DNA of 64,000 nucleotides, from the NCBI RefSeq assembly GCF_009930815.1, contig NZ_CP022222.1, forward strand, positions 1,964,501-2,028,500. Reading direction: 5' to 3'. The notes under the pieces are model-generated. The model did no database searches. It saw nothing but the letters and a program-made list of their open reading frames with translations, and was not told the DNA's origin. The DNA is from Bradyrhizobium sp. CCBAU 051011. Lineage in GTDB: Bacteria; Pseudomonadota; Alphaproteobacteria; Rhizobiales; Xanthobacteraceae. Below are positions 1-64,000 of this stretch, one piece after another. Each line of letters begins with the position of its first letter. Within the stretch, counting starts at the first letter, position 1. A program made the translations under genes and the position numbers.

Positions 1-371
1 CGCCTCCATCGGCACACGAAAAACCTCTTCACCCGTGCTGACCGGCCAAAGGCTTGGCATCACAGAAAACGCCAGCACTGCTCGCCAGCTTCATGCACTT
101 TAATTTCGGGTACTTTGACTTGGAGCACAGACGATGGCGGAGAGGGAGCGATTGCCGCGCGGCTCAGACAAATCAAATAAAATCAGCGACTTATTGTACG
201 CCCGATTGCTGCGCGTGTGTACCAGCCGCGTATCCCGAGTTCGGATGCGGTCGGGCATAGCGTGTGGTCCTATATCCTTCGAACGCTTTTTGAGCACTCA
301 CGCGCGTCCAAAAGCGGGAAACGGGACCGTTCATCGGCAAGGCATAGTCACCAAGCACATGAAGTTGCCGC
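1..371. other. Left-edge non-coding stretch with att remnant
   Basis: No convincing gene is visible in this stretch. It lies downstream of the cyclase gene that ends at 372. The only recognisable content is a copy of the tRNA-Ser 3' end at 135-153 and arm-like sequence to about 225, described separately. Bases 1-134 lie outside the leftmost att copy and may be older island or chromosomal DNA; I cannot tell which. Confidence 0.5.
135..153 (+). repeat. Degenerate att core (tRNA-Ser 3' end), outer left copy
   Basis: The sequence tggcggagagggagcgatt matches the last 19 bp of the tRNA-Ser gene at 38810-38828 with one mismatch (c for g at the 15th base), in the same orientation on the + strand. 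It is followed by the same kind of flank as the copy at 9717: gattgccgcgc, then aataaaatca, cgcccgattg and cgtgtgtaccag ending near 225. The shared flank argues against chance. I read it as the outer end of an older integration event at the same tRNA. Confidence 0.75.
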
Positions 372-3300
372 TCACTTTGATCGTCGACGCAAATTACGGG
401 CTGCTTCGATGTGCCAGGACATCCCCATTGCCTCAAACAGGCCCTCTGCCTGGTCTAGCAGTTCGGCTACGTGCTCATGTTCTCCGCGAGCAGCGCGCAT
501 CTCGGCGTCACAGAGCTGCGTGATCGCAATCTCATGGCGCGCTCCTCTGGCAAGAGCGTTCTTCATCGCCAGAGCGAGATATATTTCCGGCGAAGTCCGG
601 CCGTGTCCGGCAGCCGAGGCGCGAGCCATCGCGCGATAGGCCATGGCTTCGCCCAACCGATCATGCTGTCGACTGCGCAACACCGCGCGCGCCGCGTGAT
701 GCCTCGCCTGCTGCCATCGTTCACTTTCAACCAAGCCGTCTGCCAACCAACCATGATTCAACGAGACAAACAGTCCTCGATTACGCTTCTCAAGCCATGA
801 CGTGGCATCTACGATCGCCTGCAACGATTTCTGGGATCTTTGCGTCATCCAACTCGCATATCCGCCCAATGAAAGGCTCTGCGCATACAAATACAGGCTC
901 TTCACCCGCTCCGCGACATGCTGGCCCTTCACCGCGGATGTTCGCGCGTCCTCCCAGCGGCCCTGCCACAAGCTGACGGCGCTTCGCAAACATAAAACCG
1001 ATGCCTCAACCTCATGGCCCGAGTTCTGAACTGCATCCAATGCTTCCTCGAAACATGCGTGTGCCTGCTCGAACAGCCCACGGTCACCGAGCACCGATGC
1101 TTTGCAAGCCAACGAATAAGCAAGTGCAACGGCGGGCCGGCCGCTTTTGCGGAATTGGCGCTTTATCGAGATTGCCTCGTCAAGCAGTACGAGGGACTTG
1201 TCGTATTCCGCGGCCGCCGCGCAGGCCTGCCCCAATACCGCTTGAATTTGCACAGCAAGCGGTTCGTCGCCGACGGCCGTGGCACGCGCAAGCGCGGTTT
1301 CCAAACAGCTTGTAGCATAAGCCAGTTCCCCTAGCGCATAGTTGATATTTCCGACCCAGTATTCAGCCCGTGCAAGCGCGCGCTGATCCTGGCGAGCAGT
1401 CGCAAGGACGACGGCACGTTGCAGGAACTGAAGCTGATCCCTTGACGGATCAAATACGCAGGCCAAAGCCAGCCGTTGCGCGATAGAGAGCCAACGTTCA
1501 TAGTTTTCTTGAGAAGAATCCGGATCGAGAGCAGAGAGAGCAGCACCATATTGTATTTGGGCACGGTCCAAAGCCGAGGCGGCGGCCGCTTTATCTCCCG
1601 CGGCCTCAGCGTACTGAGCGGCCTCGACCACCTGCCCGCATGCGCCGTAGTGATATGCAAGTAGCTCCCAGGCTTCTTCTTGCGCGCCCGACGGCCCGTC
1701 TTCTTTCAGCGTGTCAGCGATACGTTTATGCAGTGCATTGCGCTGGCGCAGACCGACTGAGTCGTAGATCACATCGCGCGCAATGCCGTGCTTGAATCGA
1801 AGGGTTCCCGATTGCTCGCCAGGAAAAATGATATCTTGCACAGCGAGCGTTGCGACAAGTGGATGATTTCCCCCACAGCCAGTGAGCCTTTCAAGCAGCC
1901 AGATGGGAATGACATTGCCAATGACGGCTGCCGTGCGAACCAGATCAATCTGCTCGGGCTGCAGTCGCTCGACACGGGATTCTATGAGCTTGTCCAACCA
2001 CGCCTCGCCGATGTGAATGCGGCCAATGCGGTGGTGATGTGGACTGTCGTGAGCAACGGAGTGGCATAGCTCCTCAATAAACAGCGGATTGCCACCAGAG
2101 AGCTCCCTAATCTTTGTAACGGTGAAAGGATTGCTTCCAGGAACCAGTTGACGAATGATTTCCTCAGCTTCGTCGGCGCTGAAAGGGGCAAGGGTCAAGA
2201 TAGTCGCGTCACCGACTGCCACATTACCAGCACCAAGCTCGCGGCTTGCGACGAGCACGAACAATGTCCGATTATCAAGGCGTCTTATTGCTTCGAGTAC
2301 CTGACGCGACGCGGCGTCCGCCCATTGCCAATCGTCGATGAACAGCACCACAGGTTTCGAGGTGGCCAACACATCGAAAAGCTTGCATATTGCGGCAATT
2401 GTGTTTTCCGGAGCAACATTGCGCGCTTCCAATTGACTGTTCACGGGATCCAGCGAAAGAGCGCGCAGGAATTCAGGCCGATAGTTGAGGAGGTCGGGAT
2501 CGATCTCGCCGAGTGTTTTCTCGAGCACCTCAGCGGCGCGCGCAGCTGTCATTCCATGATCCAGGCCTAGCAACGATCGGAGAATCTGGAGGAATGGCTG
2601 TAAAGGTTCAGCGCTTAGATAGCTTTCGCAGTAGCCTCGCAGTATCCGGCAATCGGAATTTGCCGAGCCGCGGAGAAATTCCTCGACGAGCCGGGTCTTT
2701 CCCATGCCTGCTGGTCCAACGATAGCAACATATTGCGGCTTGTCTCTTATGACGTCGTAGAGGCTTCCCTTCAGAGCCTGGAGCTCGGTTTGACGGCCTA
2801 TGAAGGATGTTAGCCCCCGCATCGATCTGGCTTCGAATCGTGTGCCGACGGCAGCGCGACCGAGGATTCCGTAGACCGCGATCGGCGGGATTATCCCTTG
2901 AAGGTTGAGGGAGCGCCTGGGCGTGGTCGCATAGAAATGGCTTTCAGCACCTAGCGTCTCTTCGCTCACTATAATCTCGTCGCTTTGCGCAACGTCGGAA
3001 AGGCGCGCTGCAACATTTACAGCGTTGCCCAACAGATCAAGTCGTCCGTGAAGATCATCCCCATCGGCAAGAAGTACCAAGCCGGAGTGAATTCCGGTAT
3101 GCAAATACAGGGGCGGCAAGGTGCGGGGTGAGAGGTCGAGTGGAATTCTTCGAACGAATTCGTGAAGATCAAGTGCGGCCTCGGTCGCTCGGCGTCCATC
3201 GTCCTCATGTGTTTCCGGATAGCCGAAGCTAGCCAGTAGGCCGTCCCCCCGAATCTGGACAATCGTTCCACCATGCCTTGGGATGATGTCCTCATAGGCG

Positions 3301-3440
3301 CGGCGGAGGTGATTCAGCAGATCCGAAAAGTCTTCGGCCTCCATACCTGCCGCGAGGCGAGCAGAATCGGACAAATCCGAAAAGAGGATCGCAAGATATC
3401 TACGCTGTGATCTTGCCTCTTCCTGTCTTCGATTGGTCAT
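372..3440 (-). CDS. Class III nucleotidyl cyclase - AAA ATPase - TPR signalling protein
   Basis: About 1022 residues. The N-terminal class III cyclase domain has FSDLSDSARLA (first metal Asp) and RGDGLLASFG (second metal Asp), then LGNAVNVAARL. A P-loop ATPase follows, with Walker A GPAGMGKTRL and Walker B VVLFIDDWQWAD. The C-terminal half is helical and Ala/Leu-rich, as in TPR repeats. The family links a cyclase to a large STAND-type ATPase module, as in many soil bacteria. ATG at 3440 is chosen because the cyclase domain begins shortly after it; the frame stays open to 3542. It lies 174 nt downstream of the peroxidase-P450 gene on the same strand, so co-transcription is possible. Whether it makes cAMP, makes cGMP or is inactive cannot be read from sequence alone. 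Confidence 0.88.
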   Translation of the reverse strand: MTNRRQEEARSQRRYLAILFSDLSDSARLAAGMEAEDFSDLLNHLRRAYEDIIPRHGGTIVQIRGDGLLASFGYPETHEDDGRRATEAALDLHEFVRRIPLDLSPRTLPPLYLHTGIHSGLVLLADGDDLHGRLDLLGNAVNVAARLSDVAQSDEIIVSEETLGAESHFYATTPRRSLNLQGIIPPIAVYGILGRAAVGTRFEARSMRGLTSFIGRQTELQALKGSLYDVIRDKPQYVAIVGPAGMGKTRLVEEFLRGSANSDCRILRGYCESYLSAEPLQPFLQILRSLLGLDHGMTAARAAEVLEKTLGEIDPDLLNYRPEFLRALSLDPVNSQLEARNVAPENTIAAICKLFDVLATSKPVVLFIDDWQWADAASRQVLEAIRRLDNRTLFVLVASRELGAGNVAVGDATILTLAPFSADEAEEIIRQLVPGSNPFTVTKIRELSGGNPLFIEELCHSVAHDSPHHHRIGRIHIGEAWLDKLIESRVERLQPEQIDLVRTAAVIGNVIPIWLLERLTGCGGNHPLVATLAVQDIIFPGEQSGTLRFKHGIARDVIYDSVGLRQRNALHKRIADTLKEDGPSGAQEEAWELLAYHYGACGQVVEAAQYAEAAGDKAAAASALDRAQIQYGAALSALDPDSSQENYERWLSIAQRLALACVFDPSRDQLQFLQRAVVLATARQDQRALARAEYWVGNINYALGELAYATSCLETALARATAVGDEPLAVQIQAVLGQACAAAAEYDKSLVLLDEAISIKRQFRKSGRPAVALAYSLACKASVLGDRGLFEQAHACFEEALDAVQNSGHEVEASVLCLRSAVSLWQGRWEDARTSAVKGQHVAERVKSLYLYAQSLSLGGYASWMTQRSQKSLQAIVDATSWLEKRNRGLFVSLNHGWLADGLVESERWQQARHHAARAVLRSRQHDRLGEAMAYRAMARASAAGHGRTSPEIYLALAMKNALARGARHEIAITQLCDAEMRAARGEHEHVAELLDQAEGLFEAMGMSWHIEAARNLRRRSK

Positions 3441-3614
3441 CGCACTCACTGTGCCGCGTAAAGGGCTTCCTCTTGGGACGGCAGTTGGCAGCGGAAGCTC
3501 GCATCGCCAGATTGAGTGCCACGAACCTATACCTTTTTGCACATGCGTGCGAGCGCAGAAGTTCAGCCGCGAAACGGGAGGTGTTTGCGCGGTATTCGAG
3601 TGGCCCGCCGTGCG

Positions 3615-6600
3615 TCAGCCGCCGTTACGTAGGCTCACGGTCAGTTGCACGGGCGACATCGTCGGCCGCAGCCGGGTGAATTCCAGCAATCCGGCCAGCA
3701 TGCCTAGCATGACACCGATAGCCATCTTGTGGGCCGGGCAAGCATGGGTGGGGTGGTCCTTCTCGCTGCGCTTGCCGCCGAAGATGAGGTACAGGCCGTC
3801 ATCGTCGCCCTTGCTCAGGCATTCTTGCGTCGCGGAGACGATGCTCACCACGATTCGGTCGCCCGGACGGACCTCAACTGGCCCGATAAAATGCGGCACC
3901 AGCGCGGTACGCCACACGAGTTCTGGCACAGGACGCAACAGCAAGGTTTCCTCCAATTGCGGCATCAGGACCTGCCTGGCTCTCTCCAGGCGGTCCTCGG
4001 TTGCATCGGCCAGATAGGCGAGCTGATGGTCCCAAAGCGAGCGGTCGGTGATCCACTCAAGAAGCGCTCCACGGATATTGCCGTCGACAGTCGGAAGAAA
4101 TCCCATCATTACGCCGATCAGCGTGCTCGTACGCTGGTCCCCTTGATATCCCTCGAAGATCGCCTTCCCGAGTTTCCCCTGTGGTGTCCCGCCGGCTTCG
4201 AAGAACCTCCCGATCGCAGCTTTCAGCAGTTGGCCATGTTGCTGTCCTGCCAGGCTCGCCGGCGGTCCCGGATTGGGCTGGAACATGTAGCGCGACGGCG
4301 AGTGAAAGTGGCCGGGGCAGGTCGGAGGGCCGGCGGATCGCCAATCCCACCCCCCGCGCTCGACAAATTTGTCATCCGGCACGCCGAACCACTCGTTACT
4401 GATGCGCGCCAGAACGTCGTCCACGAAGTCCTTCACCTCCAGTCTTGTCTCGGCGCCGTCCGGGACGAGGTGATTCAGGGCATCCCGCGTATGCTTGAAC
4501 GCGCTCTCGAACCCATCTCGAATGGTGACACCCATGAGAGCGTCGTTGGCCGGGCGGGACTCCTTGCAGTAGCTCGACATGGGCAGCCCGTCATCGTCCT
4601 TGCCCAGGAAGATTTCGCCAAAGGAGGCCTTCATGCGCTCCGCATAGCCCGTCACCGTGTAGTGCCGGTCGCGGTTATTGAACACGCGATTGACCAACTC
4701 CTTGCTGCATATCAACACGCCATATGGCGTTCGGAGCACCCCTCCGTGCAACTCCCGTACAGCCGTCCACACCACCTGGCTGATGCCCGACGTACGTGCG
4801 GATAAATCCTCCAGCACGATCTTCCATTGCTCCGCCGCCGCGTCAAAGCCCTTGAATTGCTCGGCACGGCGCAGTTTGGCAATGAACTCCTCACCCCTGC
4901 GCGCCTCCATCGCCAGTCGCAAGGTGCGCTGATCTTCCTTCGTCTTGCGGTGGCGGTCGTCTGCGCCCTCCTCAATCTTCGCAGCCAGGTCTGCGATCGA
5001 CTTAAGTTCGGCGATCGCCTTGATCGACGGGACGAAGGCGTAGAGACCCCATTCCAGCTTGACGACCGGCCTTTCGGGATCCAGCTTCACGACTACCCTC
5101 GCTCCGCCGTTATCGTAAAAGACGAAGCTGTGCGGGTCGCCGTCGTGCGGCACACCGAGGAACGGGTCGCGCATGGCGGAGTACGTATTCTGGTTGCTGC
5201 TGTTGCTGCCGCTCAGCCAGGCCTGGATAATCTCGAACTGCTCGGCGATCGACGCATTATAGGCCATGAAAAACAAGCCGCGTTCGGCGTCGGCGTTCGC
5301 GCCATCGAAGGGTGGACCATACGACATACCTCGTCGCATGATCCGGGGCACGGTGCGAATGTCATCCCGAGGCTCCTCGGAGCGGATGCGTGGATTGGCG
5401 CGCCGCATATGGGACTGGAACGGGCATGCCATTCCATCCGGGTCTCTCGAATAGTCAAAGTCGTTGCCCTTCCTATCCGTGATCGTCTTGTCATCGATCA
5501 GGATTTCGCCGTCACTCGTACGGCCCATAAACTTCGCCTTTGTGCCCTTCGGGTCTTTGTTTTGTTCGAGCATAGCGTTCAGCGCTTTGACGTCCTGCTT
5601 CAGCTTGCGCACGACGAGAAAGGTGCTGTCATCCCACAGCTTGCCGGTCAGCGGCGGATCGCTGAGCGAGTTCCCGTATCCCAGCAACAAGTCGCCAGGC
5701 ACGATTTCGTCGGAATAGGTCCGCCTTTTCGGAGGAGCTCCGAGCGTTGGTTGGCTGATGCCATCCACGAAATCGAAGTGGCCCCTCGGACGGTCTTCGC
5801 GGGGCTTGAGGTAGCGCTGCATGCACTGCACCGAAAGGATCTGCACGCCCTTGCCGGAGAGCGCGCGATCGAACTGGCGGATCGCATCCGCCAGCGGATG
5901 CTTGCCGTTGGCGAGATCGTGCCATCGGTCGGACGGCCCTGCGCAGGTGTACTGGACGATCGCGTGGACCGTGGTCAGCTCCACGCGGTCGGACTCGTTC
6001 GGCCGCGGCCAATTGCGTTCAGGGAGAGACCATCTGGTCGGGTGATTGTAGAGCCGGTCGCCGAGAATACTGGCTCGCGCCGCCATACCTTCGCGGAACT
6101 CGAACGGCAGCAGCGCGAGGGTACCGTTCGGCACACCCGCGCGTGCCAGTCCCTGGAACGTGAATCCGAGGTTAACCCATGGGACTTTATTCGCTTCGCC
6201 CTGTGTGGCGGCGGTTCGCTTTATTTCCGGTTCAAGGTACGCGAGCATATCGCGCGCCGCCGCGGAGTCCTTGAGGGCGACCAGCAACAGACACGCGTGG
6301 GTGGCGCCCTCGTACTGGTCGATGATGCCGCCCTGGACGTTGTCCTTGCCGAATTCCGCTGCTGCGGGGCCAGAGGGATCGCGCGACCGCGATTTAGCGA
6401 ACCACCTCAGCGCTGCTCGTTCAGTAGGATTGCGCCCCTCTTTCGGGGCGGTCCCGCTGAGTTGCTCAGCGCGGTATCCCAGCAGATGCCTTGCGGCGCG
6501 CAGCAGAAAGTCACCGTCTGTTTCAAGCGGCGGATACAGATCGGTCAAGCGATACAGAGCGGTGAGGGCCGGAAGTGCCTGCTTCAGAATCAAATTGGGA

Positions 6601-7178
6601 TCGGCTTCCTCACGGTCGAGCGCAACGTCGTGCGGCCGCTCCTCGCCCACCCCATTCAGGTCCGTCGCGACCTTGCGCCGAAGATAATGCAGGTCGCTCA
6701 CTGTGAGCGAACTGGCGTTGTAGAAGAACTGAGTATCGACCTGCGCCGACCGAACCCAACCTGCGTACGCGGGGTAGTCGTGGCTGAAGGAGTCTAAGTA
6801 GCCTTCGCAGTTGCAGAAGATCACGTCCAACAGTGGCCCCAGATCGCGCCATATGCGGCGCATGTAAGGCTCCCACCCACCGTCGAATGCGACGGAAAGG
6901 AGAAGCCGCCTTGGCGGGTCTTCTCCGATAATCGCAAGTCGGAAGGAGTGAAGCGCCCGGATTCGGTCGACCGCGTCGCCGATCAGCGGCGTCGGTTCCG
7001 CCTCCACCGACGAAACACGCAACGCATTCAGGGTTCTCAGCAGCAGCCGCACCCGGGTTTCGTAGGTGCGCGAGTCCAGCGCCGGGATCAGCCCGGACTT
7101 GATCGTTGCCACCAGGGTAAGGTCGCTGACACCCAACAAGCTCAAGCTCTTCGATTTGCTCTGTACATCGATCTGCAT
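3615..7178 (-). CDS. DyP-type peroxidase / cytochrome P450 fusion
   Basis: 1187 residues, far longer than either family alone. Residues 1-250 form an unassigned N-terminal domain. A DyP-type peroxidase domain spans about 320-715: FDFVDGISQP with catalytic Asp472, proximal heme His590 in SHMRRANPR, and distal RRG near 616 before SYGPP. A P450 domain spans about 800-1187: RPVPELVWRTA, VRPGDRIVVS and heme-ligand Cys1147 in HPTHACPAHK. Two P450 hallmarks are altered. The K-helix reads ETLL where ExxR is expected, and the presumed I-helix segment (GFLPTVDGN) has no acid-Thr pair. That pattern is seen in P450s that rearrange peroxides rather than activate oxygen. ATG at 7178 follows a GAGGGG ribosome site. 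The patatin gene ends 39 nt upstream, so the two form a likely operon. The oxylipin-type role is inferred. Confidence 0.85.
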   Translation of the reverse strand: MQIDVQSKSKSLSLLGVSDLTLVATIKSGLIPALDSRTYETRVRLLLRTLNALRVSSVEAEPTPLIGDAVDRIRALHSFRLAIIGEDPPRRLLLSVAFDGGWEPYMRRIWRDLGPLLDVIFCNCEGYLDSFSHDYPAYAGWVRSAQVDTQFFYNASSLTVSDLHYLRRKVATDLNGVGEERPHDVALDREEADPNLILKQALPALTALYRLTDLYPPLETDGDFLLRAARHLLGYRAEQLSGTAPKEGRNPTERAALRWFAKSRSRDPSGPAAAEFGKDNVQGGIIDQYEGATHACLLLVALKDSAAARDMLAYLEPEIKRTAATQGEANKVPWVNLGFTFQGLARAGVPNGTLALLPFEFREGMAARASILGDRLYNHPTRWSLPERNWPRPNESDRVELTTVHAIVQYTCAGPSDRWHDLANGKHPLADAIRQFDRALSGKGVQILSVQCMQRYLKPREDRPRGHFDFVDGISQPTLGAPPKRRTYSDEIVPGDLLLGYGNSLSDPPLTGKLWDDSTFLVVRKLKQDVKALNAMLEQNKDPKGTKAKFMGRTSDGEILIDDKTITDRKGNDFDYSRDPDGMACPFQSHMRRANPRIRSEEPRDDIRTVPRIMRRGMSYGPPFDGANADAERGLFFMAYNASIAEQFEIIQAWLSGSNSSNQNTYSAMRDPFLGVPHDGDPHSFVFYDNGGARVVVKLDPERPVVKLEWGLYAFVPSIKAIAELKSIADLAAKIEEGADDRHRKTKEDQRTLRLAMEARRGEEFIAKLRRAEQFKGFDAAAEQWKIVLEDLSARTSGISQVVWTAVRELHGGVLRTPYGVLICSKELVNRVFNNRDRHYTVTGYAERMKASFGEIFLGKDDDGLPMSSYCKESRPANDALMGVTIRDGFESAFKHTRDALNHLVPDGAETRLEVKDFVDDVLARISNEWFGVPDDKFVERGGWDWRSAGPPTCPGHFHSPSRYMFQPNPGPPASLAGQQHGQLLKAAIGRFFEAGGTPQGKLGKAIFEGYQGDQRTSTLIGVMMGFLPTVDGNIRGALLEWITDRSLWDHQLAYLADATEDRLERARQVLMPQLEETLLLRPVPELVWRTALVPHFIGPVEVRPGDRIVVSIVSATQECLSKGDDDGLYLIFGGKRSEKDHPTHACPAHKMAIGVMLGMLAGLLEFTRLRPTMSPVQLTVSLRNGG

Positions 7179-7217
7179 GGCGCTTCCCCTCGTTCCCGAT
7201 CCTTGCGATTGAGTTCG

Positions 7218-9302
7218 CTAGAGTGGCGGCCGCACCCGCATGACCGGCCGCGGCAACGGCTTGTAGGGCTGCCCCACTGTCGGCAGGTTCAACGCACGCT
7301 CCGCCTGCATCAGGGCGTCCAACACGCCCTCCAATGCGGCCGCCTGCGCCGCGAGCAATTGCGAATCGTTGTCCGTTGCCGGCGCGGCTTCATCCTTGTC
7401 CTTTTTCAGTATTGGTTCGTCGATTGCCTGACGGATCAGGTCGCGAAGCGGCTTGCCGTTATCAGGCTGCGAGGCCGCCCAGGTCAGACCGGCCAGGCTC
7501 CTCGCCAGGCTGTCTCGCATTACATTGAGTCGCACCCAGCGATGCTCATTCCAGCCGTCCGACAGTTCACCGGAACTGCGCGCGACGGGGAAGGCATATC
7601 GCTTGATCAGCTTGAGTGCCGCCACCCGCCCCAGATCGGCCAGGCCCCTGATGTCCTGCTCCTTCATCAGGATGTTCAGGCCGCCGATCCCGCTACGCAG
7701 CCCCACCTGCACGACGCGTTCGCGCACCCCGGGCAGGCGAGCTAGCGTGGCGTCGCTCCAGTTAATCGTTGTCGATGCAAGCGCACTGAAGAAGCCGTAG
7801 AGCCTTTCGATAGGCTCGGGCTCGGTCTCGAACTCGTTCCAGTGGTCCTCCCCCAGCTGGAGGTGGTCTTTCGGCAACCACACGTCACCGTAATAATCTT
7901 CCTGCGCTTGCGTCGGCGGGGAAGAAGGGGCTTCCGCCGTCCCTTCCTTGCTCGTGGAAATCTCGTGCAGCGAGATGCCGAAAGTAGGCCAGGAGGGAAT
8001 GGGGCTGTCGAAGAGATGGATCGGAAAGTTCGAACAGATGCCGCCGTCGCAGAACAGGCAGCGCCTGAACACATGCTTCTTCTTGTCCCGCTTGTCCAGG
8101 ATCCAGAGCGGTACTGCGCTGAACAGGACCGGAAAGCTGATGCTCATGCGCGCGGCCACCAGGATCGGCAGGTGCTTTGTCGGCAGCCGATACATCGGCT
8201 CCTCACTGCTCCCAACGACCGGCGATTTGCCCATGAGGAGTGACCAAAGCCAGTGGAATCCACTGGAGGGAAAGGCTTTCGCACGAGGCGGCGCTGGCCG
8301 GGCAAGCCCTCGATACTCATTTGACCGGCCCGTGACCGGATCGACCTCCATGTCCCTGACCACATCGGGCGGGAAGAGCCGGCGCATCTCGCTCAAGCGA
8401 AAGTAAAGCTCGCGGTCATCCTCTTCGCCTTCATTCTGCGGAAAGACGTATGGACGCCCGTGGGTAACGTTGGCGGTGAACATCTGGAGATTGATCGAAG
8501 CGGCACCCACCGGGTTCGGATCGTTCAAGGTCTCCCGCGGCGAGCCCGGCGCGGCGGCGAGGTCTGCGAAGGTCAGCGGCCGGTCGTCTACTTTCCGCCC
8601 GGCAATCTCCTGGATGAGGCTGTGCAGCCAGTCAGTGAAGGGCGGGAGCCGCGCGTCCCCCGAGCGCGTGCCGCTGCACAAACCGTAGTCGTGCCGCACC
8701 ATACGTCCGACGTCGCGTACGATTAACACGAATACCGCGGCAACGCTCACAATGAGGGCGAGCATCGTCGCACTGAACCCAATCAGGAAAGCGAACAGCC
8801 AGTTGATGTCGCCTTGTCCGGCGCTCACGAGCGCGAGGAGCCAGACGATCGCGAGGGCGATCCAGATCGTCAGCACGATCCACGACTTTGCGTAGGCGAA
8901 AACGACGCCGCGTACCAACGCCGCCAGTTTACCGGTTGGCTTGGCGAAGCCGGGCAACAGCGCATCGAACAGACGCTTGTTTTCTTTCTCGGGTTGGAAA
9001 AGCCATGCGAGGCGCGTCTTGCCGTCTTTTTCCTCGGCGACAGAATCGGCGCGCTCCAGCATGATCCGGAAGCCGTCCGACGATCCGTGCCGACGCCGGT
9101 ATTCGGCGGCGGCGGCCAATGCTGCAGCGCCGGCGCCTGACGACGCTCCGCCGATACTGTTGAAGCGATAGACAGTCGCCAGCGCGAATATGGCCGGCGG
9201 ATAGGCAATCGAACTCGTGACGCCACCGGTGAGAATCAGATCGCAATAGCGATCTCTCGGCGCCCGATCATCGAAGCCAGGTAGCGGTTCCCTGGTGGAC
9301 AT
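7218..9302 (-). CDS. Patatin-like phospholipase with two membrane segments
   Basis: 694 residues. The patatin fold is shown by the nucleophile elbow GGASSGAG (GxSxG, Ser54) and the dyad Asp in CDGGICSNFP (Asp419), with SISFPVLFSAVPL before it. The usual oxyanion Gly-rich Arg is absent: the segment reads LTGGVTSSIAYP. Between the two catalytic halves lies an insert with two strong hydrophobic segments at about 140-160 and 168-195, so the enzyme is probably membrane-anchored. The family hydrolyses acyl esters of phospholipids or other lipids. The start at 9302 is preceded by GAGGAAG at ideal spacing and fits better than the earlier ATG at 9365. It is the first gene of the likely operon with the peroxidase-P450 fusion and could supply that enzyme with free fatty acid (inference). 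Confidence 0.87.
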   Translation of the reverse strand: MSTREPLPGFDDRAPRDRYCDLILTGGVTSSIAYPPAIFALATVYRFNSIGGASSGAGAAALAAAAEYRRRHGSSDGFRIMLERADSVAEEKDGKTRLAWLFQPEKENKRLFDALLPGFAKPTGKLAALVRGVVFAYAKSWIVLTIWIALAIVWLLALVSAGQGDINWLFAFLIGFSATMLALIVSVAAVFVLIVRDVGRMVRHDYGLCSGTRSGDARLPPFTDWLHSLIQEIAGRKVDDRPLTFADLAAAPGSPRETLNDPNPVGAASINLQMFTANVTHGRPYVFPQNEGEEDDRELYFRLSEMRRLFPPDVVRDMEVDPVTGRSNEYRGLARPAPPRAKAFPSSGFHWLWSLLMGKSPVVGSSEEPMYRLPTKHLPILVAARMSISFPVLFSAVPLWILDKRDKKKHVFRRCLFCDGGICSNFPIHLFDSPIPSWPTFGISLHEISTSKEGTAEAPSSPPTQAQEDYYGDVWLPKDHLQLGEDHWNEFETEPEPIERLYGFFSALASTTINWSDATLARLPGVRERVVQVGLRSGIGGLNILMKEQDIRGLADLGRVAALKLIKRYAFPVARSSGELSDGWNEHRWVRLNVMRDSLARSLAGLTWAASQPDNGKPLRDLIRQAIDEPILKKDKDEAAPATDNDSQLLAAQAAALEGVLDALMQAERALNLPTVGQPYKPLPRPVMRVRPPL

Positions 9303-9716
9303 TCGAACTTCCTCACTCGAACCACCGACACTACCGCCACTGCAGAATAGACCTGCCGTTGGCAACTCATGGTGAGCTAGTTCACATTCTGAGACTCATT
9401 TTGCGCTGCTACTGGAGATCAATGTGCGCCAGCCTTGGGCTTCGCCGTTTTCGCACTTGTTTAATTGTCCAGACACTATGGACCGTGTCTGACGGGCGGT
9501 TCGGTAGGGCTCATTCAGGCCCGCAAGGCGACTACAAAGGCGATATCGTCGGCTCGAATCTCGAATGACCTCCGGCGCGGAGAGCAAGGGCTCCAAATGC
9601 AAGGCGCTTCGGCCGTACTGGTCCAGGGATCAAGTGCGGCAAACGGACGAGTTCGTGGGCCAAAGCGCCGCTGAGCAAAGCAAGAAGGCCTTAATTTATT
9701 AGCTCTTTCGAGAAGC

Positions 9717-9735
9717 TGGCGGAGAGGGAGGGATT
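9717..9735 (+). repeat. att core, exact copy of tRNA-Ser 3' end (inner left copy)
   Basis: tggcggagagggagggatt is identical, base for base and in the same orientation, to 38810-38828 at the 3' end of the tRNA-Ser gene, including the encoded CCA. No tRNA body is attached. A direct repeat of a tRNA 3' end at the far side of an integrase-bearing segment is the expected product of site-specific integration. It defines a 29.1-kb element from 9717 to 38828. Confidence 0.88.
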
Positions 9736-9755
9736 GCCGCGCTGCGCCAGCAACG

Positions 9756-9805
9756 CCAATAAAATCAATGACTTGACGTTCGCCCGATTGACTCGTGTGT
9801 ACCAG
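9756..9805 (+). repeat. Putative integrase arm-binding region, left end
   Basis: Just inside the left att core lie ccaataaaatcaatgac (9756-9772), cgcccgattg (9781-9790) and cgtgtgtaccag (ending 9805). The first two have inverted counterparts inside the right end (ttgattttattgg at 38783-38795 and an aatccgggcg block near 38745). The third block recurs there in the same + strand orientation (38735-38744). The 135-225 copy shares the same order of blocks. Inverted arm sites flanking a directly repeated core are typical of tyrosine-integrase attP sites; binding is inferred. Confidence 0.6.
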
Positions 9806-9860
9806 TGTTGTGCCCTGAAGTCGAGCGCCGATCGCCGTTCGCAACTGAACCACGCTAGCT

Positions 9861-9956
9861 CCCCGAGCGCTCCCCCTCACTGGGCTTGCTCCAGCAAACA
9901 TTCCTTCTTCGCTGTTGCCTAAAGACCTGGAGCTCAACCCTGCGCAGGTTAAGCTC
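9861..9956 (+). repeat. C-box plus 27-bp palindrome, copy 1
   Basis: The C-rich box ccccgagcgctccccc (9861-9876) is followed after 53 nt by an imperfect 27-bp palindrome at 9930-9956 with arms GAGCTCAACC and GGTTAAGCTC. The 16-base box is identical to the one at 33311-33326, which stands at the same distance from another palindrome. The intervening bases are not conserved. Function is unknown; no U-tract follows the hairpin, so it is not a standard terminator. Confidence 0.7.
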
Positions 9957-10294
9957 TAAGCGCTATGACGCTTCGATATTCAGACCATCTGCTGCCCGCG
10001 CCCAGGATTCCGTTCTATATCATTTCGATCGGCGAAATGCATTGGCGCGGCTCGGCGCCGGTGTTCTCTGGAGGCTCGACGATCGAAGGGGCTTAGCTGG
10101 CTCCGACGTTACTAACGAACGGTAATGCTTGGCCGCGACGCCTAAGTCGTGCCCCGTCCACCAATCGCTCCAGAAGGAGCACCCCGCCGGTCTTGTCTCG
10201 CTGATAGCGAGCACGCATCGCGCTCGAGCATCGCTTCCCATTCACCATGCAGGAACCAAGCTCCAAGTCGAAGGCGCCTGATGGCTCCGGCCGT

Positions 10295-13200
10295 TCATCC
10301 CCGACAAAGGCCATCGGCAACATTATTGGCCTCGTTGGACTCCTGCACTTCAGTTGCTGCATCAACGATGATCTGGAACCCGCAGTCCGGGGTGAAGCAG
10401 CCCGATGGAATGGTTGCTGCGACGTCAACAGAATTGCCGGCCAGGATCATGGGCGTGTTGACGATGACGGGCGACACCGTCCCGCCAGTGAGGAAGTTCA
10501 CCGTGGTATGTGAGGCTCCCGCTGGAGCAACACCCTGATTCCTGACCGTGACCAGAAGTTTACCGCCGGCCGGATCTCGCCGGCAGAACCCCAACTTGCC
10601 AGCGTCCGGCTTTGGATTAACAGGCACTAGGTCCGGCTGACCCGGTGCCTGCGCAATAGCCCGCTCGCGGATTTGCACCACGTCGATGCTCGGAGTCGCA
10701 CTCAAGGTTCGGCAACATTCATCCTTGCCCCCCGTGCCGGTCGAATAGACGGCCGTTACATCAAGGCTGACGATGCTCCGGATGACCACAAAGCCCTCTA
10801 TATACGACGCAGGAAAACCGTTGGGAAAGAGTCGCTTTTTGACATCGAGGCAATCTACTGCCAGAGCCTCATCTTCGCGCAATTTATCATGGCTGATCGG
10901 TAGGATCTCGCCCGGACGCTGCTCGGCCGGCGGAAAGGTTAGCGCTAGCTTTTTCTTGAAGACAGCTGTTTGTGGGTTGGGATTGTGGACGTTGATGGTG
11001 GTCGCATACAGCCCACGTGCCAGTCGAAGATCGGCTGGATCGTCCTGGATCCCGCATACGAGTTTTGCAGCATACTCGAAACGCGGTTGCGGCGGCTCGA
11101 ACTCGGCCCGCCAGACACCTCGGCCCTGTGTGCCAATGTAGAGCTTCACGCGGTTGGCCGGCTCGTGGTCGAACTGCACGAACCATGGACGGGGCAGATG
11201 CGGCTTGCCGGACATTCCGGAGGAGATCGGATCTGTGATCACCGTCCAGCTGCTCCCGCCATCTGTGCTGAGAAATACTCCCGAATCGGCGCCGCCAGCT
11301 ACCAGGATATTAGGATCTTGCGGGTCGAAGGCGACGAGTGTCGGTTGGGGATAGCCGCCGAATCCCGTAAACGCGGTGGGACCGCGCCGGTTCTGGTACC
11401 GAAAGGCCCCTCCACCTGTCATGGCATTATCAAGGCCGGCATCGTTGACCCAAGTTGTCCCGCCATCAGTAGAGAACATCATGCGCGGCCCGGCTGCGGT
11501 CAGGTTCGAGGCGTAGAGCCTGTTCGGGTTGGCGGGGTCGACAGCAAAGATTCCGACACCCCCGCTTGGCAGATTGCTGTCGATCCGAACCCACGCACTT
11601 GCCGGGTTGGTTCCGACATACCTCCATAATTGATCGGGAGCCCGTCCGTCGCATGCGCCCGCCTCCACGAAAAACGTTGGCTGTCCGCCGGCCAAGGCAA
11701 CGCGGATGCCACATGCACCGGCTGGAGACGTAGCTGCTCCGATCTGAGTCCAAACTATCGGATTCGCTGTCACGTTGTTGGTGATGAACACGCCTTGCGT
11801 CGTAACCACGACGAAATCGGTCGGCCCGAAAGTCCCGACGACGTCGATAGGCCGGAAGCCTGGAATGATCCCCGGCGGATAAGTGTTTACTTCGGCTCCT
11901 CCTGCCATTCCGGGATTACGAAGAAACAGGCGGTTCGCAGGAGGAGGAGAGAAACAGCAGACAGTGTAGAGGACGCGCGCCGGATTGGAGCTGTCGTCGA
12001 AGGCGTCGCAACAATCCCGGTTCGTCCAGGTCGGACTTGGCGCCCCAGCATTGGTTGTTCCAAAGCTGCCGTTGTCTTGATTACCGAAATAGAGATCTTC
12101 GGCGAGCACGCCGGGTTGATCGGCACCCGCCAAAGCCCAAAGCCAGAGCGCATGCGGAGTGACATTGGGTTGCTGCCAGAATGGACGGTGGCAATCCGGG
12201 CTCGTCTCCCTGGTGTTGAAGTAAACACCGCCATCTGACGAGAAAAGGACGGGGCAGGCATTTTCGTTGACTCCCGGGGCGAACGCGATAGCCGCGACGT
12301 CGTCATGACCACCTGCGCTTCGCGTAAAGGGACCATCCCAGCCGGTCGGCGGCGTCGGCGGCAGCACAGTACCTGTCGTTGCCATCGGGCAACGAAGGCC
12401 GCCGCCGGAAGGATTGCTTCGACAGCCACCGCGATAAAGCCGCACATCGCCATACCAGAGATCGAAAGCCTGGGCCTCAGCGCCAGGCACCGTCCGAGCG
12501 TTTGTCTCCACAAAGGGAATACGGCCTTGGCGGCGTGAGTCAGGAGTGCCCAGTCGAACCCAGTTGGCTCCGCCGTTATCAGTCTCCCACACGTCTGCGC
12601 CTACAGCCGCAAACACGACGTCACGCTCGTGCGGAGAGGCTGCTATCGAGCATAGGCCGGACGGCAAACCGCTACCTGCAGTCCACGTAACCCCTGCATC
12701 CAAAGACCGAAAATGTCCGTCGTCCCCGCAGATGTCCACGACCCGACCGTGGTGTGCGACCACATCCCACACGTTGGTTGCAGGGTCATTCGGCGTCGGA
12801 TCGACAAAGGTCCAGGTTGAGCCAGCGTCATTGCTGATCGCGAGACCGCAATTCGTTCCAGCATAGACGCGGTCCGGATTCCGCCGGTCGATGCTGATGC
12901 CGAACGCAGACGGTTCTTCGCTGCGCGCTTGAATGCAGGCACCCGCTGGGGGAACGCTGCTGATTGGCCTCGTCCAGGTCGCACCGCCATCATTGCTGAC
13001 ATTGATGCCCGCTCGGCTGCCAAGGCGACCATCGTAGAACGAAGTGGCGATCACCCGCTGGGGCTGCTCCGGCAACACCTCGATATCCCAAGTAACAACC
13101 GGCAGATGGCCATCAAGCCGCGCCCAGGTCCGGCCACGATCTGTGCTCTTGTAGATGCCGCCCCACTCTGTCGCCGCATAGAACGTATTCGGGTCACGCT

Positions 13201-13393
13201 CTACTGAGGCTAGTCCGTTCACTCGGCCTCCGCTGGCGCCGTCCGGATCCGTTGGATGAAGCGTTGATTGATTGGGGTTGATGTCCGTGAACGAAACTTG
13301 GCCGAAAGCAGGAGTTCCGGCCATCAATGCACTGGAAAGCAGCCAAAGGCCAAGGACTCGATGGCCCACATTCGCAATAAAATCGCTCCACAT
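10295..13393 (-). CDS. Secreted BNR/sortilin-type beta-propeller protein with C-terminal CARDB domain
   Basis: 1032 residues. A signal peptide covers about residues 1-31 (hydrophobic core LGLWLLSSALMAG, cleavage near AFGQ). At least eight Asp-box style turns follow, for example STDRGRTW, SNDGGATW, SNDAGSTW, STDGGTTW and STDGGSSW, spread over about 50-740 as expected for one or two beta-propellers. The last about 110 residues resemble a CARDB adhesion domain (LLVTVRNQGVAPAG, EVQESNEANNVADG). The architecture suggests an exported, surface or extracellular binding protein. No glycosidase catalytic residues could be assigned. The start has AGGAG 8 nt upstream. It is the second gene of a pair with the fibronectin-like protein 75 nt upstream. 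Confidence 0.85.
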   Translation of the reverse strand: MWSDFIANVGHRVLGLWLLSSALMAGTPAFGQVSFTDINPNQSTLHPTDPDGASGGRVNGLASVERDPNTFYAATEWGGIYKSTDRGRTWARLDGHLPVVTWDIEVLPEQPQRVIATSFYDGRLGSRAGINVSNDGGATWTRPISSVPPAGACIQARSEEPSAFGISIDRRNPDRVYAGTNCGLAISNDAGSTWTFVDPTPNDPATNVWDVVAHHGRVVDICGDDGHFRSLDAGVTWTAGSGLPSGLCSIAASPHERDVVFAAVGADVWETDNGGANWVRLGTPDSRRQGRIPFVETNARTVPGAEAQAFDLWYGDVRLYRGGCRSNPSGGGLRCPMATTGTVLPPTPPTGWDGPFTRSAGGHDDVAAIAFAPGVNENACPVLFSSDGGVYFNTRETSPDCHRPFWQQPNVTPHALWLWALAGADQPGVLAEDLYFGNQDNGSFGTTNAGAPSPTWTNRDCCDAFDDSSNPARVLYTVCCFSPPPANRLFLRNPGMAGGAEVNTYPPGIIPGFRPIDVVGTFGPTDFVVVTTQGVFITNNVTANPIVWTQIGAATSPAGACGIRVALAGGQPTFFVEAGACDGRAPDQLWRYVGTNPASAWVRIDSNLPSGGVGIFAVDPANPNRLYASNLTAAGPRMMFSTDGGTTWVNDAGLDNAMTGGGAFRYQNRRGPTAFTGFGGYPQPTLVAFDPQDPNILVAGGADSGVFLSTDGGSSWTVITDPISSGMSGKPHLPRPWFVQFDHEPANRVKLYIGTQGRGVWRAEFEPPQPRFEYAAKLVCGIQDDPADLRLARGLYATTINVHNPNPQTAVFKKKLALTFPPAEQRPGEILPISHDKLREDEALAVDCLDVKKRLFPNGFPASYIEGFVVIRSIVSLDVTAVYSTGTGGKDECCRTLSATPSIDVVQIRERAIAQAPGQPDLVPVNPKPDAGKLGFCRRDPAGGKLLVTVRNQGVAPAGASHTTVNFLTGGTVSPVIVNTPMILAGNSVDVAATIPSGCFTPDCGFQIIVDAATEVQESNEANNVADGLCRG

Positions 13394-13468
13394 AGCTGCG
13401 CTCCTAATTCAATCGATCGCAAAAAAGACAATCAGCAGGTGGCGGCTGTCTGTGGCGTCACTCTCCAT

Positions 13469-13948
13469 CTATCGGGGCGGTCGGGGAGGTTCTACAAAAT
13501 CGACTGGACAGATCGGCGCTTCGTAACGCGCCGTTTCGCTAGAAATCCAGCCCTGGGCCGTCAGCACCAGGACTCGCCAGTAGTAATTAATGCCGGGTCG
13601 AGCATCGTCCCAAACCAATCGATTTTGGGCGCTGGGCACACGGGCGACCGTCTCAAATCTTTCTGTTTGAAAACCATCTCTGAACATCGAAATGTCGATG
13701 CGTTGCGCCTGAACCTCAGTCGTAGGGGATGCCCAGGTGAACTCCGCTACTCCCTTTCCGAGATTCACATCGCTGCAGCGCGCGACCACCCGTAGCGCGC
13801 TAGGCGATTGCGAGCCGCCTGTTTCTAATATGCGTTCCGGTTGAGTGCCGCGGTCACGAGGCGGCCGCGCCTCATCGACTTGGGCGCGGGCTGGCGGCAG
13901 GATAGCCAACAGTACACAAGCAGCCTGTAGGTAAGACGCAACTCTCAT
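13469..13948 (-). CDS. Small secreted protein with fibronectin type III-like domain
   Basis: 159 residues. A signal peptide with core AACVLLAILPPARA ends near residue 22, so the product is exported. The remainder resembles one Ig-like or fibronectin type III fold: alternating strands, FTWASP, RLVWDDARPGINYYWRVLVLTAQGW, ending proline-rich. No catalytic motif is visible. The gene is 75 nt upstream of the large BNR/CARDB protein on the same strand. The two probably form an operon and may act together outside the cell (inference). Family assignment is by pattern only. Confidence 0.7.
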   Translation of the reverse strand: MRVASYLQAACVLLAILPPARAQVDEARPPRDRGTQPERILETGGSQSPSALRVVARCSDVNLGKGVAEFTWASPTTEVQAQRIDISMFRDGFQTERFETVARVPSAQNRLVWDDARPGINYYWRVLVLTAQGWISSETARYEAPICPVDFVEPPRPPR

Positions 13949-14441
13949 GAGGCGCCTCCACGATCAACTGTCCGCAAGGGCCCGCGTATCTCGGTACAAA
14001 CATAACATAGCCGCTTCTTGTCGACAACGTGGCGTTGTATCGGTGCCCCCGGAACTTGCGGAGTGGGCTCGCTCGGAATGGATGGTCTGAATTTCCCCAT
14101 CCTTGCAGAGTTTTAGAATAGAGCCCGAGCAGCAGGATTTCTAGGATTGGTTCATAAGAATACCCGACGACTCCCCTGAGGAGCACTTAACGCCCGCGAA
14201 AACAATTATTGCTGAGACTTTTCGGGTGCGAGCTCAACCCTGCGGAGGTTAAGCTCCGCAGGGTGGTCCGCTAGGATGTCAGCCTTCAGGGGTGAAGCGG
14301 AAAAACATCTGCTCGCTGGGCACCTTCCGCCTTTGGACCCACAGCGGAAGTTGGCCAGCATTCCGGTTTTCTGATTCAGGAGGGTGTCGCACGGCCATAC
14401 GCGCGGAGGCGGCAGAAATGCCGGCGCTCCCCCCGCATCGA
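13949..14441. other. Non-coding stretch with palindrome copy 2
   Basis: About 490 bases without a supported gene. The notable content is the palindrome at 14230-14256, which extends into a longer hairpin to 14264, and a half C-box near 14171. Short open frames here show no coding character. Confidence 0.5.
14171..14264 (+). repeat. 27-bp palindrome copy 2 with half C-box
   Basis: The palindrome at 14230-14256 differs from copy 1 by a single base. Its inner part makes a perfect 11-bp stem, ACCCTGCGGAG (14237-14247) with CTCCGCAGGGT (14254-14264). Upstream there is only a half box, ctcccctga (14171-14179), about 60 nt from the palindrome. The other copies have a full two-part box at about 70 nt, so this copy seems to have lost about 10 nt. 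Confidence 0.6.
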
Positions 14442-14936
14442 TCACATCTCGGCCATCTTCGTAAGCACCCGCTGCACGAGCGTGGGATGGCGATAGACGC
14501 TGCGCGGCTTCAATAGATGTTGGACCTCAATGGTCAGCTTGTGGACGGCCGGATCTTCGTCGGCGAGCCGGGTCAGGGCGATCCCGAATTTGAGCGTGGT
14601 CTCAAAATCCGCCGGACGTTGCCCCCGGATATCGGGAAACACGAAGTCAAGTTTGGCCACCGACCACGGCGTCTCGATCAACGTCTGCACCTCGGCGAAG
14701 AAAGCGGGCGCCAGCGCAGCGATTGGATTGCTGTATTCCCCTAGCTCGAGCAGCCTCTGCAGCAGGCACGCCTCCAGCGCAGCCACGCTCATGCCCTGAC
14801 CGTAGACGGGATTGAAGCGGCAGATTGCGTCGCTGATGGGCAAGAGCCCGCGGGGGAAGACGTCAAGTCGCTCGAAATGGCTCCTGAATTTCATTTGGTC
14901 CGCCGATGGCACGCGCGATAGTGGCCGTATCAGAGA
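14442..14936 (-). pseudogene. C-terminal remnant of FAD-dependent aromatic hydroxylase-type monooxygenase
   Basis: Only about 165 codons remain, against roughly 400-500 in the family. The frame shows LIRPLSRV, then FERLDVFPRGLLPISDAICRF and NPVYGQGMSVAALEA. The second and third are the classic flavin-binding segment near the C-terminus of PHBH-like monooxygenases, where the usual GDA reads SDA. An in-frame TGA lies just upstream of the conserved part, and no Rossmann N-terminus exists nearby on either strand. The longest frame starting with a GTG at 14912 would still lack the FAD-binding GxGxxG. I conclude it is a truncated relic stranded between the secreted-protein pair and the SPFH operon. 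Confidence 0.75.
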
Positions 14937-15106
14937 AGGTCACATCGAGACCGTCGCAGCATATCTAAGCGGAAGCATCAGGAACTCAGGCTGTTAAACC
15001 GCTGCCTGGCAACCTCGCTGAAGCTGTGGCAGGAGGGCTCGACCGGTTCTGGTCGAGCGGCTAGAGCTGGGCCGAAAGGCACCCGTGATGCTGTGCTGGA
15101 CAGAAT

Positions 15107-16078
15107 CTACCGGCCTCTCACTCGCAAGTTGACCGGGGCCTGTCCACCCTCTGTATCCAGGATGTAAGCTTTCACTCTGGGCAGAGCCCTCTCCATGGCT
15201 TCAAGATAGAGGCGGGTGCGCGTGAGTTCGGGGGCCTTCGCATACTCTTGCTGCAAAGCTTTGAGGCGAGTGGTCGTGCCTATGGCTTGCGCTATACGCT
15301 GCTCACGCCGGCTCTGCGCTGCCTGGACCAGTGTGTGCGCCTCCCCGCGAGCCTTGGGCAGAAGGTTGGCCGCATAGACCCGCGCCTCGTTGCGCGAGCG
15401 CTCGCGATCGGCCATGGCGTCCGCCACGTCTTGAAAGGCCTGTGCCACCGCCGCGTCAAGCGTCATGGCCATGATGCTGGAAGCCGTGATCTGAACCCCG
15501 CTTCGGTAGCGATCGAGGAGCTCCTGAGTCCGTATCTTCACTCTATCCTGGATGGCAAGCCGGCCTGTGGTCAAGACCTCATCAACCGACATGCCGGCCA
15601 AAACCTCTGTGAGCACACTTTCGGCAAGCCCGCCGATCAGTGCTCTTGTGTCTTCCACATGCAGCAGGAAGTCGGCAGGATCGCGTATCACGTATTGTAG
15701 CACGAGCGCGATGCTTAGGATGTTCGTGTCACCAGTCAGCAGCTCCATTCCAATCACGGTCTCCTGCTCGCCCTCGGGCAAAGCGAAGCCCACGCCGACT
15801 TTCGAGACACTTGTGGTCTTAAGCACATCGACCCGGTCGACGGGCCAGGGGAAACGCCAGTGCATGCCGGGGCCCAGGCGGGCATGGGGCGCGCCGAGGC
15901 GGCGCGCCAAAGCTTGCTCGTCCGTTGCGACGAGATGGAAGCCCGTGGCGAAGTAGGCCGCGATCAGCAGGAGCAAGAAGACGATACCGCCCCGGAGTGC
16001 GTAAGCGCGCCACCGCGGTTGCCTGGGGGCACTTTCCGCGCCGTCCTGTGGCACCACATGTTCGTGGCTGGCCGTCAT
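15107..16078 (-). CDS. HflK-like SPFH/band 7 membrane protein
   Basis: 323 residues. One N-terminal membrane segment (ALRGGIVFLLLLIAAYFATGF) precedes an SPFH domain: VATDEQALARRLG, GPGMHWRFPWPVDRVDVLKTT, SIALVLQYVIRDPADFLLHV. A charged helical tail follows with AKARGEA-like repeats near 240. The PWPVD motif and QYVIRDP are HflK-type. In the known system HflK and HflC form a periplasm-facing ring around FtsH; no FtsH is encoded here. Its start overlaps the upstream HflC-like gene by 4 nt (ATGA), so translation is coupled. It is the last gene of the five-gene operon 20928-15107. It is probably an accessory paralogue rather than the housekeeping hflK. Confidence 0.85.
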   Translation of the reverse strand: MTASHEHVVPQDGAESAPRQPRWRAYALRGGIVFLLLLIAAYFATGFHLVATDEQALARRLGAPHARLGPGMHWRFPWPVDRVDVLKTTSVSKVGVGFALPEGEQETVIGMELLTGDTNILSIALVLQYVIRDPADFLLHVEDTRALIGGLAESVLTEVLAGMSVDEVLTTGRLAIQDRVKIRTQELLDRYRSGVQITASSIMAMTLDAAVAQAFQDVADAMADRERSRNEARVYAANLLPKARGEAHTLVQAAQSRREQRIAQAIGTTTRLKALQQEYAKAPELTRTRLYLEAMERALPRVKAYILDTEGGQAPVNLRVRGR

Positions 16079-17109
16079 GGCGATTCCCCGCGTGACGGTG
16101 GCTGCTGACCTTCCACACCAGCGCCCACGGACTCGCCGTTCCTGGGACGAGCCTTGGGCGGCGGGCTAAGATCCCGCGCGACCGATGCGCTAGGCTGCAG
16201 CATCTGCAGGAGTTCGGACTCGGCCGGCAGGAACAGGGTCGTCTTGTCGTCGAGGATACGATCATAGGCCTCGAGCGTGCGGACGAGCTTGAAGAAGGGT
16301 AGGTCAGCGCCAAACTCGCGCGCGTAGACACGCATCGCCTCAGCGTCGCCTTCGCCGTCGAGTCGCCTTGCAAGTTCGTTGGCATCGGCGAGGATGCGTG
16401 CCTTCTGCCGATCAGCTTCGGCGATGATCCGCCTCGACTCGGCCTTCCCGTCGGAGCGCAGCTGCATGGTGATGCGGGCCCGCTCCGCTTTCATCCGCTC
16501 GAAGACGCTCTGCCGGTTTAGCTGAGGCAGGGCGAGTTCACGCACACCGAGATCGATCACCTCGATACCGTAGGCGGGCGCAACAAGAGCCTGAACACCG
16601 GCTCGTACCTCCGCGACTATGGCCCCGAACCGGTTCTCCGAAGCATGCGGCGCGATGAGGGAGGCGAAGCTGTGGCGGCCGAGCACTGCACCGACTTCAC
16701 CGACGATAGCCTCCGTAAGCCGCTGCTCGGCATCGTCGCGCGTGGCAAGCGTCGCGAGGAAGCGCGTCGGTTCGGCGATGCGCCAGGTAGCGAGCGTGGC
16801 AACGGACACGTTCTTCCGGTCCGCCGTGACGTACTCAACGGGCCGAGTGCTCAAGTATAGGAGGCGTTTGTCGAACCGCTGCACACGCTCGAAGGGCAGT
16901 TTGAAGCCTAGGCCCGGCTCTTCAACGAGTTGCACGATCCGGCCGAAGCGCGTGACCATCCCGTTCTCAGTGATATCTAACGTGAAGAGGCTCGCAAGGG
17001 CCGACAGAACCAGCACGGCGATAGCGGCAGGCGTCAGCACCCGGAGCGCCACCCTCCGTCTGCCGCCCGCGCGGCTCATCCTGCCAACTCCAGGGTGAGC
17101 TGCCTTCAT
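16075..17109 (-). CDS. HflC-like SPFH/band 7 membrane protein
   Basis: 344 residues. A membrane segment (ALRVLTPAAIAVLVLSALASLF) is followed by ENGMVTRFGRIVQLVEEPGLGFKLPF, TADRKNVSVATLATWRIAEPTRF and ERMKAERARITMQLRSDGKAESRRI. These are HflC hallmarks, the last being the long helix of the SPFH C-terminal region. The tail is proline-rich. The gene overlaps its neighbours on both sides by 4 nt and so sits in a coupled trio with the CDF-SPFH fusion upstream and the HflK-like gene downstream. Partnering as a hetero-oligomeric ring with those two is inferred. Confidence 0.86.
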   Translation of the reverse strand: MKAAHPGVGRMSRAGGRRRVALRVLTPAAIAVLVLSALASLFTLDITENGMVTRFGRIVQLVEEPGLGFKLPFERVQRFDKRLLYLSTRPVEYVTADRKNVSVATLATWRIAEPTRFLATLATRDDAEQRLTEAIVGEVGAVLGRHSFASLIAPHASENRFGAIVAEVRAGVQALVAPAYGIEVIDLGVRELALPQLNRQSVFERMKAERARITMQLRSDGKAESRRIIAEADRQKARILADANELARRLDGEGDAEAMRVYAREFGADLPFFKLVRTLEAYDRILDDKTTLFLPAESELLQMLQPSASVARDLSPPPKARPRNGESVGAGVEGQQPPSRGESP

Positions 17110-18839
17110 CGGTTGCCCCCCGCGCTGATCGGAGGATCAAGGAGCCAAAGGTCGAGGTCTTTGATGGCACTCGCCTTCGGCCGGACAAGCTTGTGCACCT
17201 TCGGCAACACGTCCTCGATCGTCTCCATCTGCAAGCGGAATGCGGCCAATTCGGGCGCTTGCCGAAATGCCTCGACCTGTAGGCTGAACGCCAGCGCCTC
17301 GCCGCGAGCGCGGCGGACCTGTTCCTCCTGGACGGCGAGGGCACCCTCGACCGTCGCCGCGGCCTCTCCTTTCGCTTCGTTTACCTCCTCGGCGGCGAAC
17401 CCCTTGGCGCGGTTGATCGTGCGCAGCTTGTCCTCTTGTGCACTAGCCACGTCCCGCTCGGCGTCGTGTGCCTCCTGGGGCGAATGCACGTAGACCAAGC
17501 GCACCGAGACGAGCGCGATGCCGGCGTTCAGACGATCTAGGCGCGCCTGAACGAACTCATGCAGTCGCGCCTCGACCTCGGCTCTGGCGTTTGTTAGCAA
17601 CGCGTCGATTCGCTGAGTGGCAACAACGCTGCGCAGCGCTGATCGAGTAAGGCTCCGGACGAGCGCCTCAGGCTCCGCCAGGTTTGTGACGTAGACCACC
17701 GGATCCCTGACGCGGTACTGCACGGTTAACCGAAGATCGATGAGGTTGGCATCACCGGTCAGGAGGAAGGACTCGCCCTCCAGCACCTCGCGCTGGAACC
17801 AGGAGCCCTTGGCCTTGATCGCCTCCGGCACTGGATTCGAGGGCCCGCCTACTGTGAGCCGCTCGCGGGCGAGTGTGCGCGTCGTCAAGCTCTCGTCCGC
17901 CTGACTGCGGAAACCGAGCTCTGCACTCCGCGTGCGTTCGGTTTCGACGAGACGGTGCGTCTCGATTGGCCAGGGCAGGCGGTAGTGTAGACCTGGGCCA
18001 AGGTCGGCCGCGACGATGCGAGCAAACCGGAGGCGCAGGCCGATCTCCCCGGACTGGATCGTAAAGAAGCCGCTTGCGAGCCAGAGGAGGACCAGGCTTG
18101 CCAATGCCCCGATCTTCACGCGGGTGTCAGTAACAAACACGCGGGTCGCGGGCGCAAACCTCTCGCGCAGCCGGACCCACTCCGGCGGCGCGTGCGAGTG
18201 CGGCACGTGCGTGTGGCGCGAGATTTCCCCGGTCCGGAGCTCACGCACCGCCTGTCGCAGGATTTGAGCGGATGACCACAGGAACAATCCCGCCATGATG
18301 GCGGCCACGATCAGGTCGGGCCACTTGGTCGCGGTTGCCCAAACGCCGATCGCAGCGAGCATCACGGCGACGTTGCCGATCGCATCGTTACGCGAGCAAA
18401 GCCACACGGACCGCACGTTGGCGTCGCCATCCTTGTAGCGCACGAGGATGACGACACTAGCCACGTTGGCAGCGAGAGCCAGGAAACCGATGGCGCCCAT
18501 GATCTCGGCGCGCGGCACACCGAGCACAAGCACGTGATAGGCGGTCGCCCCAAACACCCACAAGCCCATCAGCGTGAGGCTGACGCCTTTCACAAAGGCC
18601 GCACGCGCCCGGACCCGAACGGATGCACCGATGACCGCGAGGCTGATACCGTAGGTCGCCGCGTCGCCCAGAAAGTCGAGAGCGTCGGCCTGCAGCGCTT
18701 GTGAGCCGGCGAGTGCGCCGGCGCCCATTTCCACCAGGAACATCGCGGCATTGATTGCAATGACGATCCAAAGTCGCCGCTTGTAATCAGCCGACAAGCC
18801 TTCGAAGGTGGCGCCTTCTCCGCAACAGCCTACGCCCAT
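17106..18839 (-). CDS. Cation diffusion facilitator fused to HflK-like SPFH domain
   Basis: 577 residues. The N-terminal part (about 20-210) is a six-helix CDF transporter. Helix 2 carries DFLGD (DxxxD, as in FieF-type pumps) and helix 5 carries DAIGN, where HxxxD is usual. The normal CDF cytoplasmic dimer domain is missing. A His-rich linker, HTHVPHSHAP, leads instead to a seventh membrane helix and a full HflK-like SPFH domain (SGEIGLRLRFARIV, PGLHYRLPWPIE, LTVQYRVRDPVVYV, AKGEAAATVEGAL). The start at 18839 (MGVGCCGEG) avoids overlap with the acetamidase gene that ends at 18883; the frame is open to 18941. The HTH-H-H linker and the Cys pair near the start could bind metal. A metal-exporting SPFH ring is a hypothesis. 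Confidence 0.84.
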   Translation of the reverse strand: MGVGCCGEGATFEGLSADYKRRLWIVIAINAAMFLVEMGAGALAGSQALQADALDFLGDAATYGISLAVIGASVRVRARAAFVKGVSLTLMGLWVFGATAYHVLVLGVPRAEIMGAIGFLALAANVASVVILVRYKDGDANVRSVWLCSRNDAIGNVAVMLAAIGVWATATKWPDLIVAAIMAGLFLWSSAQILRQAVRELRTGEISRHTHVPHSHAPPEWVRLRERFAPATRVFVTDTRVKIGALASLVLLWLASGFFTIQSGEIGLRLRFARIVAADLGPGLHYRLPWPIETHRLVETERTRSAELGFRSQADESLTTRTLARERLTVGGPSNPVPEAIKAKGSWFQREVLEGESFLLTGDANLIDLRLTVQYRVRDPVVYVTNLAEPEALVRSLTRSALRSVVATQRIDALLTNARAEVEARLHEFVQARLDRLNAGIALVSVRLVYVHSPQEAHDAERDVASAQEDKLRTINRAKGFAAEEVNEAKGEAAATVEGALAVQEEQVRRARGEALAFSLQVEAFRQAPELAAFRLQMETIEDVLPKVHKLVRPKASAIKDLDLWLLDPPISAGGNR

Positions 18840-18882
18840 GTTCAGAGCCCTACGCTTCCTGAAGTCTCCATTTAGTGCAACC

Positions 18883-19917
18883 TCACCGCGGCAGGTACCG
18901 CTTGTCGAGTTGACAAGCCACGGAGTAATTTGGATCGACAACGTTGGCGATCTCGAGCTGCGCTGCTTGGCCTAGAAGCTGAACCGCCTCGATCTTGTCG
19001 TAGCCGTGATCCTGCACCAGCCAGTTGACGAGATCGACGCAGGCGATCCGCAGCGCATCGATCAACGGCCGCGTGCTGCCGATCGACATGATCATTCTGT
19101 CGTTCTCTAGCCGGGGCCAGTTGATCTTTTTTCCCTTGATGAGATTCACCGTGAAGGTGACGTCAAACGAGGTCTCGATAGCGGCGCCGTCCACCTCGCC
19201 GTCACCCTGCGCGGCGTGCCCGTCGCCCAGCATGAAGAGCGCACCCGGCTCGAAAACCGGGAAAGACATCGTCACACCCTCAACGACCTCATTGAAGTCC
19301 ATGTTCGCGCCATGAGGGCCAGGTATAAGCGAACTGATGCATTCCTTGCCAGGAGGTGCAGTGCCGATTGTCCCGAAGAATGGCCGCAATGGGACCTCGA
19401 CTTTGCCGATTTTGCTGTTGGGCAGGTCGAGCACACCGACCATCCTCGATCTGTCGAATCGCCAGATAAAGAGCCGGTCCGGCACCGGGTCAGTTATCAT
19501 CGCCGTCTTGTATTCGGGCGCCAATGCTCCGAAGTAGGGGATCGAAGCTCCCCAGCCCCAGTCTCTGTTGAGCCCGATCCTGTCGATACGCACGACGAGC
19601 GTATCGCCGGGCTCAGCGCCCTCGATGAAGAATGGCCCAGTCTGCGGGTTGACTCTGGTAAGGTCGAGCCTCGGAAACACCGTCTTGTCGGTCGGCTGGA
19701 AGACGTCGTTCGCCGCGTCCTTGGTCCTTGTGATCACCGTGTCGCCTGGCTTGATGCGGATCGCAGGTGGATGCGCATGGCAATAGGTGAAGTAAACAGT
19801 GTCTCCCGGGTCATAGCGGACTTCCGCGGCCGAGGCAGGTGCGATTCCAATAACTACGAGTGCCGAAGATAGAGCCACGATCGCCGCTCGTGCCGACTGC
19901 TCGCTCATTCGAATCAT
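18883..19917 (-). CDS. Secreted acetamidase/formamidase family protein
   Basis: 344 residues. A signal peptide (IVALSSALVVIGIAPASA, cleavage after ASA) is unusual, because most FmdA/AmdA enzymes are cytoplasmic. The rest matches the acetamidase/formamidase fold: HAHPPAIRIKPGDTVITRTKDAANDVFQ, PGDTLVVRID, GPHGANMDFNEV and LGDGHAAQGDGEV. The family hydrolyses short amides to acid and ammonia. The start at 19917 has AGGAGG 6 nt upstream, the best ribosome site in the operon. It lies between two SPFH genes on the same strand (33 and 43 nt gaps). Its link to SPFH and CDF proteins is unexplained. The substrate is unknown. Confidence 0.85.
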   Translation of the reverse strand: MIRMSEQSARAAIVALSSALVVIGIAPASAAEVRYDPGDTVYFTYCHAHPPAIRIKPGDTVITRTKDAANDVFQPTDKTVFPRLDLTRVNPQTGPFFIEGAEPGDTLVVRIDRIGLNRDWGWGASIPYFGALAPEYKTAMITDPVPDRLFIWRFDRSRMVGVLDLPNSKIGKVEVPLRPFFGTIGTAPPGKECISSLIPGPHGANMDFNEVVEGVTMSFPVFEPGALFMLGDGHAAQGDGEVDGAAIETSFDVTFTVNLIKGKKINWPRLENDRMIMSIGSTRPLIDALRIACVDLVNWLVQDHGYDKIEAVQLLGQAAQLEIANVVDPNYSVACQLDKRYLPR

Positions 19918-19950
19918 AGATTCCTCCTTTTTTGGCAGCGTAGATTGTTG

Positions 19951-20928
19951 CTATGGTGGCGGCGTAAGATCTCCGCTCGTCATCTCATGGGCGTCCTTTC
20001 TCGCACTGTCGGCCAAGCTTGCCGACGGCTTGGCGCGCTCATGGAAGCGGCTGTCGTACAGTAGGCCGAAAAGAGCGGAGTTCGCCGGCAACACCATCGT
20101 CGTGCCCTCCTTGACGAACTTGCGCGACGCGTCGAGCGTCCGCCGCAGCGCATAGAACTGCGGTGCCTCGCGAAGTGAGTCGGCGTAGATGCGGGCGGCC
20201 TCTGCTTCGCCAGCGCCGCGGTGCCGCTGGGCGACCTTGAAGGCCTCGGCTAGAATGCTCGTCTTCTCGCCATGAGCCGCGGAACGGATCTTGAGGCCTT
20301 CCTCCTCGCCCTCAGAGCGGTAGCGCATGCTTATTGCGGCGCGCTCGGAGCGCATGCGAGCGTAGACCGTGAGCCGGTTGCGCTTAGGGAAGTCAAAGCG
20401 CAACAGCTCCACGTCAAGGACCTCGATGCCGTAGTCCCGAAGCGCAACATTCCGGCACTTTGCGGCGACCTCGGCGAGCAAGGCCTCTGCTCGATAGGCT
20501 TCGGCGGAGACGAAGGCAGCGAGCGGACTTCGGCCGATGGCGGCGCCAAGTTCCGCAGAGAGGATGTCGCCCAAGCGCGATTCCGCACCCGCCTTGTTGC
20601 GAACCGTCTCAAAGAAACGTTTGGGCTCGGCTATGCGCCACATGACGACGCCCGTTGCCGTCACGGCAGTCTTCTCAAGCGTCAGGAATTCGCTAAGTGG
20701 GGGCTGGTAAACAAAAAGCCGGCCGTCGAACTTGGTCACGCTTTCGTAAGGCAGCTTCAGGCCAAGACCCGAAGTGGTGACTACCTGCACCGGCCTGCCG
20801 AAGGACGTGACAACGGCCCGCTCCCCATCGCCAACGGCGAAAAGACATAACGTGGTCGCCGCGACAGCGCCAAGCACTCCCGCGGCGCCCAGAATAGCTT
20901 GCCTAGGCTTCGAGCTTGAGCGCGCCAT
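19951..20928 (-). CDS. HflC-like SPFH/band 7 membrane protein (operon leader)
   Basis: 325 residues. A membrane segment (ILGAAGVLGAVAATTLCLFAVG) precedes DGERAVVTSFGRPVQVVTTSGLGLKLPYESV, the HflC signature. Then come VVMWRIAEPKRFFETV, YARMRSERAAISMRYRSEGEEEG and a GAGEAEAARIYADSL helix. It resembles the HflC-like gene at 16075-17109 in layout but is clearly diverged, so the operon contains two HflC-like and two HflK-like domains. It is the first gene of the operon; the promoter must lie in 20929-21340. The ribosome site is weak (TTAGGC). Confidence 0.84.
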   Translation of the reverse strand: MARSSSKPRQAILGAAGVLGAVAATTLCLFAVGDGERAVVTSFGRPVQVVTTSGLGLKLPYESVTKFDGRLFVYQPPLSEFLTLEKTAVTATGVVMWRIAEPKRFFETVRNKAGAESRLGDILSAELGAAIGRSPLAAFVSAEAYRAEALLAEVAAKCRNVALRDYGIEVLDVELLRFDFPKRNRLTVYARMRSERAAISMRYRSEGEEEGLKIRSAAHGEKTSILAEAFKVAQRHRGAGEAEAARIYADSLREAPQFYALRRTLDASRKFVKEGTTMVLPANSALFGLLYDSRFHERAKPSASLADSARKDAHEMTSGDLTPPP

Positions 20929-21919
20929 GGCTCATTTGCCTAACGAGCTGGGGCTTTTCTCATTCTGTAGGGCGTGTTTCGAGTGGTCAAGGCATTTGTC
21001 TCCGGTGAGCCGCTTGTATGGGCTTCCGTCCGCAGTCCCGCCGGTTGGGTCTGGTCGACGCCGCCGGTCCCAACGAGCACCTCGAGAAGCTGGGCAACTC
21101 GCCGCGGGTACCCGGAATGATCAACTGCTAAACCAACATTCTGAAAGCCTGCAAAGACCGGCCAAGTGTGAACGTTGGCAGCGAACTCTTCGCGCTTGGA
21201 GAGTTGTGGCCAGCAGCCAGTTACTCTAAGGCCTTCGTTCCAATAGATGGAACCATGGCCATCGTTCGCGCGAAACAATTTCCAAGCCTGTAACTTAAGT
21301 GGATCGGGGGAAAATCGAGATAGCGCGAAATGGAACCAGGCGAATGTCCGAGCACATCGAACATAAGACTGCCCGGTCGATCTGTGACGAGGTGGGTGAC
21401 CGATTGCAGCAGGACTTAGCTCTCGAAGCCTCGCCTCTGCCGCCCTACTCGAACGCCTAGTTGATGAATTACGCAAGCAGGAGCGTCGTCTCATTGATGG
21501 CGTCGAAAGCTGGCGCTATCGCTGACTGTTTCTTTATCAGGCGATAGTCGCGGCCATGTGAGCGCGTAACGAACGCCGTCGCCGCTCTTAACCCGGCGGC
21601 GGCTTGTTCTGCTAATCTTATCGCTGAGTGCGGTTAATGTTGCGCCGGCAAATCAACTGATTACAGACCGAATAATTGATGCGGTGCATGAGTCTCTTCT
21701 TGGCCCGATTGAGACCTTCCCACCAGTACTGAAGACGTCCGCTCGCAAGGGCTGACCGGAAGTCTTGGCCGCAGGGCCAAACGACGCGATTGATCCAGAG
21801 AGGACATTGGCCTCTACCGCGGTCCAACGCTCCGGAGCCGACTTCCTGCCATGGCGCGAAACTGAGAATTTGCATAAGATTGATCCCCCTCCTTGTCCTG
21901 ACCCACCCGAGGGAGCGAG
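20929..21919. other. Intergenic region between divergent genes
   Basis: About 990 bases. It separates the SPFH operon (minus) from the GAF-cyclase (plus) and so should contain both promoters, though I could not identify a -35/-10 pair with confidence. It also holds the frameshifted small gene at 21344-21525. The remainder, including 21530-21900, shows no supported coding frame. Confidence 0.5.
21344..21525 (+). pseudogene. Frameshifted small protein (about 60 residues when repaired)
   Basis: The frame starts MSEHIEHKTARSICDEVGDRL and stops after 38 codons at PPYSNA. Adding one base after the second Pro codon restores LPPYLERLVDELRKQERRL and continues to a TGA at 21523-21525. The joined product looks like a coherent small acidic/helical protein with an LPPxLxxLxDELRKQ element. 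This supports a one-base deletion near 21455. Small proteins of this look occur in Bradyrhizobium relatives, but I cannot name the family. Confidence 0.5.
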
Positions 21920-23320
21920 ATGCGAAAACGCGGTGGAAGCAAACAACAAGTCAAAGGTCGGCGCGCGAATAGGGCTCACAAAGTATCCATCGCCGCCGCA
22001 TCCATCGCCGACCTACAGAATCAGGTAGGCGCTCTCGCTGGCGAACTGAAAGAGGCGCTTGAGCAGCAGTCGGCTACCGCGGAGATTCTCCGCCTGATCA
22101 GCGCCGTGCCGGCCGATCCGCAGCCGGTATTCGAGTTGATCGTGCGCCGCGCCGTCGCGCTTTGCGGCAGTTTGTTCGCGAACGTGTTCCGCTTTGATGG
22201 AGACCTCATCCATTTCGTCGCCAGTCACAACGTCGGGCCGAGCTACGTCGATATGCTTCGAGCGACGTACCCGATGCGGCCCGATCATTCTCAGGTATCC
22301 GGACGCGTACTGCTTAATCAATCAGTGGTCCGGCTCGCCGATGCGCTTGCCGATCCAGACTACGATCAGCGGTTTCCGCGCGCCATGGGTTGGCGTCGCA
22401 TGCTGGGAATGCCTATAATGCGCGATCGCGATGTGCTCGGCGTCATCGTGGTGGGTTGGGCCGAGGCCGGACCTGTCGCTAAGGCCCAGGAGGATCTTCT
22501 GAAGACCTTCGCCGACCAGGCGGTAATCGCGATCGAGAATGCCAGGCTGTTGAACGAACTACGCGAGCGCAACGAGGAGATCGCCGGCTGGAACCGCGAT
22601 CTGAAAGCGCGGGTCAAGGAGCAGGTTGAGGAGCTGGGCCGCGTTGGGCGGCTGAAGCGGTTCCTTGCGCCACAGCTTGCCGAAATGATCGTCTCGCAGG
22701 GCAATGAAAAGATCCTGGAGAGTCATCGCCGTGAGATCGTTGTCGTATTCTGCGATCTTCGCGGCTACACCGCCTTCACCGAGACCGCCGAGCCCGAGGA
22801 AGTTTTGGATTTCCTGCGCGAGTATCACGGCGAGCTGGGGCGTCTAATCAGCCAGTTCGAGGGGACGCTCGACCAATTCTCGGGCGATGGGATCATGGTG
22901 TTCTTCAACGATCCCGTGCCTGTCCCCAACCCGGCCGAACGTGCGGTCAAGATGGCCGTCGCGATGCGCGAGGCTGTGTCGACCCTGATCGCCGCGTGGC
23001 GCGAGCGAGGTCGCGAGTTGGGCTTTGGTGCTGGCATCGCCCAGGGTTACGCGACCTTGGGCCAGATCGGATATTCCGAGCGCTCCGGATACACTGCGAT
23101 AGGCACAGTGTGCAATGTCGCGGCACGGCTCTGCGGCGAGGCCAAGGACGGCCAAATTCTGCTCAGTAAGCGCGTAAACGTGGCGCTCAACGGAAGCGTA
23201 GCGACTGAACAAATTGGCGCTCTCGCATTGAAGGGTCTCACCCAGCCGGTCGTCACCTACAATGTTCCGCTCACCGCTAGTCAACCGACTCTCCGCGTTA
23301 TAGACGGAGGTAATCACTAG
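21920..23320 (+). CDS. GAF domain - class III adenylate/guanylate cyclase
   Basis: 466 residues. A coiled-coil start (IADLQNQVGALAGELKEALEQQ) is followed by a GAF domain at about 55-210 and a second coiled coil (LLNELRERNEEIAGWNRDLKARVKEQVEEL). A class III cyclase domain begins at about 265 with VVVFCDLRGYTAFTE (metal Asp), FSGDGIMVFFNDP (second metal Asp) and AIGTVCNVAARLC. No membrane segment is present, so it is a soluble sensor whose GAF domain probably binds a small ligand. The ATG at 21920 has GGGAG upstream. Nucleotide specificity cannot be set: the usual substrate Lys position is not conserved. Confidence 0.87.
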   Translation: MRKRGGSKQQVKGRRANRAHKVSIAAASIADLQNQVGALAGELKEALEQQSATAEILRLISAVPADPQPVFELIVRRAVALCGSLFANVFRFDGDLIHFVASHNVGPSYVDMLRATYPMRPDHSQVSGRVLLNQSVVRLADALADPDYDQRFPRAMGWRRMLGMPIMRDRDVLGVIVVGWAEAGPVAKAQEDLLKTFADQAVIAIENARLLNELRERNEEIAGWNRDLKARVKEQVEELGRVGRLKRFLAPQLAEMIVSQGNEKILESHRREIVVVFCDLRGYTAFTETAEPEEVLDFLREYHGELGRLISQFEGTLDQFSGDGIMVFFNDPVPVPNPAERAVKMAVAMREAVSTLIAAWRERGRELGFGAGIAQGYATLGQIGYSERSGYTAIGTVCNVAARLCGEAKDGQILLSKRVNVALNGSVATEQIGALALKGLTQPVVTYNVPLTASQPTLRVIDGGNH

Positions 23321-23476
23321 ACAGCCAGTCAGCGAATAGAGTCCGGTTGTGTGAAGGGTTTCGGATGCCGGCCGCTTGAGGAACGGCGCCGCGTATTCGG
23401 CGGCCAGCGTCCGAAAGCCTCCAAGGGAGGCAGACGAACGCGAGGATAGCCATGATGTCCGCTGTTGGGACGATTG

Positions 23477-23684
23477 TGTTGCAAAAGTCGATTTTCGCCG
23501 ATGACCAAAATTCCGCGGGCCGCGGGCGCGACTTTCGTGTACAAGATGTGAGGGACCTCACGGCCTCACGCAAATTCACAGGCGACTTCGGTAACGCGAT
23601 TGAGGTCATGCGACTGAGCAATCGCTCGCTGCTTAGTGTTTTCGCGAGAAATCTTGAGCCCAGCAACTTTCGACTTTTGCAACA
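23477..23684. mobile_element. MITE-like or IS-remnant element with 15-bp perfect inverted ends
   Basis: TGTTGCAAAAGTCGA at 23477-23491 is the exact reverse complement of 23670-23684. The 208 bp between the outer ends are too short for a transposase. Ends of the form TGTTGCAAAAGTC recall those of some DDE-transposase insertion sequences, so this may be a deletion derivative mobilised in trans or a decayed IS. I could not see a convincing target-site duplication. Confidence 0.6.
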
Positions 23685-23769
23685 GTATCGGGACTAGAGC
23701 CGACTGCTGCCGTCGTGCTGCGACTTCCAAGCAGGAGCTGCGGTTGTCCGCGCCGGCCCGCCTTGCCGG

Positions 23770-23865
23770 CTCCCCCATGGCTCCCCGACCCCATCCATAT
23801 TCCAATCAATGTAAGCTACTTGAGGCGATTGTCACTTCGATCCTAACCTTCACAGGGTGGAGCTC
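23770..23865 (+). repeat. C-box plus 27-bp palindrome, copy 3
   Basis: The C-rich box ctcccccatggctccccga (23770-23788) is followed after 50 nt by a 27-bp imperfect palindrome at 23839-23865 (read on the minus strand: GAGCTCCACC then AGGTTAGGATC). Both parts match the other copies, and the spacing fits the 51-54 nt rule. The element lies about 250 nt upstream of the TAXI-type protein gene. Confidence 0.65.
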
Positions 23866-24116
23866 TCTTAGGGAGAATGTTGTTGTCCCGCCCGGAGGCA
23901 ATGACGGCGTCCTGCGCCGGTTGAGGCTCTCCGCGCCCATTACATCCTCCAATTCCGGTCATGGCTCTTTCCTGTTGGGCAAACGTCCCATCGCATTCGG
24001 CCGCAAGTGGCATTACACTCTTGAAACCAAGGTTGCTGCTGCGACGTTGTTTCTTGAAATTGTGGTATTCCTGCGAGGCAGGAAGGGCTACTCCTGATCT
24101 CCGACTGGCAACGGCA

Positions 24117-25529
24117 ATGTCCTCATCCGATGGTGCAAATGAATCTAGTGACGCAGCCCGCCGACGACGCCGAAGGAGCAACACCTTACTACTGGTCTTG
24201 GCGATAGGATTTCTTGTTTTTGGCGCTGCAGCGGGCGCACTGTATTATGCGTTGCAGCCGGTAACTCTTCGGATTGCCGTCGGACCGCCGGGAAGCGACG
24301 ATCACAAAGTGATTCAGGCCACGGCCGGGGCCTTCGCCAGCGAAAGCAGAACAGTCAGGCTGTCTCTGATCACGACCGACGGCGCGGTCGAAGCCCTCGC
24401 CCTGCTTGGTGCTGGCAAGGCCGATCTTGCGGTCGGTCGTGGCGATCTGGAGATGCCGACCGACGCGCAGAGCGTCGCCATCGTGCGTAAGAACTTCGTT
24501 GTGCTATGGGCGCCTTCCGGACTTGCGGACAAGAGCTCCAAGAAAAAGCCGGCGCCGAAAATCCAGGAGATCGCCGATCTCGCAGGGCACAGGGTTGGCG
24601 TGATTGGCCTGACGCCGGCGAACGTCGCGTTGATGCGGGTCATTCTGAGCGCCTCCGGCGTGGAGGCAGATAAGGTCGTAGAAACGCAATTTGGCACGGA
24701 CCAAATCGAGGAGCTGGCGCGCGACCCAACTCTCGATGCATTCATGGCGGTCGGTCCGCTCGATAGCAAAATCACCTCCGACGCCATCGCCGCAACGGCC
24801 CGGTCGCGAGGCGAGCCGAAGTTTCTCGCGATCGAGGCATCGGAAGCCATCGCCCTGAAGCAACCGCGCTATGAATCTGAGGAAGTTCCACCCAGCATCT
24901 TCAATGCGAATCCGGCCTGGCCGGATGACAAGGTCGAGACGATCAGCGTCAGCCACCTGATCATGGCGCGGAAGGCTTTGTCTGAAACGACGGCTGCGGC
25001 TTTTTTTCGGCAGCTATTCGCTGTTCGTCAGGCGATTGCTAGGGAGGTGCCTGGCGCTGCGCACATCACCAAGCCGGACACCGAAAAAGACGCCGAGCTG
25101 CCGGTCCATCGAGGAGCGGCAGCAGTGATCGACGGCACCGAACGCACCTTCCTCGACAGGTATGGCGATTACTTTTGGTTTGCGCTTCTGTCATTGTCCG
25201 GGATTGGTTCGGCTGGTGCCTGGTTACGTCACTATTTGAATCGGGATGAAAGGGACGAAAACACCAGCCATCGCAACAGAATCCTGGCCATGGTTTCCAG
25301 GGTCCGTACCGCGGAATCCAACCAGAGACTCCTGGCTATGCAACGCGAGGTCGACGCCATCATATGTGAAACGCTCGAATGTTACGATGACGGCGCCATC
25401 GAGGAAGAGGAACTATCGGCCTTTGGCCTGGTGCTCGAACTATTCAATCACGCCATCGTCGAGAGGCGCGCGGCGTTGCAAGCGATCACACTCGAACCGG
25501 CTCGCGGCCACAACCTCACGTCACGATAA
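24117..25529 (+). CDS. Membrane-tethered TAXI-type TRAP solute-binding protein, orphan
   Basis: 470 residues. An Arg-rich start (ARRRRRRSN) precedes a membrane anchor (TLLLVLAIGFLVFGAAAGALYYAL). A periplasmic binding domain of the TAXI type follows: LRIAVGPPGSDDHKVIQATAGAFA, GAVEALALLGAGKADLAVGRGD, LAGHRVGVIG. A second membrane segment at about 348-368 (FWFALLSLSGIGSAGAW) leads to a charged cytoplasmic coiled tail with an acidic stretch (DDGAIEEEEL). Standard TAXI proteins are free binding proteins next to a TRAP permease; none is nearby. The layout suggests ligand sensing rather than uptake (inference). ATG at 24117 is chosen because the first coherent sequence starts there; the frame is open further upstream. 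Confidence 0.8.
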   Translation: MSSSDGANESSDAARRRRRRSNTLLLVLAIGFLVFGAAAGALYYALQPVTLRIAVGPPGSDDHKVIQATAGAFASESRTVRLSLITTDGAVEALALLGAGKADLAVGRGDLEMPTDAQSVAIVRKNFVVLWAPSGLADKSSKKKPAPKIQEIADLAGHRVGVIGLTPANVALMRVILSASGVEADKVVETQFGTDQIEELARDPTLDAFMAVGPLDSKITSDAIAATARSRGEPKFLAIEASEAIALKQPRYESEEVPPSIFNANPAWPDDKVETISVSHLIMARKALSETTAAAFFRQLFAVRQAIAREVPGAAHITKPDTEKDAELPVHRGAAAVIDGTERTFLDRYGDYFWFALLSLSGIGSAGAWLRHYLNRDERDENTSHRNRILAMVSRVRTAESNQRLLAMQREVDAIICETLECYDDGAIEEEELSAFGLVLELFNHAIVERRAALQAITLEPARGHNLTSR

Positions 25530-25798
25530 CGTAGTGGTGTGCCAAAGACATGGAGACGCTAACAGAGCTGAGACTCATTTTCATCAAAATACAGAGACCG
25601 CGCTGCAAGCAGCGGGGTTTTAGTGCACCACATGCGTGGCATCCGCCCGCTTAGAATGGCGCTAGCGACCCCTTCTGCTCGGACCACTTCTCGTCACTGG
25701 CCCGGCTCCCATGAATGTCGCTCAGCTGCTTGCATCGTTGAAAAAGCTCAACCATCGTCACGTTATGAATAGTGACGTCAGCCCGTCGGCCCCACCGC

Positions 25799-26308
25799 TC
25801 AAGCGCCCAAAGCAGTTGATATTTCCGTAAGCGTTGCCTTTTCCGCGTCACTTACTTGAACCCCACCGATTCCGAACAGACCACCGCCCTCGCTGGCCGC
25901 TTCAGCGGTGGCCTGACTGATCTGACGAAGCCAAGCTTTAAACGCAGCTGCATCCCCTGGGGCCTTAGCATCGAGCAGCCCTGCGACTTGCCGTAGCGAG
26001 TCGATGGCTTTGACCTTGAGGTCTGATGGCTGACTAGCCGCAAACTTTGCTTTTAAACCGTCTCGCGCCGCGCTCCGTCCCTCGCTATTAGAAAAATCGG
26101 TGACTACGGCCTTTACCAGAGCGTTGGTGTCGGCGCCGGCTATCGCTTTGGTCAACGCACTGCCTCCAGCGAACGATTCCTTGAGGAGTCCCCAAAGTCC
26201 GCTTGGATCAGCGGCCGTGACAGCCATACCAGCTATCATGGGGCTCTCCAGCAGCAACGTCCATTCTTCCTTGGTAAAATTCGTCTTGTCAGCCAATGCG
26301 TCCTCCAT
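25799..26308 (-). CDS. Conserved-looking hypothetical protein, helical, 169 aa
   Basis: The product is acidic to neutral, Ala-rich and helical, beginning FTKEEWTLLLESPMIAGMAVTAADPSGLWGLLKE. It ends in a glycine patch (EGGGLFGIGGVQVS) and a final helix. It has no signal peptide, membrane segment or catalytic motif. The length, composition and clean codon use indicate a real gene. The ribosome site before 26308 is weak. I do not recognise a named family. It stands alone between the TAXI gene and a decayed region. Confidence 0.65.
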   Translation of the reverse strand: MEDALADKTNFTKEEWTLLLESPMIAGMAVTAADPSGLWGLLKESFAGGSALTKAIAGADTNALVKAVVTDFSNSEGRSAARDGLKAKFAASQPSDLKVKAIDSLRQVAGLLDAKAPGDAAAFKAWLRQISQATAEAASEGGGLFGIGGVQVSDAEKATLTEISTALGA

Positions 26309-26814
26309 AAGTTAGTGCAGGATTACTCTTGACCTGCCGCCTATCTTGATTACGCGCACATCTATAACCGCGACGAATGATTTTGCAGTTTTCGGGAAGC
26401 TAGCGATCATTTTCCTTGCTTTGCCCAGCCGCCGTCGTCGCTAATGGCGCATAACGACGACGCGACAATCTCCATGGAAGCACAAAAAGCAGCCGCACCG
26501 AAGTCGGCAACGAGGTGATGGCTGCATCTTACGCTGTTCCTTTGGGCACCTAATTCAATCAGCTCCTTCGAGTGCTTTCCTAACAGGGCGATCCGCTTCG
26601 CGGCTATTTTCGGGCTGCGCGCTTGCTTTGACCCCGTTTACGTTTGCTCATCTTACGCTCCGGAGGATGGAATGGATTGGGATCACGGCCGCCCATTTGG
26701 AAGGACAACAGGCCGTGCGGGTTAACGTTCCAAGCTGCAGGCTATGGAGGTTCCCGTGCGACTGTCCTTTTCCAGACTGATTTCTGGCCAGATGGTCTAT
26801 GCCTGCAGCGCTAC
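26309..26814. other. Non-coding stretch upstream of hypothetical gene
   Basis: About 500 bases with no supported gene apart from a possible 15-codon minus-strand frame at 26604-26651. It should contain the promoter of the 169-residue hypothetical protein. Confidence 0.4.
26604..26651 (-). CDS. Possible very short basic peptide (15 aa)
   Basis: ATG at 26651 reads MSKRKRGQSKRAARK then TAG. GGAG lies 6 nt upstream, a good ribosome site. Eight of 15 residues are Lys or Arg. It could be a true micro-protein, the stump of a longer basic protein, or chance. Low confidence. Confidence 0.25.
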   Translation of the reverse strand: MSKRKRGQSKRAARK

Positions 26815-27092
26815 TTATGGCCAACGCTTACGGCGGCGTCGTGTTCGCTTACGGCTCCGGCCCGATAGCCGTTTTGCATTTTTCGCTATGTGCTGTCGGT
26901 ATCGATGAACTATCTCGCCGCGGTTGCACCAGCTGCTAGACTTGCTGTAGCTTCGATAGTCGCCTTTATCTTTTCGCTGACCATTAAATTAGCTTCGCGC
27001 CGCGCGCTTCTACCGCCTAGCATCAGCTTCATCATCCGAAGCGCAATTACTCCGCTTGCTTCGGCTGCCAGCAACATCAAAGGATTGAACAT
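26815..27092 (-). pseudogene. Frameshifted small helical protein (about 90 residues)
   Basis: ATG at 27092 (GGTGGAG upstream) gives MFNPLMLLAAEASGVIALRMM, then ARREANLMVSEKIKATIEATASL, and stops at 26910. Shifting frame just before that stop continues naturally as GEIVHRYRQHIAKNAKRLSGR to a TAA at 26815-26817. The join restores the pattern of a small rhizobial protein I recall (helical core, then IVxxYRxHxxxNAKRL), so one indel near 26912-26920 has broken it. Function of the family is unknown. Confidence 0.6.
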
Positions 27093-27251
27093 ACGGTGCG
27101 CTCCACCTGTGACAAGGTGAACGGTCACGTACTGTTCCGTGCGTGACTATCTGGTTCCTAGGGAAGGTATACGGTGGAACGAAAGCCGACCGTCGCACTT
27201 GGTTCGAGCGACCGGGTGTTGCTATCCCCCCGTAGCGCATCCGATGAAAAG

Positions 27252-27288
27252 ACGGCCCCAGTCGCTGCCCCGCCGCTGGGGCCGTTTT
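27252..27288 (+). terminator. Strong intrinsic terminator-like hairpin
   Basis: ACGGCCCCAG (27252-27261) pairs perfectly with CTGGGGCCGT (27276-27285) across a 14-nt loop and is followed by TTTT. AAAAG precedes it, so it could also act on the minus strand. No plus-strand gene ends upstream, so either it insulates the region or it ends an unannotated small RNA starting in about 27120-27250. Confidence 0.7.
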
Positions 27289-27378
27289 CCAATATGACAA
27301 GCTAGGCTCGCCGTAACGCGGTAGAAGCGTGAACCCTTGATCAGACGTGAGAGCACCCATTTTCAGCGGGAGGCCGAA

Positions 27379-27588
27379 ATGTCAAAAGCCAGTGATTGGG
27401 AAGGCCCACAGGATATGGGCGGCAAGCATGGTGGCCAGGCTGGCATGTCGAAGCCTGATCGAAGCGCGGCGCAGCAAGGCATCGTGTTAGATGAGAAAGG
27501 GCAGGAACAGCCAACAGACAAAACCCGGGCGCAGCATAGCCGAAAAGACCGAGGCAACGACCCACCTGGTGATCCGAGGCAATCGTAG
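27379..27588 (+). CDS. Small hydrophilic, probably disordered protein (69 aa)
   Basis: ATG at 27379 has GGGAGG 5 nt upstream. The product is Gly-, Lys-, Gln- and Asp-rich (MGGKHGGQAGMSKPDRSAAQ, then KGQEQPTDKTRAQHSRKDRG) with almost no hydrophobic residues, like stress-related KGG-type or other disordered small proteins. No family can be assigned. The orphan terminator lies 90 nt upstream. Confidence 0.55.
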   Translation: MSKASDWEGPQDMGGKHGGQAGMSKPDRSAAQQGIVLDEKGQEQPTDKTRAQHSRKDRGNDPPGDPRQS

Positions 27589-27685
27589 AGACATAAGAAG
27601 CCGAGTTCGTTCCCTTCGGCAGCGGCAAAGAAAATAATCACGGCATCGCTGGCGACATTCTCAGCAACATCCCGACCTGATCAAT

Positions 27686-27925
27686 ATGTCGAAGATTCGC
27701 CTCCCGCTATTAGATCTGCACCGACGGGTTTTGGCAGAAATCCGGCGGATGCCCGGTTGTCATAATGTTCAAGAAATTGCCATCAACCGCGTTACGGAAG
27801 GTGCTGACTTCAACTGGTCCACATGTGTACTCTCTTCAGGCAGCGCCGATGCCAATACTGCGGCCCGCGCGGCGATTCACGTCCAGAGCGTTTTACGCCG
27901 AGACTATGATCTCCTCACTGATTGA
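27686..27925 (+). CDS. Small hypothetical protein (79 aa)
   Basis: MSKIRLPLLDLHRRVLAEIRR opens an amphipathic helix. The middle (EIAINRVTEGADFNWSTCVLSSGSADANTAARAAIHVQSVLRRDYDLL) shows a strand-helix pattern and regular third-position GC. I believe small proteins of this type occur widely in Bradyrhizobium, but I know no function. No signal peptide or metal site is seen. It stands alone. Confidence 0.6.
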   Translation: MSKIRLPLLDLHRRVLAEIRRMPGCHNVQEIAINRVTEGADFNWSTCVLSSGSADANTAARAAIHVQSVLRRDYDLLTD

Positions 27926-28714
27926 TCGGCCAAAGTATTGGCGGGTGGTCAGCATTCGTTCCTGCCGGCACCGCACGAACTTCTTGGACATACTATCCTG
28001 GATGGATCAATGGGCCCAATTGGGAAACAGCCAGCTCCGCCACGCGTCATTTTTTACTTAGGCACCCGCAGTCGTGGCCCATGTGCGCGCGCGCCAGTTT
28101 CCCCTGATCCGCCCTTGAAGAATCGCCTCGCACACGGCAGCGGTAGCTAACGCAAATACTGCGATTTTCCATAACCTTGATGAGACGGCTCTGGCGCGGG
28201 GCTGGGGCTAATGTGCCAGAGCCGTCTCACAAGACGCTCTCTCTAGAGAGCAGAATCATCGTGCGCGAACAAAGCGGCAAATCCGGTGTGAGCCGACTAG
28301 CCTCCTAGGATAGAGAAAGGCCCGGCGCGGCATGGATCGGCCGACACATCTTCCTCCGATGGAGGCGTCGTTGCTCTACAGCGAGTCATCGAGCGCTCGA
28401 CTTGGAACCTGCTTCTTCGTAACAGCCGCCTGCAGCAACGGCGCTGCCGATCAAAATCTGTAGCGGCAAATCACATCGGCGGTGGTTCATCGAACTCATT
28501 CTCTTTCTTCTGCGATGCGTTGATCACGCATTCGAGAGCGCGACGTGATCGCCAAGCTACCTCTCGACTTAAAAATCCACGACGTCTGAAGGATTTCTGA
28601 AGGCCCGCTCCAAGCACGTGTGTTCCGTAGCCCGTATACGATCGCACATTAGAACGGGCAAAGCCGAGCCCAGCACAGGTTAGAGAGCGGCTTTAACAGG
28701 TAGGAGAATGCAAA
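27926..28714. other. Non-coding stretch with a strong hairpin
   Basis: About 790 bases without a supported gene. It contains the 15-bp perfect inverted repeat at 28181-28229, immediately followed by CTCTCTAGAGAG. The last about 150 bases should contain the OsmC promoter. Confidence 0.45.
28181..28229. repeat. 15-bp perfect inverted repeat (hairpin)
   Basis: TGAGACGGCTCTGGC at 28181-28195 is the exact reverse complement of 28215-28229, with a 19-nt loop. No T-tract follows, so it is not a classic terminator. It lies in a gene-free region 485 nt before the OsmC gene. Confidence 0.6.
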
Positions 28715-29278
28715 ATGACGAACGCGACAAACCCAATCGTGAACAACGGTGTTAACGTCGATGCGTTGATGGGTGCCCGCAAAGCACTTGAGCAGGCGCC
28801 AGAGGCTGCTCAGTTCAAGTGGCGCGCGAGCTGCGAATGGGTCAATGGTACGCACAGCCGCTCCGCTATAGGCGGTTTCTTTGGACTCGGAGCCGAACAG
28901 TCCCGCAGCAAGATGTTCACTGTCGAAGCTGACCATCCTGAACTCTTCGCCGCCGAAGACAAGGCTCCGACCCCGGTAGAGCTCGTTCTCTCCGGGCTTG
29001 CCAGCTGCCTCACGGCTGGCGTTGCCGCCGTCGCTCAGCGGCGCGGCATACAGCTCCGCTCGGTAAAGGCGTCGCTCGAGGCGGATATGGATATCCAGGG
29101 CATTCTCGGCATCGACGACGAGGTGCGCAACGGCTTTGGCAGTATCCGTGTTCACTTCGACATTCGCGCTGATGCGAATGAGGACGACATTAAGGCGCTG
29201 GTTGCCCAATCGCAGAAGCGATCGGCCGTATTCGACATCGTCACTAATCCGACGAACGTCTTCGTCAGCGTCAACTGA
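28715..29278 (+). CDS. OsmC/Ohr family protein
   Basis: 187 residues. The OsmC fold is indicated by TPVELVLSGLASCLTAGVAAVAQRRGIQL. It contains the conserved Cys in ASCLT and is followed by LRSVKASLEADMD and IRVHFDIRADANEDDIKALVAQSQKRS. The family reduces organic or lipid hydroperoxides using two Cys. Only the second Cys of the pair is placed clearly here, the first perhaps being in SCEWVNG. A well-spaced GTAGGAG ribosome site precedes it. The flavin monooxygenase starts 28 nt after its stop, so the two are likely co-transcribed. Confidence 0.87.
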   Translation: MTNATNPIVNNGVNVDALMGARKALEQAPEAAQFKWRASCEWVNGTHSRSAIGGFFGLGAEQSRSKMFTVEADHPELFAAEDKAPTPVELVLSGLASCLTAGVAAVAQRRGIQLRSVKASLEADMDIQGILGIDDEVRNGFGSIRVHFDIRADANEDDIKALVAQSQKRSAVFDIVTNPTNVFVSVN

Positions 29279-29306
29279 AGGTAAAGCAGGAAAAGGAGCG
29301 AGTGTT

Positions 29307-30551
29307 GTGAAGTTTGCGACCGCCATCATTATCGGCGCCGGCCAATCTGGATTGGCCATGAGCTGGCATCTTACAGCCCGCTCGATCGACCACGTGGTCC
29401 TCGAGCGCGGCGAGGTGGCTAACTCATGGTCGACGGAGCGGTGGGACTCGCTTCGCCTCCTAACGCCCAACTGGCAGACGCGTCTGCCGGCATATGCCTA
29501 CACCGGCGATGATCCCGATGGTTTTATGACGATGCCGGAGGTCGTCCGCTTCCTGCAGCGATATGCCAACCTTTTGGGCGCTCCGATCAGGACGGGAACG
29601 CGCGTCACGCAAGTCAGGCAGAAGGATGGTGGTTTCGAGGTCGAAACCAACCACGGGCCGTGGCGCTGCCGCAAGCTCGTGATAGCGACCGGAGCTTGCA
29701 ATCTTGCCTCGATCCCATCGGCCAGCGCCGGTTTGCCGGTGAAGGTGGCCAGCCTCACACCGTTGCAGTACAGGAATCCCGCTGTCCTGCCGGACGGCGG
29801 CGTGATGATCGTCGGTGCATCGGCGAGTGGTATTCAGCTCGCCCGGGAAATCAATGCGGCCGGCCGCCGGGTGGTGCTTTGCGTCGGAGAACACGTCCGG
29901 ATGCCGCGGACCTACCGCGGACGGGATATCCAATGGTGGATGGACGCCATTGGCGCCATGGATCTTCGCTACGACACCATCATCGAGGACATTGGAAGGG
30001 CGCGACGGTTGCCGTCGCTTCAGCTCATCGGAACGCCGGAGCGCGTGACGGTCGATCTTAACAGTCTGCGCAAAGCAGGCGTCGAGCTCGTGGGCCGCCT
30101 GGTCGGTCTTTGCGATGGCAAGGCACAGTTTTCAGGATCGCTCGCCAACCATTGCGCGCTTGCGGATCTGAAAATGAATCGGCTTCTCGCCAGCATAGAT
30201 GACTGGGTCAACGCGTCTGGAACAGCGCAGCAATTTCTCGAACCGCATCGTTACGAGCCAACGGCTGTCGATTCCGAAGCCACGCTCGGCTTGGATCTGG
30301 TCGGTGCCGGAATTGGATCGGTGATTTGGGCGACAGGCTATCGCCCCGACTACTCCTGGCTGGCCGCCCCAGTGTTCGATCGCAAGGGGCGCATCCAACA
30401 CGAAGGCGGGGTCGTTGCCGCGCCCGGGATGTACGTTATGGGTCTGCCATTCATGCGGCGACGCAAATCATCTTTCATTGACGGAGCCGGCGATGATGCC
30501 GCGGATCTTGCTGCTCACTTAATTCACAACCTCGATCGTGCTGCCGCTTGA
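29307..30551 (+). CDS. Flavin-dependent monooxygenase (FMO/BVMO-like)
   Basis: 414 residues from a GTG at 29307, with AAGGAG upstream. GAGQSGLAMSWHL is the FAD Rossmann motif and VIVGASASGIQLAREI (GxSxSG) the NADPH site. ATGACN and IWATGYRPDYSWL are typical dinucleotide-oxidase signatures. It resembles the YhhN/CzcO-like group of flavoprotein oxidoreductases, which oxygenate small molecules or amines. It is followed, 10 nt after its stop, by the frameshifted FAD reductase, and then by a MaoC hydratase and an exporter. The substrate is unknown. Confidence 0.85.
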   Translation: MKFATAIIIGAGQSGLAMSWHLTARSIDHVVLERGEVANSWSTERWDSLRLLTPNWQTRLPAYAYTGDDPDGFMTMPEVVRFLQRYANLLGAPIRTGTRVTQVRQKDGGFEVETNHGPWRCRKLVIATGACNLASIPSASAGLPVKVASLTPLQYRNPAVLPDGGVMIVGASASGIQLAREINAAGRRVVLCVGEHVRMPRTYRGRDIQWWMDAIGAMDLRYDTIIEDIGRARRLPSLQLIGTPERVTVDLNSLRKAGVELVGRLVGLCDGKAQFSGSLANHCALADLKMNRLLASIDDWVNASGTAQQFLEPHRYEPTAVDSEATLGLDLVGAGIGSVIWATGYRPDYSWLAAPVFDRKGRIQHEGGVVAAPGMYVMGLPFMRRRKSSFIDGAGDDAADLAAHLIHNLDRAAA

Positions 30552-30561
30552 GAGAATTGTC

Positions 30562-31730
30562 ATGAACGGTCTCCACAATCTTGACTCGCATTATGATGTG
30601 ATTGTTGTCGGTGCTCGCTGTGCAGGTGCTGCTACGGCATTTCTTTTGGCGCGGTCAGGTGCAAAGGTCCTCCTGATCGATCGGCAGCAATGCGGCTCTG
30701 ATACGATGTCGACGCACGCGCTGATGCGATCTGCGGTTCTGCAGCTCAATCGGTGGGGATTAATTCCGCGCCTCGCAGCCGTGGGGACGCCGGCGATTCG
30801 ATCGACCACGTTCCATTACGGCGACGAGGGGTCCAAGTAGACATTAAGCCAGAACATGGCGTCGATAGCCTGCTGGCGCCACGACGCACGACGCTGGATC
30901 CGTTGCTCGTCGATGCGGCGCGTGAAGCGGGTGCGGTAGTTCGCCACGGCGTCGCTCTTTCTGAACTGCGATTTGCATCGAGCGGCCGAGTCATTGGTGT
31001 TTCGCTGAGGGATGGCAGCGGTGCGTGCATGACCGTCGGATCAGATATCGTTGTTGGTGCGGACGGTCGCCAGTCGACCGTCGCGCAACTCGTCAATGCG
31101 GAAATCTCGGCCGAAGGCTCCAATGCTTCGGGCATCGTATTTGGCTATTTTGCAGATCTGAAGGGCGAAGGTCTGCATTGGCATTTCGCAAAGAACGTCG
31201 CGGCGGGAGTGATTCCGACGAACTCAGGGCACTGTGTCTTCGCAGCAGTTCCGGCTTCGCAATTCGTCAGCACGTTTCGCCGCGACGCGATGGGCGGTTT
31301 TCTCAAGGTTCTCGCGTCAAACTCTCCCGAGCTGCGCGCCAATGTTGAGAGAGCGACACTGATCGACCGCCTGCGGAGCTTTGGGGGTGCCAAGAGCTAC
31401 CTCAGACATTGTCACGGAGCAGGGTGGGCCCTCGTCGGTGATGCCGGCTATTTCAAGGATCCCCTGACGGCGCACGGCATCACTGACGCCCTTCGCGATG
31501 CGCAACTGTTGTCACGAGGAATCGTCGAGGGTGGTGCCCGCGGATTGGAGATCTATCAACGCGAACGCGACGCACTGTCTTTCCCGCTGATGCGTACCAC
31601 TGATGCAATCGCCTCGTTCTCATGGGACTTTGATGAGGTCAAGCAACTTCATGCTGACCTGAGTGCAGCAATGAAGACCGAGGCCAATCACATTGCGAAC
31701 TCGTGCCAACCCGCCTCTCTAGCAGCATAG
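30562..31730 (+). pseudogene. FAD-dependent oxidoreductase (geranylgeranyl reductase-like), frameshifted
   Basis: The first part reads YDVIVVGARCAGAATAFLLARSGAKVLLIDR (FAD site) and stops at 30838-30840. The second part is in another frame and continues VDIKPEHGVDSLLAPRRTTLDPLLVDAA, IVVGADGRQSTVAQ and GWALVGDAGYFKDPLTAHGITDALRDA. Together they make one complete FAD-dependent reductase/halogenase-type enzyme of about 390 residues. The break lies near 30828-30834 in gaggggtcc, where one lost base explains the shift. Everything else is intact, so the mutation is recent or a sequencing error. Its order in a run with the FMO and MaoC genes suggests a shared pathway. Confidence 0.8.
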
Positions 31731-31742
31731 GAGAACACGAAG

Positions 31743-32195
31743 ATGACGATAGCTTCACCATGGACCCGAACGCTGGCTGGTCGGCCTGTGCTGGGCCGGC
31801 GCGCGGAAAGAAGTCGTACGACCACCATGCGCGATGTGGAAATGTTTACCGAGATGACAGGCGACAAGAATCCCATTCATTACGATGTCGAGCTGGCAAC
31901 AAACTCACCCTTCGGCGGGCTTATCGTCCAAGGCGGGGTCACGACGGGTCTGATGAATGCCGTTGTCGCTGAGGATTTGCCGGGACCGGGCACGGTGTTT
32001 CTTGAAACGAACTGGCGTTTCGTTAAGGCAGTTCGCGTCGGCGAGACCATTACTGCGAGCGTAAAGGTCGAGGACGTTCGGGATGATAAACCGATCTGCA
32101 AGCTCGAGACCATTGTCCGGAACGCCAGCGGAGAGCCATGTATCGTTGGTACCGCTACAACCTATACCATGCCGCTCTCACCAGCGACCGGTTAG
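31743..32195 (+). CDS. MaoC-like (R)-specific enoyl-CoA hydratase
   Basis: 150 residues. A hot-dog fold with the hydratase motif in FTEMTGDKNPIHYDVELATNSPFGGLIVQGGVTTGLM: Asp and His of GDxNPxH are the catalytic pair. The family hydrates trans-2-enoyl-CoA. It begins 12 nt after the frameshifted reductase, so it is part of the same run. Compare the second MaoC protein at 44379-44861 in the core genome, which shares the motif but not close sequence. Confidence 0.87.
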   Translation: MTIASPWTRTLAGRPVLGRRAERSRTTTMRDVEMFTEMTGDKNPIHYDVELATNSPFGGLIVQGGVTTGLMNAVVAEDLPGPGTVFLETNWRFVKAVRVGETITASVKVEDVRDDKPICKLETIVRNASGEPCIVGTATTYTMPLSPATG

Positions 32196-32368
32196 GAGCA
32201 AGCCAGCGCGTAATGGTTGACGCGCCTACCGGACCATCACTGCGTTACTGGCATGCTTTTTAGGTTGTCGCTGGCACCGCAGTTATAGTGGGCTCGGTGC
32301 TAGCGATGACGACCCTCATTCCTCGCTGATAAGACATCTCGTTCATTTGATCTTTCGGTTGCCATTCC

Positions 32369-33226
32369 ATGCCCAAGATGCGGACAATAGGCTTAACGGG
32401 TCTGGCGATGGTTGCATTCGCGGCAAATTCGGTACTCTGCAGGGTTGCTTTGTCCGAGACCGCGATCGATCCCGCTACTTTTACTATTGTGCGGCTTGCG
32501 TCAGGCACGGGCGTGCTTTCGCTTATTCTGTTGGTCACCCAGAAGGTCAAAAAGGCCGGGGGATCCTGGCCCGCATCTGTGGCGTTATTCGCTTATGCGG
32601 CAGCATTTTCGTTTGCATATGTCTCCGTTCCTGCCGGAGCTGGAGCGCTTTTGTTGTTTGGGGCGGTTCAGGCGACAATGGTCACCTATGGGCTCCTCCG
32701 CGGTGAGCGGTTGTCCACCTTACAGTGGCTCGGCTTGGCGATTGCCATCGCAGGGCTGGCCGTGCTCGTTGCTCCTGGTGCGTCAGCGCCATCTCTGAAG
32801 GGCGCGTGCCTTATGCTGATCGCTGGCTTTGCATGGGGAGTCTACTCCTTGCTTGGTCGTGGCACCGCGGATCCCCTTGCTGCGACGGCCGGCAATTTCC
32901 TGCGTTCTTTACCAATTGCAGCTTGTCTTTCTTTAAGCGCCGTAGTGTTCGACACGAACCTCAGCGCTACTGGGATTGTCTGCGCAATCCTTTCTGGCGC
33001 AATCGCGTCCGGGCTCGGATATACAATCTGGTACGCCGCTCTCCCGGAGCTGACCACCGCGCAAAGCGGGTCTGTACAGTTGAGCGTTCCGGTTATTACT
33101 GCGCTGGGGGCCACTTTGGTGCTTGGAGAGGTCATCACCTTTCGACTGTCTGCATCTTCGCTCGCGATCCTTGGCGGAATTGCACTGGTCATAGGCAGTC
33201 GAGAACGCGTGCTCCGGACCGGTTGA
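32369..33226 (+). CDS. EamA/DMT family permease
   Basis: 285 residues, about ten membrane helices in two EamA repeats. The first runs from GLAMVAFAANSVLCRVAL to GLAVLVAP, the second from GACLMLIAGFAWGVYSLLGRGT to LGGIALVIGS. Typical elements are SGLGYTIWYAALPELTTAQSG and PVITALGATLVLGE. DMT proteins export metabolites or amino acids across the inner membrane. It lies 173 nt after the MaoC gene and may export the pathway product (inference). Confidence 0.88.
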   Translation: MPKMRTIGLTGLAMVAFAANSVLCRVALSETAIDPATFTIVRLASGTGVLSLILLVTQKVKKAGGSWPASVALFAYAAAFSFAYVSVPAGAGALLLFGAVQATMVTYGLLRGERLSTLQWLGLAIAIAGLAVLVAPGASAPSLKGACLMLIAGFAWGVYSLLGRGTADPLAATAGNFLRSLPIAACLSLSAVVFDTNLSATGIVCAILSGAIASGLGYTIWYAALPELTTAQSGSVQLSVPVITALGATLVLGEVITFRLSASSLAILGGIALVIGSRERVLRTG

Positions 33227-33620
33227 TTGTGGACGGAAGTCCGTCTAGTACCAGCACGGCAAGCTTGGCCTGCCCCCTCTGAAATGGCGCGGGGTAAGGC
33301 CGCCTTACGTCCCCGAGCGCTCCCCCATCGGAAGACTGTTGAGCTTAATTAAGGCGAAATCCAAGCATGTTCGGCGCGGGACCTAACCTTGAGAAGGTTG
33401 AGCTCACCGAATCCTCGAATTCCAGCGAGATTAGCTTTGAGCTGCAAAGGACGTCCAAAACGGACATCGCCGACGCTGTGTCAACCTCGCCGGTCGATTA
33501 GCCCGCCCACGCGCCCAGAGCTTGCGAGGCAATTTGCACCGCTGCTGACAATCCACTGTTGAGGTGATCTTCTTCGACGGTAAGACTGATCACGCATCCG
33601 AATTGGCAGGGAGGTCAACG
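33227..33620. other. Intergenic region with palindrome copy 4
   Basis: About 390 bases. It contains the C-box/palindrome at 33311-33405 upstream of the membrane cyclase. No gene is supported. Confidence 0.45.
33311..33405 (+). repeat. C-box plus 27-bp palindrome, copy 4
   Basis: ccccgagcgctccccc at 33311-33326 is identical to 9861-9876. The 27-bp palindrome at 33379-33405 begins 52 nt after it (minus-strand reading GAGCTCAACC, then AAGGTTAGGTCC). It stands about 215 nt upstream of the membrane cyclase start. Confidence 0.7.
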
Positions 33621-34871
<1,251 letters not shown>

Positions 34872-35638
34872 TCTTATGGCTCTTTGACGACCGCCATTGG
34901 CCGATAGGTGGACACAAGAGCTAAGCCTGGGAATGTTTTGCTCTTACGCTGCAAGAAGCCGGAGCCGCCCGTGTCTCAGTTGGTTCAATTTGTGACTTCG
35001 TTGGGCGCGCGCCAGACGTGTGCTTCACCTTCAACATCGGACATCCCATGGAAGGCTGCGCCGGCTGTCGCGTTTTATCTTGGGTCCGTTCACGAGAGTA
35101 ATTCGGTTCGAAGTCGGAGCGACCTGGTCTGCTAGGCGGCGCAGGTGCAAGATCTAAGGATTTATGTGCCTGACAGCGACTCGCAACTTTGAACTGCTGC
35201 TTGCCAGCTGCGGGATATCCTCTTCAACGCGCGTTCAGCGCGACCCTGACCTATGCAGGGTTGAGGTCGCCGCACCAATTCGGCCGTGTTTGCCGCTTTT
35301 TGACTTTCAAAGTGTCTTTCGGGGAGCGTCAGGGGAGTACGGGCGACCGAGGTTGTCGGTACGTCAGGTGTTGAAGCGAGAGCGCACATTGACGGCTCAT
35401 GTGAGGACTTCGGCTTTTGACCTTGGCTGTGTAAAAAAGGCGAAAGTCGAAGCATGGCTAGAATTACATTTTTCAATTCGTTTTCTAAGTTGAATGCGCT
35501 TGCTAGTTTGATCGACAAGACGGTCACAAACGAATGACTTCTTCTCTCGCCGTCAAGCTTCCTGGCGTTTTCACACACAGCCAAGACCCATAAGCGACAT
35601 CGATGACTAACCATACCGGTGCGAACTTGGAAGATCTG
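34872..35638. other. Non-coding stretch with palindrome copy 5
   Basis: About 770 bases. No supported gene. Contains palindrome copy 5 and its C-box (35242-35338). Confidence 0.45.
35242..35338 (-). repeat. C-box plus 27-bp palindrome, copy 5 (minus orientation)
   Basis: The palindrome is at 35242-35268 and the G-rich complement of the box, ggggagcgtcaggggagt, at 35321-35338. Read on the minus strand the order is box, 52 nt, palindrome, exactly as in copies 1, 3 and 4 on the plus strand. Occurrence as a unit in both orientations shows that box and palindrome belong together. Confidence 0.65.
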
Positions 35639-36656
35639 CTACTTGCGCGGCATCGGCCTGCTTGCGGCTTCTGGCGGCGCTGCGGAGACCGCAAAAGTTA
35701 CCCAGGTGCTCCACGTCGAAGCCCGGTTCTCGACCTCGACGTCCTTGTAGCCTTTGATGTTGAGGTACCCTTGGTAGCCGTCCGACATCGGAATGATGAA
35801 GCCGACTTGGGGGCCAATCCCGATCGCGCGCCCCCGGAACCCACCCAGCGTGGCGCCCGGTCCGGAGTCGTCGGTGAGCTGCTGGTAGAAGTAGCCGGCA
35901 ATGCCGATCTGGAAATTTTTGCTCAGGAACTGCGAAGCCGCCCAGTCGACGTGAAAGTCGATGCCGTTCTGATATTGCAGGTACGGGTTCATCAGATTGT
36001 AGGTGACGCCGGCGACCGCCGAGAATTCGTGCCCGGTCTTGGGGTCGAAATACGTGTAGCCGCCGCCGAACCCATGCGACGAAGCCCAGATTGAGGTTGG
36101 CGAGCCGGTTCGGGTCGTAGGTGCCGCTCGGAATGTTGCTGGTAATGTAGACCATCTCGCTGTGGACGCCCTGGTTCCATTTGAGCGCACCTTGATAGTA
36201 GACGTCCGACAGCGTCGTCCGGTTGTCGGTCAAAGCGCCGGAGATGGCGTTCCCGCGCGGCCCGGTCAGCGTCGCATCCACTCCGAGGCCGACATTACCA
36301 GGGGCGGTGACGATCCCGAAAGATGCCTGGCCCCCGAGGACGGGCGTCGGAGAGACGTAGGTAATTCCCAGCGCGAGGGCGTCGCCATGTGCGTTGAGGC
36401 CGGCGACGACGGAGCCGCGGACGCCGTTGCTGGTGACGAAGTTCTGCGCGGCCCCGGCGTTGGCCTGCAGGTGCAGATAGATCGAGGCGTACGCCCAGCC
36501 GGGCACGGTCGGCGTCGCGGCAAGGCTGCCGAATATGCCGGGCAGCCAAAATCCGACACCGCCCGCATCAGCCCAAGCCTGCGTGGGCATTGAGGCGACC
36601 GCCAACCCGAGCAGTCCGAGCGCCCTATAGGAAACCTTGCTGTTCATCGTGCTCAC
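35639..36656 (-). pseudogene. Outer-membrane phenol-degradation-type (MetA-deg) transporter, frameshifted
   Basis: The upstream frame has a signal peptide (ALGLLGLAVASMPTQAWA) and a beta-barrel pattern (GVGFWLPGIFGSLAATP, SDVYYQGALKWNQGVHSE), to NLNLGFV near 36085. The barrel continues in another frame as GGGYTYFDPKTGHEFSAVAGVTYN, then DFHVDWAASQFLSKNFQIGIAGYFYQQLTDDSGPG, ending at 35639. The joined protein (about 330 residues) matches the COG4313-type family of outer-membrane proteins near aromatic-degradation genes. One base change near 36075-36090 breaks it. Confidence 0.78.
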
Positions 36657-36660
36657 CTGT

Positions 36661-36945
36661 TCAGAACGGGACGACGTAATTCAGGATCGCGATCTGCCGC
36701 AGCAGCACGCGGCGGATGACGTGGCTGACCTTGACGCGGTCGGTAAAGACGGCGGCACTACCCGTGGCGCCCGCCGGCAGCCGCGCCGCGAACGCGCCAT
36801 CGTCGAGATCGACGTTCACGACGAAGGGAACGGTTGCGATCTCCTTCGGGTTCGCGGCCAGACCGGAGACTTGGGTCTGCCCGGTCGCGACGGCCTGCAG
36901 CAGGCTTTCGACCTTGCCCGTCGCGATCCGGCCCGGCGCCGGAAT
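36661..36945 (-). pseudogene. C-terminal fragment of HlyD-family membrane fusion protein
   Basis: The frame reads PGRIATGKVESLLQAVATGQ, VPFVVNVDLDDGAFAARLP, AGATGSAAVFTDRVKVSHVI and RRVLLRQIAILNYVVPF, then TGA at 36661. This is the tail of a YibH/EmrA-like periplasmic adaptor of an efflux pump. The frame ends at an in-frame stop at 36946-36948, where unrelated sequence begins, so about 75% of the gene is missing. It sits directly upstream of the broken outer-membrane gene (4-nt gap), as it would in an intact efflux operon. Confidence 0.72.
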
Positions 36946-37073
36946 TCACCTATGAGATCAGGAACAAGAACACCATCCTGATCCTGCAGATTACGCCGAA
37001 GCGATTCACCGAGGTCATCTGGAACACCCGATATTTCACCTTGGTCATGCCGGGAAACCTGCCTTCCCTCTAA
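36939..37073 (+). pseudogene. C-terminal fragment of an unknown plus-strand protein
   Basis: From the same junction, in the opposite direction, the frame reads PEFTYEIRNKNTILILQITP, KRFTEVIWNTRYFTLVMPGN and LPSL, then TAA at 37071-37073. The amino-acid pattern (alternating strands, balanced charges) looks like genuine coding sequence, but no start is present. I do not recognise the family. Confidence 0.4.
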
Positions 37074-37215
37074 GCGGCCGAATCGTGGTTCGCGAAATCA
37101 CCAACCAAGAAGTGGAGGAAACCGGAGCTACTTGCCAATCGGGCGACGAATAAACGGATGCTGTATCGCAAGCACCCGCGTGACAGGCCGACAATCCTCA
37201 ATGTCTATCCCACGT

Positions 37216-38712
37216 TCATAGCTTAAGGGTTGGGATTTTTCTGAGTTCTCGCAGCATCGCGTCGGGAGGAAATTCGCCGTAAGTATCCGCCACCGTTTTT
37301 CGGCCATGCCCGGTCATCGCATCAAGGATATCAACTGCAAGCCCATTGCGACGGCCCAACGTCTTAATGCGATGACGCCACGAATGGTTTGGAGCGAGCC
37401 GCTTGTCGACGACACCAATCGACTTGATCCATCTGCCCAATATTTTTGACCCGTTACCGCCGGGGCGACCGAACCGATCTCGCGCAAGATCTGGAAATAT
37501 TGGTCCCTTGCCCGCAGATGCCACAAATTTCAGAAATCCTTCGTCGATCAACGCCGGGTGTACGGGAAGAACACGCTCGGAGTTCACGTTTTTCAACGAG
37601 CCGGCTTCGGCGGCGAAGGCGATGCACCAGATGTCGTCGATCTGCTTAACATCCTCCGAGCGCAACTGGCAGACCTCCGCAATGCGCGCACCAGTATAGG
37701 CGCATACCCAGGGGACCCATCGCTTGTGGGCCTCCCTTTCTGTGCGAGCCGCCCTCAGTATGACCCTGGCTTCGTCGTCCGTATATCCCCGTCTCTTCTC
37801 CGAAGGCCGGCTCTTCAAATCGATGCTGATGCGAGCCGCGGGATTCATGTCGAGTTTTCGGTTATCAACCGCCCATTGAAAAATGGCTCGCACCGGAGCC
37901 AGCTTGCTATCGCGAATAGTCTTGGCAGCGAGCTGCTTGGCGAGGAGTTCTTCCTTCCACTTCACAAGGTCATCCGCGGTAACCCGGCGTGCGTCGTCAT
38001 GGCCCAAGACTCTCGACAGCTCGCTCATTACACCCCGCCACGAGTATTCTGTTTTCTTGTTTGCCTTCTTCTCAAGAAGCCAGCCCTCAATCATCCTTTC
38101 GAAAGTCAGTGGCGCAGCCGGGGCCCGAGGCTGTAGCAGCTCAAATCCACCGACGCGCACCTCTTGCTCGCCACGCAAATAGGCTTCGTGATTTTGAACG
38201 ACCCGTTGGACCTCAATAGTGACTGCGCGAGCCAACCTCTCGCGATCTTCGGCAGGTGGGGACAAGCCCTTTCCTTCGAAATACTGGTCGACGAGCCCAT
38301 AACAGACGCTCTGTTGATCAAACCGCGTTTGATCAACTGGGGGCAGTGGTTGGGTGACGTCCACGTAGAGCTCGCCCTTGCGCGCACTCCAAAGGATTGC
38401 TCCGATTTCCACGTTCCATTGCAGCTGCTGATAGGGGTCTGCTTCAACTTGGCGCCAAAGATGCTCGCCAATTGCGGCTGCGTGTCGCGCAATTTCGTCA
38501 GAAGACAACGGGCGTTGGCCACTCCGCAAATTGGACCAGCGTTCCTCGACTTCTGCGAGCTTCAGCGCATGTAGCCGCTTCGCCTCGCTGGGATCCCGCG
38601 TCCCCAAACTAAAGCGTTCCTCGCGCTTCCCGATCAGGTTGCGGAGATCATCCGGAACACGTTTCCGGAACCAGTAGTAGCCGCTGTCGGGATGCTTCCA
38701 GGGTCGCGTCAT
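37216..38712 (-). CDS. Tyrosine-type site-specific integrase of the island
   Basis: 498 residues. The N-terminal part, YYWFRKRVPDDLRNLIGKRE, is the DUF6538-type arm-binding region common in rhizobial island integrases. A core-binding helix bundle follows at about 220-320. The catalytic domain has YTGARIAEVCQLR (Arg), HSWRHRIKTLGRR (His and Arg), MTGHGRKTVADTYG (His and the nucleophile Tyr). All five canonical positions seem present, so it should be active. ATG at 38712 is used; the frame is open to 38850 only because it runs into the tRNA gene. The gene lies 98 bp from the tRNA 3' end, in the standard arrangement for tRNA-targeting integrases, and expresses away from it. Confidence 0.92.
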   Translation of the reverse strand: MTRPWKHPDSGYYWFRKRVPDDLRNLIGKREERFSLGTRDPSEAKRLHALKLAEVEERWSNLRSGQRPLSSDEIARHAAAIGEHLWRQVEADPYQQLQWNVEIGAILWSARKGELYVDVTQPLPPVDQTRFDQQSVCYGLVDQYFEGKGLSPPAEDRERLARAVTIEVQRVVQNHEAYLRGEQEVRVGGFELLQPRAPAAPLTFERMIEGWLLEKKANKKTEYSWRGVMSELSRVLGHDDARRVTADDLVKWKEELLAKQLAAKTIRDSKLAPVRAIFQWAVDNRKLDMNPAARISIDLKSRPSEKRRGYTDDEARVILRAARTEREAHKRWVPWVCAYTGARIAEVCQLRSEDVKQIDDIWCIAFAAEAGSLKNVNSERVLPVHPALIDEGFLKFVASAGKGPIFPDLARDRFGRPGGNGSKILGRWIKSIGVVDKRLAPNHSWRHRIKTLGRRNGLAVDILDAMTGHGRKTVADTYGEFPPDAMLRELRKIPTLKL

Positions 38713-38734
38713 CGAAAGGGTCACGTGTACCACC

Positions 38735-38795
38735 CGTGTGTACCAATCCGGGCGGCAAAAGCCTATGCCAATCAATGACCTGTTGATTTTATTGG
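38735..38795 (-). repeat. Putative integrase arm-binding region, right end
   Basis: Between the integrase start and the tRNA lie cgtgtgtaccaatccgggcg (38735-38754), tcaatgacc and ttgattttattgg (38783-38795). The last is the inverse of aataaaatcaa beside the left att cores at 9756 and near 170. A second pair is the aatccgggcg block against cgcccgattg. The element ends therefore carry inverted arm motifs around directly repeated cores. Confidence 0.6.
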
Positions 38796-38809
38796 ATTTC
38801 TGTGTGTGC

Positions 38810-38828
38810 TGGCGGAGAGGGAGGGATT
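38810..38828 (+). repeat. att core at the tRNA-Ser 3' end (right junction of the island)
   Basis: tggcggagagggagggatt (plus strand) is the reverse complement of the last 19 nt of the tRNA, CCA included. It repeats exactly at 9717-9735 and with one mismatch at 135-153. The island lies to the left, the tRNA body to the right. Confidence 0.9.
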
Positions 38829-38899
38829 CGAACCCCCGATAGGCTTGCACCTATGCCGCATTTCGAGTGCGGTGCATTCAACCACTCTGCCACCTCTCC
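38810..38899 (-). tRNA. tRNA-Ser (CGA)
   Basis: 90 nt on the minus strand. The 7-bp acceptor stem GGAGAGG/CCTCTCC with discriminator G and an encoded CCA is visible. The anticodon loop CTCGAAA between CCGCA and TGCGG gives anticodon CGA. The long variable arm and the GGTTCGAATCC-type T loop are as expected for tRNA-Ser. Its 3' end is the att site for the island. The tRNA is intact, so integration restored it. Confidence 0.95.
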
Positions 38900-39024
38900 A
38901 GGCGCCAAGACGGGCCAGATTCGGCCCTGTGGTCGGGGCGTGTTCTAGGCGAGGATGGCGGGCCAGACAAGGCGCGGGGCCAAGAAATCCGTGCCGGCCC
39001 TGGGAAACAAAAAAGGAGCCCAAA

Positions 39025-39888
39025 ATGGAGCATTTGACGGTTCAGGCCAATGGCGCGGCGCTTCACGTCGCCCGCATGGGCGCCGGGCGACCGCTGCTGT
39101 TGCTGCATGGCTGGCCCGAATTCTGGCTGACCTGGGAGCCGGTGATGACGCGTCTCGCCGACCGCTTCGCCCTGCATGCACCCGACCTGCGCGGCTTCGG
39201 CGACAGCGACAAGCCCGAGGGGCCCTTCGGACCCGACCAGCAGGCCGCCGACATGCTGGCATTGATGGATGCGCTTGGCCTCGCGCAGGCCGGCATTATC
39301 GGTCACGATGTCGGCGGTGCATTGATGCAGTCGCTGGCGCGGCTGGCGCAGGAGCGCATCGCCGGCCTGTTCTTTTTCGATTTTGTCTATCCCGGAATCG
39401 GGCCCCGCATGGCGGAGCCGGAGCGGCTCAACAACATCTGGTATCAATCCTTTCACCAGATGGAGATGGCGCCTGCCCTCATCGGCGCGAGCCGCGAAAG
39501 CTGCCGGCTCTATATTGGGCATTTTCTCAAAGCGTGGTCGCATCGCAAGCACGTCTTTGACGATCAACTCGAGGCCTTCACCGACAATTTCCTTAAAGCG
39601 GGAAACCTTGCCGGTGGCTTCGCGCATTACCGCGCAGCCCATGCTGGCCGGGTCAGGATGATGAAGGGTGAAGCGCCGGCGTTAACGCCGATCGGCGTGC
39701 CGACCTGTGTTCGCTGGGCCGAGCATGATCCGCTGTTTCCCTATGAATGGACCGACCGTCTTGGCGAGACCTTTACAAATCTCGATCTCGCGATGTTTCC
39801 GGGTGTCGGCCACTTCCCCCATCGCGAGGATCCCGATCGCGCAGCAGCGGAGATCGCGGCGTTCTTTACGCGTATCGGCTGGAGCTGA
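39025..39888 (+). CDS. Alpha/beta hydrolase, epoxide hydrolase-like
   Basis: 287 residues. HGWPEFWLTWEPV is the oxyanion-hole segment with the WP residues of epoxide hydrolases. GHDVGGALMQSL carries an Asp nucleophile rather than Ser, and GVGHFPHRED carries the catalytic His. An Asp nucleophile points to epoxide hydrolase or haloalkane/haloacetate dehalogenase activity. ATG at 39025 has AAAAGGAG 6 nt upstream; the frame is open back to 38806 only through the tRNA region. First core-genome gene beyond the island. Confidence 0.85.
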   Translation: MEHLTVQANGAALHVARMGAGRPLLLLHGWPEFWLTWEPVMTRLADRFALHAPDLRGFGDSDKPEGPFGPDQQAADMLALMDALGLAQAGIIGHDVGGALMQSLARLAQERIAGLFFFDFVYPGIGPRMAEPERLNNIWYQSFHQMEMAPALIGASRESCRLYIGHFLKAWSHRKHVFDDQLEAFTDNFLKAGNLAGGFAHYRAAHAGRVRMMKGEAPALTPIGVPTCVRWAEHDPLFPYEWTDRLGETFTNLDLAMFPGVGHFPHREDPDRAAAEIAAFFTRIGWS

Positions 39889-39899
39889 AGAAAATGGGT

Positions 39900-39933
39900 G
39901 GGACCGTCAGACGCGACAAAAACTGACGGTCCC
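39900..39933 (+). terminator. Hairpin after the hydrolase gene
   Basis: GGGACCGTCAG (39900-39910) pairs perfectly with CTGACGGTCCC (39923-39933), 11 nt after the hydrolase stop. No T-run follows, so the hairpin may stabilise the transcript end or act with Rho. Position just behind a stop codon supports a terminator-like role. Confidence 0.5.
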
Positions 39934-40089
39934 GTGCCGCTGCTTTGAAATTCTGGCCGGGAAGTGCGGCTTCGCCGGTCAGCGGAGCGACGCGGGGGAC
40001 GGTAGCAAGGCGCGGCGAAACGGCAACGCGAAGTGGATCTTAACCTAACCAGTCAACCTTACTACCCGCGCAAAACGTTAATCCAAGTG

Positions 40090-41190
40090 CTAATCTTTGC
40101 CCTTCTTGGCCTTTTTCTCGTCCTTGCCGTTGTCTTTCCGCCGGTTGGTGAAGCGCGCATTGCCGAGGCCGGTGCCGATGGTCAGCACGCCCCAGTGCTC
40201 GACGTCCTGCATGAAGGGCACTTCCGAAAGGCCCTGCACCACGCCGTCATTGTGCATCAGCACGGCGGTGTCGTGATCGCCGATCTGCGGGATCGCTTCC
40301 ACCAGGCTGGCCGGCAGGTTGAACTTGCTGCTCTCCCAATTGCCCGGCAGGTTCTGCGCTCCCTTCTCGATCGAGCCGTCCGCGTCGATCACACCGGGAC
40401 AGGCGATGCCGATGAAAGGCGCAAGCTTCAAGCCGTCGGTCTCGGCCGCCGTGATCAGGTCCTTCAGCATCTTGACCAGCCGCTTCACCGCGCCTTCGCG
40501 CGTCGGCTCGTCGTCGGCGTGCCGCCACAACTCGGACTTCCACACCCCGGCCTTGGAAAGATCGGGCGCCTTCTTCCAGCGCGTATCCACGACGCCGCAA
40601 CGGATGTTGGTGCCGCCGATATCGACCGCGAGAATGCTGTCATGGCCCTCGAAAATCCACGACGGCGCCAGATGCAGCGTGCCAAGCAGGCCGGCGTCAT
40701 CGGGATGAAAGCGGATCGGCACCAGATCGACGTCGAAGTCTTCGGCCTTGAGGATGATGTCGGTGCGGGCGATGGCGAGCTCGCCGACCCGGCTCTGCCG
40801 AAAGCCGCCGCCGACCACGATGCGCTCGGTATCGGCCCATGCCTTGGTCTTCAGGAACCGCCCCGTCACATAGGCCAATTCCTGGGCGAATTCTTCGATC
40901 GCACCGTGCACCAGGGCTGCGGCGCCGACGTCGTCTCCAATCAGAGCCAGATCGAGGTCGCCCTTGGGGATCTCGCCCGCAGATTTCTTCCCTAAGGGAT
41001 CGTCGCCGTTTTTTTGCAGCGGCTTGCGCAAGCCGTCCAGTATCTTGCGGAAAGCCCCCTTGCTGGCGCGGTCGCCGAGAAAGCCTTCGTCGTCCTTCAG
41101 TTCGACGTTGAAGCTGTCGACCTCGACCGACGGCAGACGGGTGGCCCCGTGGCGGGCGATGCCCGTGGTTGTTATGATGTCTTCCGCCAT
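40090..41190 (-). CDS. ROK-family protein (sugar kinase-like)
   Basis: 366 residues. The ROK phosphate motif is in SILAVDIGGTNIRCGVVD, placed unusually far from the N-terminus (about residue 180) behind an extra N-terminal domain. FIGIACPGVIDADGSI and GVLTIGTGLGNARF complete the ATPase fold. The usual ROK zinc motif (CxCGxxGC) is missing. The C-terminus is Lys/Asp-rich. It may be a divergent glucokinase-like enzyme or a regulator. ATG at 41190 is preferred to 41223. Confidence 0.75.
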   Translation of the reverse strand: MAEDIITTTGIARHGATRLPSVEVDSFNVELKDDEGFLGDRASKGAFRKILDGLRKPLQKNGDDPLGKKSAGEIPKGDLDLALIGDDVGAAALVHGAIEEFAQELAYVTGRFLKTKAWADTERIVVGGGFRQSRVGELAIARTDIILKAEDFDVDLVPIRFHPDDAGLLGTLHLAPSWIFEGHDSILAVDIGGTNIRCGVVDTRWKKAPDLSKAGVWKSELWRHADDEPTREGAVKRLVKMLKDLITAAETDGLKLAPFIGIACPGVIDADGSIEKGAQNLPGNWESSKFNLPASLVEAIPQIGDHDTAVLMHNDGVVQGLSEVPFMQDVEHWGVLTIGTGLGNARFTNRRKDNGKDEKKAKKGKD

Positions 41191-41562
41191 TGCCCTCGCC
41201 CTGCCGAATCTTGCGGGCGACAACGGACGGGGAACCCTTTGGTTTCAAAGAGAGCGCGAATGGAAGGTGGCAAATGACCTCCCCTATTCGCTATTCGCCA
41301 CTCGCATGCGCCTGTTTCGGCCCAAATCCTTCATTTTTGGCGGGTTTTCAGGGCGTTTCGCCTTGACTCCCGGCATTCTCAGGCTATAAGTCCCCGCATC
41401 CGGCGCGGGATTTCTCGCGCCGCTTGTTTTTGCGCGAAATCTCAAGGGGTTTGCTCCCCGGCCGCGCGAAAATCGTACCCATAACGACTGACCAAAAAGC
41501 CGACCCGGACAACCCTTTCGGGAATATGTCCGAGGCCGGGATCGAACACGAAGGAAAAAAAG
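41191..41562. other. Intergenic region upstream of rplU
   Basis: About 370 bases between divergent genes. It contains the short repeat at 41255-41305 and the rplU leader. The stretch cggacaacccttt...atatgtccgaggccggg before the start could fold, but I see no known ribosomal-protein leader motif with certainty. Confidence 0.45.
41255..41305 (+). repeat. Short intergenic repeat (gcgaat/attcgc type)
   Basis: The block with gcgaatggaaggtgg... and ctattcgctattcgccactcgc is an inverted pair of the kind seen again at 58526-58600 (gcgagtagcgagtagcgaac ... ccgctactccgtattcg). It is a small dispersed intergenic repeat. Confidence 0.5.
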
Positions 41563-42048
41563 ATGTTCGCAGTCATCAAAACCGGCGGCCGGCAGTACCG
41601 CGTCGTTCCGGATGATGTGCTCGAGATAGGCAAGATCGCCGGCGACGTCGGCACGATCGTGCAGCTTGGTGAAGTTCTGGTGGTCGGCGGTGACACGCCG
41701 GTGCTGGGCACGCCGACGGTGGCAGGCGCTTCCGTCGCAGCCGAAGTGCTGGACCACAAGCGCGGCCCCAAGGTGATCGCGTTCAAGAAGCGTCGCCGCA
41801 AGAATTCGCGCCGCAAGCGCGGCTATCGCGACGAGATCACGGTGCTTCGCATCACCGAGATCCTGACCGATAGCAAGAAGCCTTCGATCGGCCCGCGGCC
41901 GAAGAAGGAAAAGGTCGCAGCTCCTGCCGCCGAGGGCGACGAAGCGCCGGCCAAGAAGAAGGCGCCCGCGAAAAAGGTTGCGGCGAAGCCTGCGGCAAAG
42001 AAGGCCCCGGCCAAGAAGGCCGCCGCGAAGGGCAAGAGCGAGAAGTAA
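41563..42048 (+). CDS. rplU: 50S ribosomal protein L21
   Basis: 161 residues. The core MFAVIKTGGRQYRVVPDDVLEI, VVGGDTPVLGTPTVAGASV and FKKRRRKNSRRKRGYRDE is L21 and binds 23S rRNA. The C-terminus carries an additional about 55-residue Lys/Ala/Pro-rich tail (KKAPAKKAAAKGKSEK), common in alphaproteobacteria but absent in E. coli L21 (about 103 residues). AAGGAA precedes the ATG. It is followed by rpmA after 92 nt. Confidence 0.97.
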   Translation: MFAVIKTGGRQYRVVPDDVLEIGKIAGDVGTIVQLGEVLVVGGDTPVLGTPTVAGASVAAEVLDHKRGPKVIAFKKRRRKNSRRKRGYRDEITVLRITEILTDSKKPSIGPRPKKEKVAAPAAEGDEAPAKKKAPAKKVAAKPAAKKAPAKKAAAKGKSEK

Positions 42049-42140
42049 GGCGCCTCTACGAAAAGTTGAGGCGTGAGAAAAAGTGAAATGATTCCGTCAA
42101 GGAATTGATCTAGAAATATTCGAGAAGTCGGAGACGAGCC

Positions 42141-42410
42141 ATGGCTCACAAGAAAGCAGGCGGTTCATCGCGAAACGGTCGCGATTCAGCGGGCAAGCGC
42201 CTTGGCATCAAGGCGTACGGCGGCGAACGCGTGATTCCCGGCAACATCATCGCGCGTCAACGCGGCACCACCTGGCATCCCGGCCTTAATGTCGGCATGG
42301 GCACCGACCATACTCTCTTTGCCAAGGTCGAAGGTCATGTCGAGTTCCGTGCAAAAGCCAATGGTCGCACTTTCGTATCGGTAATTCCGATGACGGAGGC
42401 GGCCGAATAG
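42141..42410 (+). CDS. rpmA: 50S ribosomal protein L27
   Basis: 89 residues. [20 protein letters not shown] is the flexible N-terminal tail that reaches the peptidyl-transferase centre; then [21 protein letters not shown] and [17 protein letters not shown]. Complete and of standard length. An intrinsic terminator follows 62 nt after the stop. Confidence 0.98.
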
Positions 42411-42471
42411 ACGGTGGACAAAATTCGAGTCCGCCGGGTCCTGTTGAACCGGCGGAGTCGAAAAGGGCTCC

Positions 42472-42502
42472 AGGGGAGGCGGGATACCGGCCTCCCCTTT
42501 TT
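42472..42502 (+). terminator. Intrinsic terminator of rplU-rpmA
   Basis: AGGGGAGGC (42472-42480) and GCCTCCCCT (42490-42498) form a perfect 9-bp stem with a 9-nt loop, ending in TTTTT. A separate CCGCCGG/CCGGCGG hairpin lies about 40 nt upstream. Confidence 0.85.
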
Positions 42503-42534
42503 AATTTGCGCATTTTCGCAATCAGGAGCCCGAC

Positions 42535-43131
42535 ATGTTGCAGGACATCCCGATCCAAGCCTCGCCCTTGCGTCAGGCGAGTAGCTGCGTCCTCGAGACC
42601 GAACGGCTGACGTTGCGTCGGCCGACGCTCGCGGACGTAAAAGCGATTGCGCATCTCGCCAATGATCGCCGCATTGCGGAAAATACCCGCCGCCTGCCGC
42701 ATCCCTACCTGCAGGACCATGCGGTCGAGTTCGTGCGCGCCAAGGCCGCCGACAACAGCGAGACGGTGTTTCTGATCGAACAGAACTATTCGCCGATCGG
42801 CATGGTCGGCATCGACGGCAGCGAGCCGGACGCACCGGAGCTCGGCTACTGGCTCGGCGTCGCGCATTGGGGCCAGGGTTTCGGCACCGAAGCCGCGCGC
42901 GCGGTGATCGATTTCTTCTTCGAAGAATTCGATGCCGAGCACCTGATTTCCGGCGCCCGCGTCGCCAACCCGGCGTCGCGCAACATCCTGGAGAAATGCG
43001 GCTTCCAGTGGAGCGGCGTCGAACTGCACCGCTTCGAGGCGCTGGGATCCTCAACCCCGGTCGACCGCTTTCGCCTGACGCGCAGCGTGTGGACGTCGCT
43101 GAAGAACTGGGGAAGCTCGACGCGGAGATAG
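42535..43131 (+). CDS. GNAT family N-acetyltransferase (RimJ/RimL type)
   Basis: 198 residues. ETERLTLRRPTLADVKAIAHLAND opens the fold; LGYWLGVAHWGQGFGTEAARAVIDFFFEE carries the acetyl-CoA loop (QGFGTEA); ANPASRNILEKCGFQWSGVE completes it. The RimJ/RimL subgroup acetylates protein N-termini or small molecules. It lies just behind the rpmA terminator. Confidence 0.88.
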   Translation: MLQDIPIQASPLRQASSCVLETERLTLRRPTLADVKAIAHLANDRRIAENTRRLPHPYLQDHAVEFVRAKAADNSETVFLIEQNYSPIGMVGIDGSEPDAPELGYWLGVAHWGQGFGTEAARAVIDFFFEEFDAEHLISGARVANPASRNILEKCGFQWSGVELHRFEALGSSTPVDRFRLTRSVWTSLKNWGSSTRR

Positions 43132-43144
43132 CGCTGAACTCTCC

Positions 43145-43265
43145 CCGTCATTGCGAGCCAACGGGTCGCGCGAATGCGCGCCCGATGACAGGCTCCGCGA
43201 AGCAATCCATCGGGCCGCAAGGAAAGAATGGATTGCTTCGTCGCTTTGCTCCTTTGCAATGACGG
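43145..43265. repeat. Palindromic intergenic repeat
   Basis: ccgtcattgc (43145-43154) is the exact inverse of gcaatgacgg (43256-43265), with internal gcgcgaatgcgcgc and a partly matched atcgg/aatccat segment. This is a well-known style of rhizobial intergenic repeat, here between convergent genes. Confidence 0.65.
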
Positions 43266-43277
43266 CGAGAGCGCGAC

Positions 43278-44192
43278 TCATGCCGGCGGATTCACCACTG
43301 CTTCCTCGCGACCCAACTTCTGCTCGCGCAGGAAAATATAGAAGCCGGCGCCGATAATGATCGCCGCGCCGATCAGCGTCGAGATCGACGGCACGTCACC
43401 CCACACCACGAAGCCGAAAATCACGGCCCATACGATCATCGAATATTGATACGGCACCACGACGCTGGCCGGCGCCAGCTTCAGCGAACGGTTGATGCAC
43501 AAGAGCGCAAAGACGGAAATCACGCCCGCCGCGGCAAACAGGCCGAGACTGCCAAGCGTCGGCGTCACCCAGCCGATCGGCGACATCAGCGCGCCGAGCA
43601 GAAAGGTGCCGCCGAACTGCGACGTCGTCAGCACGATATCCGGCGTGTCCCGCAGCGAGCGCGTGATCAGCATCAGGAACGCAAACGACAGGCTGCCGCC
43701 GAGCGCGATCATTGCGGGCCAGCTTACCGTCTGCGTCGACGGACGCAGCGCAATCAGCACGCCGCAGAACCCGATCAGGATCGCAGTCCAGCGCCGCCAG
43801 CCGACGCGCTCGCCGAGCACGATGCCTGACAACGCCGTGACGAAGATCGGCGAAGCCAGATAGTAGGTGATGACGTCGGCGAGCGGCAGATAGACGGTGG
43901 CGAGAAAGAAAGCCGCGACCTCGAGCGTCGAAAGCGTCACGCGCAGCAATTGAAGCCACGGCCGTTCGAGGCGCTTGAACTCGGCGCGCTGACTCCAGAT
44001 CACCGGCAACAGCACGAGCAGCGCCGCGCAGGCGCGTAGCCACAACAACTGGCCGACCGAATAGGTCGCGACCATGAATTTTCCGAGCGCGTCGCCGAAC
44101 GAGAACATGAAGATCGACAGTAGCATCAAGCCGATGCCGGCCAGCCGCGCCGAACGCTCGTCGTAGGTGGAAATTTTGGCGAACAGGCTCAT
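43278..44192 (-). CDS. EamA/DMT family transporter
   Basis: 304 residues with ten predicted helices in two EamA units (GIGLMLLSIFMFSFGDALGK; VVVPYQYSMIVWAVIFGFVVWGDVPS). VAAFFLATVYLPLADVITYYLASPIFV is typical of the RhaT/YdcZ-like exporter group. A cytoplasmic tail ends in EQKLGREEAVVNPPA. Distinct from the island DMT protein at 32369. Confidence 0.9.
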   Translation of the reverse strand: MSLFAKISTYDERSARLAGIGLMLLSIFMFSFGDALGKFMVATYSVGQLLWLRACAALLVLLPVIWSQRAEFKRLERPWLQLLRVTLSTLEVAAFFLATVYLPLADVITYYLASPIFVTALSGIVLGERVGWRRWTAILIGFCGVLIALRPSTQTVSWPAMIALGGSLSFAFLMLITRSLRDTPDIVLTTSQFGGTFLLGALMSPIGWVTPTLGSLGLFAAAGVISVFALLCINRSLKLAPASVVVPYQYSMIVWAVIFGFVVWGDVPSISTLIGAAIIIGAGFYIFLREQKLGREEAVVNPPA

Positions 44193-44213
44193 GACGTTTC
44201 CTGTTTATTGCTC

Positions 44214-44303
44214 TTCGTCATGGCCAGCACCCCGGCCATCCATGTCCTTTGTGCAGCACGTTGTAAAGGCGTGGATGCGCGGGGCAAGCCCGGGTATGAC
44301 GAA
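44214..44303. repeat. Palindromic intergenic repeat
   Basis: ttcgtcat at 44214-44221 mirrors atgacgaa at 44296-44303. Internal ccggccatccatgtcc and gtggatgcgcggggcaagcc match each other in part. This is a common Bradyrhizobium-type repeat between the DMT gene and the MaoC gene. Confidence 0.55.
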
Positions 44304-44378
44304 TTGAGGCGTATTGATTGCCGCAGTTCCATCTCTGCGATACCGGTACGCCTCTAAGAAGCGCCACAGGAAATCGAC

Positions 44379-44861
44379 ATGACCGACTTCGACCCCGCCC
44401 AACACCGCATGGTGAGCGAACAGCGCTGGTTCGAGGATTTTGTGCTCGGCGAACGCTTCGTGATTCCGAGCCGGACCCAGACGTCGGCGGTGTTCGCCGC
44501 ATTCCAGACCGCGAGCGGCGACACCCATCCGATCCATTACGACGTCGAATATTGCCGCGCCCGCGGCATGCCGGACCTGCTCGCGCATGGCTTCCAGACC
44601 CTGGTCCACACCGCGCCAGGTGCAGGCCTGTTTCCCTACATCGTCGAGGAATCGCTGGTCGGCTTCCTCGAACAGTCGAGCAAGTTCTTGAAGCCGGTCT
44701 ATGCCGGCGACACCATCTACCCCGCGCTCGAAGTGACCGAACTTGTCCCCGGCCGCAGCACCGGCGTGGTGACGCTGCGCTCGACCGTGTTCAACCAGCG
44801 CAAGGAATTGGTGCTGGAGGGAATGCAGAAATTCCTGATCCGGCGCCGGCCGCCCTCATAA
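44379..44861 (+). CDS. MaoC family dehydratase
   Basis: 160 residues. AAFQTASGDTHPIHYDVEYCRARGMPDLLAHGF contains the GDxHPxH catalytic motif with Asp and His. The C-terminus has YPALEVTELVPGRSTGVVTLR. It acts as an enoyl-CoA hydratase or mesaconyl-CoA-type dehydratase. It stands alone between two transcription units in the core genome. Confidence 0.88.
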   Translation: MTDFDPAQHRMVSEQRWFEDFVLGERFVIPSRTQTSAVFAAFQTASGDTHPIHYDVEYCRARGMPDLLAHGFQTLVHTAPGAGLFPYIVEESLVGFLEQSSKFLKPVYAGDTIYPALEVTELVPGRSTGVVTLRSTVFNQRKELVLEGMQKFLIRRRPPS

Positions 44862-44965
44862 GAAGCCCGGCCTCCCGTTCGGAACCGCGAAAAAGGCCCG
44901 AAAATTAAGGCTTTTCGCCAATGTTGCGGGCCTTGAGGGTTGCCGCACGGGGCCCCCTGCCCTAA

Positions 44966-46030
<1,065 letters not shown>

Positions 46031-46123
46031 CTCAAACTTAGCCTTTGCCGCGGCCGCGCCACTTCCAAATCGCGGAGCTGGCGCGTATTGCTTCCCGACA
46101 ATCCCTTTCATTCGACCACATCC

Positions 46124-47266
46124 ATGAAACACCCCGCGCTCAAAAACTTCCGCCGCATCGTCGTCAAGGTCGGCTCCTCGCTGCTGGTCGATTCTGATGC
46201 CGGCGAGGTCCGCGCCAAATGGCTATCGGCGCTGGTCGCCGATATCGCCAAGTTGCACGGTGAAGGCCGCGACGTTCTCGTGGTCTCGTCGGGCTCGATC
46301 GCGCTCGGGCGCAGCCGCCTGAAGCTACCGCGCGGGCCGTTGAAGCTCGAAGAGAGTCAGGGCGCCGCCGCCGTGGGACAGATTGCGCTGGCGCGGATCT
46401 GGTCGGAGGTGCTTGGCGCGCACGGTATTGGCTCCGGGCAGATCCTGGTGACGCTGCAGGATACCGAGGAGCGCCGTCGCTACCTCAACGCCCGCTCGAC
46501 CATTGCCAAACTCTTGGAATGGCGCGCGGTGCCCGTGATCAACGAAAACGATACGGTTGCCACCAACGAGATTCGCTATGGCGACAATGATCGTCTCGCC
46601 GCACGCGTCGCCACCATGGCGAGCGCTGATCTGCTGATCCTGCTGTCCGACATCGACGGGCTTTACGACGCGCCGCCCGGCGCCAATCCGAACGCAAAAC
46701 TGATTCCGATCGTGGAGTCCGTCACCTCGGAGATCGAGGGCATGGCGGGCGCGGCCGAATCCGAATTGTCGCGCGGCGGCATGTTCACCAAGATCGAGGC
46801 GGCGAAGATTGCGACCACCTCAGGCACGCATATGCTGATCGCCTCGGGCAAGATCGAGCATCCGCTGCAGGCTGTTGCGGACGGCGGACGCTGCACCTGG
46901 TTCCTGACGCCGGCCAATCCTGTCACCGCGCGAAAACGCTGGATCGCGGGCTCGCTGGAGCCGAAGGGTACGCTGACCATCGATGCCGGCGCGGTCGCGG
47001 CGCTGCGTGCAGGCAAGAGCCTGCTGCCGGCCGGGGTGATCAGGATCGACGGCCAGTTCGCCCGCGGCGATGCGGTGGTGGTGCGCGGACCCGATACCCA
47101 CGAAATCGGCCGCGGTCTCGTCGCCTACGACGCCGAGGACGCCGAAAAGATCAAGGGCCGCTCCTCGCCGGACGTGATGGCGATCCTAGGCATCTCAGGC
47201 CGGGCGGAGATGATCCATCGGGATGATCTCGTGGTGGGGCCGGCCGGGACCGTTCCGGTCAAATAG
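46124..47266 (+). CDS. proB: Glutamate 5-kinase
   Basis: 380 residues. The amino-acid kinase domain has [50 protein letters not shown] (glutamate and ATP sites) and a PUA domain at the C-terminus ([22 protein letters not shown]). It makes glutamyl-5-phosphate, the first step to proline. ATG at 46124 (MKHPALKNF) is chosen; the frame is open to 46088. It is 130 nt upstream of proA. Confidence 0.96.
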
Positions 47267-47395
47267 ACATTCAACTAGGCCTTTGGCCGAGCTACCGTTT
47301 TCCGATTTCGCCAACCAGCCATGCCGGTTCCGGACCTCGCAAAAGCGCGATTTCCGTGCTAGGGCATGGCCTTAACTCCAGACTCGAGACCTCCG

Positions 47396-48688
47396 ATGAC
47401 CGCCTTCCTGAAGGCAATCGACGGCAACGCCGATCTGCCCGCTTTGATGACCGAGCTCGCTTCGCAAGCGCGCGCTGCCGCGCGGGTGCTGGCGCTGGCG
47501 CCGCCGGCGCAGAAGGACCGGGCGCTGGAGGCGATCGAACGGGCGATCCGCGCCAATGCGGCAAAGATCCTCGCGGCCAATGCCGAAGACGTGGTGGAAG
47601 TGAAGGCCGGCGGCGCGACCTCGGCTTTCATCGACCGGCTGACGCTGACGCCGGCGCGGATCGATTCCATGGCTGACGGTGTCGCCACGGTGCGCGCCAT
47701 TCCCGACCCCGTCGGCACCGTGACCGAGAGCTGGCAGCGGCCGAACGGCATGACCATCGAGCGCGTGCGCGTGCCGCTCGGCGTGATTGGCGTAATCTTC
47801 GAAAGCCGTCCCAATGTCGCGGCGGATGCCGGCGTGCTGTGCCTGAAGTCCGGCAACGCCGTGATCCTGCGCGGCGGCTCCGACAGCTTTCGCTCGTGCC
47901 GCGCCATCCACGAATGCCTCACGCAGGGCCTGCGCGAGGCCGGCCTGCCGGAAGCCGCGATCACGCTGGTGCCGACCCGCGACCGCGCGGCCGTCGGTCT
48001 GATGTTGTCCGGACTGAACGGCGGCATCGACGTGATCGTGCCACGCGGCGGCAAGAGCCTGGTGGCGCGGGTCGAAGCGGAAGCGCGCGTACCGGTGTTT
48101 GCGCATCTCGAAGGCGTCAACCACGTCTATGTCGATGCCAGCGCCAAGCTCGACATGGCCAAGTCGATCGTGCTGAACGCCAAGATGCGCCGCACCGGCG
48201 TCTGCGGCGCGGCCGAGACGTTGCTGGTCGATCGCGCCGGCGCCGCAACTACGCTCAAACCGCTGGTCGAAATGTTGCTCGAATCCGGCTGCGAGGTGCG
48301 CGGCGACGACGCCGTGCAGAACATCGATGTGCGCGTGAAGCCGGCAACGGATGAGGATTGGGATACCGAGTATCTCGATGCCGTCATTGCCGCGCGCGTC
48401 GTCGACGGTGTCGATGGGGCGATCGCCCATGTCCAGAATCATGGCTCGCGCCACACCGACGCGATCGTCGCCGAAGATGCCAAGGCGGCCGAAAAATTCC
48501 TCAACGAGGTCGATTCGGCGATCGTGCTGCACAACGCCTCGACGCAGTTTGCCGATGGCGGCGAGTTCGGCTTCGGCGCGGAGATCGGGATCGCCACCGG
48601 CAAATTCCACGCCCGCGGCCCGGTCGGCGCCGAACAACTGACGACCTTCAAGTACCGCGTTCACGGCACCGGGCAGACGCGGCCGTGA
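47396..48688 (+). CDS. proA: Gamma-glutamyl phosphate reductase
   Basis: 430 residues from ATG at 47396 (an ATG at 47366 would add ten). Aldehyde dehydrogenase fold with [30 protein letters not shown] and the catalytic Cys in [16 protein letters not shown]. It reduces glutamyl-5-phosphate with NADPH to the semialdehyde. Expressed with proB, and closely followed by nadD (19 nt). Confidence 0.96.
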
Positions 48689-48707
48689 ACGCGAGCCCGC
48701 GCCCGCG

Positions 48708-49349
48708 GTGACCCGGCTGATGCAACTGCAATCCGCCGCGCAGGCTATCCCCTTTCACGCCAACGGTATGCGGATCGGCCTGCTCGGCGGCTCGTTCAAT
48801 CCGCCGCACGCGGCGCATCGCGCGATCAGCCTGTTTGCGCTCAAGCGTCTGAAGCTCGATCGCGTCTGGTGGCTGCTGACGCCAGGCAATCCGCTCAAGG
48901 ATAACGGCCAGCTGCACGGCTTTGCAGAACGCGCTAATGCCGCACTTGATATCGCCGACGATCCGCGCATCGACGTCAGCTGTCTCGAAGCTGTCATTGG
49001 CACCCGATACACTGTCGATACGATCATCCACTTGCGCCGCCGCGTTTCCGGCGTGCATTTCGTCTGGATCATGGGCGCCGACAATCTTGCGCAATTCCAT
49101 CGTTGGCAGAACTGGCGGCGCATTGCCGCAGAGGTGCCGATTGCAGTGATCGACCGTCCGCCGGAAAGTTTCCGCGCGCTGGCCGCGCCGGCCGCACAGG
49201 CCCTGGCGCGCTATCGGTTGCCTGCAAATCAGGCGGCCCGGCTAGCAGATCAACGCGCTCCCGCCTGGGTTTTCCTCACCGGTCTGAAACTGAACATGTC
49301 GTCAACCGGCCTGCGGAACCCAGACGGTAGCTGGAAGGCAAAGAAGTGA
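48708..49349 (+). CDS. nadD: Nicotinate-nucleotide adenylyltransferase
   Basis: 213 residues from a GTG at 48708; ATG alternatives are 48720 and 48768, and the last lies right at the domain start. [14 protein letters not shown] is the nucleotidyl-transferase motif and MSSTGLR the ISSTxIR motif near the end. It converts nicotinate mononucleotide to deamido-NAD. The order proA-nadD-rsfS-rlmH is typical for alphaproteobacteria. Confidence 0.93.
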
Positions 49350-49483
49350 CAGTCTGGTCTGAACCGGCAGTTGGGGACACTGGAATATTGAAACCGTTAA
49401 CCCCACATGCCTAATATGGTCCGCGACGCCGGGATTCGGCGTTTGCGATACAGTGAAAGGAATGGTCCCTGGCCACATCTGTA

Positions 49484-49921
49484 TTGTCCAAGTCAAAGTC
49501 TGTTTTACCCAAGGTTCCCAGCAAGTCTGCCAAGACCCCGCGTAAAACATCGACACAAGCTGCGGCCTTGAAGGCGCAACCCGACGCCGACAAGACGCTG
49601 AATATGATCCTCTCCCGCCTCGACGATATGAAGGCGGAAGAAACGGTCACCATCGACCTTCGCGGCAAATCCGCCTTTTCCGACTACATGATCGTCACGT
49701 CAGGACGCGCCAACCGGCACGTCGGCGCGATCGCGGAAAACGTCACCAAAGCCCTGAAGGAAACCGGCATCAAGAACATCCATGTCGAGGGCTTGCCCAA
49801 TTGCGACTGGGTGCTGATCGATTCCGGCGATGTGGTCGTGCACGTATTCAGACCCGAGGTGCGCGAATTCTACAACCTCGAAAGGTTGTGGGCGCAGAAC
49901 CCGGCGGCGGCAGCGATCTGA
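49484..49921 (+). CDS. rsfS: Ribosome silencing factor RsfS
   Basis: 145 residues if a TTG at 49484 is used; the first in-frame ATG is at 49604 and would remove 40 residues that are Lys/Ala-rich and poorly conserved. The core has VTIDLRGKSAFSDYMIVTSG, NRHVGAIAENV, GLPNCDWVLIDSGDVVVHVF and REFYNLERLW. It binds L14 and blocks subunit joining in starvation. The start is uncertain because no ATG or GTG in frame precedes 49484. Confidence 0.92.
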   Translation: MSKSKSVLPKVPSKSAKTPRKTSTQAAALKAQPDADKTLNMILSRLDDMKAEETVTIDLRGKSAFSDYMIVTSGRANRHVGAIAENVTKALKETGIKNIHVEGLPNCDWVLIDSGDVVVHVFRPEVREFYNLERLWAQNPAAAAI

Positions 49922-50017
49922 ACGCCCTGCCGATGCGAATCGGCTGAGGCGTATTTAGTCTGCTTGACGCGCGCGAGAAGCGCGCGTGGCGAAAAGTGCA
50001 CGCCAGAAACAGCAATC

Positions 50018-50500
50018 ATGCGCCTTGTCGTGGTCTCGATCGGCCGGCTGAAACAGGGGCCGGAACAGGAGCTGGCCGAACGCTATCGCGAGCGCTTCGA
50101 GGACATCGGCCGCAAGCTGGGCTTCCGCGGCCTTGCGATTCATGAAATTCCCGAAAGCCGCGCGCGCGACATCGCGACCCGGATCGCGGAGGAAGCCGCG
50201 GCGATTTCGGCGGCGATACCGGAGAAATCGGTGCTGGTGGCGCTGGACGAGCACGGCAGGAGCATCGATAGCGCGACGTTTGCCCGGCAGCTCGGCCAGT
50301 GGCGGGACGAAGGGATCGCCAACACAATTTTCGCCATCGGAGGCGCGGACGGACTTTCGCCCGAATTGCAGCGCAAGGCTAAATTGCGCATTGCGTTCGG
50401 CCCGGCGACCTGGCCGCATCAAATGGTCCGCGTCATGCTTCTTGAACAGATTTACCGGGCCGCCACCATTCTGGCCGGCCACCCCTACCATCGCGCGTAA
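50018..50500 (+). CDS. rlmH: 23S rRNA (pseudouridine1915-N3)-methyltransferase
   Basis: 160 residues. SPOUT fold with MRLVVVSIGRLKQGPEQELAERY, LVALDEHGRSIDS, FAIGGADGLSP and HQMVRVMLLEQIYRAATILAGHPYH (the knot and active-site end). It modifies helix 69 of 23S rRNA. The frame opens at 49964, but the ATG at 50018 starts at the conserved MRL. Confidence 0.96.
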   Translation: MRLVVVSIGRLKQGPEQELAERYRERFEDIGRKLGFRGLAIHEIPESRARDIATRIAEEAAAISAAIPEKSVLVALDEHGRSIDSATFARQLGQWRDEGIANTIFAIGGADGLSPELQRKAKLRIAFGPATWPHQMVRVMLLEQIYRAATILAGHPYHRA

Positions 50501-50540
50501 GGCACGGTGACGTGAACACAGACAACGCAGCATAGGCCGG

Positions 50541-51923
50541 ATGCATTCAACGCGGGACATACATTCATACCCTGGCACCGCCAATCGCGGCGCGCCGTTG
50601 ACGCCCGCCGTTTCACTTCCCCTGATCCTGCTTTCCGCAAGCTTCGCTGCGGCATGGCTTTCGCCAGCGGTCGCGCAGTCCGCAGCGCCGGCGCAGCAGG
50701 CGACCGCTGCTTCTCCCGACGCCCTCAAGCAGCGCGAGCAGGAATTGGAGGCCGCCCGCCAGGAGCAGCGCAAGGCGGCCGAGTTGCAACAAAAGCTGAA
50801 GGCCGACATTGCGGCGATCGGTCAGGACCGCTCCAAGCTCAACCAGCAAGTGATCGACATCGCCGCTCAGGTGCGCAACGTCGAGACCCGCATCGGCGAG
50901 ACTGAGGGGCGGCTGCGGCCGCTCGATAGTCGCGAGATGCAGATCCGCACTTCGCTCGATTCACGCCGCTCCGAAATCGTCGAGGTGCTGGCGGCGCTGC
51001 AGCGGGCCGGACGGCGCACCCCGCCCGCGTTGTTGGTGCGGCCCGAGGACGCGCTGCAGTCGCTGCGCACTGCCATGCTGCTTGGGTCCGTCGTCCCCGA
51101 GTTGCGCGGCCGCGCGGAAAAACTTACGGCCGACCTCACCGAACTTGTGAATCTGCGCAAGGACATCGCCAACCAGCGCGACGTACTGGCTCGGGACCGC
51201 GACAGGCTGAAGGACGATTCCATCAGGCTGGCCGCGCTGGTGGAAGAGCGGCAGCGCAAGCAGAGCGCGATCGAAAAGGACATGGAGGCCGAAGGTGCGC
51301 GCGCCATCAACCTGTCCAAGCAGGTCGACAGTTTGCAGGGCCTGATCACGAAAATGGAGCAGGACCTGAAGAGCGCCGCCAAGGCGGCCGCCACCGCCAG
51401 CCTGAAGGGCACCCCGCCCGCCCCCGGCGGCAAGCCTAATCTTGGGGCACTGAAGGATCCCGCCCGGCTCAGCCCCGCGATCGCATTTGCTTCCGCGAAG
51501 GGGCTATTCGCCTTTCCGGTCAATGGCCGCAAGATTCGCGATTTTGGCGGTTCCGACGGCGCGGGTGGCGTCGAAAAAGGCATTTCTTTGACAACCCGAG
51601 CCGGGGCTCAGGTCACAACACCGTGTGACGGCTGGGTTGTTTACGCCGGGCCCTTCCGGAGCTACGGACAACTCTTGATCCTCAATGCCGGGGGCGGGTA
51701 TCATGTCCTGATCGCCGGGATGGAGCGCATTTCGGTAAACATCGGCCAGTTTGTACTTACGGGAGAGCCGGTCGCGACCATGGGGACGACGTCCCAGGTC
51801 GCATCCATTCTCGCGACGACCGCGAGCCAGCCGGTGCTCTATGTCGAGTTCCGTAAGGACGGCACTCCAATCGACTCAGGCCCATGGTGGGCCGCTAACG
51901 AAGGCGAAAAGGTTCGCGGATGA
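50541..51923 (+). CDS. EnvC-like murein hydrolase activator with degenerate LytM domain
   Basis: 460 residues. Signal peptide (LPLILLSASFAAAWLSPAVA), then a long coiled coil (about 60-270; LKQREQELEAARQEQRKAAELQ), a linker, and a LytM/M23 domain from about 330. The catalytic metal residues of M23 are not kept: EKGISLTTRAGAQV stands where HxxxD is expected and GYHVLIAGM where HxH is expected. It is therefore likely an activator of amidases, like E. coli EnvC, rather than a hydrolase. The ATG of ctpA overlaps its stop by 4 nt. Confidence 0.93.
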   Translation: MHSTRDIHSYPGTANRGAPLTPAVSLPLILLSASFAAAWLSPAVAQSAAPAQQATAASPDALKQREQELEAARQEQRKAAELQQKLKADIAAIGQDRSKLNQQVIDIAAQVRNVETRIGETEGRLRPLDSREMQIRTSLDSRRSEIVEVLAALQRAGRRTPPALLVRPEDALQSLRTAMLLGSVVPELRGRAEKLTADLTELVNLRKDIANQRDVLARDRDRLKDDSIRLAALVEERQRKQSAIEKDMEAEGARAINLSKQVDSLQGLITKMEQDLKSAAKAAATASLKGTPPAPGGKPNLGALKDPARLSPAIAFASAKGLFAFPVNGRKIRDFGGSDGAGGVEKGISLTTRAGAQVTTPCDGWVVYAGPFRSYGQLLILNAGGGYHVLIAGMERISVNIGQFVLTGEPVATMGTTSQVASILATTASQPVLYVEFRKDGTPIDSGPWWAANEGEKVRG

Positions 51924-53275
51924 TGCGCAAGACTTCTGTAATTCTTCTCAGCGCCGCCACCGGTGCGGCTTTGACGCTCTTCGTCACGCAGCCTCGTTCC
52001 GTGCTGATGGGATCGAGTGCGCGTGCCGCAACCTCGGACACCTATCGCCAGCTCAATCTGTTCGGCGACGTGTTCGAGCGCGTGCGCAGCGATTATGTCG
52101 AGAAGCCTGACGACGGCAAGCTGGTCGAGTCGGCGATCTCAGGCATGCTGGCCGGACTCGATCCGCATTCCAGCTACATGGACGCGAAGAGTTTCCGCGA
52201 CATGCAGGTGCAGACCCGCGGTGAATTCGGCGGACTCGGCATCGAGGTCACGATGGAAGACGGTCTGATCAAGGTCGTCTCGCCGATCGACGACACGCCG
52301 GCATCGAAGGCCGGCATCATGGCCAACGACATCATCACCAATCTCGACGACGAAGCCGTACAGGGTCTCACCCTCAACCAGGCGGTCGAGAAGATGCGCG
52401 GACCGGTCAATACCAAGATCCGTCTCAAGATCATCCGCAAGGGCCAGGACAATCCGATCGAAGTGACACTGGTGCGCGACAACATCCGCGTCCGCTCGGT
52501 CCGTGCGCGCGTCGAGCAGGACGACATTGCCTATATCCGCGTCACTACTTTCAACGAACAGACCACCGAAGGCCTGAAGCGCGAGATCGGCAGCCTCACG
52601 AATCAGATCGGCGACAAGCTGAAGGGCTTCATCATCGATCTCAGAAACAATCCCGGCGGTCTGCTGGAGGAAGCGGTGACGGTTTCCGACACCTTCCTTG
52701 AGAAGGGCGAGATCGTTTCGACCCGCGGCCGCAATGCCGAAGAGACCCAGCGCCGCGCCGCCCATGCGGGTGACCTGACGAAGGGCAAGCCGATCATCGT
52801 GCTGGTCAATGGCGGCTCGGCCTCAGCCTCTGAAATCGTCGCCGGCGCGCTGCAGGACCACAAGCGTGCGACGCTGGTCGGCACCCGCTCGTTCGGCAAG
52901 GGCTCGGTGCAGACCATCATCCCGCTCGGCAGCGGCAACGGCGCGCTGCGCCTGACCACCGCGCGCTATTACACGCCGTCCGGCAAGTCGATCCAGGCCA
53001 AGGGTATCGTGCCCGACATCGAGGTGCTGCAGGATGTCCCGGATGAGCTGAAGTCGCGTACCGACACCAAGGGCGAGGCTTCGCTGCGCGGCCATCTGAA
53101 GAACGACGGCGACGAAAAGACCGGCTCGCAATCCTACGTGCCGCCGGACGCCAAGGACGACAAGGCGCTGAAGACCGCGGCCGACCTGCTGCACGGCATC
53201 AAGTCGACGGCGAGCGCGCCGGCGACCGGAGACAAGGCGGCAGTCGACAAACCCGCCACCAAGGCGGCGAACTGA
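51920..53275 (+). CDS. ctpA: C-terminal processing peptidase (S41)
   Basis: 451 residues. Signal anchor (VILLSAATGAALTLFVT), N-terminal helices, a PDZ domain at about 95-170 (GLGIEVTMEDGLIKVVSPIDDTPA) and the catalytic part FIIDLRNNPGGLLEEAV, VLVNGGSASASEIVAGALQD (Ser) and TRSFGKGSVQTI (Lys). The Ser/Lys dyad cuts protein C-termini in the periplasm. Its stop lies before a strong terminator. The overlap with the EnvC-like gene indicates coupled expression, matching the role of CtpA in controlling cell-wall hydrolases. Confidence 0.96.
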   Translation: MMRKTSVILLSAATGAALTLFVTQPRSVLMGSSARAATSDTYRQLNLFGDVFERVRSDYVEKPDDGKLVESAISGMLAGLDPHSSYMDAKSFRDMQVQTRGEFGGLGIEVTMEDGLIKVVSPIDDTPASKAGIMANDIITNLDDEAVQGLTLNQAVEKMRGPVNTKIRLKIIRKGQDNPIEVTLVRDNIRVRSVRARVEQDDIAYIRVTTFNEQTTEGLKREIGSLTNQIGDKLKGFIIDLRNNPGGLLEEAVTVSDTFLEKGEIVSTRGRNAEETQRRAAHAGDLTKGKPIIVLVNGGSASASEIVAGALQDHKRATLVGTRSFGKGSVQTIIPLGSGNGALRLTTARYYTPSGKSIQAKGIVPDIEVLQDVPDELKSRTDTKGEASLRGHLKNDGDEKTGSQSYVPPDAKDDKALKTAADLLHGIKSTASAPATGDKAAVDKPATKAAN

Positions 53276-53302
53276 TCCGGCGACCGGGATTTTAGTCACA
53301 AC

Positions 53303-53332
53303 AAAAGGGGCGGCTCTCGGCCGCCCCTTTTT
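53303..53332 (+). terminator. Strong intrinsic terminator after ctpA
   Basis: AAAAGGGGCGGC (53303-53314) pairs over 12 bp with GCCGCCCCTTTT (53320-53331) around a 5-nt loop, and continues in T. Closes the envC-ctpA unit. Confidence 0.9.
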
Positions 53333-53442
53333 CGTTGCCAGTTCGTCTCCGGGGGCGACGACCGGTGCTTTTGCGGGGCCGGTGCAGGCGCTCGAATCCG
53401 GCCCATCGTGGTATCGTCGACGTGGTTGATTCGGGGAGGTCT

Positions 53443-54630
53443 ATGACGGAAACGGCCGACGAGCTGAGCACGCCGCTCGGGCAGAAAACCGAGCGCAAAA
53501 AACGCCGGTTTCGGCTGCCGTTCACCGCAATGCAAGCGCTGGCGGTGTTGCTCGGCCTGTTCCTGGTCGGCTTCCTGACCGTCGCCCTCTTTGTCGACAA
53601 CCCGCTGGGAGGCGAGCCCGTCGCCCGCGTCGCCTTGCGCACGCCGGCGACGGACGAAAAGCAGCCTGTCACCGAGAAAGCTGCGAAATCGGCATCCCAG
53701 CATTCCCCGGCCAGCGACAACAAGACCGTCACCATCATCGACGGCTCCAGCGGCAAGCGCCAGGACATCGTGATCGGCGGCGATGCCGGCGACAAGGCAG
53801 GCGCGGAATCCGCGCCGGCAAGCCCGATGGCCGGCATCGACCAGCGGCTCCTGGAAAAGTCGCGCTACGGCATGATCCCGGTGGTGGCCGATGGCCTCAA
53901 ACCCTTTACGGTCTACGCGGCCGACGCCGACCGCACCAAGGCCGCCAAGATGCCGGTGATCGCGATCGTCGTCGGCGGCCTCGGCGTCGGCGCCGCCAAG
54001 ACCACCGATGCCATCATGAAACTGCCGCCGGCCGTGACGCTGGCGTTCACGCCTTACGGCGCGGATCCCGCCAAACTGGCCGAACGGGCCCGGGCGCAGC
54101 GCCACGAGATCCTGCTGCAGGTTCCGATGGAGCCGTTCGATTACCCCGATAACGATCCCGGTCCGCAGACCCTGCTGACGACGCTGACATCCGAGCAGAA
54201 CATCGACCGGCTGTACTGGCACCTTAGCCGGTTTCAGGGTTATGCCGGGATCGCCAACTTCATGGGCGCGCGTTTCACGGCAACGGATACCGTGATGCAG
54301 CCGATCATCCGCGAGGCGGCCAAGCGCGGCCTTGGCTATCTCGATGACGGCTCCTCGCCGCGCAGCGCCGCCGGATCGCTCACGGCAGCCCAATCGATGC
54401 CCTTTGCCAAGGCCGATTTTACCATCGACGCCGTGCCGACCTCGGCCGAGATCGACCGGACGCTGGTCAAGTTGGAAACGCTCGCCAAGGAACGCGGAAC
54501 GGCAGTGGGTGTCGCCTCGGCCCTGCCAATTTCGATCGAGCGCCTTGCCGCCTGGATCAAGACGCTGGACAGCCGCGGCATCATGCTTGTGCCATTGACA
54601 ACGGCGATGCTGAAATCAAAATCAGGCTAG
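53443..54630 (+). CDS. Divergent polysaccharide deacetylase family protein
   Basis: 395 residues. One membrane anchor (ALAVLLGLFLVGFLTVALFV) and a charged, disordered linker lead to a YibQ-type NodB-like domain: MPVIAIVVGGLGVG, VTLAFTPYGADP, HEILLQVPMEPFDYPDNDPGP, GIANFMGARFT, DDGSSPRS. It is predicted periplasmic and probably cell-wall linked. ATG at 53443 with GGGGAGG upstream is chosen; the frame opens earlier. Confidence 0.9.
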   Translation: MTETADELSTPLGQKTERKKRRFRLPFTAMQALAVLLGLFLVGFLTVALFVDNPLGGEPVARVALRTPATDEKQPVTEKAAKSASQHSPASDNKTVTIIDGSSGKRQDIVIGGDAGDKAGAESAPASPMAGIDQRLLEKSRYGMIPVVADGLKPFTVYAADADRTKAAKMPVIAIVVGGLGVGAAKTTDAIMKLPPAVTLAFTPYGADPAKLAERARAQRHEILLQVPMEPFDYPDNDPGPQTLLTTLTSEQNIDRLYWHLSRFQGYAGIANFMGARFTATDTVMQPIIREAAKRGLGYLDDGSSPRSAAGSLTAAQSMPFAKADFTIDAVPTSAEIDRTLVKLETLAKERGTAVGVASALPISIERLAAWIKTLDSRGIMLVPLTTAMLKSKSG

Positions 54631-54724
54631 AGATCAAGCTGATGGCGGCGAACCGGGCTTCCCCGACTGCGCCAGCCCAACCAATTGTGGGTGAGTTGAT
54701 GCAGGCAAGGGAGTCCTGACGGAA

Positions 54725-55231
54725 ATGGCGCGCTACGAGGACCTGCCTTACCGGACCTGCGTCGGCATGATGCTGATCAACGCGGCCGGGTTGGTCTTCA
54801 TTGGCCGGCGCGCCGGCGGCATCGAACATGTCGATGAAACCCATGTCTGGCAGATGCCGCAGGGCGGGGTCGATCCCGGCGAGGATACCTGGGAGGCCGC
54901 CAAGCGCGAGCTTTATGAGGAAACCAGCGTCCGCTCGGTGGAGAAGCTCGGCGAAGTCCCGGATTGGCTGATCTACGACATTCCCCGCACGGTGGCCGGC
55001 CGCGCCTGGAAGGGCCGCTATCGCGGGCAACGACAGAAATGGTACGCGGTGCGCTTCACCGGCAAGGACGCGGAGATCAATGTTGCGAGCCCCGGCGGCG
55101 GCGGACACAAGGCCGAGTTCGTGAGCTGGCGCTGGGAGCCGATGAAGAATCTCCCGACCCTGATCGTTCCGTTCAAGCGGCCGGTCTATGAGCGCGTGGT
55201 CAAGGAATTCTCCGGCCTCGCGGGCGGTTAG
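54725..55231 (+). CDS. rppH: RNA pyrophosphohydrolase (Nudix)
   Basis: 168 residues. The Nudix box is [21 protein letters not shown] (with REx2EE intact). [30 protein letters not shown] and [13 protein letters not shown] are RppH features. It removes pyrophosphate from the 5' end of mRNA and starts decay. Followed, after a palindromic repeat, by a second related Nudix gene. Confidence 0.94.
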
Positions 55232-55258
55232 CATGACGCATCTTCCAAGTAGTGCCCG

Positions 55259-55335
55259 GTCATTCCGGGGCATGCGAAGCATGAACCCGGAATCTCGAGA
55301 TTCCGGGTTCGCGCTACCGCGCGCCCCGGAATGAC
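55259..55335. repeat. Large palindromic intergenic repeat
   Basis: Outer pair gtcattccggggc (55259-55271) and gccccggaatgac (55323-55335). In the middle lies a perfect 28-bp palindrome at 55283-55310 centred on tctcgaga, with arms gaacccggaa and ttccgggttc. This is a style common in Bradyrhizobium and relatives. Confidence 0.8.
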
Positions 55336-55346
55336 GGTGACCGAAA

Positions 55347-55844
55347 ATGTCCGACAAACCCTATCGGCCCAATGTGGGAATTGCGCTGTTCAACGCCTCG
55401 GGCCGGGTGCTGATCGGCCGCCGTTTCCGCGACGATGGGCCGGAAATCATTCTTCCCGGGTTGGAATGGCAGATGCCGCAGGGCGGCATCGACGCCGACG
55501 AGAACCCGCGCGATGCCGTAATGCGCGAGCTATGGGAAGAGACCGGGGCGGTCAGCGCCGAATACCTCGGCGAGGCCGATTGGATGAATTACGAATTTCC
55601 GCCCTATGACGGTCCGCCCGACCATCGCCTGGCGAAGTTCCGCGGCCAGCGGCAGAAATGGTTCGCGCTGCGGTTCACCGGTCGCGACGAGGAGATCGAC
55701 CCGCTGACGCCGCGCAATGGCCAGCCGGCTGAATTCGATTCCTGGCGCTGGGAAAGGCTGGAGCGCGTGGCTGACCTCGTGGTGCCGTTCCGGCGCGACG
55801 TGTACCGGATGGTGGCGCAGGTATTTGCGGAGTTCGCCCGTTAG
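55347..55844 (+). CDS. RppH-like Nudix hydrolase, second copy
   Basis: 165 residues. PNVGIALFNASGRVLIGRRF, WQMPQGGIDADENPRDAVMRELWEETGA (complete Nudix box) and KFRGQRQKWFALRFTG are shared with the preceding RppH. Overall identity looks moderate, so the pair is old. Both have the invariant Glu residues. Which one is the main RNA pyrophosphohydrolase cannot be told. Confidence 0.9.
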   Translation: MSDKPYRPNVGIALFNASGRVLIGRRFRDDGPEIILPGLEWQMPQGGIDADENPRDAVMRELWEETGAVSAEYLGEADWMNYEFPPYDGPPDHRLAKFRGQRQKWFALRFTGRDEEIDPLTPRNGQPAEFDSWRWERLERVADLVVPFRRDVYRMVAQVFAEFAR

Positions 55845-56036
55845 ATTGTCTCGCCACAGCCGCGGGACGCGAGACGCTTGACAGCCTTTTGTCGCTCAAT
55901 AGTTTTCGGCCGGCCTAGCTCGCAGAAGGCACCTGATACCGTCGGTGGTTTGGTATCAGCGAACCTTTTTGTGTCGGCCGCAGACTAAAAGGCTCAGCCT
56001 TGAAATAACCCGCCACTGTACGGTGTCTTGCCTCTC

Positions 56037-56306
56037 ATGATGGACGTGACTGTAGCCAAGCGCCGCCGGAGCTTCGAATGGCGGGTGCATGACCGGAATG
56101 GCAGGCTGATGTTCAGCGGGCGGGAACGCACCCGTCCGGCCGCCAGGTACCAAGGCTACCGGCACCTGTTCATCCTGCTGGCGATCGGCCGGCGGTCACC
56201 TAAGGTTCGGACTCTCGAGATATTCCCGACGTCGGACGAACTGGACGCAGGCGCCAACCCCTCTTGGACTAGTTCGGCCCGACCGAAAACGGGCCAATCC
56301 CGATAA
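56037..56306 (+). CDS. Small hypothetical protein (89 aa)
   Basis: Starts MMDVTVAKRRRSFEWRVHDR. GRLMFSGRERTRPAARYQGYRHLFILLA is typical of a small rhizobial family with W-x-x-R-D-x-G and R-x-x-A-R-Y elements (recalled, no name). It overlaps the end of the convergent cyclase gene by 38 nt. Function unknown. Confidence 0.6.
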   Translation: MMDVTVAKRRRSFEWRVHDRNGRLMFSGRERTRPAARYQGYRHLFILLAIGRRSPKVRTLEIFPTSDELDAGANPSWTSSARPKTGQSR

Positions 56307-57915
56307 TCTGGCAATTGCTGTCGCGCTTGACGCAGTCGGCCAGCGCTTCGTTGATCGCCGCCTGTTCGCTCGTCGCCTTCAGCGCCAGTCCGGGCCGGCC
56401 AGCCGCGCCAACCGCGACCGCGTTCCAACCACTCTGCGCTTCCGAAATCCGCCGCGCGACATCCTCGCGCGCGTCAGCTGATATCATCGTACTGCCGGTG
56501 GCCCTGAAGAAGCCGGTGACCTTCAGCGTGGTCGGAATCGGCACCACGAAATCGTCGTTGACGGCAACGACGATGCACGGCACGCTGGCGATCCCCCCGC
56601 AAGACTCCAGGGCGCGTCGCACCGCCTCCTCCGTCGTCTCGAGCGCGATGGGAAAGAACAGTACGCCGCCGCCAGGTCCAATCGCGAGCGCTTTGTTTCT
56701 TCGTGCCGGCACGTAGACCGCTTCGAGGCGGGCCTTGGCGGGGTCCCGGGCGAGCGGGACATTCTTCGCGACGAACGGCTGCTCGGTCGCGCCGTCACGC
56801 CGGATCCAGGGCAATGGCGGCAGCGGCGGTTTGCCATGGGCGTACACGATCGCATCACCGACCGCGTATAGTTCGCATTTGCGCGGCGATTGCGCCGCCT
56901 CCGCGCGCTTCTGGCATTGCTCGATCGCAGCGCCCCTCGCCACTTCCTCGCTCGGTTGCGCGGTGACGAAGGCATTGAACCCGCCGACATTGAGCGCGAA
57001 CGCCTTGAAGTCGGCCGCCGGGACGTAGTCGGTGGCGAATGAGGCGCGGGCCCTGTCGCTGATGAAGGGAATACTTGCCGCAACAAACCTGTCGACCGAC
57101 GCGACCACCGATGGCGACGGCGACGGAGGTTGTGGCGATGGGCTGTCCGGGGCTTTGGCTGCGGGCACCGGCGCTGGCACCGCCGCGATCGCTGACGGTG
57201 CCGGCGCAGGGCGTGCCATGCTGCTGGGAGATGCGACCTTGGTCGCCGAGCTCTCCAGCTTGGTGAAGTAAAGAAAGCCGCCGACACCGATCGCCGCGAG
57301 GCTGACCACCGTGACCGCAACCGGCCACATCCAGTTCGGCTGTGTGGCGCCTTGCGGCTTAGCCGACTTCTTGACCTGCGGCGTGGCGTAGGTGCCGTCG
57401 TCGCGGCGCATCGCCACCATATAGGCGTGCACCGGCGTCGGGATGTTCTTCACTTCCTGCGCGCCGATATCGGCGAACTGCACCGACAGCTTGTTGGCGA
57501 CCTGCTCGTGAACCGCGCGCGAGATGCAGATGCCGCCGACCTCGGCGAGACCCTCCAGGCGCGCGGCGATGTTGACGCCGTCGCCAAGCAGATCGCCGTC
57601 GCGCTCGACCACGTCGCCTATCGTGATGCCCATGCGAAAGGCCATCTGCCGGCTGGGCGGATACGCCATATTACGGGTGCGCAGGCTCTCCTGGATATCG
57701 ATGGCACAACGCACGGCTTCGACCGCGCTCGGAAATTCGGCGAGCACGGCGTCGCCGGCGGTATTGAAAATGCGGCCGCCACCCTTGGCGATGAAATCGT
57801 CGGTCACCTGGCGGTAGGAGGCCAGCCGGCGCAGCGTCTCCTCTTCGTCCTCGGCAACCAGTCTGGAATAGCCGGCAATATCGGCCGCAAAAATCGCCGC
57901 GATCTTGCGCTTCAT
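56269..57915 (-). CDS. Class III adenylate/guanylate cyclase with C-terminal DUF4189-like repeats
   Basis: 548 residues. Cyclase domain at 1-170: RKIAAIFAADIAGYSRLVAEDEE (metal Asp), GRIFNTAGDAVLAEFPS (metal Asp), GDGVNIAARLEGLAEVGG. A single membrane helix (MWPVAVTVVSLAAIGVGGFLYF) leads to a Pro/Ala-rich linker. Then come two similar extracytoplasmic modules (ASFATDYVPAADFKAFALNV ... AIEQCQKRAEA and KARLEAVYVPARRNKALAIG ... ALESCGGIA) of DUF4189 type. The cyclase is cytoplasmic, the modules periplasmic. ATG at 57915 (MKRKIAA) is chosen over 58047. Core genome. Confidence 0.88.
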   Translation of the reverse strand: MKRKIAAIFAADIAGYSRLVAEDEEETLRRLASYRQVTDDFIAKGGGRIFNTAGDAVLAEFPSAVEAVRCAIDIQESLRTRNMAYPPSRQMAFRMGITIGDVVERDGDLLGDGVNIAARLEGLAEVGGICISRAVHEQVANKLSVQFADIGAQEVKNIPTPVHAYMVAMRRDDGTYATPQVKKSAKPQGATQPNWMWPVAVTVVSLAAIGVGGFLYFTKLESSATKVASPSSMARPAPAPSAIAAVPAPVPAAKAPDSPSPQPPSPSPSVVASVDRFVAASIPFISDRARASFATDYVPAADFKAFALNVGGFNAFVTAQPSEEVARGAAIEQCQKRAEAAQSPRKCELYAVGDAIVYAHGKPPLPPLPWIRRDGATEQPFVAKNVPLARDPAKARLEAVYVPARRNKALAIGPGGGVLFFPIALETTEEAVRRALESCGGIASVPCIVVAVNDDFVVPIPTTLKVTGFFRATGSTMISADAREDVARRISEAQSGWNAVAVGAAGRPGLALKATSEQAAINEALADCVKRDSNCQIIGIGPFSVGPN

Positions 57916-58108
57916 GAATAGCAGCCCCGAACCACAATCCGCGGCAGCATGCCGCCAGAAGTTCCCGGACGCAACCATGGCGGTTCCGGGCGATGGCGGG
58001 CGGCCTTGCAAGACCAACACTGCCGCAAAAAGCGCAGCGCCCGTCACGGTGTGACGAGCGCTGATGCAGCCCGGGCCTTCATTGCGCCCCGGAGCAGTGC
58101 CCCGGGGC

Positions 58109-58516
58109 TTAGTGCATAGCCGTGGCGCTGAGCTCTTGCTGAATGCTCTTGAAGTGGTCCAGCCGCTCGATAGCGTGATCGAGCTCGGAGCCTTCCTTCT
58201 CGGCTAGCTTGGCTTCCATCTCGGCGATGGTCTCGGCGAACTGCGCGCGGTCGACGTCAGCGATCGAGGTGGCGACGTCGGCGAGCACGGTGAGGCCGTT
58301 TTCCGACATTTCGGCAAGTCCGCCGAGTACGATCACCTTTTCACGGGTGCCGCCGGCGGTGATGGTCAGGATGCCCGGGCGGACCGCGGCTACGACCGGC
58401 GCGTGACCCGCCAGCACACCGAAATCGCCTTCCAGACCGGGAACGTCAACCTGATCGACTTCGCCGGAGAAGGCGAGCTTTTCGGGGGAGACGAGATCGA
58501 AATGAAAGGTAGCCAT
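58109..58516 (-). CDS. atpC: ATP synthase F1 epsilon subunit
   Basis: 135 residues. [42 protein letters not shown] and [16 protein letters not shown] form the beta-sandwich; the end is the helical hairpin. Last gene of the operon atpH-A-G-D-C. Confidence 0.96.
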
Positions 58517-58525
58517 GGAGAACCT

Positions 58526-58600
58526 GCGAGTAGCGAGTAGCGAACAGCGAGTGGGAAGAATGGGAGCAGCGCTATCCGCTACTCCGTATTCGTCATTCGC
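58526..58600. repeat. Short intergenic repeat between atpC and atpD
   Basis: gcgagtagcgagtagcgaac (58526-58545) and, partly inverted, tatccgctactccgtattcg (58573-58592) form a loose palindrome related to 41255-41305. It lies in the 87-nt gap inside an operon. Confidence 0.5.
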
Positions 58601-58603
58601 CCC

Positions 58604-60100
<1,497 letters not shown>

Positions 60101-60979
60101 CTAGACCGCCTCGGCGCCGGAGATGATCTCGATCAGCTCCTTGGTGATCTGGGCTTGACGGGTTCGGTTGTAGACCAGGGTTTGCTTGCGGATCATTTCG
60201 CCGGCGTTGCGGGTGGCGTTATCCATCGCGCTCATCTGCGCGCCGTAGAAAGAGGCGTTGTTTTCCAAGAGCGCGCGGAAGATCTGCACCGCAAGATTGC
60301 GCGGCAACAGCCGCGTCAGAATCTCGTCTTCCTCCGGCTCATATTCGTAAGCGGTCGACGGACCGGCATTGGCGGCCGGCTCTTCGACCACCAGCGGAAT
60401 CACCTGCTGGGCGGTCGGGATCTGCGCGATGACGGATTTGAAGCGCGAATAGAACAGCGTGCAGACGTCGAACTCGCCGGCTTCGAACCGTGCCAGGACC
60501 TTCTTGGCGATATCCTCGGCGTTGACGAAACCGAGCTGGCGAACCCCGCGCAGATCGACGTGCTCGATAATCTGCTTGTCGAAGGTGCGGCGAAGCTGGT
60601 CGTAGCCCTTGCGGCCGACGCAGAAAATCTTGACGTCCTTGCCCTGGTTTATCAGGGAGAGCGCGCGCTCACGCGCCAGACGTACGATCGCCGAATTGAA
60701 CGCGCCGCACAGGCCGCGTTCGCCGGTGCAGACCAGCAGCAGGTGCACCTGGTCCCTGCCGGTGCCGGCCAGCAGCGCCGGAGCGCCGGGAGAACTGGCG
60801 GCAGCAGCGGCGATATTGGAAATCACCGCATCCATCTTTTCGGCGTAGGGACGGGCCGCTTCGGCCGCGCTCTGCGCGCGCCGCAGCTTCGAGGCCGCGA
60901 CCATCTGCATCGCCTTGGTGATCTTCTGCGTCGCCTTGGTCGAGGCGATGCGGACCCGCATGTCTTTAAGTGAAGCCAT
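60101..60979 (-). CDS. atpG: ATP synthase F1 gamma subunit
   Basis: 292 residues. [36 protein letters not shown] and the C-terminal [20 protein letters not shown] form the rotor coiled coil. [15 protein letters not shown] is also conserved. Complete. Confidence 0.98.
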
Positions 60980-61073
60980 TCTCAGTTCACCCCGGCGATC
61001 CGGCCATCAGGCCCCGACCGCAAGCCACTCTTTCGTCGGGTCCGGCCGAAGGCCGGGCCGCAACGGCAAATCA

Positions 61074-63163
<2,090 letters not shown>

Positions 63164-63821
63164 AGACTCGCTCTTTTTTCAGCTGTCAAACTCGCAAGGG
63201 AAAAACCGTCGCCACGGGTAGCGGCGCCTAGCGATCCAAGCCCTTGGAATTCAAGCGGGACTTCGATTTTCGACCGGCACGAGAAGTGCCGGGATCGTTA
63301 AAATCGCGGCTTTGCTAACATAGCAAGCGCGCAGGTGCAACATGACCGCGCGTTCGGGCGATGCCTTGTCGCATGTCGATTTTCAGGCCCGGTTGAAGGT
63401 TGTTTTGAGCCAACTCCGCACGCCCGAATTTGGCCCGCTCCCGACCCGCGACGCCGCACCCTTCCCCGAGCGGTGAATTGGTTCCGAGCGTATTTGCATG
63501 GCGGCTATGAACCGAGACGTGCGGAACGAATCGGGCCGGCCCGCTCCATTTGCCCATTACTTGCCTAAATCTTTCCCCTCCTGAGGAGAACTGTATTCGC
63601 AAGTAATAGACAGTATTGAATTAGTTAAAATTGGGTTAACGCGCAAGATTACGGAACATCACCTGATTAGTTGCACGCGGTAACAAGATATGTCAGCCGC
63701 CAACAAACAGGAACTACTGCCCAATTCATGCCTTATTGGCTGATCAAACGGCAACCGCTGAAACTGGGACGGGGGTTCCATTTGTCACGTATGTGGCAAT
63801 ACTACCTGAGGGACTAGTTTA
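63164..63821. other. Intergenic region between divergent atp operon and secreted-protein gene
   Basis: About 660 bases that must hold both promoters. Visible features are a small hairpin (ccggcac/gtgccgg at 63278-63294) and the palindrome ctcctgaggag near 63580. No reliable promoter match can be given. Confidence 0.45.
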
Positions 63822-64000
63822 ATGTTGCATACCAATAAGATCGTGCCGGGAACTCTAACCCGGTCGCGTACAGCGTTCGCGTTGATCGCCGCAACTCTCC
63901 TGGTCGGCGGCAGCATCACCGAAGCTTCCGCCAAATCCAGGCATCACCGCCACCACCACCATTCCCACCACGCCAAGGCTCAGCCGGCCGGCGATAGCTG
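63822..64000 (+). CDS. Secreted protein with His-rich start, partial at window edge
   Basis: ATG at 63822 opens a signal peptide (FALIAATLLVGGSITEASA). The mature start is SRHHRHHHHSHHAKAQPAGDS, rich in His and running off the window. His-rich heads of this kind precede D-alanyl-D-alanine carboxypeptidases in Bradyrhizobium as I recall, but the enzyme part is outside the window, so the product remains open. The His cluster could bind metal. Confidence 0.6.
   Translation, partial: MLHTNKIVPGTLTRSRTAFALIAATLLVGGSITEASAKSRHHRHHHHSHHAKAQPAGDS

Follow-up and report, generated by a model that had tools for sequence, protein, structure and literature searches.

In some soil bacteria, a STAND-cyclase gene was found to be the constant partner of a gene encoding a fused DyP peroxidase and P450; the two are nearly always adjoining, and a predicted lipase often accompanies them. 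This was observed in the composition of the loci, in the P450 fold of one part of the fusion, in the residue patterns and in the coupling of the fusion and cyclase genes. As judged from the alignments, the residues that bind heme are retained in both heme domains. We tentatively regard the pair as a conserved module, in which the double-heme fusion may oxidise a substrate, perhaps a lipid, with peroxide or rearrange a hydroperoxide, and the co-inherited STAND-type cyclase may convert the outcome to a cyclic-nucleotide signal; to this reading we give somewhat less than an even chance.

Gene layout and the double-heme fusion

The window, that is, the whole stretch of 64,000 nt that was analysed from Bradyrhizobium sp. 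CCBAU 051011 (contig NZ_CP022222.1, 1,964,501-2,028,500), carries the genes of interest on its reverse strand. An ORF check found the patatin-like lipase gene (7218..9302 from ATG, or 7218..9365 from TTG) and the fusion gene (3615..7178, 1187 aa) where the initial annotation had put them, with the same 39 nt between them. The cyclase gene (372..3542, 1056 aa from GTG) was missing from that account of the locus. Beyond the cyclase lie genes for a BTAD regulator, an S8 peptidase and a HlyD/MacB-type exporter, and the module is further flanked by genes for a BNR protein and Band-7 proteins; no cNMP-binding domain was found among the flanking genes scanned on either side in this genome. As the BTAD gene recurs in just one of 37 locus records searched (L009), the regulator was placed outside the module core.

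The fusion consists of an N-terminal domain, a DyP peroxidase and a P450-fold part. The N-terminal domain (residues 1-260; 6399..7178) is conserved across 12 aligned fusions. The window copy matched no Pfam family and other members gave single weak matches, and its AF2 model, a poor one with a pLDDT of 61, gave no fold match at E<=0.001. The DyP part (residues about 261-735; 4974..6398) matched PF20628 over the cut-off (E 6e-8) and scored 91.2 bits with TIGR01413, under the cut-off of 100.5; its best PDB match was 8re3 (E 5.6e-28). The distal Asp472 (codon 5763..5765) and the proximal His590 (codon 5409..5411), both named in the initial annotation, are conserved together with the distal Arg in all 33 aligned rows; among these, L018 and L079 probably represent the same gene, and the split L020 was left out. 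The DyP assignment was confirmed. The fusion resembles the DyPs 8re3, 7anv and 4g2c in sequence, distal Asp (DFVDG in the window), proximal His and distal Arg, but adds the N-terminal domain and the C-terminal P450. We know of no DyP that acts as a fatty-acid dioxygenase.

The P450 part (residues 745-1187; 3618..4946) escaped two standard searches. PF00067 does not detect it, giving 20 matches genome-wide and none in the window, and a PDB profile search with four sequences gave no P450 match. Nevertheless, its AlphaFold model has a P450 fold according to the PDB fold search, and when its profile was compared with that of 15 P450 frames from this genome, chosen by a Cys-loop plus ExxR motif filter, the match had 97.3% probability (E 1.6e-11) and aligned Cys1147 with their heme Cys. 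The identification of a P450 with Cys1147 (codon 3738..3740; FGG...HPTHACP) as heme ligand thus held, and the F-G-G, His and Cys of the heme loop are kept in 36 of 36 rows.

Two textbook motifs are missing from this part. The helix-K ExxR was not found in any of the 36 rows, all of which have Met or Leu at the Glu place. Rare P450s without ExxR do exist (CYP157). Within a 23-column stretch, E..R occurs in one row of 36 (L017), further along and on a strand. After helix K there is a conserved [ED]xxxR (E in 27 and D in 7 of 36 rows; EVWR in L017), which the model also places on a strand and which might conceivably be a displaced ExxR. In helix I, the acid-alcohol pair of O2-dependent monooxygenases is not present in the 36 rows. 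The expected site falls on Pro1029-Thr1030 in the window (codons 4089..4094) by profile comparison and alignment; the acid place holds Pro in 35 rows and Ala in one (Ile 20, Leu 12 and Val 4 in the alternative register), and the alcohol place holds Thr in 32. From these residues, the P450 part probably no longer activates O2. Since the acid of the O2-activation pair is lost, peroxide or hydroperoxide chemistry would be expected (PMC5818669). A ferredoxin motif scan gave 11 matches, none convincing by eye.

The cyclase partner, the lipolytic proteins and their spread

The cyclase gene product combines a class III nucleotidyl cyclase, an AAA/STAND-like ATPase and TPR repeats (PF00211, 2.4e-15; PF13191, 3.5e-25; PF13424, 4.5e-9). 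The AAA_16 and TPR models were over the cut-off and the nSTAND models under it. The P-loop Lys is present in 35 of 35 cyclase rows. The window copy has both metal-binding Asp residues and the transition-state Asn and Arg; across the rows each metal Asp is kept in 35/35 and the Asn in 33/35, and at the transition-state Arg position 13 rows have Arg, 21 have His and one has Gly. Because His or Gly replaces the Arg in many rows, some of the cyclases may be weak or inactive. The residues in the 35 rows do not tell which nucleotide is formed. On its domains and residues, the protein is likely a sensor that produces a cyclic nucleotide. A Crp/Fnr regulator adjoins the module in some lineages.

According to genome and contig scans, which define the breadth of the family, the fusion recurs in several genera and is therefore more than a chance product. 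The module is patchy within Bradyrhizobium (29 of 265 genomes), and one copy lies on a plasmid. The same partners, with gene orientation changed, were found in Comamonadaceae, Erythrobacter, Phenylobacterium, Sphingopyxis and Hyphomicrobiaceae. Fusion and cyclase co-occur in 27/27 cases; as most of the loci stem from a single genus and share ancestry, they do not count as independent cases. In L013/G112 an unrelated gene lies downstream of the fusion and the cyclase is on another contig. Four loci (L077, L016, L076 and L017) have a P450 without the DyP fusion, so a two-step heme relay is not obligatory; a separate DyP-like gene lies nearby in L077, and none was detected in the other three. In L017, a gene that is glutathione-transferase-like, judged from its sequence, lies upstream of the standalone P450. 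In a tree that draws its paralogues from one genome only and carries a long-branch warning, a different cyclase lineage accompanies the standalone P450s. Apart from the fusion and the cyclase, no neighbour family, these being left unannotated, is common to more than five of the 22 loci compared. An order-level scan gave matches at E <= 1e-30 in 5 of 249 genomes. Of these, G036 and G171 were not used, as they match the DyP part only. The match in G852 (E 6.5e-6, 26 bits) was set aside, since it is probably an ordinary P450 and the L083 stretch gave no module match.

The patatin matched PF01734 over the cut-off (E 1.6e-11) and has two hydrophobic segments in mid-protein by hydropathy. Its oxyanion loop, GxSxG Ser and dyad Asp are all present, and the dyad proposed initially, Ser54/Asp419 counted from ATG (Ser75/Asp440 from TTG), is invariant in seven aligned copies including that of the window. 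By sequence, then, the window patatin is a predicted lipase. Patatins occur at 8 of 37 loci. A GDSL/SGNH domain, joined to the P450 as the tail of type C fusions, occurs at 10 others, one of them truncated by a contig end. GDS Ser, GxND and His blocks were seen in 9/9 type C tails inspected, and PF13472 was found in 8/8, the best at 3.2e-9 and the first member under the cut-off. Thus 18 of the 37 loci have a patatin or a fused hydrolase. At the other 19, including 11 type B loci whose upstream sequence covered about 7 kb, neither was found within the sequence scanned for those two, so the lipase is not essential; type B and D loci yielded neither protein. The pair noted initially, patatin and fusion, does recur: the close patatin subfamily (at least 70% identity) was found in 6 of 265 Bradyrhizobium genomes, all six with the fusion, so the pairing is not random. 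Eight further Bradyrhizobium genomes have distant patatins (E 1.0e-37 to 8.3e-17), which were not counted; the stretches examined, three of which are contigs of only 4.8-6.3 kb, carry no module gene, and one of these genomes, G419, has the module elsewhere.

Relation to known systems

The likeness to fungal Ppo oxygenases drawn in the initial annotation holds for the general plan, but membership was rejected because the peroxidase part matches DyPs and not the peroxidase-cyclooxygenase superfamily. Compared with Ppo enzymes and linoleate diol synthases (PMC5041501, PMC4420034), the present fusion is bacterial, DyP-based and paired with a STAND-cyclase. DyP-PFL fusions likewise join a DyP to a second catalytic domain, which is a glycyl-radical domain (PMC5041501), whereas here it is a P450. 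CYP152 peroxygenases have an Arg-Pro motif in helix I (PMC5818669). Like them, the P450 part has lost the acid-alcohol pair and has Pro at or next to the site, which fits peroxide use; unlike them, it has no carboxylate-binding Arg at either helix-I place, Pro being kept in 35/36 rows, is fused to a DyP and also lacks the helix-K ExxR. CYPs other than CYP152 top the Z list of the PDB fold search, a ranking that excludes nothing.

Mycobacterial Rv0386 has a class III cyclase followed by a STAND-like ATPase, as in the module cyclase; compared with Rv0386-type proteins as generally described, the cyclase here has a TPR C-terminus and a constant heme-fusion pairing. The oxylipin system of Pseudomonas aeruginosa is said to use other enzymes and a LysR-type regulator, with no P450, DyP or cyclase. 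That bacterium signals with oxylipins through a diol synthase and OdsR, and the resemblance is one of concept only (PMC6377657). Among the matches listed in the open-access literature, judged mainly by title and abstract opening, no description of a DyP-P450 fusion or of its cyclase pairing was recognised.

Possible roles of the module

In the proposed module, a lipase (patatin or P450-fused GDSL/SGNH), where present, would free an acyl chain. The DyP, whose active site is conserved, would be fed H2O2 or a lipid hydroperoxide and would make an oxidised intermediate or set the peroxide supply. The P450 might then transform the intermediate by peroxygenase or hydroperoxide-isomerase chemistry, as suggested by its Cys thiolate and the missing acid-alcohol pair. 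The TPR/STAND part of the cyclase would sense the product or the state of the enzyme and elicit a cyclic nucleotide, which in some lineages may be read by the neighbouring Crp/Fnr regulator, a gene pairing that was observed. The oxylipin-type pathway envisaged initially is partly supported: it is favoured by the kept heme residues, the lost acid and the recurring lipolytic enzyme, but the lipase is dispensable and the constant partner is a STAND-cyclase. The full cascade would parallel eicosanoid signalling in animals, running as a co-inherited module from lipase through double-heme enzyme and oxidised lipid mediator to a STAND receptor-cyclase and its cyclic-nucleotide signal; it seems to us doubtful.

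That the fusion is instead a heme sensor for peroxide, NO or CO, controlling the STAND-cyclase by contact with no biosynthesis, is comparably doubtful. It would suit a cyclase pairing that stays constant while the lipases vary, and the loss of ExxR and the helix-I acid; but all three DyP catalytic residues are invariant, two unrelated kinds of lipolytic enzyme keep reappearing, and the fold of the P450 part is that of substrate-pocket enzymes. Aromatics are common substrates of DyPs and P450s, and peroxide-driven tailoring or detoxification of a non-lipid compound (aromatic, terpenoid or natural product) under a dedicated STAND-cyclase would agree with the type B and D loci, where neither lipolytic protein was found, and with the L017 glutathione-transferase-like gene. 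Against this unlikely role stand the scarcity of shared neighbour families and the patatin or fused hydrolase at 18 loci.

STAND ATPases, patatins and class III cyclases (Pycsar) are known from defence systems, so an anti-phage or abortive-infection device with a STAND sensor, a cyclase and membrane-damaging lipase or oxidase effectors was considered. The cyclase domain, and that domain only, matches PycC (E 1.2e-13, PADLOC), and the patchy spread and the plasmid copy point the same way; but the patatin and the fusion have no PADLOC match at E <= 0.01, and the scanned flanking genes include no known defence gene and, as stated, none with a cNMP-binding domain, which leaves this reading improbable. 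We hold it very improbable that the genes lie together by mere accident of common descent, with no joint function: its support is the descent of most loci within one genus, and it is opposed by the rearranged partners in the other lineages, the separate cyclase lineage beside standalone P450s and the complete co-occurrence of fusion and cyclase.

If the proposed module is real, bacteria would have arrived at a peroxidase-P450 double-heme enzyme separately from fungi, starting from another peroxidase superfamily and from a P450 lineage without two textbook motifs, and would have wired it to a second-messenger cyclase. It would also add a P450 family overlooked by the standard Pfam model, and lipid-oxidation signalling would become testable in a genus open to manipulation.

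Architecture of the fusion and its surroundings

The fusion gene (3615-7178, minus strand) encodes 1187 aa, in which a conserved N-terminal domain precedes a DyP peroxidase. The DyP part resembles solved DyPs (PDB 8re3, E 5.6e-28), and its distal Asp, proximal His and distal Arg are each kept in 33/33 rows, with L018 and L079, which are probably one gene, both counted. The protein is a DyP-P450 fusion, its C-terminal part being a P450 fold with altered motifs (no ExxR in helix K, no acid-alcohol pair in helix I). The residue numbers in the initial annotation for patatin, DyP and P450 agreed with our alignments. Pfam, a predicted model and a fold search gave no identity for the N-terminal domain. 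Peroxidase-P450 fusions are known in fungi; their peroxidase comes from a different superfamily than DyP (PMC5041501, PMC4420034). In the open-access literature searched, no DyP-P450 fusion or fusion-cyclase pairing was recognised.

The surrounding genome is a single 9.10-Mb contig, and the closest named relatives of the locus are Bradyrhizobium. The patatin-like lipase gene (7218-9302, minus strand) lies 39 nt from the fusion, and the fusion lies 72 nt from the cyclase gene (372-3542, minus strand), counted from the first possible cyclase start. Upstream of the patatin, all on the minus strand, are a large protein that combines Sortilin/BNR repeats with a CARDB domain (10295-13393), four Band-7/SPFH proteins in a row (one also with a cation-efflux domain) with an acetamidase/formamidase-like gene among them (15107-20928), and a single tRNA-Ser (CGA) gene (38810-38899).

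Coupling of the P450 with a STAND-type cyclase

Scanning contigs with the P450 alignment yielded 13 loci: seven from Bradyrhizobium (two of them MAGs), one Xanthobacteraceae and one Hyphomicrobiaceae MAG, and one each from Variovorax, Xenophilus, Erythrobacter and Phenylobacterium. The Sphingopyxis sp. DBS4 locus was added from a plasmid search. The P450 was found in 29/265 genomes of the genus and, own genome counted, in 2/385 drawn from the class, while 398 genomes drawn from the phylum gave three matches: the own genome, G112 and a 26-bit match, which was dropped and not counted as a locus. The genus search scored the six best first-look candidates per genome for the P450 and two for the cyclase. 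Deduplication left 37 loci; 36 of these have a usable P450 row, and in the remaining one, G419, the gene is split over contigs. The downstream side could be judged in 36, as the L071 contig ends too early.

A gene for a cyclase-STAND-TPR protein adjoins the P450 in 35 of these 36 loci, including L077, where it lies 2.4 kb away with a DyP-like gene between; in the sole exception (L013/G112) it is on another contig. In nine pairs the genes run in the same direction and in 26 they are convergent; the association thus outlasts changes in operon structure. The window's cyclase type occurred, at E <= 1e-90, in 27/265 genus genomes, all among the 29 with the P450, although these counts are not phylogenetically independent; the other two (G409, G415) carry a standalone P450 only. 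The own 9.1-Mb genome gave 44 matches to the cyclase-STAND protein, ten of which (own copy included) span cyclase and ATPase in frames >1000 aa. In a tree of 44 cyclases, which drew a long-branch warning from the tool and took all paralogues from one genome, 32/35 module cyclases formed one clade (support 100/100) apart from nine own-genome paralogues. The three next to Bradyrhizobium standalone P450s fell among the paralogues. Pairing of a standalone P450 with a same-design protein of another lineage argues for a functional need for the pairing. The fusion is tightly coupled with a STAND-type cyclase.

In L077, the separate DyP-like gene (7005-8384, minus strand) stands between cyclase and standalone P450, so that parts fused elsewhere are neighbours here; the stretch scanned matched no Pfam family.

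Lipolytic partners and locus types

Type A comprises eight loci, namely the window, Variovorax soli, Xenophilus azovorans and five further loci of the genus; in each a patatin lies directly upstream, its frame being broken in L058. All eight P450s fall in a single clade of the P450 tree (97/95) that includes both alpha- and betaproteobacteria, a distribution suggestive of joint transfer. Type C comprises nine P450 rows and G419; here a GDSL/SGNH domain is fused to the C-terminal end of the P450. Of the domains submitted, 8/8 matched PF13472 (best E 3.2e-9), the first member's match (E 0.0012) lying below the curated cut-off, and GDS, GGND and His blocks are present in 9/9 domains printed; in L071 only a short piece of the domain is visible before the contig end. 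The 11 type B loci sit inside type C in the P450 tree and appear to have lost the fused domain. The others are type D (four standalone P450s), type E (Sphingopyxis, Erythrobacter, Phenylobacterium) and L082. Of the two lipolytic proteins searched for, patatin and the GDSL/SGNH domain, neither was found in types B, D, E and L082 (19 loci).

Apparent frameshifts, splits or single stops were seen in L058 (4742-7007), L020 (6990-11053 and 11123-14019), the cyclases of G437 and G288 and the G415 P450; these broken frames possibly reflect decay or sequencing error. On the Sphingopyxis plasmid (L007, 8938-26379) the fusion's N-terminus is shortened behind a Tn3 transposase; farther along are an S8 peptidase, type I secretion genes and a toxin-activating lysine-acyltransferase.

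Proposed oxylipin chemistry and signalling

The initial annotation had read the patatin and the fusion as a possible bacterial oxylipin-type pathway, without listing the cyclase. A search for the pair in other genomes bore this out in part: it stands in the eight type A loci, and the window's patatin subfamily (>=70% identity), present in 6/265 genus genomes, accompanies the module in 6/6. Against it count the 19 loci with neither lipolytic protein and the four P450s without a fused DyP. For the chemistry, the oxylipin idea is still the leading guess, but what stays constant across loci is the cyclase; the lipase varies.

A Crp/Fnr regulator adjoins the cyclase in L007, L019 and L020 and is one gene removed in L017; both such regulators scanned (2/2) carry a cNMP-binding domain. 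In the own genome a BTAD-type regulator takes this place 872 nt behind the cyclase, just outside the window, together with a large S8 peptidase and HlyD/FtsX-MacB exporter genes (L175, 1670-9500). The BTAD gene recurs in L009 only (1/37 locus records searched). Near the module, S8 peptidases also occur in L007 and, judged by sequence similarity, in L009. The metal-binding Asp pair is kept in 35/35 module cyclases. The transition-state residue is Arg in 13 (the window included), His in 21 and Gly in one; with Arg replaced in 22/35, cyclase activity may, judging from sequence, differ among types. We infer that the fusion performs peroxide or hydroperoxide chemistry, that its substrate is a lipid in those loci that have a lipase, and that a signal would be passed on through the cyclase.
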